In this document: positions 1 through 64,000 of the stretch, piece after piece | Layout: each line of letters begins with the position of its first letter | Numbering within the stretch: position 1 is the first letter of the stretch | Assembly: GCA_026936325.1 (NCBI GenBank) | Contig: JAPTHN010000001.1 | Span: 128,999,138 to 129,063,137 of the forward strand | DNA: 64,000 nucleotides | From: Platynereis dumerilii | Taxonomy: Eukaryota > Annelida > Polychaeta > Phyllodocida > Nereididae | Direction of reading: 5' to 3' | Notes under the pieces: generated by a model | Databases searched by the model: none | Told to the model about the DNA's origin: nothing | Seen by the model: the letters and a program-made list of their open reading frames with translations, nothing else | Position numbers and translations under genes: made by a program

Positions 1-1478
1 CTCTGGTAAGGAATTGAATAGTAAAGTATTGATTATTTGAGAGTTTGACAGCTCTGATCTTGATATCTTTGTGGCGGATTTTTAAGAAGTGTCAAGTTGG
101 GTGGTTATCACATAAATTATAACCTCATAAAAGTCCAGTTATGCTAGATTTGTAGTACAATTATATGTATACAAATCTATGTGATTATTGGATGAATTTA
201 ATCTTTCTATTACTAAAGAATATCAATGTAATTTATTGTTGTCTAAGACAGACTACCATCTGTGAGATATGAAATTATGCGCAGTCGATTATAATTTAGC
301 ATATCTGTGTTATTAATTATATAGGCCCATATTATATAGGCCCATATTACATCATTTTTGATATATACCAAATGATATCAGTCGCTTCTATTCATGCAGA
401 AATTAAGTTCCATCAATTTTATCTCGAGTTTTCCTGGTGGTTTTATGTGTTGATGAATTATTGCATAATTAAACCCCACAATGCTTGTTCATCCACACAA
501 TTGCTTACTAATCTTCTTACTAATATTAAAATAACAGTGTCCGAGATTTTTCTCAAAATCTACTTGAGGTATTAACTTCTAACTTTCACTGTATCTATCA
601 AATACCCATAGGCCGCCCCACACCCAATTTCATCCTGATTGGACAGCTCTAAGTAGGCCTATTATTAAGTATTATAGTTTTAAAAGGAAAGTCGATTTTC
701 GGCCCTCCACTCCATTCCCCCTCCCGTCATTTTTAAGTGAATCAATCTACACTGCAAGCCAAGGGATGCAGAACCATACATCACTGTACAGGCCTAAGTA
801 ACATAAATTTGTGGCTCTTCTTCAAGCAATTTTTACGGGGGGGCCATAATTATATGTGCCACAAAACTTAGTACAGGCCTACTTGTACCTTTTGTTAAAC
901 TAATAATTGTATTATTTAAGATCAGTTACAAACCAGATTGTTCACAACAATTATGAACAATTATAATAGGCATATAGAAGTACAAGTAGACCTACATGGA
1001 TAATATTCTTTAAATTTGATATTCTTTAAATTTGAGATGATAATGGTAGAGATCAATGTTGGTCCATTGTTGGAATTCCTTAATATTGCGAAATATAAAG
1101 CATCATACTTGACATTTAAGATCAAATAGTCAATTCAGACAGTTTACAATTGAATATGCACTCAATTCTGTGTGAAGGATAAAATTGTAGCAATTCTTTC
1201 AAATTTATTTCACTTATGAAAAGCTTATTGATGGCTGAACTTGAAGCTGCATGTAGTCTGAGCAGAGTGGTGGAGAACATTTCAGGCCTTGCAATCACTG
1301 GAACCCCTTCAGAAGCCACTTGAACAGTTGTCTTATAAGTGCTGCTGTATGAAATAGGCTCCTAACATATTTTACACACTACTATAAAATGTGATGCTTA
1401 AAAAACGCCTCAGAGGCTCTCTAGAGATATCATAGACTATCAAACTAAATTCTGACTGTTTCTCTATAAATTTCCAAA
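1..1478. other. unannotated AT-rich stretch
   Basis: I see no gene or recognisable element here. Two small local duplications are present: a 15-bp unit reading ATAGGCCCATATTA is doubled at about 322-351, and ATATTCTTTAAATTTGA is doubled at about 1003-1036. Open frames are short and have no family resemblance. Confidence 0.5.
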
Positions 1479-1501
1479 TTGCGTTGCTGTAAATACAGTT
1501 A
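1479..1501. repeat. extra inverted copy of the 1510-1940 terminal repeat
   Basis: The sequence TTGCGTTGCTGTAAATACAG is the reverse complement of the left end of the neighbouring element, apart from one base. It sits 8 bases before that end, so the two form a hairpin with arms of about 23 bp. It may be the remaining end of a second, deleted copy of the same element. Confidence 0.6.
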
Positions 1502-1509
1502 CAACACTA

Positions 1510-1940
1510 GCTAACTGTATTCACAGCAACGCAACGAAACACTTTTGGCCTCTTGGTCAGTTCTCTCATTCAGTTTCATATACCTACTTGTAATAGTATA
1601 AACAATGCTAGTCTTAATCCCGGGGTCTACATTTAAAACTTATCTCTGGCATAATATAGTTAAATTAAAGACAAGATTACACCAGGCTTGAGCCTGCACA
1701 GTCGACTGTCCACTTTTAGGAAATTTTAATTCTATATAGATCGATATATACACATGTCATGCACTTCTAGGAACATGATAGAGTGAGATGGGCTACTAGT
1801 TATCTGATGGCTGGCACTGGCAGGTGATGCTGCGACTGGGCCCAGCCCAGCACTGCCCTGTTTGCCTTACCTAATTAATTGAGAGTGACCCCCCGTTGCG
1901 TTGCGTTGCGGTTGGTTGCGTTGCTGCAAATACAGTTAGC
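1510..1940. mobile_element. small TIR element (MITE-like), 431 bp
   Basis: The left end reads GCTAACTGTATTCACAGCAA and continues CGCAACG. The right end is its inverted complement with about two mismatches over 27 bp. The right terminal repeat is extended by extra copies of the 5-mer GTTGC. There is no coding capacity. I could not establish a convincing target site duplication, so the superfamily is left open. Confidence 0.55.
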
Positions 1941-2461
1941 CAGGAACCACAGCTACTAATTAATTTAATTTGTTACATGATAGCAATTTGGGACACCTTT
2001 GATCTTTGTGATTAGACACTTAATGAATAAAATGGCGCTTCAAAGTTTTTAAAGATAATAAAAACTCCCATTATTTTGACAAATTGCAAGAAAGCATAAG
2101 ATGGAATACTGAAGATCCATGAAGATTAAGAAGCAAGGAAAATCTGGAAAGATTGGAGAAGGATATAATGGGCTACTGCGACAGACAAAAGTTTATGAGA
2201 AGGAGGCTTTTTTAAGATATCTATGAACATGGTCATTTGACGATTTTCATCATCTTTAACTCTGCATAAATCGAAAATGTCATTTCCATAATTCTGAAGT
2301 TCAGAAAGTGCTTTGACATTTTAGTTCATAGTTTGTCCACCAGGAGCGTCGCTAAAGACTAGTGCAGGTGTTGGAATGTAGTTTGGGTCAGTTGCACGGA
2401 AGGGTGCCTACCTGCAGTTCATGTAAACAAGCATATGGCAAGCTGGCTGGCTGTTCAAACA
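1941..2461. other. unannotated stretch
   Basis: I see no gene, repeat or RNA signal in this interval beyond ordinary AT-rich sequence. Confidence 0.5.
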
Positions 2462-2600
2462 GCCCGGCTGTGCGAATAGATTCGTCAGTCTATGCACACC
2501 TCCCGGCTGTGCGAATAGACAGCTCCTATTTGCACCTCCCGGCTGTGCGAATAGACTGGTCCGCCTATACGCACCTCCCGGAGGTGCAAATAGCCTCAGT
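2462..2600. repeat. hairpin minisatellite, ~36-39 bp unit, ~3.5 copies
   Basis: The unit begins CCCGGCTGTGCGAATAGA and repeats at about 2463, 2502, 2537 and, in diverged form, 2577. Each full unit can fold: GTGCGAATAG at its start pairs with a later CTAT..GCAC, written CTATGCAC, CTATTTGCAC and CTATACGCAC in successive units. The 86-residue open frame that crosses the array is only the repeat read in one phase and is not a gene. Confidence 0.75.
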
Positions 2601-3788
2601 CAAAGAAATAATATATAAGTAAAATTAAGTTGATATTCGATTAGCCCTTTAATAAACGCATCGTTTGTCGCAAAAATCATCTTCCTATCTGCTTCCGTTG
2701 CCGTCCAGTACACATTTTAGTAAAATTGAAAAACACACTTTCGTTGTTTGCTTGTGCTGCAGCAGCTTCAAAATAAGGTGCTTCCTCTCAGGTCCGTCCA
2801 ATCTTTCACATGTTAAAATGACCATGCAATATCATGGATTCATGCGTGCAATATCGTAGAATATTGCACGGCTGTTGGCCAATCAGCAGCGAGTATTTCA
2901 GCTTGCCATATGATATTAGAACTACGATATTGCACAATTGTTATTGCATGCTCATTAGACTAGCAGGTAGCTAGTCTCTAGTATTCCTAGAGGTTGGCCT
3001 AATCATAGCACTAAATCATTGTACGTACACGCTTGTTGTCTGCCAAAGAAATAATCATGCATCGTCAAGTAGTGGCTGCAATCGTCGTATTTGCACATTG
3101 CCTACCTGTCAGTCATTTACTAAACTATGATCATGCGACATGCCACTTACACTGATGGCATTCCCTTCCTCATAGCCGAAAATAATCGCGTATTTTAATT
3201 TGCCTTGCAACAAGCAGTCGGCAATTTCAACATTGGGAAAAGCACTGTCAGCCAATCACAGGGCTGCTTGCAAACCGGCGCAATGTCTTTTGGTACGAGC
3301 GTTCTGATTGGCCAACGACGTATTTCCTCCCTCTCCAATTCATGAATTGACATTATTGTGAACATGGAATGCAGAGCTGCTCACCTACACGCCGTCTCGA
3401 ATCAGTTGCAGGCTCCCCATGACCATACGTGGCTGATATTAGGCAAATGGGTCTTCTTGTACATGCTACAAAAGTCCTGGTTGATTAGCAAGGACAATGT
3501 CTCTCTGAATAGCACATTTCCAAAAAACGTTTCAACCCACGGCAGAACTAGGTCAAGGTGACCTAATTTTTGGCCTCGCCTTTACTGGCTCATTCAGATT
3601 GGTGGAGACTTTTCTAACCATTTTGGATACTTTTAGTCTATCTGGTGATCCTTTGAAGTCCATAACTCACATTTTGTAACTTGGTTGCTACTTTGTTTCC
3701 TGGATTCTGATTGGCAAATGTCTACCCAACAGTCACAGTGGCCTCTAATTGTGTTGCCTAGAATTCTGTAAGCTAGCTACTGATTGGC
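2601..3788. other. unannotated stretch with a short inverted repeat
   Basis: There is no recognisable gene. TGCAATATCGTAG at 2847-2859 is repeated in inverse at 2925-2937, and ATATTGCA occurs several times within 120 bp, so a decayed small TIR element is possible. Confidence 0.4.
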
Positions 3789-3819
3789 CTTCTTCTTCTT
3801 CTTCTTCTTCTTCTTCTTC
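3789..3819. repeat. (CTT)n microsatellite
   Basis: About ten uninterrupted CTT triplets. A poly-F open frame across it is a by-product. Confidence 0.95.
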
Positions 3820-4014
3820 AAATTCTTGCATCCCTACAATTCTTGCCTCCCCACAACTGAGGTATTGACAGTATTCCACAGGCTTTGCAGACATGCTGTA
3901 CAGGGGGAAATAATTAGACTAGCAGGTTTTATTGAAATGATCCATACACGACAAGAAGAAATGAAGTACTATTATTATTCCTAGGTTATTATTATGTTTA
4001 TTCGTACAAAAAAG

Positions 4015-4808
4015 TAGGGGAGACCGGGGCGCGTTGGATGTTGGGGCACGTTGGACCATCGCCAATAACTTTTTTATAAAGCATGCGTAGTTATCCAAAT
4101 CCCAAATGAAGAGACCTTTAGTGGTATGCCTTGTGGCCAAAATATCTCATGAACATTGAAGGAAAATTTTGAGTTCTATTTCAGGTTGTCTGATTTCCGG
4201 CATAAAAAGTGACTTTTTCCAAGTCTCGATGGCCTGGTTACCCTTCTTGAAATATAGGGGATCCAGTCAGATAAGTCTCATAAATTGAAACTATCACTAC
4301 CTCAGTAAAGTTTGATATTATAAGTTTCCCGAGTTCATATTCAACCTTGTTGGCATGGCATGCACATTTTCATAAGAGGTTGAGATTGGGCAGGTTGCAC
4401 CAGCATGGCCGGGGCACGTTGGACCATTATAAACTGGATTGACTGACAAATCATAATCTGCAAAATGCCAACTGTGTAATTTTTAACATAGATAGAGCAC
4501 CTAAGTCATTCCTGTACAATATGAGGGTAAAATTAATTCAGTTGACTAATCTGCCAGCCCTTCTAGCTGAAACAAAGAATTGTTAAAATTAACTGGGTAA
4601 ATATTCCGTGGCACGTTGGACCACAAAAAAATATTTTTCAAACTTATTTTTCTCCATTACTATGGATGGTAGATCAACTTGGTTTGGCATAAGGGTAGTG
4701 TAGGTGTTTAGAAGTCGGTCTGTAAAGAGATTTTTCAAATATTTTTAGAACTTTCTGATTGAGAGCCGGCAAACAAAAAGGCGGTCCAACATGCCCCGGT
4801 CTCCCCTA
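4015..4808. mobile_element. non-autonomous TIR element, TAGGGGAGACCGGGGC ends
   Basis: TAGGGGAGACCGGGGC at 4015-4030 is repeated exactly in inverse at 4793-4808. The similarity continues inward as RYGTTGGA, giving terminal repeats of about 24 bp. The outermost TA on each side could be a TA target duplication of Tc1/mariner type, with the element proper starting GGGG; this is inference. Internally the phrase GGCACGTTGGACCA recurs near 4045, 4414 and 4611. No transposase is encoded. A second copy of the same end lies at 59116. Confidence 0.8.
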
Positions 4809-6600
4809 CAAGCAATACAATCAGTTAGATATTATGTAAAAGGTAATTTAACAAAAGGTGTAAAAATTGTCACGACACACATAGCATGTTCATCAGGCCT
4901 GGTGCAAATTTTTGCGTATTTTAGGCAAAGCCAGCATTGTATCAGCTATAAAACCATAGAAAATTAGTGTGTCGCATCTTTTATCACTTTGTTATGCAGA
5001 AAACTATTGTTTTAACAAACTTTTCAAATTTCAGGACAATCGGAGCATTGGTTCCAGATATCTGATGTCTTGAACGTCCAGAAAATGGCCATTTTTGGGC
5101 ATTTTTGCGTGACATTCATATTTTGAGCAATGTTTAACCCCTCATAAGGAAAGTAATGTGAAAGATTTTGTCAATGGAAAGTATGCTTAACTGTGGCCAT
5201 GGGAGTTCTGGTTCTGTGACTATCAATTTCATTTTGATACTCTGTGTATTTGTCTAATAGTGTCAACGGGACTCCAAAGTGGCCAATGAAGCCAAAAATT
5301 GAAATTTTAGCAATTTCTGTGCAAAAACGCTGTGTACCTGTTGTTTCGTGGTATTCTGTGTAGTATGAGCCCTCCCAGCTTAGGTTGAGGATCCCTCTAC
5401 TGCACAGTATACCTGATTTCCCTGAATAGATGTCATAGCTGCTTCCTTACTTCATCTTTTCTTGTCTTTTAAAAGTTTTCCCGACCCTAACACTAAGTTT
5501 GATGCTGCACACAGTCACACACAGGAAGGCTACACACACCATTTTAGTACAACATTTTTCCTCTTCAGTGACTCTATTGTTTAGCACAAAAATGGATGCT
5601 CCTGCCTTTTTGGATTTTCAGCTAATGTTGAAAACTGTTGCTTGTCCCAACCCTAACGCCTCTGTCCCGACCCTAACACCTTCTGTTTTTCACCTCAGTG
5701 TGACCTGCAACTTTCTAGCTTTCAACCAATGATTATTTTTACTGCTTGTTATTCATGAGGGGCTATGAGAAACTCCTTGAGTCCTCTGTGGAATTTGAGA
5801 TGGCACAAAGAACCAAAAGGACTATAAAAATTCTGTGGACCTGCAGAAGAGGGGTAAAAAAAAGAGTAACATTAATATATTTTAAAATTATAAAATAACA
5901 TTCTTTAAAGAATGAAGAAGCTATCAAAAGTTTAAAATCAACTAAGGAACAATATGTTATCCTATCAAGGTGACTTAAATGTGCCACTAGTCATTGGCTA
6001 CCGGGTGAATCGTCTCTTGTAGCTGAATGCAGTACCAGTTCACTGGATTTAGCTTGTCTTTAGACTGTGAAAAGTGAATTTCCTAAAAAAAATTTTCAAC
6101 TCACCTGAATTCCGCAAAAAAATATGATACGTTATAAATTAAGATTATGATATATCTGTGGGCATAACGTTCACATGTCCCAACACTAACACCACAGTAA
6201 GAATTTGGTAAGATGAAAATCTGTTAGTGAATCTGGCCCTGTTGGGACACTGTCAATGGAACTAATCTTATACAACCAAGATTGATTCAATGATTTGATG
6301 TTCTGCTAACATCATGATGATAAAGTACATAATAAAAGTAGATACATTGTACAGTGAAACTATAGTGCATCTAGTAAAAGAGAAAAGTATTGAATATCAT
6401 ATGCCACGGTCAAGTGGTCTCCAGTGCTGAACACCAAGAACCACTGAGATCACAGAGCTCTAATATTGTCCGGCAGTGGAGGGGTGGTACCCAAAAGTTA
6501 AAGTTTTTTTCTCTCTTGATTCTGTATCTATATGGTCCAAGGAACATTTTCAGGGGGGTGTGAAACTCTAACCCTTGAGCATTCCGAGAAATCCAAGATA
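4809..6600. other. unannotated stretch with recurring CCCGACCCTAAC phrases
   Basis: No gene is recognised. The phrase TGTCCCGACCCTAACRCC occurs in close variants near 5480, 5646, 5665 and 6177, and again near 20587. It contains a CCCTAA telomere-like hexamer but is not tandem. Confidence 0.45.
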
Positions 6601-7144
6601 ATATATATATTCTTTTATTGACATTTTCAAATATCACAGTTGATACATATGTCATTTGTAATGTTTAAAATCAAACGATATTAATCATATATGCAATATA
6701 AACTATATACAAAACATTAATTATATATATGCAATAAATAGCTAAAATTCAAGAATGAGTAATAAAACTTTCAGATAAAAGATAAAAGAGCACCAAACAC
6801 ACGATTAAAAGAAATACAAACTAGGTTCCAGCCACCCAAATAGTAATGAAGTAAAATTGCAATTGATTAAGACCAGAGCAACAGACATACAAAAAAACAA
6901 ATATATAGTCTAATTAACAATGCATGATATTACATATTCCAGACATTATTTACAAAACTGGCATCATATAACATTCACGGTTGCTTTAACAATGCTACAA
7001 TAAAAAGAAAAAAATTCTAAATAGTTCATTAAATGTTAAAATTAATTCATTTCATTAAAGTGTAAAGTGTAGGCTTATTATTATTGTTTTCATAATTATC
7101 GTGATTCTGTTCTTTGACCATGTGGATGTAGGAGATATGTTGCT

Positions 7145-9808
7145 TTAGACGTCAGCCTGAAGTAAAAATTTCCCTAGTATATTTAGTAGGTCAGGTTCCT
7201 TACTTTTCATTATTGATGTAAATTTGTCAGTATCATTCAAAGACAGAAAATTGTTGATAAATTTAGTAGCTGTTGAGAACAAATTTTCCCGGAAAGATTC
7301 ATTAGCAGGGCATACTATAAGGCAATGGATTTCATCCTCCACCATATTTAATGGACACTTTTCACATGTTCTATTTTCTACAGGAGTCACTGGTTTTTGA
7401 TGTCGACCTGTTTCAATTCGTAAACTATGAGAACTAGTCCGGAATCTGGCAATCTTAGTTAACATCTTGCGGTTTTGTCGCAGCGTGAGATATGGCTCTA
7501 ATCTACACTCAGTCTTAAAAAGTTTATAGGTCCTAAGTTTTGGTTGTTGTGTACTATCATTTATTGATACGAATAATTGTTCCTGTTCTAATTCGTAAAG
7601 TTTTAATTTCACCTTTCTACAAAAACTGTTGATTGTTAAGTTTGTATTGTTACTGGTTTCATATTCAATATTACAGGTGCTTAAAATGTTTTTTACTTTA
7701 CTGAACCAATTAGTTTCATTAGCTCTATTCATATGAGCATCTTTCTGAATTTGCAAACATCTCCTTAACAGGCTGCCATCTGGTGCATCTTCTAATCTCA
7801 TCCAATAATTGATCATCCTAACTTTCTGTCTAACATGCAATGGAAATCTACCACTTTCACCATAAACAGCCAGAGATGGTGTTTGTTTTCTTACGCCTAA
7901 CATACGTTTTAGATAGCCGAGTTGCACAGCTTCTAATTCAGATGCAGGTTTTTCACTACCCCATATTTCACTGTTGTACTCAAGGATTGGTAGAACATAA
8001 GTATCAAACATTCGCAGAGATATAATTGGGTCAATATGTCCCAGGACTTGTTTTGAATCACTTTGCAGGGCAAAAAGTGCCTTGTTAGCTTGCACCGACA
8101 GGTATTCGGTCATCTTGCTGTGCACTTTACGTTTGCTAGTAAGCATATGACCCAGATATTTGAAACTGTCCACCTTTTCTAGTTCCTCGCCATTGCAAAG
8201 GAAGGAGTCAGTTGCTTTGGTACCAATTTGCATCACCTTTGTTTTACTAACATTTACTATAAGATGCCATTTTTTACAGAAATTGTGCACTGAATTTATA
8301 CTGTTCTGCAGGCACTTTGGAGAATCAGCAATAAGTACAATATCGTCAGCATACAGTATGTGTGTTAAAGTGAAATTGTTCAATTTTATCCCATCTGATT
8401 TGTCAAGATACTGGGGAAGGTCAGACATAAATTCATTAAATAACTTTGGACTAAGAATTCCCCCTTGCAAGACCCCACATTGACTGTCAATTGTGTCGCT
8501 AGTATTTCCACTTTGGTGAACTCTAGCTTTTGCCTTGTCAAACATACTTATAATAATTTTGAGCATTTTTTCCCCAATGCTCTGCTGCCTCAGTTTGAAA
8601 TACAGAGCATTCCTATTTATGTAGTCAAATGCTTTGGTAAAGTCTATAAAACACATATACACAGGCTTTTTCTTTGCTTGTTGATAGCTTAAGACTGTAT
8701 CCAAAATGAAAACACAGTCCGTGGTGCTGGCTCCTGGTGTGAAACCGAACTGACAGGGGTCATCAAGGTTCAGAGCCTCATTTTTGAAATATAACCGACT
8801 ATTCAGAATCGAGTCAAAAATTTTACCCATTACTACATTTATGGTAATTTTTCTGTAATTATCTGGGTCTGTTCGGCTTCCCTTTTTATGGAGGGCATTG
8901 ATAAGCCCTTCAGACCACTGAGAAGGATATTCCCCTTTATCAAAAATGTGATTAAACACAGCACAGAATGGCACCACAAGTCTCTCACTGGCATATTTAT
9001 AGAATTCAGCTGGTATCCCATCAATACCACAAGCTTTATTACTTTTTAGTTTTCGGAAGTGCAGCGCGACTTCCTCCTCGGTTATTACAGCATCACAGAT
9101 ATGACAGGCAATGTCGTTAGAGCAGTTATACTGGGAGTTTTGAACTTCATTGATTGTAAGAGTCATACTTTCAATATCAAAGTAATCTCGTTCAGGCGGG
9201 AAAGATTGTTGTTTAAAATAGTCATGAAAAGTATCTAAATCAGGGCTGTCAATCTGGTTTTTTCCAAGAGCTTTTAATTTATTCCAATATTTCCAACAAT
9301 CTGATTGATTTTTACCCATGAGTTTTTGCATTTCAGCTCGATTTCTTTCCTGAAACTGTCTTTTTTTCATTTGAGTTATTCGTTTATAGTTTTTGAGCAT
9401 GCTACCATACTGAGTTTTATTAAAATCTAGTGTCAAATCATTCAGTTTGGCAAAGTCGTTTAATGACTTCCTAGTAGTTTTGCACTCATGGTCGAACCAT
9501 TTATTTGTAGGAAATGTGCTTTTGGCAGATTTTGAATTCTTTTTCTTAAATGTTGGCTGTATGCAATCTGTTATATAGTTATATACAGTTTCAATGACCA
9601 TGTCAGTATTAACATTGGACTCAATGTCACAGCCCAGCTTATACAATGTGCTTTGAGCAGTTTCACTGTCAAAATTGGATAAAAATTCATCAATTTTACA
9701 AAGGTCAAACACATATTTGAACGTTTTTTGGACTTCTCCTAGAGGTTGAGGTAACAATGTCAGTTTTCTGTTTTGCGGGAAAACTAAAAGAGAAGATGAG
9801 TGGCGCAT
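7145..9808 (-). CDS. LINE ORF2, reverse transcriptase and C-terminal part
   Basis: This 887-codon frame copies LINE RNA into DNA at the nicked target. The fingers/palm begin near residue 255 (NKACGIDGIPAEFY). The conserved block GVLQGGILSPKLFNE lies near 445, and the catalytic YADDIVLIAD near 487. The thumb region, with FKYLGHMLTS, follows. A C-terminal knuckle of the form C-x2-C..H-x4-C (CEKCPLNMVEDEIHCLIVCP) lies near 814-833. The first 33 residues overlap the endonuclease frame (9705-9808) in another phase. The family normally has endonuclease and RT in one protein, so a single frameshift near 9.75 kb has probably split ORF2. The rest of the RT is open and motif-complete, so the insertion is fairly young. 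Confidence 0.93.
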   Translation of the reverse strand: MRHSSSLLVFPQNRKLTLLPQPLGEVQKTFKYVFDLCKIDEFLSNFDSETAQSTLYKLGCDIESNVNTDMVIETVYNYITDCIQPTFKKKNSKSAKSTFPTNKWFDHECKTTRKSLNDFAKLNDLTLDFNKTQYGSMLKNYKRITQMKKRQFQERNRAEMQKLMGKNQSDCWKYWNKLKALGKNQIDSPDLDTFHDYFKQQSFPPERDYFDIESMTLTINEVQNSQYNCSNDIACHICDAVITEEEVALHFRKLKSNKACGIDGIPAEFYKYASERLVVPFCAVFNHIFDKGEYPSQWSEGLINALHKKGSRTDPDNYRKITINVVMGKIFDSILNSRLYFKNEALNLDDPCQFGFTPGASTTDCVFILDTVLSYQQAKKKPVYMCFIDFTKAFDYINRNALYFKLRQQSIGEKMLKIIISMFDKAKARVHQSGNTSDTIDSQCGVLQGGILSPKLFNEFMSDLPQYLDKSDGIKLNNFTLTHILYADDIVLIADSPKCLQNSINSVHNFCKKWHLIVNVSKTKVMQIGTKATDSFLCNGEELEKVDSFKYLGHMLTSKRKVHSKMTEYLSVQANKALFALQSDSKQVLGHIDPIISLRMFDTYVLPILEYNSEIWGSEKPASELEAVQLGYLKRMLGVRKQTPSLAVYGESGRFPLHVRQKVRMINYWMRLEDAPDGSLLRRCLQIQKDAHMNRANETNWFSKVKNILSTCNIEYETSNNTNLTINSFCRKVKLKLYELEQEQLFVSINDSTQQPKLRTYKLFKTECRLEPYLTLRQNRKMLTKIARFRTSSHSLRIETGRHQKPVTPVENRTCEKCPLNMVEDEIHCLIVCPANESFRENLFSTATKFINNFLSLNDTDKFTSIMKSKEPDLLNILGKFLLQADV

Positions 9809-10979
9809 GGTCCGACTCTGTGAGTTTATCGTTTATCATAAAGTCCTGAAGACAGCTATATGCAGATTCACTGCAAAGTAAATAGTCAACAACACTATGT
9901 CCATTTGCAGTATGACATGTAAATTGGTCTGTTTCACTTTCATTAAATAGACCATTCATAATTCTTATACCACTAGCCTTGCATAAATTTATGAGATCTT
10001 TCCCATATGTGTTTATCTTTTTATCTTTAGAGAATCTAGGTTTAGTCGACCAGCTGGAATAGGTGCTTTTCATTGGAGCACGACTTGACTGGTATAAATC
10101 GGAAAAATTAGGGTTTTTACCATTCACAAGTTCTTCAAAGTCTTTCAAATCACCAGTCCTGCTGTTGAAATCACCACAGATTGAAACAAATGGTGTTCCC
10201 TCAAGGAAACGGGCAAGGTCTTCCCTCAATTCATTCAAAACATCATGTCCATATCTGCTATTCAAGTAAATCGTGCTACCTTCAGGCGGAACATAAGTGC
10301 CACCAATGAATATTTCACAGTTTGATCCCTTAACTTTTAACCATATCACATGATCATTGGCCTTTTCAATAGTTATGATTTTAGATTTGAAGATATCTGA
10401 CTTGATCATTACAGCTATCCCACCAGAGGGCCTCCTAGCTCTAGGATGTTTATACTTTCTCTGACAATGGAAATAGTGGTATCCCTGAATTTGTGGGTCA
10501 TAGGTATCTAGTTTCATAGTTTCATACAGGAAAATTACATCATAGGATATTAGCATATTTCTAATCTCTTCTAACTCCAATTTTTGACCTATTCCCTGGA
10601 TGTTCCATGACAGTACTTTAAGATTATGCGATCCATTATTCATACTTGCACTATAGTTATAGGTAACTGGCTTTAGGTTGCATAACGGAACCTGATTAGG
10701 ATCTACAGCTCCATTTACATATGTACTAGCAGGTTCACCTGAGTTAGCATTATCTTTTGTGACAGAAATGTTAACAACATCAGAAGCACACTCATTTTCA
10801 TAATATTCATAATCACAACTATTTTTAACTTCAGAATCACAATCATTTTGAGTTTCAGAATCACAAATATCTCCTATTACCACACAGTCATCAAAAGATA
10901 AATCGATTTCAGTTTCAACATTGATACATTGTGAAAACACAGGAGATTGACAGTTATGCATTGAGGGATGATCAGACAA
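9705..10979 (-). CDS. LINE ORF2, N-terminal apurinic-like endonuclease
   Basis: This 424-codon frame carries an exonuclease-endonuclease-phosphatase fold of the type that nicks the target site. Motifs in order are LKVLSWNIQG (near residue 120), FLYETMKL where the family usually has a Q-E-T block, the GG..Y.PP block (GGTYVPPEG), ICGDFNSRTGD near 270 and the terminal SDHAPLIFSF near 390. About 115 residues precede the domain and are rich in D, E, N and C, with a loose repeat of the type CDSE. The first ATG is only 45 bp beyond the ORF1 stop, so start choice is uncertain. The frame runs past the domain for about 25 residues of out-of-phase sequence. Confidence 0.92.
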   Translation of the reverse strand: MSDHPSMHNCQSPVFSQCINVETEIDLSFDDCVVIGDICDSETQNDCDSEVKNSCDYEYYENECASDVVNISVTKDNANSGEPASTYVNGAVDPNQVPLCNLKPVTYNYSASMNNGSHNLKVLSWNIQGIGQKLELEEIRNMLISYDVIFLYETMKLDTYDPQIQGYHYFHCQRKYKHPRARRPSGGIAVMIKSDIFKSKIITIEKANDHVIWLKVKGSNCEIFIGGTYVPPEGSTIYLNSRYGHDVLNELREDLARFLEGTPFVSICGDFNSRTGDLKDFEELVNGKNPNFSDLYQSSRAPMKSTYSSWSTKPRFSKDKKINTYGKDLINLCKASGIRIMNGLFNESETDQFTCHTANGHSVVDYLLCSESAYSCLQDFMINDKLTESDHAPLIFSFSFPAKQKTDIVTSTSRRSPKNVQICV

Positions 10980-11023
10980 AGAGTTTATAGTATTTACATG
11001 GGATTGCTGTTGCTGGAACCTAT

Positions 11024-11305
11024 TTACAGAAAAATCTTCTTTACAATACTAGATACGCCAAAACAGAGTCTTTCCTTGGCTGTTCGACTGAGGTGGATGT
11101 GGTCTCGCAGCTTGGCTCGAGCGTTGGGAACAAACTCTATCAGCCGCTCTTCACGAGCAACCGCCTCCAGGTAGCTGTTCACTTTCCGAATTGTGTCTTG
11201 GCGGCGGTTGCTTCCGGTTTGTGGTAGGCCCGAGAGTACGATTCGAGTCCAAGGAAAGTGATGTATAGCTTCCTTGAAATGACTGGAACCTTTATTTAGC
11301 CAAAA
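11024..11305 (-). pseudogene. LINE ORF1 C-terminal fragment, SGNH/esterase-like
   Basis: Read on the minus strand, about 90 codons end at a TAA (11024-11026). They include IVLSGLPQTGSN, a helix-like stretch with VNSYLEAVAREERLIEF, and the block LRDHIHLSRTAKERL. A D-x-x-H-L block of this kind is the C-terminal catalytic Asp/His signature of SGNH hydrolase domains found in ORF1 proteins of CR1-like LINEs. The frame meets a stop upstream near 11.30 kb where similarity fades, so only the tail is present. It lies 45 bp upstream of the ORF2 start in the same orientation, as expected for a bicistronic LINE. The assignment is inference from the motif. Confidence 0.7.
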
Positions 11306-11900
11306 AAATGGCTACTCAGGTCTGTAGAAATAACTGTATCTTAGTACCATCAACCATGAGTTAGAACAACTGGTGAGGTGTAACAGCTTCCTACACATCC
11401 ATCATGTTCAGCTTCAGGTGCAGTGTCAGGAATCTACCTCTTGACATAATGGAGGGGAAAAGGGCAGGACAAACTACTCTAATACTTTCATTTGAATATT
11501 TTCTCTTATTTTGTTGTACATCTCCAGACTCCAGTAGTAATGTTGCATGCTAATGGATACCTTGCAAAACGACATTCTGGTTTTGAATAAAACACCCATC
11601 TACGTGTATAGGTACTTTCATAGAAAGATGGAGGACAGCTCTCTTTATTGTCACCATACTTTCAACCGACACCCCCTTTGATGATTCCAGTGGCACCTGC
11701 ATTATTTGACCCCCTGTTTTAAGACCAACTTATCTTATGTGACCAGTACTAACCACCTTCCTCCCACACAAAGTAGTATTTTTAGTGCCATTTTTCACCT
11801 GCGAGAGACTGCTTCATGACCGCAGAAGGAGCGGTCTTATAGCACAGGGACCACTCTAGACCCTTTATAATATTTTATATTGTGTATAGTAATAATATTA
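11306..11900. other. unannotated stretch
   Basis: I see no gene or repeat signal here. Confidence 0.5.
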
Positions 11901-12240
11901 TTACATTAGAGGGGGGAACAAAATTCAAAACCCTGGCGGGACCCCCTTAATTTTTTTTTTTTTATCATAAAAATGAACAAATGACCATTTAAACGTGTTT
12001 AAAATGGATTTTCAGCCTGCTACCAGCACTTTAGTCATGATCGTAGACGTCTGCGAATGATAACTCGCGGTATTCTATAACTTTGTTAATTTTTATTCTA
12101 GAGTGAAACCAATTGCATCCCAATCCTTGGAAAACATCTTTCAAATGAATACCAACATGAAGGTATTCGGATCAGTTCTGTCCTTGCAGCAAATAAAACA
12201 TATTGAAAAAAGTGAACAAATCTCGCTTGGGTCCTTTTCT
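11901..12240 (+). repeat. dispersed repeat, copy 1
   Basis: This begins near TTACATTAGAGGGGGGAACA and contains TTTTCAGCCTGCTACCAGCA and CTTTCAAATGAATACCAACA. The same landmarks occur in the same order on the opposite strand in 20298-20532 and 14780-14917, diverged and with indels. No protein is encoded. The family is not recognised. Confidence 0.7.
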
Positions 12241-13650
12241 GTGGCAAGCAATTTAAAATAACAAAAGGCATGAATACATCTTTTGTAGATCCTCACCACA
12301 CAATGACAAGGCAGACAACATCCAGTCTATTACAACTGATTCCTGATTTGAACCTGCATGGTAGGTCCTAACAGTGAGAAGAGAAACAACAATCGTAAGA
12401 CTATTCTACCCTTTCTAAAATAAATTCCCCAAGTTCATTCCAGCTTTTTGAAAGATGAACTTTTTCGTATTATCCGGGTTCTCGGAGATTATTTTGTTCT
12501 CATTATGGATGATTTAAATAATTTTGGAAGCCTTGTATAACTCTACATGATTGGTTTAAGACAATACAAAACATAAATGTAATCATATTGTCATTGTCAT
12601 TACAGTACTTTTTGCTTTCACAATTCCATTGGCAACCCGAAATCCTCAACGGGTTTTCAAGTCCTTCCATCCTTTGACTTAGGCCTCCTCATTAATCATT
12701 ATGTCAAATACATTTTCCACTTTGAAACACCAATTTACTCCTGTCCTATTGCAAACTGATTCCTATCGGAAACACCCTCTTGAAATTGAATGTGTCGTTA
12801 GTATTGAAACTTTTGAAAGGTTGCAAATTCTGCTGTTATCAGCACTACTCCATAAGTGATCATCTGGAAACTTGTGAACTATTTGCCTGAACCATGTTTC
12901 CAGGTTTCCCCTGAAACAAAGGTACAACATTTTACAAAATTATGTTTCTTTTGAAGCTTGGAGACTCAGTATCCCTTATTTCTGATACTGGACAAAATTA
13001 TCATGATCAACAGAACAAAAATGCTTCATACATGAGAGCTAAAATGTCAAAGAGGTGACATTTTCCGGAGGCATTAGAAAATCCTATTCTTAGCACCTAA
13101 ACACAATATTTTTATCTTCAAATATCCTGAAGAATTATGAGCAAATTATTTGATTTTGACCTGATCGAAGATGCACTAATGTTACTTGTGCAAAACTCAG
13201 GATGAGTTGGTATAAGTCGAAAGGGGCTGCAGTCTGTTGAAGTTATTTATGAAAGCAGTTTAAAATATGAAGTAAGTAATTCTAAAAAAAATCTGAAACT
13301 AGACCTTTTACTTATAGGGTATTAGGTATTGAAAAATAAAATATCAAGACAGCAGATACCAGAAATGGATGCATGTGTATGCCAGAGACATTTTGGTGTG
13401 CCTGTATCCCTATATGCTGTTTCACATTTCTTCACTCAGACACACACACACTGATAACAATAATATTTCTAAGTAACTGATCTTTTTCTTAAAAAGATAT
13501 ATGAACACTTCAAAATAACATTTCCAGAAAATGGAAAATCAAAACTTTGTTTCAAGCTTCTGTCATCCCGATCATGAATTGTTGACAAAATTTTTTATGA
13601 CAATTTCACATGACTAAAAACAATAATTGTTTTTACCTACTGTCTTACAT
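12241..13650. other. unannotated stretch
   Basis: AT-rich sequence without a recognisable gene or element. A short (CA)n run lies near 13440. Confidence 0.5.
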
Positions 13651-13658
13651 GTGTGGTA

Positions 13659-14696
13659 CAGTGCGCGCAAAAACCGTCGGACAATCGGCTTTTGCCGACT
13701 ATTTTTACGAATGTCCGACCTGTCTCATGTCCATGTCAGACAAAAAATCCGACAGTGACTGCTGTGGGCTCTGTTGGACAATCAGCAAGTCTTTCCATGG
13801 CAGTGTAGATGGCAATTTGGAGCCAAATTGCAGGAAATTAAATTGCAATTCTGCCAGTGTTCAGCGTCTTTTGACCCTCAATTGACCTAATTGCAATTTT
13901 GGACAAGGTACACTATTCCTGACCAAGTGTTAGAGCTAATTATAATCAACAACACTGTGGACCAAGTTCTTCACTCTTTAGGTCTCATGATGCCAGTTTG
14001 CTTCATGGATGCCACTTTAACATAATCTTTATCATAATAAGTCATCACTCCAAGTTAGATAGTGTTGTGATACTTCAAAATACACAACTGTTTTACCTGT
14101 AACTTTAAGAAGAGAGAGCAAACAAGAATCAGACAATTCAAAGCTGTTAAAATATAACACATGCCTAGCAAAAAAAATTAAGTTGGCATTAATTTATAAA
14201 TATAAGAAACTGGTGTGTATATGCAGCTGGAATTAATAGACAGTATTATCTGTTTTAAAGTGTTTTTTTTTTCGTGACAACTTAGAGAGCATGTAACATC
14301 TGAGCCATCATGGCATGTCCAGCAGATTTTTTTATTTTAACAATATATATAGCTGAAGCCTGCTTCCTCTTTGGGAAAGTTGTTTTATGGCATTTAAAAT
14401 ACATGAATCTCACATGTACAAATAAAATGGGAATGAATCATTCGGGAAGATTAATTTTGATCCACAATACAGGCCTTGTTTTGGGAAACTCTTATGAATC
14501 CAAACTCATGCGGCATTTTGCAATCTGCATGGACATTGAATTGTATCAAGGGGTCGCAAGTTCGACGGAGTACTTATATAATAACTGCCACAAGAAGAGA
14601 CATTTTTGTCTGACGAAAATGAAAATTGTCTGACCTGAACTCTCTCACCGTCAGACAAAATGTCTGACCAAAGTCAATTTGCTTTCGCGTGCACTG
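13659..14696. mobile_element. non-autonomous hAT-like DNA transposon, 1,038 bp
   Basis: The ends read CAGTGCGCGCAAAAAC and, inverted from the right, CAGTGCACGCGAAAGC: 16-bp terminal repeats with three mismatches. Both sides are flanked by the perfect 8-bp direct repeat GTGTGGTA (13651-13658 and 14697-14704), the target duplication length typical of hAT. Just inside each end are several copies of GTC(G/A)GACA in both orientations, including the near palindrome GTCAGACAAAATGTCTGAC at 14651-14669. Such subterminal motifs are typical transposase binding sites in hAT elements. Open frames of 91 and 107 codons inside show no transposase similarity, so it would depend on a partner. Confidence 0.88.
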
Positions 14697-14779
14697 GTGT
14701 GGTATAACTGGGTTGTTCTATATTTCCAGTTAAAACCAGCTATATAATCTTGGTATTTCTTTCAAGGCAATTAGGTTTT

Positions 14780-14917
14780 TGTGTCATGACCCCAGATTTA
14801 AAAAAAAATCAGAAAACGTAAAATTTAGCAATTAATATAACTTGACAAGTTCGACTTAGAATAATAGTAGCATAGCTTTGTTGGTATTCAAATGAAAGGT
14901 CTTTCTTCACTGAAAAA
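14780..14917 (-). repeat. dispersed repeat, copy 2, left piece (split by the Gypsy element)
   Basis: Inverted relative to copy 1 at 11901-12240. It shares the block with GAATACCAACA near the insertion point. The copy continues at 20298 after the inserted element. Confidence 0.65.
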
Positions 14918-15066
14918 TGTAATGGTTAGTTAATGTGAATAATGTCCAAGAAGAAATGACAGACCATTCAGTTCAGTCGACCATGCTTTATTCCAGTCCC
15001 GAATTATACCACAGATGGCGCCAATGTGCGCTTCTCGAATATCATACTAGGGGGCCAGATATTACA
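14918..15066 (-). repeat. LTR of the Gypsy element (3' LTR in element orientation)
   Basis: 149 bp, beginning TGTAATGG and ending ATTACA, so the LTR has short inverted ends. It matches the copy at 20149-20297 at all but one position. A purine tract abuts it on the element side. Confidence 0.96.
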
Positions 15067-15083
15067 TCCCTCCTTTCCTTTAG
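15067..15083 (-). other. polypurine tract of the Gypsy element
   Basis: On the element strand this reads CTAAAGGAAAGGAGGGA, directly adjoining the LTR. It is the expected primer for second-strand synthesis in this family. Confidence 0.85.
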
Positions 15084-15247
15084 ATTTAGAAATCATACAC
15101 GGATTTATATCAGTACATGGAACAGTGACAACTTAACGAATTTAAACGTTGAACAATAATTTGTCTTTAGAACTTTAAATCAGAACAAACTTTAAATCAG
15201 AACTTTACCATCATAAAGACTAAGTCTTGAAAATCCAGAGTAATCAC

Positions 15248-15477
15248 CACCCCGGAACTCAATTTAGTCCGAGCCCATGGGACATTAAATGGAGGCGGGT
15301 TGTATCCAGTGTTTTATTCTGGGGCAACTGAAAGACCCTGGGCATCCCTGAATTAATAGGGTATGTACCAGACTCACAGTCTTCTCATCTCATCATCATA
15401 CGGCGATCGCCTGCCTCGATATAGCCCACTGAGGTGCTGCAGAGGCGTAAAACACAAACAAACAAAAAAAAACAAAC
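15248..15477 (+). mobile_element. SINE-like insertion inside the Gypsy element, 230 bp
   Basis: The sequence ends in an A-rich tail of AAAC/AAAAC units (about 15449-15477). It is flanked by a perfect 16-bp direct repeat, AATCCAGAGTAATCAC, at 15232-15247 and 15478-15493. A long perfect duplication plus an A-rich tail is the signature of LINE-driven target-primed insertion. No protein is encoded. GGGTTGTATCC near 15300 loosely resembles a pol III B box, but I cannot identify the head with confidence. It lies in the non-coding part between pol and the LTR. Confidence 0.82.
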
Positions 15478-15895
15478 AATCCAGAGTAATCACTCAGACA
15501 TAAGTCTACCTCAGGTATGTTAACATAACGGCCTAACACTAGGTTAACTTTAAACGACGGTTAACTTTAAACATGAAGACATCACACATATGTCAAAGGT
15601 CATGTAACATGAGAACCTTAATTAACTAGTAAACTCTAGTAATATATAATTACATGAACATTTTACGGAACAAGACACATTTGTGAATTATTAATACCTG
15701 AATAATACTTCTGATTTAAGAAACAAATTACGTACTGATATATTATATCAAAGTTACACAAAATAAAATAAGTTTCATTACGGTCAAATTAAAACAGAGT
15801 TTATCTTACAACACTAATAATCTCTCAAATCAAATCAACAGAATTTATCAATCAAATTCAAAGTTCAGTTTGCACAATAATCATAGTCAATCAAT

Positions 15896-17860
15896 TCAGC
15901 ATTCTTCGATGTATCGCTTCGGGGGATTTGCGTTGCGTCTCGGAGCATCACGATCAAGGATTCGAGGAAGATTCACAACGGGATTCACAGGACCATTCAC
16001 AGGACCATTCACAGGGGCGTTCACAGGGGCATTCACAGGGGGATTGGGAATATTTGCGTCGGGAATTTGAGCATTGTGAATCGGGAGATCGTGGGTTGGA
16101 TTAACATGGGAGTCAAACCAATCATCTTCGTCAACAGGAAGTGGGTCATTACATTTCCTTCCTTTTTCACGGGACTTTGAGACATCGGGGATAAGCTTGA
16201 AGAAGCTGCGATTGCGAGTGATCGTGCGATCTGAGGGGAATTTTGCAGTAATCATCGATTTGTTGACGTCAGTAACAATCAGCGGTGTCGGGTTGTAAGC
16301 GGGGGTAAATTTGTTACTACGATTCTGACGTACGAGTACAGAATTGCCAACAACGATGGGCGGGGGAGAAGTCTTGGGATCGGCATGTTGTTTCATCTTC
16401 TGTTTGGCGTTTCGATCACGCTGACGGACAGATTCCAGAAGACTTTCGGCTTGATCAGATGAGGGGACATTGAGCGAATTGTTCTCGGGCAGTTTGGTTT
16501 TGGGGTCACGACCAAACATGAGTTTGTACGGGGAGACTTGGGTAGTGCTGTGCGGAGTACTGCGGTAGTTCATAAGGAACTGTGGGAGTTCAGATTTCCA
16601 ACTTTTGTTCTGTGCAATGTAGGCTCGGATTGCTTTAATGAGCAGCTTATTGAAGCTTTCAGCCTGAGCGTTTGCTTGAGGCCATAACGGGGTAATCTTG
16701 CGGTGACGGACATTGACAGACTTCAGAAATTCCTTCCATTCAGCACTTGTGAACGGTGGGCCATTATCAGATTTCACAAGAACACGATATCCAAATGGAG
16801 AAAAGATTTTCTCACACACTTCAATTGTAGACTTGGCGGCTGTAGATCGAACAATGTGTACAACAGGGTAACGTGAGAATTCATCAGTAACATCGAGAAG
16901 ATATTCTCCGGTCGGAAGGGGTCCACAAAAGTCAATACTTAAGTGTTGCCACGGGCCAGGCGGCAGGTCGGACATGTTGAGAGTTTCTTTCTGAGAGCTC
17001 ACAGTGTTGGACTGACACGGAATACACTGAGCAACTTTAGTTTCCACTAATTTATCCATATTCGGGAACCAAACTTTGCTGCGGAGAAGGGCTTTGGTTT
17101 TAGTAATGCCCTGGTGTCCTTCGTGGGCAAGTTCAGTCACTGCCTGTTGGAGGCTTGAAGGAACAACAATTCTGGAACCACGGAGCAAAACATTTGATTC
17201 ACAGTCAAAAGTTAGTTCATATTTGATGCGTTGAAAATTGGCAATGTTTTCTCTAACATTGTACCATTTGCCAGATTTCACACACTGAATAACACTTTGC
17301 AACACATTATCACACATTGTAGCTTCAGCGACTTCCTCGGTTGATAGGGCGTTCGGCATTGAAGTTGAGCGGATGAAGTTTACATAAGCATCGGCACGGT
17401 TTGAAGTCTTGGTAGTCGGTAGCGGATGGCGGGACATGTAGTCAGCGGGGTTGTTACATCCAGGTTCGTACTCTAGTGACATGTCATAGGCTTGAAGACG
17501 TAGAGCCCAACGGGATAGGCGCAGCGGTAGGTCGTTTTTCTTCCAGATTCCAAGGAGCGGTTTGTGATCTGTCACACATCTGAAGTGAATTCCTTGCAAA
17601 TAAATGTTAAAATGTTCACAAGCCCATACAATTGCCAGAGCTTCACGTTCGAGTTGGCTGTAGCGTTGTTCAACATCACTTAATGCACGGCTTGCAAAAG
17701 CGACTGGGCGTTTATCCTGTAAGAGGATTCCGGAGACACCAACGGGACTAGCGTCAACTACAACATCAATGAGCTTCTTTGGGTTAAAGTAGGCATTCTC
17801 GGCAGTTTCTGTGAGAGCATTTCTGATCATGTCGTATGAAGCTTGTTCTTTGCGACCAAA
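15896..17860 (-). CDS. pol: Gypsy pol: RNase H and integrase part
   Basis: The N-terminal part carries the RNase H domain (VVVDASPVGVSGILLQ, FASRALSDVEQRYSQLERE, TDHKPLLGIW). An H2C2 zinc-binding segment follows (HEGHQGITKTK and C-x2-C in CIPCQS). The integrase core comes next, with WQHLSIDFCGPLP, LVKSDNGPPF and PQANAQAESFNK, which joins the cDNA copy to the genome. The C-terminal tail ends in short proline-rich repeats of the type VNAPVNGP. Domain order is that of Ty3/Gypsy. This is a fossil coding region, part of the element at 14918-20297. Confidence 0.93.
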   Translation of the reverse strand, partial: FGRKEQASYDMIRNALTETAENAYFNPKKLIDVVVDASPVGVSGILLQDKRPVAFASRALSDVEQRYSQLEREALAIVWACEHFNIYLQGIHFRCVTDHKPLLGIWKKNDLPLRLSRWALRLQAYDMSLEYEPGCNNPADYMSRHPLPTTKTSNRADAYVNFIRSTSMPNALSTEEVAEATMCDNVLQSVIQCVKSGKWYNVRENIANFQRIKYELTFDCESNVLLRGSRIVVPSSLQQAVTELAHEGHQGITKTKALLRSKVWFPNMDKLVETKVAQCIPCQSNTVSSQKETLNMSDLPPGPWQHLSIDFCGPLPTGEYLLDVTDEFSRYPVVHIVRSTAAKSTIEVCEKIFSPFGYRVLVKSDNGPPFTSAEWKEFLKSVNVRHRKITPLWPQANAQAESFNKLLIKAIRAYIAQNKSWKSELPQFLMNYRSTPHSTTQVSPYKLMFGRDPKTKLPENNSLNVPSSDQAESLLESVRQRDRNAKQKMKQHADPKTSPPPIVVGNSVLVRQNRSNKFTPAYNPTPLIVTDVNKSMITAKFPSDRTITRNRSFFKLIPDVSKSREKGRKCNDPLPVDEDDWFDSHVNPTHDLPIHNAQIPDANIPNPPVNAPVNAPVNGPVNGPVNPVVNLPRILDRDAPRRNANPPKRYIEEC

Positions 17861-17867
17861 TTTCCAT

Positions 17868-18770
17868 TTAGCGGATTTCTGAGTAAGTGCACAGAGCGGA
17901 GCAGCAATTGTAGCAAATTGCGGAATGAAACGGGCTGTACTGAGCCATGCCTAAAAACGAGCGTACTTCAGAGGCACTTGACGGGGGAGCTGCTTCTCGG
18001 AGAGCTTGCACTTTGGCGGGAGTTGGAGAGATACCAGACTGTGAGAACACGAATCCAAAGAATTCGATCTTTGGCACATTGAGCATCATTTTGGAAGCGT
18101 TGATTGTGAGACCACATTTGTTGAGGCGAGTAAGCACTTTCTGTAGAGCTTTGTCATGCTCTTCTTGCGTCTTTCCATAGAAGAGAATGTCATCACTAAC
18201 ATTACGAGTTCCAGGAATGTCAGCGATCAAAGACTGAATTGTGTGCTGAAATATTTCAGCGGCTGCGTTCACACCAAAGTTCAGTCTCTTGTAACGGAAC
18301 AGTCCTACGTGCGTCGAAAATGTGGTGATGTAGCGGCTTGACGGGTGAAGTTCAAGTTGATGATATCCTGCGGTAAGATCCAATTTAGAGAACACACAAG
18401 AGCCATTAAGATCATGAATAATCTCTTCAACTGTCGGAGTAACGTGACGGGTACGTTGGATGGCTGCGTTGGCGTTTCTCATGTCGACACACAGACGAAT
18501 CTTATCTGGGTCATTCGGTTTCGGAGGCGTGACAATGCGGGAAATCCATTCGGTCGGACCATGGACAGGTTCAATAATGTCAGCCTTGAGTAATTTGTTG
18601 ATCTCGTCTTCAACCTTACTTCTCAAGTGGAATGGTACTCTGTTGTGTTTGTTTGCAACGGGAGTTACGGAGCGATCAATGTGAAGTTTTACGGTATGTC
18701 CTTTAAACTTTCCAATTCCATCGGTAATTCCAGGAAATTGTTTGAGAACTTCAGGCACTTAGGTATCAGT
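17868..18770 (-). CDS. pol: Gypsy pol: reverse transcriptase part
   Basis: This contains the Ty3/Gypsy reverse transcriptase landmarks: VPFHLRSKVEDEINKLLKAD, WISRIVTPPKPND, RLCVDMRNANAAI, the FSKLDLTAGYHQLELH block, YKRLNFGVNAAAEIFQ, a DD-containing active-site block followed by ILFYGKTQEEHD, and FFGFVFSQSGISPTPAK. It makes the cDNA from element RNA in a particle. It lies between the protease and RNase H parts, as expected. Fossil coding region. Confidence 0.93.
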
Positions 18771-19166
18771 GACGGGAACTGCATTAACAACAGAAGTTGA
18801 CGGGCCAATTCGGAGCAAGTCAAGTTCGACAGCTGTTTTTCTGCCAAGAAGAGGAACGTCATTTCCTTCGACAACAAGAAATTCTGTGATAACTGTATTG
18901 TCTCTGCAACTCACTGGTAACATAGCATAGCGAAGCACTTTGATCGGAGCGGACTGGTACGGACGGATTGTGCGGTTGCATTCTTGAAATTGAATCTTAC
19001 TAGCGAGATTCTCAGCGACATCAGAGTTAATGATGTTACAAGATGCACCACTGTCAATAAGCACTTTCACTTGTAATCCAGCAATTTTAACTTCTTGTGT
19101 AGGCAGTTTGTTACTACATGCAAATGCAAAGTCATCATCACTGTCAGAGTCAACATTGTTGTTCAC
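18759..19166 (-). CDS. pol: Gypsy protease part
   Basis: An aspartic protease domain is recognised from VKVLIDSGASCNIIN, in which DSGAS is the active-site loop, with a later VPLLGRKTAVELDLLRIG block. In this family the enzyme cuts the Gag-Pol precursor inside the particle. It sits directly downstream of the gag zinc knuckles in element orientation. Fossil coding region. Confidence 0.88.
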   Translation of the reverse strand: MNNNVDSDSDDDFAFACSNKLPTQEVKIAGLQVKVLIDSGASCNIINSDVAENLASKIQFQECNRTIRPYQSAPIKVLRYAMLPVSCRDNTVITEFLVVEGNDVPLLGRKTAVELDLLRIGPSTSVVNAVPVTDT

Positions 19167-19199
19167 ACATCGAACAGATTCTTGTGGTTTCTTGCGATT

Positions 19200-20115
19200 C
19201 TTGGACTGCGGTTTCGGAGCTTGAGATTAAGATCTGCAGACGGAAGCAAAATGTCCTTTTTGGTGACAACGGTAACACACAATGTTCCTTGAGCATCTGC
19301 AGTCTTCGGTTGCATGGTTGCGCATTCCACACTTTGTACACTGTTGACTGTCATCGGACGGAGTTTGACGGAAATTTCGGTGTGACTGACTGGACGGTGG
19401 ATACTGACGGGACGGTTGATTCTGACGGGACGGTTGATTTTGACGGTACGGTTGATTCTGATGGGACGACTGATTCTGACGGGACGGTTGATTCTGACGG
19501 TACGGTTGCTTGTCATTCTTGTAGGCCTTGGCTTTGTTACGGATGAACATGGCATTTACGACATCAGGGGCAGGGGCTTCAAATACAGCGGCTTGGGTTT
19601 CACTAATTTCCTGTGACTGGGCTAGTTCAAGAGCCTTGGGTAATTTCAAGTCTTTCTCAGCAAGTAACTTTTTACGCAAAGTTTTTGGATCGGCACTTCT
19701 CAATGATTTGGTCTCTTAGAAAGTCAGAAAGATTATTACCAAATTCACATCTGGTAGACAGGTCACGTAGACGGGTCACGAATTGGGCCACGGATTCATC
19801 AGGCTGCTGGCATGCTTGTCTGAAAATGTGTCTGTTAAAGGCAACATTTTGGATCGGTTGGAAGTAGGCTTCTAGCTTTGTCTTGGCTGTATTGTAGTCA
19901 TCTCCGGTCTCGGTGAGTGTAGCAAAAATTTGCCTGACATCCTTGCCAGCACAGTGCAGTAGTATGGCACGTTTTTGAGCTGCTTCTGTGACACCACTTG
20001 CAGTCATGAAAATGTCTAGACTTGTGATCCCAATCTGCCATCTCTGAAAAACGTTATTTGGATCGCCATGGGGATCGAAATTTTCCGGTGGAATTAATCC
20101 TAGGTGTACTGCCAT
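19200..20115 (-). CDS. gag: Gypsy gag with two CCHC zinc knuckles
   Basis: The frame starts MAVHLGLIPPENFDP 33 bp inside the LTR. It continues with a capsid-like helical region (VFQRWQIGI, LLHCAGKDVRQIF, VAQFVTRLRDLSTRCEFG). Toward its end lie a QNQP(S/Y)R repeat of about six units and two CCHC knuckles (CTKCGMRNHATEDC and CYRCHQKGHFASVC) that bind RNA. The DNA of the QNQP repeat is a short tandem array near 19384-19510. Fossil coding region, part of the element at 14918-20297. Confidence 0.9.
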
Positions 20116-20134
20116 TGTTTCTCAATCAATTTTA

Positions 20135-20147
20135 ATCCTCGTCGCCA
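20135..20147 (-). other. primer binding site, tRNA-Ser type
   Basis: One base inside the LTR the element strand reads TGGCGACGAGGAT. From memory this is complementary to the 3' end, including CCA, of animal tRNA-Ser(GCT). Members of the mag clade are known to use tRNA-Ser, which supports the family call. Confidence 0.75.
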
Positions 20148-20148
20148 A

Positions 20149-20297
20149 TGTAATGGTTAGTTAATGTGAATAATGTCCAAGAAGAAATGACAGACCATTC
20201 AGTTCAGTCGACCATGCTTTATTCCAGTCCCGAATTATACCACAGATGGCGCCAATGTGCGCTTCTCGAATATCACACTAGGGGGCCAGATATTACA
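20149..20297 (-). repeat. LTR of the Gypsy element (5' LTR in element orientation)
   Basis: 149 bp with TG..CA ends and one difference from the copy at 14918-15066. The host sequence resumes at AAAAACATGG. Confidence 0.96.
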
Positions 20298-20532
20298 AAA
20301 AACATGGTGTAATTATTTTTTGGCTAACTGTAAAATTGACAGAGATACCGAGAACCGCGAATTTGCGCTAATGCTAAAAACGGCCATACACAAAAATGCT
20401 GGTAGCAGGCTGAAAAATCAACTGCTGGAAAAATCCATTTGGGAATAGTGTTTTCATACAATTTCTCAAAACTTAGGGGGGTCACATGAGGGTTTTGAAA
20501 GAAAAAGTGATTTTGTTCCCCCCTCTATTACA
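20298..20532 (-). repeat. dispersed repeat, copy 2, right piece
   Basis: This carries TGCTGGTAGCAGGCTGAAAA and ends at TTCCCCCCTCTATTACAT, which are the reverse complements of landmarks in copy 1 (11901-12240). Together with 14780-14917 it forms the repeat that the Gypsy element interrupted. Confidence 0.7.
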
Positions 20533-21079
20533 TATGAAATAACGAGCTGTTCAACTACATGTTTTTTGGTAGAGTTCCATCAGGTGTCCCGACCCTAACG
20601 CCTGAAACTGAAGTTTCAGTGCCATTTCAGCATACATCTTCAAGAATAACGGCTGTATCTATCAGAAATTTGAACTGTAAACCAAGCTCTGTATGAAGAG
20701 CAATATATGACCATCTTTATCAGTTTAGAAACGTGTAGATCTTTATTTAGAAAATGTTTAATTCTATCTTGTTTTAAAACTGGACGAATATTTGTGAAAA
20801 ATGGCAGTCTTGAAAATTTGGAACAATTTAGACAGTTCTGTGTCTCACCAAAGTATGTATGCGTGTCATGCATGGCCCAACAGAATCATAAATTGATTAG
20901 ATATGACTTATAAAATGCTCATGACACAACTTAGTCATACCAGATTTTAATGTGATGTTATTGCTTCTTTCACTGAAAAAAATCACAATATCTTTGTTGG
21001 AAATGGTTACTTAACCCTGATTTTTTGTTTACTTATTGCCACAAAGATATACTTTAAATTGCACCAAGATTCCATGTAA
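20533..21079. other. unannotated stretch
   Basis: No gene is seen. It contains one TGTCCCGACCCTAACGCC phrase (near 20587) followed by the palindrome CTGAAACTGAAGTTTCAG at 20602-20619. Confidence 0.45.
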
Positions 21080-22211
21080 AATAAACACCTTTATTTTTCA
21101 CTCTCTTGTCACGCTCTTATTTGCACCAGGCCATAAGTTCATATGCTTCCATTTCTGATAGTCCACATGTCATGATGCCTTCTTGGCAGTCCAGCAGTTC
21201 CCTGACAGCCTGTGCTGTTGCTGTAGCTTCCAATGACTTGCGTTTATGATTGCAGTCCAAAATTACATGTCTGCTAGTTTGAGTCAATGGTTCTTCCTTG
21301 AACTGTTTGATACATAATCCATTTCTCCCCATGTGCTGTAAATTACAGTTAAACAGAGATATAGAGCAATCCATGGACCTTTTGAACACATATGATATAA
21401 CACTCTTCTTGTGATTTAATGTCGACACAGCAAATCTGATATAACGTGCACGGAACATATGCATTTCACACAATTGCTCGTCCAGACAGTGTAAAATGTT
21501 ACAGTGTGTTCTGTATGGCAATCTTAAAAAATTTCTCAAACACTTTCTCCATGCCACATGTATTTTTGAAAAGTTCTGAGCTTTTACCATTATAAAAGCC
21601 ATAAAACGAAGAACAAAACTGCCTAAAAAGACTTGACAAGATTCTTGTCGGAGTGACTCTAAACCTACTAAAGAATACATTGAACTCTCTGTAAAAGTTA
21701 CCAATTACACCTTCAACATCGTCCTCAGTTAGATTTGAGTGTAGGGCATGCCCTAGGTGAATGACTTTATCTTGAGATCTTAACTTTTCACAACAACACC
21801 AAATTCCGGCTTTTTATTCATTCGTTTCCCATTGTGGAAAACAATGAATTGGCTCTTTTGCCCATTAAATGTGACTTGATAATCTATGGCAAAATCCTCA
21901 CATATCTTCACTTGTTTCCTTAATCCTAAGGTGGGAGAAAGCAAAACAATATCATCTGCATAGGCAAGAACACCAGTATAATGTGGTCCCACATGGCAAC
22001 CAATCTCAGACAATTTAAGGCGATGTAATAATTCATCAATATACACACTGAACAGTAGAGGTGAGAGAACACCACCTTGCTTCACTCCATTTTTGACAGT
22101 GAATGATTCAGAAGCAGCACCTTGCCAACTGACACATAACTTTTGATTTCTGTACATGTATGTTAATCTGCATGTGATAATATTTGATGGACTGTATGAA
22201 AATACTGTCAA
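21080..22211 (-). pseudogene. 5'-truncated, broken LINE (reverse transcriptase to C-terminus)
   Basis: The frame at 21780-22211 carries RT blocks: LTYMYRNQKLCVSWQGAA, GVKQGGVLSPLLF near residue 42, and the catalytic YADDIVLLSP near 87. The homology continues in another phase (VIHLGHALHSNLTEDDVEG near 21.75 kb) and then in the 195-codon frame at 21117-21704 (WRKCLRNFLRLPYRTHCNIL), so at least two frameshifts are present. Endonuclease and most of the fingers are missing. The element differs from the LINE at 6.6-11.3 kb in its motifs and has no visible C-terminal knuckle. An AATAAA-like signal lies just beyond the stop, near 21090. Confidence 0.85.
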
Positions 22212-22236
22212 TAAACTACTACTACTACTACTACTA
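22212..22236. repeat. (ACT)n microsatellite at the LINE fragment's 5' edge
   Basis: About seven ACT triplets lie immediately next to the truncated end of the LINE fragment. Confidence 0.85.
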
Positions 22237-24023
22237 GAGTAAACATCTCACATATTAGTCCTGGAGCCAAGGGGTGTTTGCATGCATAAAAGTGACACAA
22301 AATCACCCACCTGATTTTGATAAAGGACCACTTGGGACACATTTTTAGCGAGGGTGGACAATCTCAAACCCGGCAGTAAGTGAGATATTTGACGTTTTGT
22401 CGGATATGCTCGGACCCAAAATTACGCCAGAAATTAGGGGTAGGGGAAACTTAAATCAATGTAACTTCGCAACTAATCAGCCTATCACATTGTATAGCCA
22501 CTCAAATTAAAGGTTAAGATGAGTGCTAATTCAATGTGATTGGATGAGAGTGGGGGTCACCAGAGGTCAAAGTGTGACATAATCTGACATGCGCTCGAAA
22601 TTCAGACATTTTGAAAAGTCAAAAAGCAATAACATTTCTCAGAATGATTGGATATATTATTGGTTGGTACATATGATTAGATTACAACATAGGGAAGTTT
22701 TTTAAAACAAGTTTGAATTATCTATCATGTGTCATAATCCTTTGGGATCCTTTAAAAAAATATGCCATATCGACAAAATCGGTCAAATTACAATGTTCGG
22801 CAATATATCTTACAAACGCTGCCACACATCTCATAGAAACCAATAATAGTGGTATGGTAGGGCAGAGGTTGATCCAATTTCATTCAAATGGTGAAAAATA
22901 TTTATAATATGATGTTTTACAGTCTTTGTTTGTGTAGCAATAAGGACAATATTTGATGCAGATTTCCATACACGGACAAAACTTGCAATACAAGCTGTAC
23001 GTCTGCTTAAAGGAAATAATCGGGAATAAACACCTGCTTCAGTTAGCCAGGAGGGGACTATCTTGCTGACAAAGGCCATACTCCTGTTGGTTCAGTAGTA
23101 CACTGCCTTTTTTAGTCGGCATAACTGCAGGAGTGCAGGTTCGTTCAGTTAATAACCTCAGTATGTGAAGTTGCGCAACCGTCTGGAGAAAGGTCCAATA
23201 GCGTTTCTGGTATAACATTTTTACAAGATACTACTCATCTGCTGCTCGAAAGATTTTGAATGATGTTTGATGGTGTTTGCTACAAAGAGGCAAATTTTGT
23301 ACCAAATATACACAGTCAATTGATGGTGCCAAGGCATGCAGGGCAGAAGACCTGCCAAGATATGGAATGGTACATGTATGTACCTTGCTGTATTCCTGAC
23401 ATAGACTCTATCCATAGTTTCTGTGAGCTATGAGCCTTAATAGGTCTCCAATAAAGAAGTCCAAGGAACACAACATCTGAATAATTTGACTGCAAAACTT
23501 TTACTAGAGCTCCACAAATTATGATATTCAGGGGCCCAAGATATGTGGGATCATTCTTACCATCTCTTCAGTGTGGACATCCAGTTCAGGTAACCGGATG
23601 TTAGGCCAACTTTAGTATCTGGCACCTGTATTCCCAGTCTGAATTCTGGAAGTTCAATCAGACTCACAATAGTTATGATTGCCATAGTTTACATTTGCTA
23701 ATCTTATATACATTACATGTATGCCTGGAGTTAACAATTCAGGCTCGGCTTTATTCACAATGTTACAGGTAATAATGTCCAAGGCAGCACATTATTAAAT
23801 ATTCATGTCAATGGGATGGAAATTGCATCTCCTGGCCAGTTCACCAGCTTTAACTGTACCTTCGACTTGGTGGTAAAAAACAAAGTCAACACAGAGAGAA
23901 TTGCCGCCAACATTTCATGTGAGCTTACATTCAATTGAGCGCCAGGTTGCTTCCTCATAGTTCTGCAAATGATATTGGTCAACAGTGCTCTTTTGGGACA
24001 GAGTTGTGGTATTCCCAAGACAC
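22237..24023. other. unannotated stretch
   Basis: I see no recognisable gene, RNA gene or bounded repeat in this 1.8-kb interval. Confidence 0.45.
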
Positions 24024-24070
24024 ATTTGTGCTTGATGCTGGCATGGTCCTGGAAGCTCAGTTTGGCTGAC
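24024..24070 (+). repeat. module R, copy 1 (left flank of the 7.4-kb insertion)
   Basis: 47 bp from ATTTGTGCTTGATGCTGGCA to TTTGGCTGAC. It is repeated at 31843-31889, where it runs directly into module P instead of into the TIR element. Confidence 0.88.
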
Positions 24071-24109
24071 GGCTATTCCATTTAAAAATCTGGGGGGGGG
24101 GGGGTGGTC

Positions 24110-24340
24110 AGGTTACATTTTTGACCCCCCCCCCATGCATCTAAAGTGAATTAGTTTCGACCTCCCCATGCATTAACTTCGATTTTTTTGGAGACCCTAC
24201 ATGCACCAAATGTGAATTTTTTACCCACCCTACATGCATCAAATCCGATTTTTTTTTCGCCCCCCCCTCAACAAACATTTTTTTTACCCCCCTCCCCCCC
24301 AAACAAAATCACAACCCTACATGCGTATAATTTTTTTTTA
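24110..24340. repeat. left subterminal C-rich repeats, ~33 bp
   Basis: CATGCAT-type units follow C runs at about 24134, 24169, 24200, 24234 and 24320, each trailed by a T run. The same units in the same orientation recur at 31276-31385 near the other end. Confidence 0.75.
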
Positions 24341-24598
24341 TTCACCATAAAAATATAAAAATTTGCTGGTTTGATTGCAGACCCCAAACTTTCCATTTCG
24401 CAATACAATAAATGTTGCAATGCAATTGCCTTGATGAACTGCAAGAAATTGTCTTAACCTTCTGTGGCTATTAAATGCAAACAGTAAACCTCGAAAGTCA
24501 GATTTGCATTAAAATTGGATCTTTGCCTATCTCAGACAATTTTCATTAGAAAACTTGCTTCATATTTTAACTAAGAGTTGTTTGTCTAGGCCTGATAT

Positions 24599-24777
24599 CC
24601 TAGGCTCATAGCCTGCAGGGGGGCAAGGGGGCGGCTGCCCCCCCCCCCTAGAATTTGGCCAATAAAGGTGCATTACATGTAAAAATTTCATATATTCCAG
24701 GGTTTTCCGGGGTGCGCATGCCTCCGGACCGATCTCTGCCCCCCCCCCCCAGGATTCAGCCCAGGCTACAGCCCTGG
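24599..24777. mobile_element. 179-bp G/C-run TIR element (MITE-like)
   Basis: The ends read CCTAGGCTCATAGCCTG and, inverted from the right, CCAGGGCTGTAGCCTGGG, each followed by a G run. ATAT flanks both sides (24595-24598 and 24778-24781), a possible 4-bp target duplication. It is nested within the 7.4-kb segment and encodes nothing. Confidence 0.6.
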
Positions 24778-24839
24778 ATATTTTCTTAACTTGGACAGAA
24801 TAGTGCAATCTATTTTACTGACTTCACCAAGGTTTACTG

Positions 24840-25100
24840 TTCTCCGTGATATGATGGAGGTGGAGGCAGTTCTCTGTGACATGATGGAGGAAATCAAATA
24901 TCCTCCAAAATTCTTGAAATTAATATTTATTTTTAGAAGGGACTAAATTATTCAATTTTTCTGGGCCAATATTTTCTAGTGTCTTGATGACTCACGGCTT
25001 CTCCGCACAGAGAAGGAAGCCTCTCCGTGATAGGATAGGGGCCTCTCCCTGATATATGACAGAGGCATCTCCCTGATAATGTCGGAGGCATCAGAGAAGA
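24840..25100. repeat. short imperfect repeats of CTCTCCSTGAT
   Basis: Units such as CTCCGTGATATGATGGAGG, CTCTGTGACATGATGGAGG and GAGGCATCTCCCTGATA recur within 260 bp. Several are self-complementary around CTCC..GGAG. Confidence 0.5.
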
Positions 25101-25699
25101 CTCTTTAATTCACAAGATAGTCAAAATTTCCAATTTTGTTTCCAGTCAAATGATTCCAGAGAGCTCCCTTGATCCAATAATTATTGATGATTTTCTTCTC
25201 AAGAAAATGTCATTTGTCTGTTGTCAGCAAAAACAAACACATATATTTGGTGTAAATGACTAGGGGTTTTAATAATAACAATAAGTAATTTGGTATACAA
25301 ATGAAATTGTTTGTGATACAAATAGATTGGAAAATCGAGTACATTTGTATACATGAGATAATATGCAAGATGGACAGTCAACAATGGCTGAAAGTCCTAT
25401 ATTGAATAGAGAATGTAATTAACCCCTACCATTACATTTATGATTAATCTAAAAATACATTATGTATATTTTGATCATGAAAAATATTACAAATACGGTT
25501 GAAATATGAAAATACATATGATACCAATACTAATACACTTGTGGTAGCATGTGAAACATGGCCAAAGGCTGAGGAGGCTTAGAAATGTTGAAGTGCAAGG
25601 TGAGTCAGCTGCTGCCACAAGAGAAAGAGAAAAGGAGGACAAAACAGGTTGTGATATGACAAATTGACAAATAAAACAGTGGTGAAGTCACTGTCAGCA

Positions 25700-26790
25700 T
25701 TGCGGAGATACATCGACTAATGACTACTGGGTCATCCAATCGTGTTGAAAGTTTGTGCGTGAATAACAGGAATTGGGTACATATACATATGTAGAATGGT
25801 TTAAGAGATGGCATGCTTCATTCAGCAATGCTTTGTAATAAACAATCTCGATTAGATGGGATCGCCTGATCTCGATTTGATTGGATCACCTGACAAGTTG
25901 TACTTTATTGTCACATGGTAGATTGTTGTTATGATGGTGGGTGTGTTGGTACTCGCAAGTGTGACAGATGAAGATTCACTGCATTGAGTGTTATAAATTG
26001 TTGTCACAGTGGAGGTGTTGGTAGTCCATATAATCTGAAAGATGAATATTCACTGCAAAGAGTGTGGTAAAGTGTTGTCACTGCAACGAGTGGTAAATTG
26101 ATGTCACAGTAGGAGTGTTGGTACTCCAAAGTGTGGCAGATGAAGATTCACTGCAATGAATGTGATAATTGTAAGAACGATCTGTTGTTTTATGAACAAA
26201 TTACGATGAATGATTTCGTAATGTGATAACAGCATTTTTCCTAATGACTGCTTGGTCATCCAGGATGCTGCTGAGTATCGCAAGATGGTAATCCACGGAG
26301 AAAGTAAGGGAAAGGCACTTTTGGGACAGCACATAATAATGTAGTAAAGTGGATGCCCGCATTGTTTCCCAATGACTGCTTGGTCATCCGGGATGGGGCA
26401 AGTGATTTGATATAGTAATCCATGGAGCAGTGAGTGCAAGGCACTGTTTGGCACATAATAATCGTACAGAACAATTAGTGAAGCACAAAATAACTGTGGT
26501 ATAGTACAGCTATAGCACAGAATAAGAACCGTAATGGCAGTAAAATGGATACCCGCATTGTTTCCCAATGACTGCTTGGTCATCCGAGAAGTGGGTAAGT
26601 GACATGTTATGGTAATCCATGTGTAAGTAGGTCCAAGTAACTTTGTTGGCACAGAATAATTATAGTGGTAACCAATGTAATAGTTCGCAGGGTTATTGAA
26701 ATACAGTCATGACCAGGCGAATAAATCATGATAAGTAATACTGTGTGACCAGCTGTTTTCGAATGACTACTGGGTCATCCCAGAAGTGGT
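25700..26790 (+). repeat. purine-rich degenerate array with hairpin cores
   Basis: Two unit types alternate. One carries ATGAC and GTCAT around a 6-bp loop (TACTGG or TGCTTG) at about 25719, 26243, 26371, 26567 and 26763. The other carries CACT and AGTG around GCAWWG near 25978, 26051 and 26081. The larger unit at 26230-26650 is about 110-190 bp and includes GTAATCCAYGGAG. Frames of up to 182 codons on the minus strand are this array read in one phase. Confidence 0.7.
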
Positions 26791-28835
26791 AATTGGCACA
26801 TCAGAAATGAGTGGGAATTGGCACATGAGAAATAACAGGGGTTGTAGTACCGTTGAATGGCTAAAAATTATGATGGGAATGAAATGGACGGTTATAAGCT
26901 AATCCGATGTGATGTCTTCTGGCACATACGTGAGTGGAGTGGACTGAGTAGACGGGATTGGGATCCAATAGGATAATACACAATAGGTGACTAGTGATGT
27001 GAAGTTGAGGGGCCCAACGCCCTGGGTTGGGCTGTGACCAGCTGACGGATTTCCATCCACCGATGTGTCAGGATCGTCTCCTTGGTTCAGGTGCCGAAGA
27101 CGATACTAGTGTATGAATGAAAGCATGGTGGTGAATAGGGTGGCCTTTACTGAGGAATAATGCCCTGTCTAGTCGTGGGTGGATGGGAAGGTATGTCATG
27201 AGTGGACTGTAGTAGGACACCAGCCTCCTGATTGGAGGCATGTGTGTACCTGGATAGATGGAGAGTAGCCTTGAAAACGCGAGGAATCAGGATTGGTGCT
27301 GGTAGGTAATGGCATGCAGCGGTGTTTCAGTCAAGAGTACCTCACTCGCTCTGAGGCATGCGTCATACATCACTGTGGACATAGGAGAGTAAGGTAGCAA
27401 GTGAAAATGAGACAAAGTGCAGTATGGTGAGGCGGTGAGGCGGTCAATAGGCCTAGCAGTACTGTGCTGGAAATGGGAAGATATCTATCGTGGGAGTAGA
27501 TATGAAAGTAATAAGGAGTTTTATAATGTTGAGATAAAAAGGTTGTAGGCAATGGAGTAAGAGAATCAAAGGTTTAGGATGTGGACAGGTGACAGCTTAA
27601 GATAGGAACAGAGTAATTGAGATAAAACAGATGGAAATTAGCATTGTTAATGTAATATTGGTGAAGGTAGGATGTTTAACAAGTGATATGTGACCTGGAG
27701 AAGGTGGAATTGAATACAGAGGAAGTATTAGTATATATGAAAAGTTTTATGTATGTAACCTGTCAAGGGATGTGGATGATGATGGTGTAGAACATGAGAG
27801 TTGTGAAGAACGGGAGTGTCAAGACGAAAACTAGAAGGCAGGAACAGGATCATGATAAGTTCCTGTAAGGAATAAGAAAGGTATATATTGATTGAAATGT
27901 GGATAAGCTAGGATGTTGGTGAAGGTTATGTGTTGATGGTTAATAATAAAAGGTGAATATGATTACTATGGAAATTGAGAAATGATATGTGGTATAGTGA
28001 AAAGTTGTACACAAGTGATAATAGTTTACTGACAGTGTTGGTCACTGCAAAGAGAAAGAGTGTATGGAATAGGAAACTGTAAAGTGTACCAAGAAGTTTG
28101 GACCACCTTGGGTCCGGCCAATAGGATAGTGTAGTGGTTATGTGATTGGTATAAGTAATAGATGGGAAGTGTGTGGTCTCCGTTGGGTTGTCCCGATGGG
28201 AACATGGATGCGGCCCCCTCTTGAAGGCACATGTGAAAGAAAAGCGTTGCTGCCAGAATACATCAGGTTGGTCTGTTGGGTGGGGTGTCTCATTCTTATT
28301 ATTGCTCCCTAAATGAACCGTGCAGGAGATATTTGTCATGGCCGGCTGAGGCAAACCCGGAGGTGCACCTGAAGTGTGCCCTGAAACAGCAACATGAAAT
28401 AGGAAGTATTGAGAGTATGAATGAGATGTGGTCAAAGTAGTGTACGAATTAGAAGCAGATAACATGAATTGTATTCGATTTAGAAACCGTAATGTTGGAA
28501 ATGAATCTGAGAAGTGATTGGGCCAATACATGTATTGTAAGATGTATAAGAAAGAGTGATTGTACTTATCTTAGTTGGCTGGATGAGGCTCATTCATGAA
28601 ATATAAACCTAATCCCTGATGTCGATGCCTGAAGGAAAGGCTACTAAATAAATGGTAATGTGTGGTGTCACTGAAACTGAAAAGAGTTGTAGTTGAGGGA
28701 CATGCTGTGCAAAAAATATGGCATGTAAGAATGGTAATGAGAAGGAAGAGTAATTGACATGAATGGTTTGAGGATACAGTTTACTTATCTTAGTAGTCGT
28801 GGGTGAGGAATCTACGTGGACTAAGAACCACTAAC
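26791..28835. other. purine-rich stretch without a recognised gene
   Basis: Strong strand asymmetry (G, A and T on the plus strand) continues, with no clear unit. A 201-codon minus-strand frame at 27926-28531 has low-complexity H, T, S, L composition and no family motif, so I do not call it a gene. Confidence 0.45.
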
Positions 28836-29610
28836 GGGTATTATAGTCCACAACTGCAGAGGGTGTGGAACCACTGGGAAGAGTAATGGCGAACCACTGG
28901 AAAGCATGTTGAGTTGAACCACTGCGTAGTATGTGAAGATGGACCACTGGAACGAGTCTGATGGATAACCACTGGAAAGAGTGGAATATAGAACCACTGG
29001 AAAGAGTGTAATGTTTGAACCACTGCTAGGAGTGTTATGCAAAGCGCTGTAAAGAGTGTTGAGTTGAACCATGTTGAACCACTGAAAAAGAGTGTAATAT
29101 TGAACCACTGAAAAAGAGTGTAATATTGAACCACTGCAAAGAGTGTTATATTGAACCACTGCTAAGAGTGTAATATTGAACCACTGCAAAGAGTGTAATG
29201 GTTGAATCGCTGCAAAGATTGTAATGGTGAAACCATTGCAAAGAGTATAAAGTTGAACGGCTGTAAAGAATAAAAGTTGAACCACTGCAAAGACTATTAT
29301 GTTGAAACACTGTTACTATAATGTTGAACCACTAAAGGGGTGTAATGGTGAACCACTGCAAGGAGTGTAATGGTGAACCACTGCAAAGAGTGTAATGTGA
29401 ACCACTGCAAAGAGTGTAACGTGAACCACTGCATAGAGTGTAATGATGAACCACTGCAAGGAGTGTAATGTGAACCACTGCAAAGAGTGTAACGTGAACC
29501 ACTGCATAGAGTGTAATGGTGAACCACTACAAGGAGTGTAATGGTGAACCACTGCAAAGAGTGTAATGTGAACCACAGTAAATAGTGTAATGTGAACCAC
29601 TGCAGTACAT
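28836..29610 (+). repeat. satellite, ~23-27 bp unit GAACCACTGCAAAGAGTGTAATG
   Basis: About thirty units in tandem, most homogeneous at 29330-29560. Nearly every unit has CACT and AGTG around a 6-bp loop (GCAAAG most often), so each can form a small hairpin. The unit shares its core with part of the array at 25.9-26.1 kb. Open frames of 97-154 codons across it are artefacts. Confidence 0.92.
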
Positions 29611-31259
29611 GAAGAGACACCCTGTGGATTGGGACTAATAGTAAATGTGGCCCACAAAATGAGGTCACAAAACGAAATACATGTTCTAGGAGGTTCTACA
29701 AGAGCTTACAAGCTGTTAAAGGAGTGCACATAAACATGAAGCAATCATTGAAATGATAGGATGAAGCAATAGACATTATAGAAACCAAATGTTAAAATCT
29801 ACAAACATGTGAGCACATTGAACATGTTGAAGCAAGTCCAAACAATGGCTGACTCCAGAAGCTGCAGCAGGCCATGTGGTTTTCCTGAAACATGGGAATA
29901 GCACCGAAAATAGGAAACTTTGAGGATCCAAGTTTGTCTTGTATGTCCTTAGAAAATCCATGGTGTTAGCGAACTGGGTTGTGGAAGTAATCCTGTAGCA
30001 GAAGCAAAATAATTAAAGAAAATATTGACAGAAAGTTGTCAATGTATGATGTTTGGACTTGCTGAAACTGGAATGGGGTCATGACCTACTTGGGGTCATG
30101 ACCTACTTGGGTGTCATGTACCCAGCAAGTCTTAGTTTTTGCTGACCAGACAAATGATCTTTTATAAATAAAAATAGCATGCAATGCATGCATCGGGTCC
30201 TTGGTCTGTTTCAACAAGTTGGGCCTCTTCAATTTTCTACCAACAATCTATCAAGTTAGGTATAAGAAAGCAGTACATTGTGACTATGCACAAGAGGGCA
30301 GCATAGTCCAACTTTTGGTGTGTATACAGAAACCAGTTTTTGTGTGAAGTGCTGACAGCTCAGAAGAAATATGTTGAATAGAAGAAAATTTGAGCACTGA
30401 TAAGCACAATATTGTAGCCAGGGGTGCATAAGCACCATCTTGATCACAAGGGCATATCTGTTGGGGTTGTCATTTTGTCTGTGAAATGTTTTAGTGAGTA
30501 CACCAACTTTGCCTGTTCACAGGAAATGAAGCTGACGACAATGGTCTTGGAATGAATTCCAAGGACCCAAAAACTCTTTTTTCATTCAATTTTTAGAATT
30601 TTCTGTATTACTGTAACTTGTCTTGAGGCAGAATTCAGATGTGAAGCTGACCCCACCAGAAAAAACTGTCAGATATATTATTTAATTTTATTTAATTAAT
30701 CACTGTCAATGAACTTTCTGGAGACTCCCATCAAAAGGACCAGAATGGAAATAAGAGTAATCTTTATTGTGTAATCCTACTGTTTCATTTTTTGTGAACA
30801 GTGAATCAATTCAAATCAAATCATAAATGACTTACAAAATAACTCCTAACATACTGAAGAGGGTATATACCATAACTCTCCAAGGGGGGTTCGCCCTAGA
30901 CAGAGGCGGAAATTAATCCTAAGAAGAAGAAGAAGGGTCATGTGACCTAACATGGCCACCGTATGAATGTTGGATTTATTTTTTGATGAAGACTTTTACA
31001 GCTGCATTTTGGAATAATAAGCTTAAGAATGCCTGACAGGTACCGAAAATTATTTATTAAAGTGTTTGTGCACATGTCTGAATAGTTTTTTTGTGGTTTC
31101 CTGTCCATTTCAGGCCAGCAGAAGCGCCGCAGTTAGGTCAATTTCGGTGCTCACGAATTTTAACAATGCGGGGACCTGTCAAATTTCGTCTGAAATGATG
31201 GTTTATTTAATTTCGTGTAGCATGTATGTAGCAATTATTTATTTATTAGGTGTAGGAGG
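29611..31259. other. unannotated stretch
   Basis: No gene or bounded repeat is recognised. Small (AAG)n near 30920 and a doubled GGGGTCATGACCTACTTG near 30076-30112 are the only structure seen. Confidence 0.45.
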
Positions 31260-31441
31260 GGATCAGAGGCCCCCCTACATGCATCTAAAGTGAATTTTTC
31301 GGCTACCCCCCGTCCATCTAAATCGATATCTTTGCCAACCCACCATACATCTGAATTGAATTTTCGCCGACCCCCCCATCCATCTTATGAAAAAAAAATC
31401 AACCCGACCACCCCCCCTCCAGAGTTTTAAATGGAATAGCC
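31260..31441. repeat. right subterminal repeats and TIR of the 7.4-kb segment
   Basis: C-rich units CATGCATCTAAAGTGAATT and variants at about 31279, 31312, 31347 and 31378, then the inverted terminal repeat ending GGAATAGCC. Confidence 0.78.
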
Positions 31442-31558
31442 CTGACAACAAACAAATCATGTGTAGTTGTAAATGTCATAAATTTTATTATGACGAGAGA
31501 AAACAGATACAGATTCATAACAGTTGTCAGACAAAGGTGGGGGGCAACACACGCCACA
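31442..31558 (+). repeat. module P, copy 1
   Basis: 117 bp beginning CTGACAACAAACAAATCATG, almost identical to 31885-32001 (one difference seen). It contains the near palindrome GTCATAAATTTTATTATGAC. Confidence 0.9.
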
Positions 31559-31731
31559 CCACAAATTAAATAGCATAAATGTAACCAATACAAATACAAT
31601 ACAAAGAAAATAATGAAATTCAACTGAAAGAATGAGGAAATGGCACAAGGCAAATATGAGAAAAATATGAGTAAAAATGTAAAGGAATATTTTATTATTA
31701 AACCCAGGAAAATGAGGGAGGGTGGGTGGGG

Positions 31732-31844
31732 GAAAAATCTTCCGCACTGCAAAGTCAGTCTGGGTCCAGTCCAGACCAAGATGGCGGAAGGAAGTAGGTG
31801 CTGCCACAACAGCACAAACCCATTTCAGTCCCTGAAATTCTTAT
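31732..31844 (+). repeat. module Q, copy 1
   Basis: 113 bp beginning GAAAAATCTTCCGCACTGCA, repeated with about one difference at 37181-37293. Here it runs directly into module R (31843) and then module P (31885). Confidence 0.9.
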
Positions 31845-32001
31845 TTGTGCTTGATGCTGGCATGGTCCTGGAAGCTCAGTTTGGCTGACAACAAACAAAT
31901 CATGAGTAGTTGTAAATGTCATAAATTTTATTATGACGAGAGAAAACAGATACAGATTCATAACAGTTGTCAGACAAAGGTGGGGGGCAACACACGCCAC
32001 A
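31843..32001 (+). repeat. modules R and P joined (uninterrupted-site paralogue)
   Basis: R (31843-31889) and P (31885-32001) share a single CTGAC. This is the arrangement expected before the 7.4-kb segment inserted between R1 and P1. Confidence 0.85.
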
Positions 32002-32054
32002 GTTTGAAGAACGCCCCCACCCAACAGCACCACGGCCAGCAGGAGGAGAAGGAG

Positions 32055-32800
32055 GGGAGTCCAGCACCAGCTGAGAACATCCCATGTGTTCCGGAGAGCA
32101 TAGTGAAGGAAGGTGTGGTACGATGTGTGGTCGCGATGACATTGGCAACAGTGTTGAAGCGAGTCCAGCCCCTGCTGAAAACTCTTGGGAAGGTGACTGT
32201 GTACTAGCTCCCCCTGGTAGGTTGCTGTTTCCAGAAGATGGGTGTACTGCAACAGAGAAAACACAAAAGAGGAAAAAAGGGGCGTTCATGTAAAATGAGT
32301 GGCATAAAAACAGCATGAAAGGTGGATAGGAAGAGATGGTAGAAAGGTGAAAAGGGGATGAGATTTTTAAAATAGTTAAAGAGAAAAGTGATTTAATTAA
32401 AAGGAGTTAAAGGAACCACTGTAAAATGGGTCTTAAAGAGGGTGTAGCAGAAAAAAAACAACTTGCCTGAATAGTACAAATCAGCATGGTTGTCAGGCAG
32501 GAGTTCTCTTGGACATCCAAAGAAAGGCGATCCGTCTCGAAATCCCGGATCAGGTCCAGCGCAACAGGCGATCGAGGCAGCAGGGAGTCCGGCATGTAAG
32601 GTGAAGGCACTTTGTCGAAAAGTTGGGCAAGTCCAGCTCCAGCTGAAAACTCTTGGGCAGGCAGGTGAGGAACGACTCCCCCCGGAGTTCTTGGCAATAC
32701 TCTTGGTCCTCGAAGGAAGGGTGGACTGGCTCGGAATCCCAAAAATAGGTCCAGCCCCGGCTGAAAACCTTAATGGGACCTGGAGGGAGCCATAGCGACG
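32055..32800 (+). repeat. interspersed hairpin motif GTCCAGC-N4-GCTGAAAAC
   Basis: The motif occurs near 32059, 32163, 32629 and 32751. CAGC and GCTG are constant while the four loop bases vary (ACCA, CCCT, TCCA, CCCG). The sequence CTCTTGGG usually follows. Frames in both strands are open here but show no family motif. Confidence 0.6.
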
Positions 32801-35800
32801 GATCCGACGGTGTTGTTGATAGCCTTGGAGGAAGCCTCTGGTCCCAACGGATGACATCTGCAGGTAGAAAACTTGGGCAAGAGATCAGGCGTCACAAAAA
32901 AGTACATTGGCAAACGTAAAGTGGCAGGACAAGAGTCGCAAACCAAAAATAGGTATGATTGGATTATATAAATATTACGTATAAGTAAGATAAAAGTTTA
33001 AGGTATAAAAAACTACACTGGGAAAAGTTGGAAGCCATAAACTGGCATGAGTAAGAAGAATACACTGGAGAAAGCAGACCAGGGTTACAGACAGAAAGCA
33101 CTAGGCCTGACGCTGCATCAGACAACAACTGGTCCATATTGTGCTAAATTTCAGAATTTTCAAGATAATCCATTTCAAGAAAATTTTACACGAAACTATA
33201 TAGATATATGACAACAGTAATATGATTAAGTGAATATTTGTTGAAGTTTACCAATTTACACTTCAGCAAAGCCTCAGTGAATAACTCAGACACGCCCCCA
33301 AGGCTGGCCAATGAACAGAGCTTCACACATTTTATGCAAATTAGGCCGATTTCGCCGAGTTCCGTAAATCGTCCAGACTTGCAAGTTAGGCGACACATAA
33401 TTGATCTTTAGCTTCGCGGACCCGCCGACACAACAGAACTTCTGCCGACCAAGAAAAAAAACACCTGCTTACCAATTTATTTATTTGGCCCACCGCCGAC
33501 CTTACCTCATCTTGGGCATATTTACGATAATGAACAGCCAGTGAAACCACACCAAACTCACCTGTATGGCACTTGAAAAAAAAAGTGCAAAGAATTTGTC
33601 TTTTTAACCTGTCTTATTTGCATCCCACATCAGTTATTTCACCCATATTGTGGTCACTTTTTCATTGCTATTTTTTCTCTGGTTATTAGCAAAATGTCAC
33701 TTTTTATTCATCAATAAGGTATTTCATACTAAATACTGTGTACTAACTTTAATTTGTACATCATATTCCTTTGTAAAATGACTAAAAATCAGGTCAGTTC
33801 AACTCTTGGTGGAATCTCAGTCATGAGAGCCAATCACAGTCATAGTGGCTCCCTCTATAATTCACATGTATACAGTCAGTGGGGCAGTTGGAGATCATGG
33901 AGCTACAAGTAGCTCCATGGGGAGATCAAGACAAGACTCAAGACTCGAAGATATTTTATTTCTTTCTGAAACATAATGTTACAGTAAAGAGGGAGGACAT
34001 CTCAAAGACAAGTGAATTGACAGGCTCTGGGCTAAGTGTGCACTCAACCGTGACTTGTTGATTGCTGCCAATTGTCTACCAGTGTATGTCCTATAATCTG
34101 ACCTTCTGTGATAAATACCTTTGTTCAGCAGATTTTATCAGTGTTCATATCTTACCAAATTAAGTGATTTGATACCAAACACACTGTACCAGATATGAAT
34201 ATTTGGGGAAAAGTAAAATTTAATAACTGCAGTGGGCCCAATTAGATTTTTAAAAAGAAAATATTGGCACATTTGGGTTTATCAGTAGGCCTATTTAAGC
34301 TAATATGATTACCTTGATATGCTGTGAATCTGCTGATAAGCAATTATAAGCAATTAAAGAATCAATCAGCAAATAAACACATTCCAAAGGTTAGTGCAGC
34401 ATGTGTCAGAACTTACAGCCACAGCAGCATGCATGCATGCATAGTGCAATGTCACATTTGACTTTTCAGCTCTCTGGGGAGGAGACTAATCTACCAATTC
34501 ACTCATGAAACTTTATGACACACAATGAAAGGATCCTCATCACGTTTGCATCAATCACAAGGTCAGATTTTGATCAGTGGGGCTATGTTCTGGTCTTATT
34601 TTTGGCAAAATCGCAGTGCCTGTCGAATACCTGGGACAAACATCATTTTTTTAGCTTCATGGAGCTACCACACTGTTTCTAATGTTAGCCAGCAGGAGGA
34701 AATAAAAAGCTGTACAGACAACTCCCGGCATTGTTGGGCCCAAGCAAGATATATAAGATCCAGCCCTGTGCATCCAACTACAGTTCATTGACACCAGCCA
34801 ACTGATGTGCCTAAATACCACGTTCCAAATTTTTGCTTTTCTGTCATTCTGTCTGATCCCAAAATTGTACAGAAAACTTTTTATTGGCAACATGCAGAAC
34901 TTGACAATTTTTTTTTTCGACCGACCGACCCATGAAAATTCAGATATTAGGCAAAAAAAAAAAAAAATTGAGATTTCAATTTTTTTTTTTTCGTCCTACC
35001 GACCGACCTAAGAAAAAGAGCCTCGAGAGGATCCGAGAAGCTAGAGATCAATTATGTGTGGCCCTACTGCAATAGATAGATCTCTCTGAGAGCTTTAAAA
35101 TGATAGGTCGTAGCCCTCTGAGGACTGAATAGTTCTTTCGCAAATTGCCATTAAAACTTTGAAGTAGAGAGGAATCCTAGGCGCTGATTGGCCTTGACGC
35201 TCGCGACGTAAATCAATGACAATATGCGGCGATGGAAGGATTAAAATGCGGCGATGGAAGGATTCATCTAGGGTAGATTCTCTGGGTGCCAATTTATTGT
35301 TTACCATTAATTTTTGAGAAACCGAAATTTGACAAAAATATCAGAAATCCTCATTTTCCCCAGTTTTTTGGTTTTTATGAAAATTTCGTAAGATTGGCCA
35401 TCCAAATGAGTTTAGTCGTTTAAAGAGGTATAATTTAGACATCTAAATGCAACATTTCCGCATTGTAACTCCACAATTGACGGAATCATGGAGCATTAAA
35501 AAATTTTTTAAATTTCACATTTTTGCGGAATTTACTGCTATTACTTTTTGTAAGAGCATTTAGACCCCCAAAGGAACATTAAGGGTATTTAATGCATATG
35601 ATGGTAGAATTTCATGCCCATAGGTATAACCGTTTCAGAGTTCTGCTCTTGAAACGAAAAAAAGTTTTTTTTATAATTTTCAATATTTTACAAAAACTCG
35701 ACCAATTGCTTGAATTCGAACACCAAAATGCACTTATATGCTGTAAGACCCATTCATGTGCCAAATATCATATATACAAGTGCAATAGTTTAGGCACAGC

Positions 35801-36187
35801 GGCCAATACACAATGTGTGCAGCTGAACCCAGTGGATCCAAGCAACATATAAAAGGAAGTCACGTCCTAATTTCAACATGCCTGGTATTCATTCCTATGC
35901 CAGATGCATGCTCTATAATCAAGTTATCCACATCGCTTGACCCAAACATCTCCAAACAAAATAGCCAAGACAGGACACAGAAAACATTCTGCAAATGCTC
36001 AAATTTCAAATTTCCCGCCAAAACTGTCCATTTTGTCACTGTGACTGCATAAATGGAGATGTGTAGACACCTCCATTAAAAATGAAAATTAATGTTTATT
36101 GGTAAACATATTAAATAGGTAAAAGATATGTAATTATCTGTTTAAACGAAGAAATACAATTATTTATAAGAAACTGGGAACTCCAGA
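32801..36187. other. mixed stretch, no recognised gene
   Basis: I see no coding family. Small features are a (GCAT)n run near 34428-34442, poly-T with CGACCGACCGACC near 34905-34932 and a related CTACCGACCGACCTA near 34997, and an 18-bp tandem doubling of ATGCGGCGATGGAAGGAT at 35224-35262. The phrase GCCATAARCTGGCATRAGTA at 33034 recurs at 36611. Confidence 0.45.
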
Positions 36188-36640
36188 TCAGACGAGGCGA
36201 AGGGGCAGGATGGCATGAAGCCTGACACTGCCAGAACATTTCAAGCACTCAGACCTGATGGGAACCCAGAAAGAAGTATAAAGACTGGAAAAACTCCAGA
36301 TAGACAAAGCAAAACCGGAAAAACTCTGGACAGAATAATCAGTCCAGGCAGAGGAGGCAGGATGGCACGAAGCCTGACACTGCAAAAATAAACACACAAG
36401 CACTCAAAACTGATGGGAGCCCAGGACAAAATGGAACACACTGGGGATTGGGGAAACTCCAGATCAGACGAGGCTGGGAAAGCAGGATGGCACGAAGCCT
36501 GACACTGCAGAAAACACTCTAGCACTGGAACTGATGGGAGCCCGGACAAAGAAAAATCTGGAAACTCCAAAAAGGCAGGAAGGCATGGGGCCTGACACTG
36601 CACCAGCACTAGCCATAAGCTGGCATAAGTAAGAATAGTC
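36188..36640 (+). repeat. tandem array, ~95-150 bp unit, about four copies
   Basis: Each unit carries GCAGGATGGCACGAAGCCTG followed by ACACTGC, at about 36207, 36358, 36482 and 36575, and most carry CTGATGGGAGCCC downstream. The minus-strand 164-codon frame is the array itself. Confidence 0.75.
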
Positions 36641-37180
36641 AAATATAAAAATACTGACAGGGAAGAAGGATGAATGGCATCAACTAGGAACATCAATTGG
36701 TCTTCATGACTGTAGGAATCAAAAGGCTGGTCCATATGGGCTGGTCCCTGGGCTCAGTGGGCTGGTCCTCCAGTTGTACGAAATGTCCACAAGGTGGGGT
36801 ATGGGGCAAGTTCAGGAATTGGTGCTGCCCCCTCGGGAAAAACGTTTGTTTGCAGGAAAAACAGAGAAACAGGTCCCGTTGTTGGCAACAAAAAACAACT
36901 CACACGCAGTTGTTATAATCCTGGCAGCTTGAAGATAGTCCGGGAGGCCATGGGTGGGGCTAGAAATAGCTCTGAAGGCATGAGGCAGCTGGAAGTCCCA
37001 AACATGTGGTCAGCTTACAGGAGTGCACATGCACTCAAACTGCAGGAATGTTCAATAACGAATTTTGCCTTTAAAAAGGCAAGCCGTGGCTCAAAACTCA
37101 GGTAGAAAACAGCCCAGGCCTACGTTCAAACAGTCTGACAGGTAGGCAGTACAAACAGCTCGAAGGAAACCAAAATAAAA

Positions 37181-37293
37181 GAAAAATCTTCCGCACTGCA
37201 AAGTCAGTCTGGGTCCAGTCCAGACCAAGATGGCGGAAGGAAGTAGGTGCTGCCACCACAGCACAAACCCATTTCAGTCCCTGAAATTCTTAT
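37181..37293 (+). repeat. module Q, copy 2
   Basis: A 113-bp near-identical copy of 31732-31844, but here not followed by modules R and P. Confidence 0.9.
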
Positions 37294-37391
37294 GTCTGAC
37301 CCAGCAGAAGTGTATTGCCTCCCTGTCCTTTTTACAACAAAATTAACGTCCCTGCACTGAAAAAAGTGAGCTGCCGCAGTATCGCCAAAAA

Positions 37392-37535
37392 CTTGTCAAA
37401 TTGACAAGAAAGTGATGAGTTTTGCCTTGTCAAAGAGTTGACAGGTTTTGACAAGGCATTTGTCAAAACTTGTCAAAAAATTTGTCAAAACTTGTCATGA
37501 ATTTGTCAAAACTTGTCAAATCTTGTCAAAAGCAT
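37392..37535. repeat. palindromic repeats of CTTGTCAA
   Basis: CTTGTCAAATTGACAAG (37392-37408) is a perfect palindrome around one base. CCTTGTCAAA and TTTGACAAGG form a 10-bp stem at 37425-37457. TTTGTCAAAACTTGTCAAAA then repeats downstream. Confidence 0.8.
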
Positions 37536-38901
37536 GTCGGAAGTTATGTCATCAAAAGTTGTGTATTTGTCTGTAGTTAGGAGAAAACATTTGAATGGAT
37601 TTGCAGGATGAGGTGAGTAAATTGTCTTGTTAAAACAAGTAACATCAGGGCTTCACTCTGCTGAATTGTTGTCTACTGATTGAGAAGATCAACCTGGGAT
37701 ATAATGTTCTGGAGTTCTGCGCTTAATATTAATTACTTTGAATAAAATGAATATATATGTGCAAATAAATTTGTCACTTGATCATGTTGATTTCTGATTT
37801 GGACTTTCAGATATATAGATGCCTGAAATTCTGCCCCTAGGCTATCCCAGTCTCCTCTTGATTAGAAGAATGGAATAGAAATTTATTTTCAACATCTACA
37901 TAAATCAATAGCAGGACAACATATAGTGAAATGTTATATAATGATTATCCCTGCCTACAGCCTTTACACTGTGTACCGTTTGCTCTATGCGAAGTGACCT
38001 AGTTAATCATAACATCTTAAATTTTAGACCAGAAAGCAATGTAATTACAATATAACATAGCCAGTATGCTGTATTTATGTATCAGAAATCTTGATGTAAA
38101 ATTTCAAGCTTTTAAAAATATTTAGCAATCAAAAGATTTGGTGATTCTAGTAAAAAATGCACTAAAAAATACTAAAACTGCCTAATCTCCCAGAAAACTT
38201 AACTGATTGATTCCAAATTTTTTATATGTATTGTGTATACTATAATACAGCATACTGGCTATATGGCAACATTTGTTGCTTGCTCTATATATGAAAACTG
38301 CAAAATGTAAACAAAGAAAATCCCTAATTGGGTCACTTGGTTGGTACACAGTGTTTAGGTGTCCAGTGGCCCTTCGTTCAACAAATTAAATGTGAAAAAG
38401 AAAAATTCGGACTCACATCAATGGGTTTGATTAATGTGGTATCACAATTTTAAAAAACAGTCAGGTCATTGGTGAGCTGTGGCTAATAACCTAAATGTTT
38501 GACTGTAGTTTTCCGGTCTTGTTATTTTCAGGCATCCTCGTCTGACCTGGTGGATACCTCATGCAGAATAAAAAAACAATTGGAATTAATCTGAGCTTGC
38601 TGGATGCGGTGTTTAATTGTTCTTTCTCGTTGGGCTTACGCCTCATTGTCGCCAGCCCAGAAAAATGAATGGATCAATTAGAATAATTAAGCCCATTGCT
38701 AGAAAAACAAAATCACAGCAGTGCGCTTATTCTCAAACACCTGGATTATTTCACAACAAGTCTACGTAAAAAAATGTAGTACAAAACGATTTTCTGGTTG
38801 GAAAATTAATCAGTAGCTGCGACTTTTATACTTGACTCAGGGCTTACGATTATGTGGAAAAAAATCTACGGGACCATTGTTGGAGGAGTATATAATTTCT
38901 T
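37536..38901. other. unannotated AT-rich stretch
   Basis: No gene or bounded element is seen. Confidence 0.5.
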
Positions 38902-40975
38902 CCTGCAGTTCTGCAAAAAAATTGCAGAATTCTGCAGTTCTGCAAAAAACTGCAGAATTCTGCAAAAAATTGCAGAATTCTGCAGGAAACTGCAGAATTC
39001 TGCAGTTCTACAAAAAAACTGCAGAATTCTGCAGTTCCAAAAAAATCGGCAGAATTCTGCAGTTTCAAAAAAAAACTCTGCAAGAAGCTGCAGAATTCTG
39101 CAGTTCTGTTACTCTGGTTACTGTTTCTCTGTTACTTCCTGCAGTTTATTGCCATGCATCTTCAAAGTTCAGACCTCTCTGACATGGGGCTTGCCGCTAC
39201 CAAGGAAACGTGGTTTGGGTGATTGTTGTATGAGGGATCGGGGTTTTTGGCAGTCCTCTGTCACTGCAGTGTTTCTGAAAGGTTTCTGCAGCAAAATCTG
39301 TAATTCTGTAGGAGATATGCAGCCTGGGAGGTTTTATGCAGCTCTGCAAAAAACTGCAGAATTCTGTAGAAAACTGCAGAATACTGCAGGAAGCTGCAGA
39401 ATTCTGCAGTTCTGCAGCTAACTGCATGATTTCTGAACTTCTGTTACTTCCTCCAGTGTATTGCATCTGTACAGTTCAGACCTCTTTGACATTGGGCTTG
39501 CCGCTACCAAGGAAACATTGATTTGGGGGGTTGTGGTTTGGGGGGTTGGAGTTTTGGTAGTCCTCTGTCATTGCAGTGTTTCTGAAAAGTTTCTGCAGCA
39601 AAATCTGTAATCCCGTAGGAGATATGCAGCCTGGGAGGTTTTATGCAGTTCTGCAAAAAACTGCAGAATTCTGCAGATAACTGCAGAATTCTGCAAAAAA
39701 GTGCAGAATTCTGCAATTCCAAAAAAATCTGCAGAATTCTGCAGTTTCAAAAAAAACTCTGCAGAATTCTGCAGTTTTGCAGCTAACTGCATGATTTCTG
39801 ACCTTCTGTTACTTCCTCCAGAGTATTGCATCTGTACAGTTCAGACCTCTTTGACATTGGGCTTGCCGCTACCAAGGAAACATTGATTTGGGGGGTTGGT
39901 TTGGGGGGTTGTGGTTTGGGGGGTTGTGGTTTGGGGGGTCGAGTTTTGGTAGTCCTCTGTCATTGCAGCGTTTCTGAAAAGTTTCTGCTGCAAAATCTGT
40001 AATCCTGTAGGAGATATGCAGCCTGGGAGGTTTTATGCAGTTCTGCAAAAAACTGCAGAATTCTGCAGAAAACTGCAGAATTCTGCAAAAAAGTGCAGAA
40101 TTCTGCAAAAAAGTGCAGAATTCTGTAGTTCCACAAAAATCTGCAGAATTCTGCAGTTTCAAAAAAAACTCTGCAGGAAGCTGCAGAATTCTGCAGTTCT
40201 GCAGCTAACTGCATGATTTCTGAACTTCTGTTACTTCCTCCAGTGTACTGCATCTGTACAGTTCAGACCTCTTTGACATTGGGCTTGCCGCTACCAAGGA
40301 AACATTGATTTGGGGGGTTGGTTTGGGGGGTTGTGGTTTGGGGGGTCGAGTTTTGGTAGTCCTCTGTCATTGCAGCGTTTCTGAAAAGTTTCTGCAGCAA
40401 AATCTGTAATCCTGTAGGAGATATGCAGCCTGGGAGGTTTTATGCAGTTCTGCAAAAAACTGCAGAATTCTGCAGAAAACTGCAGAATTTTGCAAAAAAG
40501 TGCAGAATTCTGCAAAAAAGTGCAGAATTCTGTAGTTCCACAAAAATCTGCAGAATTCTGCAGTTTCAAAAAAAACTCTGCAGGAAGCTGCAGAATTCTG
40601 CAGTTCTGCAGCTAACTGCATGATTTCTGAACTTCTGTTACTTCCTCCAGTGTATTGCATCTGTACAGTTCAGACCTCTTTGACATTGGGCTTGCCGCTA
40701 CCAAGGAAACGTTGGTTTGGGGGGTTGTGGTTTGGGGGGTTGGGGTCTTGGTAGTCCTCTGTCATTGCAGCGTTTCTGAAAAGTTTCTGCCGCAAAATCT
40801 GTAATCCTGTACGAGATATGCAGCCTGGGAGGTTTTATGCAGGTCTGCAAAAAACTGCAGAAATCTGCAGAAAACTGCAGAATTCTGCAAAAAAGTGCAG
40901 AATTCTGCAGTTTCAAAAAACTCTGCAGGAAGCTGCAGAATTCTGCAGTTTTGTAGCAAATTCTGCAGTTCTACA
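38902..40975. repeat. complex satellite, ~300-400 bp unit with CTGCAGAATTCTGCAG subrepeats
   Basis: The landmark GAGATATGCAGCCTGGGAGG recurs at about 39312, 39618, 40010, 40417 and 40812, giving unit spacings of about 306, 392, 407 and 395 bp. A partial unit lies to the left. Each unit has two parts: a block of subrepeats of the perfect 16-bp palindrome CTGCAGAATTCTGCAG joined by short A-rich spacers, and a unique-looking part with GGGCTTGCCGCTACCAAGGA and TTTGGGGGGTT runs. Because the subrepeat is self-complementary, both strands are open and encode the same short words (LQNSA, AEFC, CRILQ). The frames of up to 189 codons are therefore not genes. Confidence 0.93.
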
Positions 40976-40979
40976 AGGT

Positions 40980-41423
40980 AGCAGTTTGTGGAATGACATT
41001 TTTGCTAGCACACAGATCGCCGAAAAAAGTGCCGTACGGCAAAAAGAAACAATGACGGACAAAGACTGACTAATAGACCTGGTTGCAGAGTATCTGAAAC
41101 TTTTTTCGGAATGAAATTTGGTTGAGAATTGATCGAGCAGAGAGGCAAAACGTCCATGGAAGTTTATTTTTATAGAGCACTGTCAGCAGTTTATAAAATG
41201 ACATTTTTGCGAGCTGACCGATCGCCGAAAAAAGGGTGGTATGGCGAAAAAAAACAACGACGGACAAAGACTGACTAGTGTAGTCAATAGACCTGGTTGT
41301 CGGGTAACTGAAACATTTTTCTGAATGAAATTTGGTTGAGAATTGACCGAGCAGAGAGGCAAAACGTCCATGGAAGTTTATTTTGATACAGCAGTTTGTA
41401 AAATGACATTTTTGCGATCCCAC
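40980..41423 (+). repeat. ~205-bp tandem duplication, 2.2 copies
   Basis: Units start at GCAGTTTRTRAAATGACATT near 40980, 41187 and 41391. Each contains ATCGCCGAAAAAAG, ACGGACAAAGACTGACTA and GAGCAGAGAGGCAAAACGTC. It directly abuts the CTGCAG satellite. Confidence 0.88.
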
Positions 41424-41462
41424 TTGTTTCCTCACTCCTCATTCTTGTATAGGTATTCATGG

Positions 41463-41525
41463 AGCTGCAGAACTCTGCAGTTTCCTACAGAACTGCAGAA
41501 TTTTTTGCAGAACTGCAGAATGGTA
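41463..41525. repeat. outlying CTGCAG satellite remnant
   Basis: GCTGCAGAACTCTGCAG and two CAGAACTGCAGAAT words lie beyond the 205-bp repeat. The latter may therefore have expanded inside the satellite. Confidence 0.6.
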
Positions 41526-41606
41526 ACGGAAGAATGAGAGGGGAGTTACACCGTTGTTGACTCCCATATGAAATATGAGTCCAAAAAAGTAGGATAGGTG
41601 GATAGT

Positions 41607-42700
41607 CAGGCCCGTATGCTGCCCTGTGGTTGGGGGGGTGATGACAGAGGCTAAAGCGGATCAAACTCACGGCGGGGGGGGGGGTAGCGTCCCCCAGAAG
41701 CCAACGGTTTTCAAATTGTCTGAGACGTATTCTGAGCGGTTTTGATGGTAAAAAATGATGCCTCACAGAATAAAATTGTAACATCAATTTATTGTAATGT
41801 TAATTGGACTTTCACGTGTCAATCGATGATGATGTGATGAATCAATCAATCGATACTTTTATTTACTAACAGTGATTATTGCAAAACAATGTATAATATA
41901 TATCACTAATATAGGGCCTGATAGTGGAACTCTCCTTTTTGCTGCTCTCCAACATCCCAGCACTCATTAAAACTTTTTCCGGAAATAAGCTGCCATTTTG
42001 TACTATTGCATGCTGTCTGCTGAGTCGATGGAGCTTGTATTCTTGAGTCCATAACAAACTTTAATCAGCCTGATGTTACTGGATTAGCCCAACCGAGTCA
42101 GCTTCTGGACCTAATCCACGGATCCCGCTAGTTTTACGATGTTTAGCCGTGGATTTACAATAGTTCTGGAGCTCTGAAAACCCGGCCCCATTGACAATTG
42201 ACAACAGGCCGATATTTCCAGAATTTTTTTTTGTGTGCAGGGACACCAAAGAGCTGGAAAAAGGAGAGTTCCACTATCATAGGGATTCATGCCCATGGCA
42301 GCAACCAAGAGAATTTGGTCAAGGATTTAAGGTCAAGATAGCAGAGGGTAGCACCACTTAAATTCACAGGTGCCCCCTGCAGTGATCTGATCAGGACATG
42401 GGCACCAGGCCACAAGTTGGACCTGTACGTTTCGTGCATGCCTCAGTCTTTTCAGGTTTTCAATTTTGGTCCTCTTTAGTCTGAAAATTTTGCAACTATC
42501 ACAGTCTATAACAATGACGCCTGACAATTTTTTTTTATTAGTGAATTTATATTTAATCAATTTATTTGAATACAGGGCCAGACTTCGAATACAGGGCCCA
42601 GACATGGTTTCTTAATTATTATTTTTTAGCTTGGGTGGAACTCCTTTGCCAGTGGGGGGGTGACCCATCACCCCCTTACCCCCCCTAGCCTACGGGCCTG
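41607..42700. mobile_element. 1,094-bp TIR element, CAGGCCCGTA ends, 5-bp target duplication
   Basis: The left end CAGGCCCGTATGCT matches the inverted right end CAGGCCCGTAGGCT, each followed by a G-rich run. ATAGT flanks both sides (41602-41606 and 42701-42705). No transposase is encoded. The ends resemble those of the element at 24599 (GTAGCC plus G run). The superfamily is not assigned. Confidence 0.7.
41917..42278. mobile_element. nested 362-bp TIR element
   Basis: TGATAGTGGAACTCTCCTTT (41919 on) is repeated in inverse at the right end, with about 22 bp perfect. ATAGGG flanks both sides (41911-41916 and 42279-42284), a possible target duplication. It lies within the 41607-42700 element and must be younger than it. 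Confidence 0.72.
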
Positions 42701-42974
42701 ATAGTTTGGGTGAGTGACATGTCTGTGACAGGCGTTTATAGCTGGCAACTGGGGTGGTCATGTGACATGAGCTTTAACTCAAATGTTAGAGGGGATAATG
42801 AAGTGGGATTTTACTTCTCTGATTATGCTAATCAACTCACAACATTTCAGAAAACATGAACCCCCAGAAATTGACCAATTCAACAAACAGGTCAAGGAGT
42901 TGTCTCACAAATGTTGTCTGTGCCAACTCACAACTTAAATGTGTATTATATAAAGTGGAATTTTACTTTTAAAA

Positions 42975-43034
42975 ATATTAATAATAATAGTGATTTATAT
43001 AGCGCCTCTTCCAGTAAACTGCTCATAAGCGCAT
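42975..43034 (+). repeat. (TAA)n plus GATTTATATAGCGCC tail, SINE/LINE 3'-end-like
   Basis: TAATAATAATAGTGATTTAT followed by ATAGCGCCTCTTCC and CTGCTCATAAGCGC resembles 3' tails of retroposons that are common in marine invertebrates. No body is recognisable. Confidence 0.4.
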
Positions 43035-43402
43035 AAATATTTAAGACCAGACTAAGAAAATAAATGGGCGGTAATAGTACTTCCTGCTTCTGAAATTGGT
43101 CATGGTATTGACTGGTATCAACATTTTTCTAATTTTTTTTCTTTTTTTTTGTTGGTATGGAGAATCCTGACTTTTTCTGATTATATTAGTCGACTCACAA
43201 CATTTTTGGACAATATAAGAAAATAAAGCACATATGCAACAAGCACTATTTTACTTAAAATAGGGGCCGCTAGGGGTGCTGGTTGCACGGCAGGTCCATA
43301 TAATACTTGAGAGTTTTATTTCTTTGAAGAAAACTACAGAAAAATTTTGATACCAGTCAATACCATGACCAATTTCGGAAGCAGAAAGTACTATTATCGC
43401 CC
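43035..43402. repeat. inverted repeat, 65-bp arms
   Basis: The arm 43066-43130 and the inverted arm 43338-43402 match at about 61 of 65 positions (core GAAATTGGTCATGGTATTGA). The 33 bp to the left of the first arm (43035-43067) reappear, perfectly and inverted, at 44934-44966. These are therefore parts of a dispersed family in opposite orientations. Confidence 0.85.
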
Positions 43403-45399
43403 ATTCTGTGCTCACTCTAGTGTGAAATTTGGCTTAGCAAAAGTTGCTAATGGAGCAAAAGTCTGATTAGCCAATAAGATTTTACTTAGCATATAAATTT
43501 GGTAACGGAAGAAATTATTTTCGTCAGACACGTGGTCATGTCTCGGAAAGTTGTATTTAAAGCTAAACAATTGGCATTTCTTATAGCGACCACTGCCGAC
43601 CAGCTACTATTGTCTTAAAACATTCCCCTGCCTGCATACTTTCAGTTTGTAGACTATTTCTAAATACTTTTGACACTTTTATGTCATGCCTTCGCCTCCT
43701 CTAAACAATGGAACTGAAAATTTACCCACTATTGACTGGTCTTTACCAGAAATTATTTGTGTCAATTTGTTAGAAAATACTGGTAGAAGTCAAAAACTTG
43801 ATTGAAGTTGGCTGTTTCAGTGCCTTTTGAATCTCTAGTGCAGCAAAGTAGGCCTTCAATGGATTTGGGAATTTCTCAATAAATTCTCAAAATCAATGAT
43901 AGACCTACAATGTAGTATTAGTAGTATAGTACTTGGCTGAAATTCTCAATGATAGTCTGCTTAGGATGAAAGTGACATGTGCTGAGGAATTGCCTTCATT
44001 AGAATAAGTCACAAATCATGTCTGATAGTAGACATATAATTATGTACTGAAAGTCATTAAAAAGAAATTTACCTCAATTGACTGAATTACAAACATACAT
44101 AACATGTGCATAAGTTTGACTTAATCAATTGATTTTAGATGGTGGTAGCATAATTCATTGTCTTCAGCTTCCACCATGCCAAAGCAACTGCATGGTATGA
44201 TTGTATGAATCTCCGTAGTATCCACAAGTCTTTAGTTTTGCTTACCAGGAGCCAAAACTAAAGACTTTTGTGGATACTATGGAAATTCATACAATAATAT
44301 TATGGAATACCAAAAGTCAGGATCTTAGAACATACATCAAGTGAACTGCATGGTAGTATTTATCAGCTTCAAGACTTCCAATACCTCATTGTGTTTCACA
44401 CAAAAACTGAAGTTGTTTTCAAATGAATCAGAATACAAAAGAATCTTGTTTAGTACAAGTAAAAATACACAATTAACTGCATATACTCTAAAACTATCAA
44501 TCTGAGATGTACATTGTCAGCACAGTCACCATCCTCATAGCTCAGGGCAGGGAGAATGACAGTCACAGCACTTGCCTTGGTCTATAGCTAATTGCAATTC
44601 AAGAAATTCACACCTTTGACCAAGGAGAACTTTACCCCTTTCCATCTTAATGACACTTCAGAAATCTGTACCATTTCCTTCCAATTGCCATTAGAACAAC
44701 AGAACAGTGTAATTCATTGTTTCCTCAATAAAGTGCTATCTGCCCCAAGACTGCCTCCATCCAGTGCCTGTACACAGGTGTGAAATGACAACGGGAGAGC
44801 TCCGTTTTTCTACGTTCCACTTTACTGCGAATTCCTTGATTCGCAAATGCCGCGAATTTGGTTTCTTTCCTATTCACAAATAGGGATTAGGATTTGTAAT
44901 TAACGAAGATGCGAGCGGCTAGCGTGAGCCCAGCCATTTATTTTCTTAGTCTGGTCTTAAATATTTTGAGTTTGTACCAAACTCCAGAAAACCTAATTGA
45001 TACTCTCACTTTCCACTTCAACAATTTCGGTCTAACATGAACTATAGGCTTCACAATTCTTGGCCTCAATGAGAGCAGTGCCACCTTTCCTGGCTATTTT
45101 TCTACGATGTGCGGCAAAGCACTGCCTCAGCACAGTGTATGTCTATGAGGGCAAGTATATGATAGTAGTAATACACTAAACATGATCCGCCATTAGTGAA
45201 TTCAAAGAAAATAATATGACAGGTGAATTTAGAGACTTGGAAAAAAAAGAAGAGTGATTTAAGTAAGAAAATTCCAAGATTTTTGATAACAAAAATTGTT
45301 TATTCCGCCAACTCCGCTGACTGGTTGTGAAAATTAATTTTTGCTTGGAGATTATGAAATAAAAAGTGAAACGAGTTGCACTAACTGGCCACTGCACAG
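43403..45399. other. otherwise unannotated stretch
   Basis: Apart from the hairpin at 44200 and the 33-bp inverted copy at 44934-44966, I see no gene or repeat here. Confidence 0.45.
44200..44295. repeat. long near-perfect hairpin, ~41-44 bp arms
   Basis: The arm 44200-44240 (starting ATTGTATGAATCTCCGTAGT) pairs with 44252-44295 with about two mismatches and a small bulge, around an 11-base loop. It could be a tiny foldback element or a small-RNA-like precursor; there is no conservation data. Confidence 0.8.
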
Positions 45400-45830
45400 T
45401 GGAGTGAGAGTTGAATTCATCTGATATTGTGAGGTGAGATCATTCAAAATTTGTGAGTTGGAGTAGCTGTGGTATGAAAATAAAGTCTATATTTTGTGAG
45501 CTGATACATTCCAGATTTATGAGTTGGCATGGCTGACTTCTAGAATATGTTAGAAGCGTGTGATCTTATCTCAGTACCATGTGAGTGAATTCATCTGATA
45601 TTGTGAGGTGAGATCATTCAGAATTTGTTAGTTGGAGGAGCAGTGGTATGGAAGATAAAGTCTATATTTTGTGAGTACATGTAGATACATTACAGGTTTA
45701 TGAGTTGTCATGGCTGACTTTTAGAATAATTTAGATGTGTGTGATCTCATCTCAGTACCATGTGAGTTGAATTCATATCTGATATTGTGAGGTGAGAACA
45801 GAATTTGTGACTTGTAGTAGCAGTGGTATC
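45400..45830 (+). repeat. ~175-bp satellite, first part (~2.5 units)
   Basis: Units carry GAATTCATCTGATATTGTGA, GGTGAGATCATTCAGAATTT, GCAGTGGTATGGAAGATAAA and TTATGAGTTGTCATGGCTGA. CTGAT and ATCA bracket a 13-base loop in most units. It stops within a unit at GCAGTGGTAT. Confidence 0.88.
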
Positions 45831-47579
45831 TTAAAATAAAAGACGCATCTCTTCAACTTTGTTGTCACCTCCAATTTTCTGTCCCTGTAGTAGCTACACA
45901 CATCCGACTTTGCATGTGCCTCAGCACTGACATTGCCTTTCTGTGTGGCTCATAAAATGCCTAGAAACTCTCCCTTATTTCTTCCAAATCCACTTTTTCT
46001 GCAGCCCTTTGCACCAAATTCCTTCATGCACCTCTATGACGCCATTAATGTGACACTCTCTTTACTTGCACCTACTCCCCCTGCAGTTCTCAGTGAGCCA
46101 ATGTATTTCGGAGGGAGGCACAGCAACTAGAGCAACAGCTGGCCTGTGCTGTGATCAAGCATTTTCGCGGGCTTTGACCTATCTCAATACAATTTGTCTA
46201 TCTTCCACCATTTGTTGTTTATCGTTTCACTCAACCACTTCTTTCTCAATCATCACCAAACTTGGCATGTGTGTGTATATCAATTGACATTTTCCCTTGA
46301 AATATTAAGCTCTGTCATCGTCCAAAACCCTCTCAATCCCTTTAAATCTGCCTTTATTTGACACCTTATTCATGGCAAACAACCTCCAACATTATAGCCT
46401 GCTTCTATGAGCGCTGCTCAGAAAGTAATCATATGCATTATAAGCTATTATATATCCCTGACAGCACAAGCACATCGTCCAGGACTGCAAGGGCAGCTGA
46501 AGTATTTTCTGGATCCACAGAATTGTCAGCAAAATGCTAATCATATGCAAATCACATAATTATGTAGATTAGGTCATCTGGGGTCATGTCAGGTCACACA
46601 CCAGCTTAGCCCTCAAACCTCATTCAATTGGTCTGTTATTTCTCTAAAATTTTAATAAGCCCCGTTTTATAGTATTCTGCTTTATATGCATCGAAACACC
46701 TGCTGTTTCTTTCAGTATCAGTATCACACCTATTTTAGCACTCCACATCCATGCTACTTAGTTCCCAATTGCTCCACTTTATTTTGCTCCTAATGGCACT
46801 GCTGTAGCCACAACACACATGGCCACATTTCTGTGCACAAGAGGGCGACTGGGATACTTCTTACAATGTTCCCAAAGGGCTATAGCCTAGGTATAGTATA
46901 GGCCTATTGACTTTCTTATTTCGTATCAGAATCCACACTAAATTGCAATGCTCTCACACATCATTCCTCATTGCCACTGTAGACAATCAGACACAAAGAT
47001 AAAAAGTTCTTCAAACAGTCTCCATTATTTTCCAAATATATTACTATTTTAAAAAAGCAAAATTATAACCAATGAATGAATAAAGAATATTTTAATTTAT
47101 TAGATCCTTCCAGTTTATAAATGTTCTTTCCTCTGCACTTCTAGTCACTAGGTGGCAACACAAGACAGCATGTGTTCTGATCTGTGGCAATGCAAGAGCA
47201 GTCCACTTGTAGACAGAGGTCTCCGTATATATAACACACACATCAATTATATCATAGCAACAATAAATGCGCTTTGCAAAATCTTGCATCAAACTTATCA
47301 AACACATAAATATTACACATTGAATTCAACGAAATAGTCAATTCAAGTACCACTATGACCAAGACAAATATCATATCTACTGTCTTATGTTTCTCATGTA
47401 CATTTTGTAACTGATTGTTCCTTCATTAAATGTCATGGTAACAACTTCTTGCCACCTATTTTCAGATTCGTAAAAGAAACTTTTTTCATGCCACTCAAAC
47501 CAACACCACTCCAACCATCAAACCATGCTATGTTCACTATTAAAATTCAGAGCACCCATCTCTGCAACGGGCACTCTAG
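45831..47579. other. 1.75-kb sequence interrupting the satellite
   Basis: The array breaks off after GCAGTGGTAT and resumes at GGAAGATAAAGTC, which are adjacent within one unit. The intervening DNA is unlike the satellite and pyrimidine-rich on the plus strand. I see no terminal repeats, target duplication or coding family, so its nature is unknown. Confidence 0.65.
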
Positions 47580-48815
47580 TGGAAGATAAAGTCTATATTT
47601 AGTGAGTTGATACATTACAGGTTTATGAGTTGACATGAGTGACCTTGAGAATAAGAGTGTGATCTTATGTCAGTACCATGTGAGTTGAATTCATATCTGA
47701 TATTGTGAGGTGAGATCATTCAGAATTTGTGAGTTGGAGGAGCAGTGGTATGGAAGATAAAGTCTGTATTTTATGAGTTGACACATTCCAGGTTTACGAG
47801 TTGGCATGGCTGACTTTTAGAATAAGTGAGAAGTGTGTGATCTTATCTCAGTACCATGTGAGTTGAATTCATCTGATATTGTGAGGTGAGATCATTCAAA
47901 ATTTGTGAGTTGGAGTGATAGTGGTATGGAAGATAAAGTCTGTATTTTATGAGTTGACACATTCCAGGTTTACGAGTTGGCATGGCTGACTTTTAGAATA
48001 AGTTAGAAGTGTGTGATCTTATCTCAGTACAATGTGAGTTGAATTCATCTGATATTGTGAAGTGAGATCATTCAGAATTTATGAGTTGGCATGGTTGCCT
48101 TTTAGAATAAGTTAGAAGTGTGAGATCTTATCTCAGTGCCATGTGAGATGAATTCATCTGATATTGTGAGGTGAGATCATTCGGAATTTGTGAGTTGGAG
48201 TAGCAGTGGTGTGGGAGATAAAGTCTATATTTAGTGAGCTGATACATTACAGGTTTATGAGTTGTCATGGCTGACTTTTAGTATAAGTTAGAAGAGCGTG
48301 ATCTTATCTCAGTACCATGTGAGTTGAATTTATCTGATATTGTGAGGTGAGATCATTCAGAATTTGTGATTTGGAGTAGCAGTGGTATGGAAGATAAAGT
48401 CTATATTTAGTGAGTTGATACATTCCAGGTTTATGAGTTGTCATGGCTGACTTTTTGAATGAGTTATAAGTTTGTGATCTTACCTCAGTACCATGTGAGT
48501 TGAATTTATCCAGTGTTTTATCTGATATTGTGAGGTGAGATCATTCAGAATTTGTGAGTTGGAGTAGCAGTGGTATGGGAGATAAAGTCTATATTTAGTG
48601 AGTTGATACATTCCAGGTTTATGAGTTGTCATGGCTGACTTTTAGAATAAGTTTGAAGAGCATGATCTTATCTCAGTACCATGTGAGTTGAATTGATCTG
48701 ATATTGTGAGGTGAGATAATTCAGAATTTGTGATTTGGTGTAGCAGTGGTATGGAAGATAAAGTCTATAATTGATGACTTGATACATGTACATTACAGGT
48801 TTATCAGTTGGTATG
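47580..48815 (+). repeat. ~175-bp satellite, second part (~7 units)
   Basis: Continuation of the array. GAATTCATCTGATATTGTGA-type words occur at about 47690, 47866, 48042, 48150, 48327, 48505 and 48690. One unit is shortened to about 106 bp and one is extended by an insertion near 48510. Confidence 0.9.
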
Positions 48816-50050
48816 AGTTAGTTCAATTGGGTAAAAAGCCTCGAATTACTGAAGGAGAGCCCTGCATTGCTGAAATGTACACAAAAAAGGGTTTTTTCAT
48901 GGCATGAAAAACTGTTTGTTTACATTTTTTCAGGGAAATAAACTTCATATATTGCCATTAGAATAGCACTCAGATAAATCTTTCAACTTGGATGTGTTAA
49001 ATATGACTGAAATCTGTCCATAGACAGTCTATTCAATATGCGAACTTACTACTTCTAATATCATATCACTCCAATTCATTATGCTCGTTTATTGCCCCAA
49101 AAAATATAGGTAAACTGAACAAAATATTTGGTTTTCGGAAGTTTCACAAAAATTACTGCTTAAAATTTCCTAAGCTAGAGCCTTCGAAAACATGGAATTT
49201 TAAAGAAAATAAAATGGAAAATCTGCTTGGAATATGTATTGCGGCAGATTACAATATTCCACTGATCAGGGGTGGATCCTGGAATTTTTGGTTTTTGTTG
49301 AAAATATGCAGAAAAGAACAGGTTCAACTGCAGGCTGAATTTATTCAGGTTGGAAACAAGGCAGGCATTCATTTCATGGTTGGTAGGATAATTGTGGGTC
49401 CGTGTGAAAGAAATTTTCTTTGGTCAACCTGAAAGAGTATGGAATAATATGAGATTGTCAGAACAGAAATCTGCATTGTTTTATTCGTCAATTGAATGTA
49501 AAATTAATTTTTCTTTGTTGTCAGGGACCCACCTTCTGGATGTCCAAATTCCTGGATTTGACTTCAACTTCAATTGACCAAGACTTGGATAAAACACACC
49601 AAAATTATCATGATCTGTCAAGTGCTGACGGTACATGAAAGTACATTGAAGGAAAGAAATAACATAACAGACCAAGGAAGGAATCCCAGGCCAGGAAGGA
49701 ACCCCCCTGGAAAGAACCTGCCACTGTGCCAAAAGTATACAAAATCTGCAGCAACCATGTCTGATTAACTTTGGATCAAGTTTGAAGTAATTCTCCACAT
49801 ATAAGGTGTGCAGCTAATGTTGTGGAGACAAGGATATCCTTTCCAGATTTATATCCCTTCTTCCAAGACTCATTAAAATTCCAGCAGACCATTTACCAAG
49901 GCCTGACATATATCAACGAATGTCAAAGCACCAAGCCAGGACACAGGAGAACATGATATCTGTTATCAACTTGCTAGACAGCAGGGCCTACACGATATGG
50001 TCATTCCTGATCACATCAGCAGAGAGTGGCATTGCCTACATGCCTCACGG
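48816..50050. other. unannotated stretch
   Basis: No gene is recognised; frames of 60-105 codons have no motif. CAGGGGTGGATCCTGGAATT at 49267 resembles an end of a known small TIR type, but I find no convincing partner. Confidence 0.4.
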
Positions 50051-50261
50051 AAAACAGGATTCCATGAAATGAATCTATTTGTCTGAGGCCACCCAGCAAC
50101 AATATCTATTTATAAACTGACCCCAGGTCACATGGTGGGGTCACATGACTGACCCCTGATTAACCCCATTCTTATTTATTCTGTCAACAAGTTGACACAG
50201 TTCAATTGTTGGTCTCACATTATTATCAAAATATATATTACTTATTCACAATTATCTTTTT
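50051..50261 (+). repeat. 211-bp direct repeat B, copy 1
   Basis: Runs from AAAACAGGATTCC to ATCTTTTT and matches 57130-57340 at all but about three positions. It contains GACCCCAGGTCACATGGTGG and the hairpin GTCAACAAGTTGAC. Confidence 0.93.
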
Positions 50262-51342
50262 GGAATTACTTACACATTACCGGGATTCATACAGGAGTAC
50301 AGTACACCTTACTATGGAGGCCCCAACAGCTCTTGTTGTGGGTCATTCCTTTCCTAAAAGATGCTCTAAGATGGATAGACCACCATTTTTGTTGTTCAAT
50401 TTGACCCATTTTCATGTCAGGACCACATGTTATAAATATTCCCTGAATGTTCATTATCCACTTCTTTGACATGCTCCTATACTTTGTGACACTAATTTCA
50501 TCAATTTCACAGGATTATTTCACTTTATTTGCTCTAACCAAGTGATGACAGCAAGTTTGTGGGTCCAGACTTGCCCATCGGCTTGTAGTTCTCTTAATAT
50601 CCACCAGGTCCCTCAGACTCCCACTATTTACAACTCCTGCCCTCTGGCAGACAGCCAACACATCACCATTGATACTTCCAACACTCCATCTGCTACTCTG
50701 ATTATCATACCATACTCCCTCCTCCCAACATCAATTTTTAAACACTCATTAGTGTATTAATTATCATGTTTACAGCCTTTCAGAAGGCCATACAACCCAA
50801 TTTATGTAACAATAATGTTTTTACTATTGTTATTTTTCTATGACTTTCTTAGTTCACAGTTTATTTAATCACATTAATCTATCAATTTATTTTTATTTTT
50901 TTCATAATCCAACCTCGGATCTCCTATTATTTATACAATTTGTGAAATTCATTGATGTTCTGATGTAATCTGCTTATTATTATTTCAAAGTAATCACGTG
51001 TTTTTGATAAATACTTTCAATATCCCAAATAATTGTCATTTTATATGTTGAAAATGCCGCATATCGGATTACAAAATTTGAAAAACCACATGTCACACAA
51101 CCATGGACACGACACCAAGGCTTTTCAACCGTCGGATTTTTTCTTAGGCCACTTTGTCACAATTCCCAATGATTACATTGGTTACACCTTCTTATAGTTA
51201 GACTCATCTAACATTCACCAATAATTTTCCCTTCCAGGCCTCACAATTAACAAGATCTCTAACATTCTTGGCCGACAATATCCATTTTGGCCTCCAATTA
51301 TCATTGCATATCTCATTTTCATGAACACACAATTTCACATTC
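50262..51342. other. unannotated pyrimidine-rich stretch
   Basis: No gene or unit structure is recognised. Confidence 0.45.
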
Positions 51343-51516
51343 AATTCTTGATTCACATTCCATCATATTATTACCCCAAACACTTTCTTTTCAGGCATAC
51401 TTTTTCATCAATTCTTGATTCACATTCCATCAGGCATACTTTTTCATCAATTCTTGATTCACATTCCATCATATTATTACCCCAAACACTTTCTTTTCAG
51501 GCATACTTTTTCATCA
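51343..51516 (+). repeat. local tandem duplication
   Basis: ATTCTTGATTCACATTCCAT followed by a TTACCCCAAACAC block and AGGCATACTTTTTCATCA occurs twice, with an extra partial copy in the middle. Confidence 0.85.
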
Positions 51517-51639
51517 TATCTTAACTTGTGCCATCAACTATTACCAAAATTGTGCTCATATCTGATCAGATATACAACTACTCTCATGCCAAGGAATTTT
51601 TATCATTTAATGGATATTCTCAATACCCTGTCAATTCAC

Positions 51640-53230
51640 CCAGCTTCTCACTGCTGCTAATGGATCTTATTCTTAAATCAATACTCAATACACCATTGAT
51701 TAAGATTAATATAATCTTCCAATGGCTTTATTATTACTACTGTTAACATAATTTATTACTACATTAATGGATCAACACTCCTGTCCATATATGACAGTTT
51801 CTCACTCCTGCTCATCATCATTACATGAATTTATTAATACCCCGTCCAAGCACCTTACAGACTTCATTATTACATGATACGTTTCATAATTACGAGAACT
51901 TATTAATACACCTTCAATCATTATAGATTCGATTATTATATGTTTTCTTGATACACTGTACAATGTCAATTCCTGACAGCTTATTACATCTCCTTATAGA
52001 TCACATAAATTATTTTACCTCAATCTCAACTCTTGACAGCTTCTCACTGCTGCTTGCTAGTGCTTATACATTATTATCATTAAATAAATTAACCTTTTAC
52101 ACTAAGCAACCTGCTAACACTTCTCCATTACATGAACTTTATTTATACGCCCCGAATTTTGCTTATTATTATTATATGAAAATGTTAGCGCAACATCAGC
52201 TATTGACAGCCTGCAACGTCAATTATTGACAGCGTCACATAGCTCCTAATAGATGTTGTAATAACAAATAATTTCACTACACCACCAATTCCAGACAGCT
52301 TGTCCCTGCTGCTAATTCATTCTATCATTACTTGCATTTTTGCCTAATACTGACAATTCTTAACATCTTCTCACTGATGCAAAAGGACTTTATTTATACG
52401 TCATATAACATTATTAAATATTTAACATTATCATTACATCATTTAACACTTCCCAACATCATCAATTAGTGGCCTTCTCACAGCTGCTAATGGATATCAC
52501 TAATACTTGAATTTAGTAATGAATACCCCACAACCTACCGCTACTCATTGCTGCTAATTTTATCAGCATTAAAATGACTTTATTACTACGTCACCAATAC
52601 TTGCCAGCTTCTAACTCTTACAAAAAATTTCACTATTTTCTCAACATATCTCTCTGCTGTTAATCGATTTCATCAATGCATACACTTTTTATACTGTCAA
52701 TTCTTGACAGTTGCCTAATGTAACAAATGGATTTTACTATTACATCGCTTCATTAATGCACGATTTATCAGTTTCTTACTTCTGCTAATATATATTATTA
52801 GCTTCATTATTATTATGTGAATTTGTTAATACAATGTCAAGTCCAAAAATCTTTCCTTTGTTACTAAAGGACCTCAATACATCAGTTCATCTATACATCC
52901 TCGATGGGTGACAACCTGTCAAAGCTATTAATAGATGCTATTCTTTACATGAGAAGCTGGATGCACCATCCACTCTTAACAGCAAACCACTGCTGCTATA
53001 CAGATTTAATATAACATGAATTTATCATATACGCTGACAATTTTCACTCCTTTTGTACCTCCAACTGACTTTTCTCATACCACTTGGCTTATAAGTGCTG
53101 CACATCAGGTTATCACTGTAATGTCCAAAGGCTAACATGGTCCATCGTGTAACATTTATCATTGATACAAAATTAATGCCAAACATGTGTGCTGAGCTTG
53201 TCACTGCTCCCAATTTATTTATATTTTATA
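51640..53230 (+). repeat. degenerate array, ~100-bp unit, GTCAATTCTTGACAGCTT core
   Basis: Imperfect units of TGACAGCTTCTCACTGCTGC followed by TAATGG and AT-rich sequence with ATGAATTTATTAATAC recur, for example near 51785, 51962, 52028, 52210, 52293, 52440 and 52697. ACTGTCAATTCTTGACAGT near 52697 forms an 8-bp stem. The array grades into the shorter, cleaner units that follow. Confidence 0.65.
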
Positions 53231-54930
53231 TTTGACAGCTTATCACTGCTGTAAAATTAATTTACCACTCCTCCGAATAACAACAGAGCTTATCACTGCT
53301 GCAAAATTATCAAAGAGCTTGTTACTGCTCAAAAATGTATTTATTTATCATCCTACTTGTGCCTTGGAGTTAGTCATTGCTGCAAATTACTCCACCAGCC
53401 CACTGTATTTACTGTCAGCTTACCACAGCTGAAAATGAAACTTAGAGCTTGTCACTGCTCAACACATATTTTACCAGTAATACGTTACTGTTTGCCATTT
53501 ATTCAAATGACACTTTACATGTATCTTCTCACTTTTGCAAAATTAATTCATTAGTCCACTGCATACATATAAATATATTCTTTTGTCAGCTTATCACTGC
53601 TGCAACTTGAATATATTGAGCTTGTCACTGCTCAAAAAATCTATTCGTAAGATACTAGTACCTTCTTGGATTTGACAGCTTGCCATCGCTGTAACTGGAT
53701 GTCAGTCAAGCTCACTGCCTACATTAAAAGATGAGTATAATTGCATATATATATATATGTATATATAATATTTTTTTACAATTATTTGTTAATTTTAATC
53801 ATATACTCAAAACCATTCTCATTTTCCCCCTTTTTAATAAACAATACCATACAATTTTTACTGACTCAACAATTTAATTTGTAAAATCTCTTCCCAACAC
53901 AGCCTTATTACCTGTCTAATTTTTTCAGAACCATGACGATCAAAACAACGACAAGACTTGCCAGGTATTCGCCGATCGACGCTGAATATGATATCCCCAC
54001 CCACACAACACCACTTGTCATTGCTGTAAATGAAATCATCAGTCCAACGTGCCAGCTTGTAACTACTGCAACATGGATGTAGAGCTTGTCACCGCTCGAA
54101 ATACACCAGCTTGTGTCTAAAAGCTTGTCATTGATGAAAATGATGTTTAATATACAGCTTGTCACTGCTGCAATAGAAGATCATTAAATAGCTTATCACT
54201 GCTACAATTGACGATTAATATACAGCTCGTCACAGCTGCAAATGATGCTTAATAAGCAGCTAGTCACGGCTGCAATTTCAGATTAACATACAGCTTGTCA
54301 CTGCTGAAATTGACGATTAAAATACAGCTTGTCACTGCTGCAAATGATGTTTGATATACAGCTTGTCACTGCTGCAATTTAAGATTAATATACAGCTTGT
54401 CACTGCTGAAATTGACGATTTAAATACAGCTTGTCACTGCTGCAAATGATGTTTAATATACAGCTTGTCACTGCTGCAATTTAAGATTAATATACAGCTT
54501 GTCACTGCTGCAATCGACGACTAATGTACACCTTCTCTTTGGTGAAAACTATGATTCATATGCTCCCTGTTACTGCAGTAAAATATTTTTATCATATACA
54601 CCTTGTATACAGCTTGCCACTGCCGCAATTGTTATTTAATGTACAACTTGTCACTCCTACAAAATGATCTTTCATATACAGCTTGTCACTGCTACAGATG
54701 ATGTTTCAATCTACAGCTTGTCACTGCTGCAATTCGTGTTTACTATACAGCTTGTCACTGCTGCAAAAGCTTATATTTAATATGGGCCTACAGCTTGTCA
54801 CTGCTGCAACTGATGTTTGATATACAGCTTGTCACTGCTGCAAATTATATTTAATATAGGCCTACAGCTTGTCACTGCTGCAACTTATATTTGATATACC
54901 GCTTAATCCCAACTGGCAGACAGGACTGCC
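53231..54930 (+). repeat. hairpin satellite CAGCTTGTCACTGCTG, ~33-37 bp unit
   Basis: About 25-30 units have a 4-bp stem around the 8-base loop TTRTCACT. Most have CAGC/GCTG. Units near 53315, 53445, 53618 and 54082 instead have GAGC/GCTC. The region 54130-54530 is most homogeneous. It is interrupted by unique sequence (about 53710-53960) that is itself part of a duplication. Confidence 0.9.
53659..53963 (+). repeat. ~300-bp direct duplication D, copy 1
   Basis: From CACCTTCTTGGAT-like sequence through CAGTCAAGCTCACTGCCTAC and a (TA)n tract to AGAACCATGACGATC. It matches 54942-55301, so the hairpin satellite between them lies within a higher-order unit of about 1.28 kb. Confidence 0.88.
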
Positions 54931-54941
54931 GAGTACATCAC

Positions 54942-55301
54942 CTGTCCTAGCACCTTCTTGGATCTGACAGCTAGCCATCGCTGTAACATGGTTGTCAGTC
55001 AAGCTCACTGCCTACATTAAAAGATGAGTATAATTGCATATATATATATATAATATTATATTACAATAATTTATTAATTTTAATCATATACTCAAATATT
55101 CTTTATATATAATATTATATTACAATAATTTATTCATTTTAATCATATACTCAAATATTCTTATTTTCCCCCTTTTAGTAAACAATACCATCCAATTTTA
55201 CTGACTCAACAATTTAATTTGTAATACCTCTTCCCAACAGAGCCTTATTACCTGTCTCATTTTTCAGAACCATGAAGATCCAAACAACGAAGAGACTTGC
55301 G
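54942..55301 (+). repeat. ~300-bp direct duplication D, copy 2, with internal doubling
   Basis: Copy of 53659-53963, lengthened by a 60-68 bp tandem doubling of the TA-rich part with ATCATATACTCAAATATTCTT (about 55033-55160). Confidence 0.88.
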
Positions 55302-55369
55302 TACGAAACAACACACCAGGTCCGAATTTATCATTAATGGCGAGCCTCTCAATTGACACCTTTTTTCAT

Positions 55370-56040
55370 CAAGGTAGCCCAGAAGCTGACAGGAAGCTAA
55401 CACTCGTACAACAGGTTATCACTCCATTTAGTCCATTACGTGTATTCCACCAGGTAGCCTAGAAGTTGCCAGGAGCCAAACATGTACCCAAAAACACTGG
55501 TTATCACTCCAGTGTAGTATTTTACCTTATCTCGAATCTTATTGCATCACCACTTTCGTCTTCCATCAGGTAGCCCAGAAGTTGCCAGGAAGATAACACT
55601 CGTACAACTGGTTATTACTCCATTTAAGATAACAACTGGTTATTCCTCCAGTGTATATATATCATTAACTCTTTAGTTTTTGCTTTCCATAATCAAATTT
55701 GGTTATCACTCCAGTGTACAGAATAACTCTATCGTCTTCCACCAGGTAGCCTAGAAGTTGCCAGGAAGCTAACAACTGGTTATCACTCCAGTGTATATAT
55801 ATCATTAACTCTTTAGTTTTGGCTTTCCATAATCAAATTTGGTTATCACTCCAGTGTACAGAATAACTCGTATCGTCTTCCACCAGGTAGCCTAGAAGTT
55901 GCCAGGAAGCTAACAACTGGTTATCACTCCAGTGTATATGAATATTAACTCTTTACTTTTTAATCCAACTTGTTATCACTCCAGCTTTTATATTAACTCT
56001 CTTGTCTTCCACCAGGTAGCCTAGAAGTTGCCAGGAACCT
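55370..56040 (+). repeat. array of GGTAGCCTAGAAGTTGCCAG units with CTGG/CCAG hairpins
   Basis: GGTAGCCYAGAAGYTGMCAG occurs six times, near 55374, 55453, 55570, 55745, 55886 and 56015. Between these are nine copies of GGTTATCACTCC, usually as CTGG, TTATCACT, CCAG; the one near 55495 has an extended ACACTGG/CCAGTGT stem. Two adjacent 142-bp stretches (from about 55627 and 55769) are nearly identical, indicating recent tandem growth. Confidence 0.88.
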
Positions 56041-56888
56041 ACATCACTATCTTATTATATAATCCAAGAGATAGCACAGATCTTGCCAACCAGCAAAATT
56101 TTTTACCCAAATACTTGTTCCACTTGTGTGTCTGTAGTTTAATACTTTTATCCCGATCAAGGAAACTAAGACATTACTCACCGATTGGCTGTCACTACAA
56201 TATACAACTGACGAGTAAATTTTCATCCATCTCTCTATGTATCTTATCAATGTGGATCAACTACATCTCAATCCACTAGCTTGTGACCATATCATATTTT
56301 CGGTAAAGTCATAACTGCTCAATTGTTTATTGTTACATACTGTTTTCAATTTACCATCAATACATGTATCTTCGTAGCACATTTATTGCCTCAGTGCTGT
56401 ATCTAATTTTACATACTCATGTAAACACTTAACTAACCTCATATCACGAGGCACCACAGTGGCTCCCAACCACCGTTGATAATTTTACATACTGTTTTGC
56501 ATATATATTTTCTCACATATGTGTTATATATACTAAACTTCTTTTCTTTTATATCGTAAACTTGTGTGGCCTCCACCACATCCTCCACTTTCTAACATAT
56601 GATTTATTGTTGGCTTCCACATTTGTAATTAGTCCACTGACAGCCACACATACATATTACTCAACCTACCTTTATATCGATATATCAAGTAGTACTTTTA
56701 TTAATGGAGGTGTGTGTACACATCTCGCCTTCTACATTGTATTAATCGTGCATGTCTGCACCTGTCTGCACCTGTCTATTCATGATTCTGTTTCCACTAG
56801 GGACCATACGACTTTAAAAATGAACTCACAGTTACTGTCCTTTATTATTTTCTTCTTATGGCAGCTGCTAAGCTCCCCTTAGCATTTT
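56041..56888. other. unannotated stretch
   Basis: Pyrimidine-rich DNA without a recognisable gene. A 106-codon frame near 56562 has no family motif. Confidence 0.45.
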
Positions 56889-57132
56889 GGCCATTATTCC
56901 ATCATAATTCTGCCATAAAATATCAACAAATAATTATATTTTCAACAATATACCTTTTTACCTAAATTAACCTAATTATTACTCACTATTGTATTCTAAA
57001 AATTTTGTTCACCCTCTCTTCAGCCGTTGTTGATGAGCTGGGTTCATTAAAAAATTTTTCTCTAATAAAGCACAGTACTGTGAGTTACACCAAAACTTTA
57101 CTCGTTTGTTGTGCTTGGGGTCTTGGGACAAA
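56889..57132 (+). repeat. 244-bp direct repeat A, copy 1
   Basis: Appears identical, base for base as read by eye, to 57405-57648. It includes the acceptor-like tract and the first ~105 bases of the possible exon at 57540, then passes into repeat B copy 2. Confidence 0.93.
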
Positions 57133-57340
57133 ACAGGATTCCATGAAATGAATCTATTTGTCTGAGGCCACCCAGCAACAATATCTATTTATAAACTGAC
57201 CCCAGGTCACATGGTGGGGTCACATGACTGACCCCTGCTTAACCCCATTCTGATTTATTCTGTCAACAAGTTGACACAGTTCAATTGTTGGTCTCACATT
57301 ATTATCAAAATATATATTACTTATTCACAATAATCTTTTT
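57130..57340 (+). repeat. 211-bp direct repeat B, copy 2
   Basis: Matches 50051-50261 with about three differences. It is sandwiched between the two A copies and shares a short AAAACAGG-type overlap with the end of A. Confidence 0.93.
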
Positions 57341-57404
57341 TCCACCACATCCCCACCTAACCACCCTCGATAATTTATACTACACTACTATTACTGTGAC
57401 CTGG

Positions 57405-57648
57405 GGCCATTATTCCATCATAATTCTGCCATAAAATATCAACAAATAATTATATTTTCAACAATATACCTTTTTACCTAAATTAACCTAATTATTACTC
57501 ACTATTGTATTCTAAAAATTTTGTTCACCCTCTCTTCAGCCGTTGTTGATGAGCTGGGTTCATTAAAAAATTTTTCTCTAATAAAGCACAGTACTGTGAG
57601 TTACACCAAAACTTTACTCGTTTGTTGTGCTTGGGGTCTTGGGACAAA
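57405..57648 (+). repeat. 244-bp direct repeat A, copy 2
   Basis: Identical copy of 56889-57132. This copy continues into the full open frame ending at 57784. Confidence 0.93.
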
Positions 57649-57784
57649 TGTTATTGTATCTCTCCCCATAAGGTCACTTGAATTTGCTCCTGCAGTTGTG
57701 GCAGAATTTGCCATTTATCAACATGGACTTCTCCCAGACTGTCAGTGCTCTGTTTCACTGAAACTAGCCAATGACTATGTGTGA
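57540..57784 (+). CDS. possible terminal exon, unknown protein
   Basis: A pyrimidine tract ending CCCTCTCTTCAG is followed by an open frame of about 81 codons to a TGA. It reads AVVDELGSLKNFSLIKHSTV and later CCAWGLGTNVIVSLPIRSLE and CQCSVSLKLANDYV. The composition is protein-like, with four cysteines and mixed hydrophobic and polar residues, unlike the repeat-derived frames around it. I do not recognise the family. A truncated duplicate of its start lies in repeat A copy 1. An in-frame ATG at 57521 lies within the acceptor tract, so splicing is my inference. Confidence 0.3.
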
Positions 57785-59115
57785 CATTTTTGTTGACCTG
57801 TGAATCTTGAATTTGAGCTTAAACTGGAGGTGTTTTTGAAGATACCAAAGGTAAGACTGTTATTGTATTTCATCAAAACAGAGACAATGGGTCCTTGTTT
57901 TATTTTGACAGTGAAGGTGGCTCCTTTGTCCTGAGACTGAGATGCTTTTTTGTAGCTTTATTTTACTGTTTCGTTGGATGTTTTGTTATTCTGGCTGTCA
58001 AAAGGACAGCTGATGCAGGCTCATTCTAATAGCCTTGTGTTTGGCAGGAATTATGACGAAGTCAAGATTGATTCTTTCTTCAGTCGTAAATAATTATCTC
58101 AAAATCTGTTAAAGTGTGCAAATGAGCCTGCTGTTTCAGCCCATCGTTGGACAAAATGGAATCCACATCAAATGGATGTGTAGATTGTGGTGGGGGGACC
58201 TAACTTTATGCATCATATAGGGGTCTGGACATCACAATGCATTCTCATGTACATGTTTATGTTTTGTTTGTTTTCTTGTTGTATTTTGCCTTTTGTTTGC
58301 ATCAAAGCCTTTGTGACATAGTTGAATAAAAATTGGCAGAATCAGGAAATTTGTAATAACAGCAGTTTCTTGGTACCACAAGAAAGGACATTTTTTGTAG
58401 TTTCACCAAAAAAAATTCAACAAAATTCAACACTGGGGAAAATTGTCAAAACGGTCACCATAGCAACCAAAGTCAAACATTTTTATAAATTATTAGAAAT
58501 AAACATTTTATTTATTTTGATTAGGTTATTTTGGAGACATCATTAAAAGTTGTGTCAATAATTGTACCCCATGAATGCCTACTCCTTGTGATGAAATCAA
58601 ACTTAGGGGTAAAATGTTCCAAACATTCCAAAATAGAATGTTTTTATTCAAATTTCATGTTTTTTTAAGTATATCTGCCGAATTTTCCTTTTTAATAGGC
58701 CAGTGGTAAAACTAATCTTCAAATGAAGCGTATCTATGGAAAGAATATTTTTACAGCCTTCCTATGGTATCATATTTATCTTTGAAAAGTGAGTTTTGGT
58801 ACCAGAAACTTGATTGATGCACCACCAAAGTCAAGAAAAATGGTGGCGTTATCGAGACGATATCCGAGGCCTAAATTACACAACAATATGAAGCTAGTGC
58901 TATCCAATCATCAAAAAACAGGCCAAAACATACTCCAACTGGCCTTTTATAATAGCACATACACAATCATGAATGGAATTGGCTTTTTCTAAAAGTATGT
59001 TGCCATAGCAACCAAGATCAATTATGACAGCAAGGCAAATTTTAACACAAAGTAGTTGTTTATTTCTGAGGAAAGAAGTACTTTGGCTGTGAGTATCATC
59101 ACATTTTTGGCAGGG
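57785..59115. other. unannotated stretch
   Basis: No gene or bounded repeat is recognised. If the exon call above is right, its 3' untranslated region would lie here. Confidence 0.45.
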
Positions 59116-59160
59116 TAGGGGAGACCGGGGTTAGTTGAATCGCGGGGTTAGTTGAATATT
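59116..59160 (+). mobile_element. second end of the TAGGGGAGACCGGGG TIR family
   Basis: TAGGGGAGACCGGGG (59116-59130) matches the terminal repeat of the element at 4015-4808. The inner phrase here is GGGTTAGTTGAAT in place of GGGCACGTTGGAC, and it occurs twice. No inverted partner is visible up to the window end, so it is either a solo end or the left end of an element that continues past 64 kb. Confidence 0.7.
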
Positions 59161-59640
59161 GGCCTAAAATCAGCTTTTTTTGTACATGAGACACCAACAC
59201 AAATTGGGATTTAAAATTTTTAATTATTAAAAGTAACTTGAACATTTGAAATGTTTGAAACAATATAATTGACAGTAATAGTAACAGATTAAAATTTAGT
59301 TAAAGATATAGCATGAAATTTAAGCTGAGTAATTTGAAAAGAATGGGTTAAGTTAGTTCGAGAAGAGATTTGATAATTGTGATGGGAATTTGATATACAA
59401 ATAGAAGGTTAGTAAATTTACACAATAAATGAGATGGTAAACTTAGTATCAGATAATTGTAATAGTCCTGGAAGGAAAAGAACATGTATCAGGTATTGTT
59501 ACATAAAGATAATACATATCAGTGATGAAATAAATGTCCATAGTTCATGTGTATCGAGTTAGGCCATAAGCCCATCGAGACGAAGACTCTCCTGACGAGG
59601 TGCACATGAACGAGGCAGTACGAAATCCCAAAGAGAGTCA
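59161..59640. other. unannotated purine-rich stretch
   Basis: No unit structure or gene is seen. Confidence 0.45.
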
Positions 59641-59673
59641 AGTGTACTCAGAGGCCCGAGGAGTACCAAAAGT

Positions 59674-60563
59674 GTCTACTCAGGAACCTGAAGTAGACAA
59701 CTGTTGTCTGCGGTTGTAGCGTGGAGGCCCCACTCAGGAACCTGAAGTGGAGCTGATGGATCTTGAAGGCCCTACCCAGGAACCTGAAGTAGAGACTGTG
59801 CTGGATTGATGATTCTTGGAGGCCCCACTCAAAAACCTGAAGTGGGGATTGATGCTTCCTGTAGATCCTATCCAGGAACCTGAAATAGGGGGATGGTCCT
59901 CTTGTATGTTCTGATTGAGACGACCTGCAAAGAGATATATTAAGCAGCAGTAAAATTCTTATGGTAAACCCATTTAAGTTTAGGTTGTCGACGATAGCGT
60001 ACATAGGTTTTGTCATCAGAAGTAGGACATATAACAGACACTGAGTGAGAGAGGGAGAAAGGTCAGGAAAACTGGAGCGCCAGAAGAGAGAAAGTGGAGA
60101 TTTGAATGAGCGTTGAAGTGCATAAAGTTGATTCATGGAACGGTAAGGGTAATTGATGAAGTTTGGCATTGAGCTGGGTGCGGGTTATCGACGATAGGAG
60201 ATTTATATAAAGACATTGAGTGAGAGATGGAGCAATGTCAGGATACTGTAGAGTCAGAAGAGAGAGAATGGAAATATGAAAAGTGGTTAAGTGTATAGGG
60301 TCGATTCAGGAAACGATAAGGGTAAATGATATAAACATTCGATTGAGGTAGGTAGTAGTTTGGATTGTGATACTGGGGCGTCGGGGATGTTAGGTCAGGT
60401 ATGTCCTGGTGTAATATATGTATTGGGACTGTGGGGACAAGATGGTGCGCTGTTCCGTTACCCAGAAGAGGCATGAAGGAGGTTCGAGTCGATGAATTGT
60501 ATTCTGCTGACTTGCTCAGAAGCAGAATGGCAAGGTGAGCCCAGGCAGGAACCTGAACTGGGC
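59674..60563 (+). repeat. hairpin repeats with constant loop AGGAACCTGA and changing stems
   Basis: Six hairpins were seen. Stems are GTCTACT/AGTAGAC (59674-59698), CCACT/AGTGG (59730-59750), CTAC/GTAG (59772-59792), CCCCACT/AGTGGGG (59823-59847, loop AAAAACCTGA), CCTAT/ATAGG (59867-59889) and GCCCAG/CTGGGC (60539-60563). The first five lie in a tandem array of about 45-60 bp per unit; the sixth is 650 bp downstream. The minus-strand frame of 173 codons across them is not a gene. Confidence 0.88.
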
Positions 60564-61440
60564 TGTCCTGGGTCTAGAGGCCGAAGAAGGTCGAGAAAAA
60601 GCAAGTATATCGGGGGTAATTTAACCTGGAATTGATAAATTTAAAGACAGGTGAAGTATGAAAGTAAGAGAACGTGGCGGAGACAGAGTGTCATGTGTGC
60701 AGATTGTTATTTAAGTTGAAGTCAAATTGGATTGGTGGCAATGATGTGTCATCCTTCAGGGGAGAAAATGGCTGGATTGAGGGAGCTGCATGTTGACCTT
60801 GTACATATGATAAATATATATTGGCAGTAAAGTCATGAAGTTGGGTGGATAGTAAAGTCATGAAGTTGGGTGGACCGGTGAGAATACTGGTTGCATACTG
60901 GAGATGCATCTTGACCTTGTACATATGCTGTAGATATGGGGGGGGATTGAAGTAAGACAGCCCGGTGGGAGCATTCTGGATTGACAAGAAAGCAAGGGAG
61001 TGATAAAATAGAGACCACAGCGTGTGCCGCCGCCTAGGGAATGGTAGTACAGCGGGAGATCTGGGAAAGAATCAGGTGGAATCATGGAAATGAAGAGGCA
61101 AGGGTGCCTGAGATGTCCAGTTCGAGTGGTGATGGGAAACTCATGGCTGATTAGGAGGCCGTAGATTATGGTGATAGTTGAAATGATTGGAGTGGTTGAA
61201 GGTGGAGAAAACAAGATTATGAGGATATTAACGGGAATGTCTGTGGAATTGAATGAGTGTAATGTCTGGAAGATCGAGGAAGGTTGAAAAGTCTGGTAAT
61301 TGCAGTTGAATTGAAGGAAAAAAAAAAAAAAGTCCACAAGCACGAATGAGGTATACTGGAATATGTGTGATGAAATTGGTCTGCAGTTGAATAGAGGGAA
61401 TGTCTTGAAGGTTGAGCGATGTAGGAGTCTGGTAATTGGA
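60564..61440. other. purine-rich stretch with small duplications
   Basis: AGTAAAGTCATGAAGTTGGG is doubled at 60827-60872 and TTGACCTTGTACATATG recurs at 60792 and 60912. Poly-A at about 61319-61331. No gene is recognised. Confidence 0.55.
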
Positions 61441-62420
61441 AAAAGAAAACACAGACAGAGTAAGTGATACTGGGAGATAAGAGTGAAATAAAGCAAAGAG
61501 GAGGATTATATATATACATACATATAAAGTGAATAGAGCGAATTAAAACACATAAATTGTGATAAAAATTCCACGTGCAAGAATGTGCAATACTGGAATA
61601 GATAAGGCGTAAGTGAACCCACACACAGATCGAGTGATACTGGGCAGATAAATATTCCACATGCAAGAATATGCAATACTGGAATAGATAAGGCGTAAGT
61701 GAACCCACACACAGATCAAGTGATACTGGGCAGAAATTCCGAATGCATGAATGAGCAAACTCGAATAAGTGTTAAGAAAAGTAGGAGGATGAAGTAAAGT
61801 CACTTCGACAAAAATATGGCCCACACACTGGATAAGTGATACTGGAAAGTGTCTCGGAGTAGTGGAAGAAATTAAGAGTGAAAGTGATAAAATAAAATAT
61901 GGCCCACACACCGGATAAGTGATACTGGGAAGTGTCTCGGAGTAGTGGAAGAAATTAAGAGTGAAAGTGATAAAATACAATATGGCCCACACACTGCATA
62001 AATGATACTGGGCAAAGGAGAAGTGAACATGTAACATGTAATATAAATGTCAAAAATGTGGAGAAAAAACGTAAGTGTAAGAGAAATAAATAAACCCACA
62101 CACTGAGGAAGTGATACTGGGCAGGAAATATTGACAAAGAATGAAGTGTAATTGTAAGTAGAATATTATGAATAAATGGAGTAGTCTTGAGTTGAGTGAA
62201 GTGATGTTCACGAATAATCATAGTGAGTAAGTAATCAAGGGATATGTATGGAAACCCACACACCATAGGAGGTGATAGCTGGGCTGAGAAGAGATGTCGT
62301 GGGGGGGGGGGGTCTTGAGTTGAATGAAGTGATGTTGAGAATAATCATAGTTAGTGGGTTTAGGAATATGTAAGGAAACCCACACACCATTGGAGGTGAT
62401 AACTGGGCTGAGGAGTTTGA
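61441..62420 (+). repeat. array with AGTGATACTGGG core, ~85-125 bp unit
   Basis: RAGTGATACTGGG or a close variant occurs about nine times (near 61463, 61630, 61718, 61828, 61917, 62004, 62110, 62266 and 62394) and once more at 63178. Most copies are preceded by CCCACACAC, so CCCA and TGGG bracket each core. Subarrays are visible: a doubled unit with ATTCCACRTGCAAGAATRTG at 61566-61730, and a ~90-bp unit with GTGTCTCGGAGTAGTGGAAG at 61810-61990. Confidence 0.88.
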
Positions 62421-62900
62421 TGGAGTAGGAAGATGATGTTCACATGGTTGGTTGATTCTTGAAGAAGGAGGATGAAGGCCAAATTGTTGTTTGATTGATG
62501 AAGTTTGGAATTGATTGAAGTCCACAGAGCACAATGAAGATAGCGATATGAAGTTGGCATGGTCGGTTGATTCACAAAGTAGGAAGGTGAAGGTACCACG
62601 ATGAAATTGGCATGGTTGGTTGATTCAAAAAGTAGGAAGGTGAAGTCCACTTAGGAAGATGAAGTTGTCATGGTTGCTTGATTGGTGAAGACGAAGATGG
62701 TGAAGTAGAAAGATGAATGAACACAGTTGATGCATGAAGTAGGAAGATGAGGCCCTGATGGTTATTTGATTGAGGAAACAGGAAAGTGAAGTTGACAAAG
62801 TTGGCTGATGGAAGATGCAGATGGTTGATGGATGGGTAGGAGATGAGGTCCAAGGATTTGGGTGGATAGTTGGGACGAAATGGCCCGGATGGGCAGTCAA
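62421..62900 (+). repeat. degenerate array, TTGGCATGGTTGGTTGATTC unit
   Basis: Units of roughly 35-60 bp combine GGTTGGTTGATTC, AGTAGGAAGGTGAAG and GATGAAGTTGGC in varying order. They are clearest at 62436-62680. Confidence 0.65.
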
Positions 62901-64000
62901 TTGTCATGGTCGGGAGGTTCAGCGATGAAGTGAGGAGATGAAGTCCCCTGTCCACACTAGCCGTTGACTGATGGAGTAGGATGACGAAGTCCAGACAGTG
63001 AGTTGACTGTTGGGGAGCAAGTGGAGTCCACAGACTTGGGTGATTTCACTGTGGGGAGATAATAGTAAAGTGGATTGATTGAGAAGGAGGAAAGTTAAGT
63101 GACACAATTGAAGAAGTTTAGGATAAAGAAAAGGGAACAGGAAGAAAGAGTGAAGTAAGTTCCACACACTTAAGAGAGTGATACTGGAATGTGTAGGAGG
63201 GAGGAGGAGGTAAATGGAGACTGAACAGATGTTAATCTGGGATAATGAACAGATAATTCGGGAGAGTTGGTAGACGAAGATAGTGGAGAAATGATTAGGA
63301 AAAGTAGCAAAATTGAAAGAGCAATGGACTTAAGCGCTGTGGAGGAGATGAGAAAGTGAAGAGTTATGGGTGACATGTGAGGAGTTCCGCACATGCTGTG
63401 TCAAGGATAGAGTGTAAGATTGAATATCGGAAGCAAGTACTAGTCAATTAAGTAGGGTAGAAGTAGAAATGGTGGTAATGGTGAAGAAGGGGGGGGGGTG
63501 AAGTAATGAATTTTTTAAGTAACTTCCAGGGGGGGTGGGGCAATGAAGAATGGAGGGTTTGTAGGTCATGAGTCATGTCCCAGATGCAGAATAGGGTACT
63601 GGTATGTAGGTCAGTCTGTCTGGGTCAGTGTAGGCTGGGGCTAACCTTAGGGTGGTGTGGAGAGGATTGGAGTAATGTATAGAAGAGATGAAGTGAAAAG
63701 AATGGTATGAATATAAACATCCAAATATATGGCTCATCATGTACAAAATTTTAAATAAACAAGCCTGAGGTGTAGAATAAGTGGGTAAATGAAAGCATGT
63801 ACGGGTGCCGCAGTGAATTGAGGTCAATCATAGTGAAGGAATGTGTACAATAGATAAACATATATATATGCTGGAAAGAGGAGACTGACAGTATGTGGCC
63901 TGTGTCCTTAGGATGAGAAAATTCAATTTAGAGTTTTGGCCTTGAGCATTGTAACAGCAAGAGGACGATCCAAGGTAAGTGGAGTAAATGAGAGCACGTG
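62901..64000. other. purine-rich stretch to the window end
   Basis: One further AGTGATACTGG core lies at 63178. Otherwise I see no gene or bounded element. G runs occur near 63490 and 63530. Confidence 0.45.

Follow-up and report, generated by a model that had tools for sequence, protein, structure and literature searches.

The locus considered here raises the question of why short hairpins built around a constant core should carry arms that differ from copy to copy and still pair. Six such copies lie in a non-coding stretch (59673-59891 and 60538-60564) of the window, by which we mean the whole 64,000 nucleotides of Platynereis dumerilii DNA that were analysed, and a preliminary description of the sequence had offered two readings: selection on secondary structure, or a correction process that copies one arm of a palindrome onto the other. 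As discussed below, the evidence leans toward a structured RNA, short of proof.

Six hairpins around a constant core

The exact 10-mer AGGAACCTGA occurs at 59682, 59736, 59778, 59874 and 60547, and the variant AAAAACCTGA at 59831, in agreement with the preliminary description. The core common to the copies, CAGGAACCTGAA, is unchanged in five of the six, the copy at 59830 reading CAAAAACCTGAA. Written as left arm, centre and right arm, and with no strand assigned, these hairpins (hereafter family 1) are:

59673-59699, copy 1: TGTCTACT-CAGGAACCTGA-AGTAGACA, with 8 bp outside the core
59727-59753, copy 2: GCCCCACT-CAGGAACCTGA-AGTGGAGC
59769-59795, copy 3: GCCCTACC-CAGGAACCTGA-AGTAGAGA
59822-59848, copy 4: GCCCCACT-CAAAAACCTGA-AGTGGGGA, with an altered core and a perfect outer stem of 7 bp
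59865-59891, copy 5: ATCCTATC-CAGGAACCTGA-AATAGGGG
60538-60564, copy 6: AGCCCAGG-CAGGAACCTGA-ACTGGGCT

The element originally taken for a constant loop, AGGAACCTGA, is indeed kept, but is itself palindromic (CAG-GAAC-CUG) and thus comprises a stem, a four-base loop and a one-base bulge. Each hairpin is accordingly layered, with three inner pairs (CAG/CUG) closing the loop GAAC, then the one-base bulge, then 5-8 outer pairs that vary per copy; overall it spans approximately 10 bp, with a four-base loop and a conserved one-base bulge. The arms are complementary as first described, but they are longer than had been noted (as much as 8 bp beyond the core) and include six non-Watson-Crick cells among 42. 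The 10-mer AGGAACCTGA occurs once more in the window, at 7191 on the minus strand within the reverse transcriptase ORF of a LINE, where its arms are unpaired; that LINE (7148-11048, minus strand) is nearly intact and has both endonuclease and reverse transcriptase ORFs.

While the core carries substitutions at only 2 of 66 bases, 22 of the 84 arm bases differ, and yet in the seven positions outside the core, beside CAGGAACCTGA, Watson-Crick pairing is found in 36 of 42 cells. Sliding the arms out of register leaves only 10-13 paired cells, and re-pairing arms among copies yields a mean of 26.7 pairs, with 36 reached in 2 of 720 pairings: the correct one, and the one that exchanges copies 2 and 4, which have an identical left arm. 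Five of the eight pairs have changed on both sides, which makes 10 double-change cells where shuffles give 3.5 +/- 1.6; the covariation score of 0.558 compares with 0.216 +/- 0.072 (0 of 500 shuffles reach it), although shuffle controls, here and for families 2 and 5 below, leave the relatedness of the hairpin copies in place. Eight further standard pair types occur over the eight pairs, so several separate two-sided changes are needed on any tree. When each copy is modelled as descending neutrally and independently from a perfect hairpin in a star tree, at the observed arm divergence of 26% per site, pairing of this extent has a P of approximately 5e-5, and the eight compensated cells were reproduced in 0 of 20,000 simulations. 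These results bear out the earlier claim that both arms change together beyond chance.

Further families in cytosine-depleted blocks

The hairpin families of the window all lie within three blocks in which one strand has 11.9-13.7% C, compared with approximately 19% elsewhere, falling to 4-8% in some 250-bp windows:

25250-29750, plus strand: block with strong cytosine depletion on one strand
50300-57600, minus strand: cytosine-depleted block (C approximately 0.12) containing family 5
59250-64000, plus strand: cytosine-depleted non-coding block containing families 1 and 2 and continuing past the window end

In the last of these, C is 0.06-0.21 per 250 bp and the GC skew runs from +0.44 to +0.53 from 60 kb onward. 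The blocks are rich in degenerate tandem repeats, Pfam recognised no protein family in the ORFs tested from them, and the only homology found among the three is one weak 40-nt match. The families other than family 1 are:

51639-55986, minus strand, family 5: loop AGTGA(C/T/G)AA (AGTGANAA), 36 loop-selected copies, 23 of them distinct
61332-63192, no strand assigned, family 2: 13 copies of (N)CCCA-CA-CACT-loop-AGTG-ATAC-TGGG(N)
25690-26800, plus strand, family 3: five copies (25720, 26244, 26372, 26568 and 26763), found by eye
28830-29610, plus strand, family 4: array of approximately 25-bp units, CCACT-GCAAAG-AGTG, a contrast case

A search of the whole window for loops of 7 or more bases that recur on differing stems, each closed by 4 or more Watson-Crick pairs, returned chiefly AGTGA(C/T/G)AA on the minus strand at 51.6-56.0 kb and family 1, the remaining matches being one palindromic-satellite loop and one poly-A loop. 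The copies of family 5 were chosen by the loop AGTGANAA alone, without regard to the stem, and their closing stems include CAGC/GCTG, GAGC/GCTC, TAGC/GCTA, CATC/GATG and CTGG/CCAG. Pairing is found in 81% of cells, with 17 double-change cells against 6.2 +/- 1.9 in shuffles and a covariation score of 0.495 against 0.204 +/- 0.045 (0 of 500 shuffles). Elsewhere in the window, 0 of 16 AGTGANAA loops adjoin a 4-bp stem. A covariance model of the family recovers more members on the same strand and in the same block, for example GAGC-GGTGACAA-GCTC at 54080-54099, and hardly any outside. Because this separate family of 23 distinct hairpins in the same window also covaries, the six hairpins of family 1 are not a lucky subset.

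In family 2, both the outer stem (CCCA/TGGG, GCCCA/TGGGC, TTCCA/TGGAA) and the inner stem (CACT/AGTG, CACC/GGTG, TGCA/TGCA) change while the asymmetric internal loop CA/ATAC between them is kept, with permutation P values of 0.002 for pairs and 0.003 for double changes. The unit of family 3, ATGAC-TRCTKG-GTCAT with an A/CC internal loop, was delineated by eye from five copies, too few for statistics; its outer stems likewise differ (CGA/TCG, CCT/AGG, CCC/GGG, and TGCCC/GGGCA vs TACCC/GGGTA). Family 4 was considered as another covarying family and rejected, as its substitutions mostly break the stem.

Selection, template switching and other possible origins

Covariation of paired positions beyond shuffles, one mark of a structured RNA, was found in families 1, 2 and 5, with the relatedness of copies only partly controlled. 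No open frame runs through the family 1 copies. Our preferred explanation, for which we put the odds at about even, is that the hairpin families belong to non-coding RNA as short stem-loop modules, their structure maintained by selection and their tip read by sequence. The copies, the covariation and the constant tips are established by the analysis; transcription, a protein partner and the preservation of pairing by selection rather than by a mutational process are inferred. Under such a scheme, stem-loop modules would have multiplied through tandem and local duplication inside the non-coding blocks, each copy drifting thereafter, with substitutions persisting mainly where the stem still pairs. 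The constant tips (CAGGAACCTGAA in family 1, AGTGAYAA in family 5 and CA/ATAC in family 2) would be read in the context of the stem, most likely by an RNA-binding protein. A constant tip, a kept bulge or internal loop, a changing but paired stem, the occurrence of all this in unrelated families and the decay of one family would all be explained by selection on a tip-recognised RNA stem-loop.

Strand polarity could tell an RNA from a DNA process, and as to which strand would be the RNA, the non-standard pairs lean weakly toward the minus strand. On the plus strand, family 1 departs from standard pairing by four A.C vs one G.U, the A.C cells corresponding to G.U on the minus strand, and in family 5 the departures on the minus strand are nine G.U vs one A.C, in both cases from few and partly related cells; the lean of G.U over A.C is toward the minus strand in families 1, 2 and 5 and toward the plus strand in family 4, again on few cells. 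If families 1 and 5 are both minus-strand RNAs, these RNAs would be of opposite base composition.

Several observations count against an RNA. On the plus strand, two of the six family 1 copies show no folding advantage over shuffled sequence, and family 4, though in the same kind of block, lacks covariation. No Rfam family scored above the covariance-model threshold, and relaxing E to 1 over 59.5-63.3 and 50-57.8 kb brought out none either. The bulk foldability of the blocks is unremarkable (mean z of -0.1 to -0.45 in 64-nt tiles), and the RNA claim therefore rests on the hairpin families rather than on bulk structure; nor do perfect hairpins per 2 kb show a consistent excess in the C-poor blocks.

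The main rival, which we consider possible though on the doubtful side, is a DNA process, either template switching during replication or gene conversion between the arms of a palindrome, by which one arm overwrites the other and pairing is maintained without selection or function. Template switching is documented to produce multi-base compensatory changes in hairpins (PMC8794818), several family 1 copies have adjacent changes in one arm that are mirrored in the other, and the window is rich in palindromic repeats, for example at 38.8-41 kb. This mechanism leaves unexplained, however, why cores stay constant despite diverging arms and why the one-base bulge and the CA/ATAC internal loops persist, and no repair is seen in family 4, whose hairpins decay in a comparable block. 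Template switching would be expected to invert the loop along with the stem changes in some copies; the inverted core CAGGTTCCTGA is carried by none of the plus-strand copies, but loop inversions are rare even among known template-switch cases (PMC8794818). The covarying arms on which both of the original readings were founded stand. Constant cores argue for selection, as do the bulges and internal loops, which survive when the stem to one or both sides of them changes; the weak strand polarity leaves room for the DNA mechanism.

Chance, with a few ancestral copies that happened to have different palindromic arms and were then amplified free of constraint, is in our estimation unlikely. The copies are related through duplication, family 1 has only six of them, and a scan of approximately 9,600 tests, covering all repeated 8- to 11-mer cores of the window in the inverted-complement orientation and three control orientations, showed that the family 1 permutation z of 3.77 is not exceptional, since nonsense orientations reach 3.5-3.8; six copies cannot yield a much higher z. 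Yet only five tests combined a z above 3 with pairing at 4 or more of the 6 positions, all of them from family 1 in the inverted-complement orientation and none from the three controls. The neutral star simulation gave P of 5e-5 for family 1, and two more families, 5 and 2, covary.

A non-autonomous mobile element whose RNA bears packaging or priming hairpins would account for the abundant local duplications and for the 211-bp direct repeats (50051-50261 and 57130-57340, 98.6% identical, with a TATAAATA box) that flank the family 5 block, but we hold this origin to be very improbable. The repeats show neither the TG..CA ends nor the visible target duplication by which an LTR element of the LARD or TRIM type is recognised, one of them belongs to a further tandem duplication, and none of the kind was found beside the family 1 block, whose far end lies beyond the window.

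Least probable of all is a coding remnant, in which a protein repeat (plus frame P-T-Q-E-P-E-V-E) would make the hairpin a by-product of its codons. In one or another plus frame, all six copies do read (P/S)(T/I/R)Q(E/K)PE(V/I/L), and the distances between the first copies, 54 and 42, are divisible by three; between copies, however, there are stops and shifts of frame (spacings of 53 and 43), and Pfam gave no match. Third codon positions hardly vary in the core, yet arm bases that pair with each other from different codons change together, a pattern that codons do not predict. A coding origin of family 1 is largely refuted. We also dismissed, on theoretical grounds, a palindromic site in double-stranded DNA that a dimeric protein would bind, as half-sites stay fixed in such sites and the arms vary here.

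Comparable systems and the surroundings of the hairpins

Bacterial CsrB is a protein-titrating RNA with many identical loops. The families described here resemble it in their constant loop on variable stems and their many copies, by analogy only, as CsrB is bacterial and the present host eukaryotic, with another loop. Closer in layout are the long non-coding RNAs Xist and Rsx, whose tandem-repeat modules, Xist repeat A among them, form hairpins separated by linkers (PMC8786293): short repeated hairpin units, intervening linkers, long non-coding sequence and several repeat families at one locus are common to both, while the stems here vary among copies and no sequence relation is expected. An Xist-like RNA would carry its hairpin modules within a long, spliced nuclear RNA that binds silencing proteins, and what the present locus shares with it is the anatomy of repeated hairpins, a likeness in layout only. 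A search of the literature on similar arrays found nothing closer than these Xist-type repeats. With template-switch hairpins in RNA genes the families share compensatory multi-base stem changes and conserved loops, but those cases are orthologous RNA genes of known function (PMC8794818), whereas the present copies are paralogous and lie in non-coding blocks. Searches of IMG/VR (families 1, 2, 3 and 5) and of GTDB genomes (family 5) gave no matches or isolated single ones, one per contig, never arrayed and on unrelated viral or bacterial contigs, which we take to be due to chance.

A more ambitious proposal, rather unlikely in our view, is that the blocks produce a modular RNA platform, that is, long cytosine-depleted non-coding RNAs that each carry several unrelated tandem stem-loop families and have no known relatives. 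On that proposal, at the same tentative level, proteins would read the tips, and the stems would be free to change provided that pairing is kept. More generally, covariation among tandem copies at one locus allows selection on RNA structure to be tested within a single genome, with no need of other species. Functional stem-loops would point to non-coding genes that are as yet unannotated and bear a readable tip code; stem-loops produced by template switching would warn that covariation alone is no proof of RNA function, a warning for which the decaying neighbour, family 4, serves as an internal control.

Outside the C-poor blocks the window contains a LINE, a Gypsy element and satellites, which mark the genome as eukaryotic, and several other features may be recorded. 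A similar stretch, ATGGCCAAA..GCT(A/G)AGG..CTTAG..CAGCTGCC, with a GCTAAG/CTTAGC hairpin, was seen by eye at 25560-25660 (plus strand) and 56890-56830 (minus strand), close to the upstream edges of two C-poor blocks; blastn gave no match for it at the E-value cut-off. By the minus-strand C-poor block lies a second pair of direct repeats (56889-57132 and 57405-57648, 100% identical), and the TATAAATA box of the 50051-50261/57130-57340 repeat has a plausible start approximately 30 bases on, towards the block. A satellite at 38810-41000, whose 407-bp higher-order unit is made up of CTGCAGAATTCTGCAG palindromes, is the most foldable part of the window, and a Gypsy element at 14916-20297 (minus strand) is young, with 151-bp repeats that are 99.3% identical.
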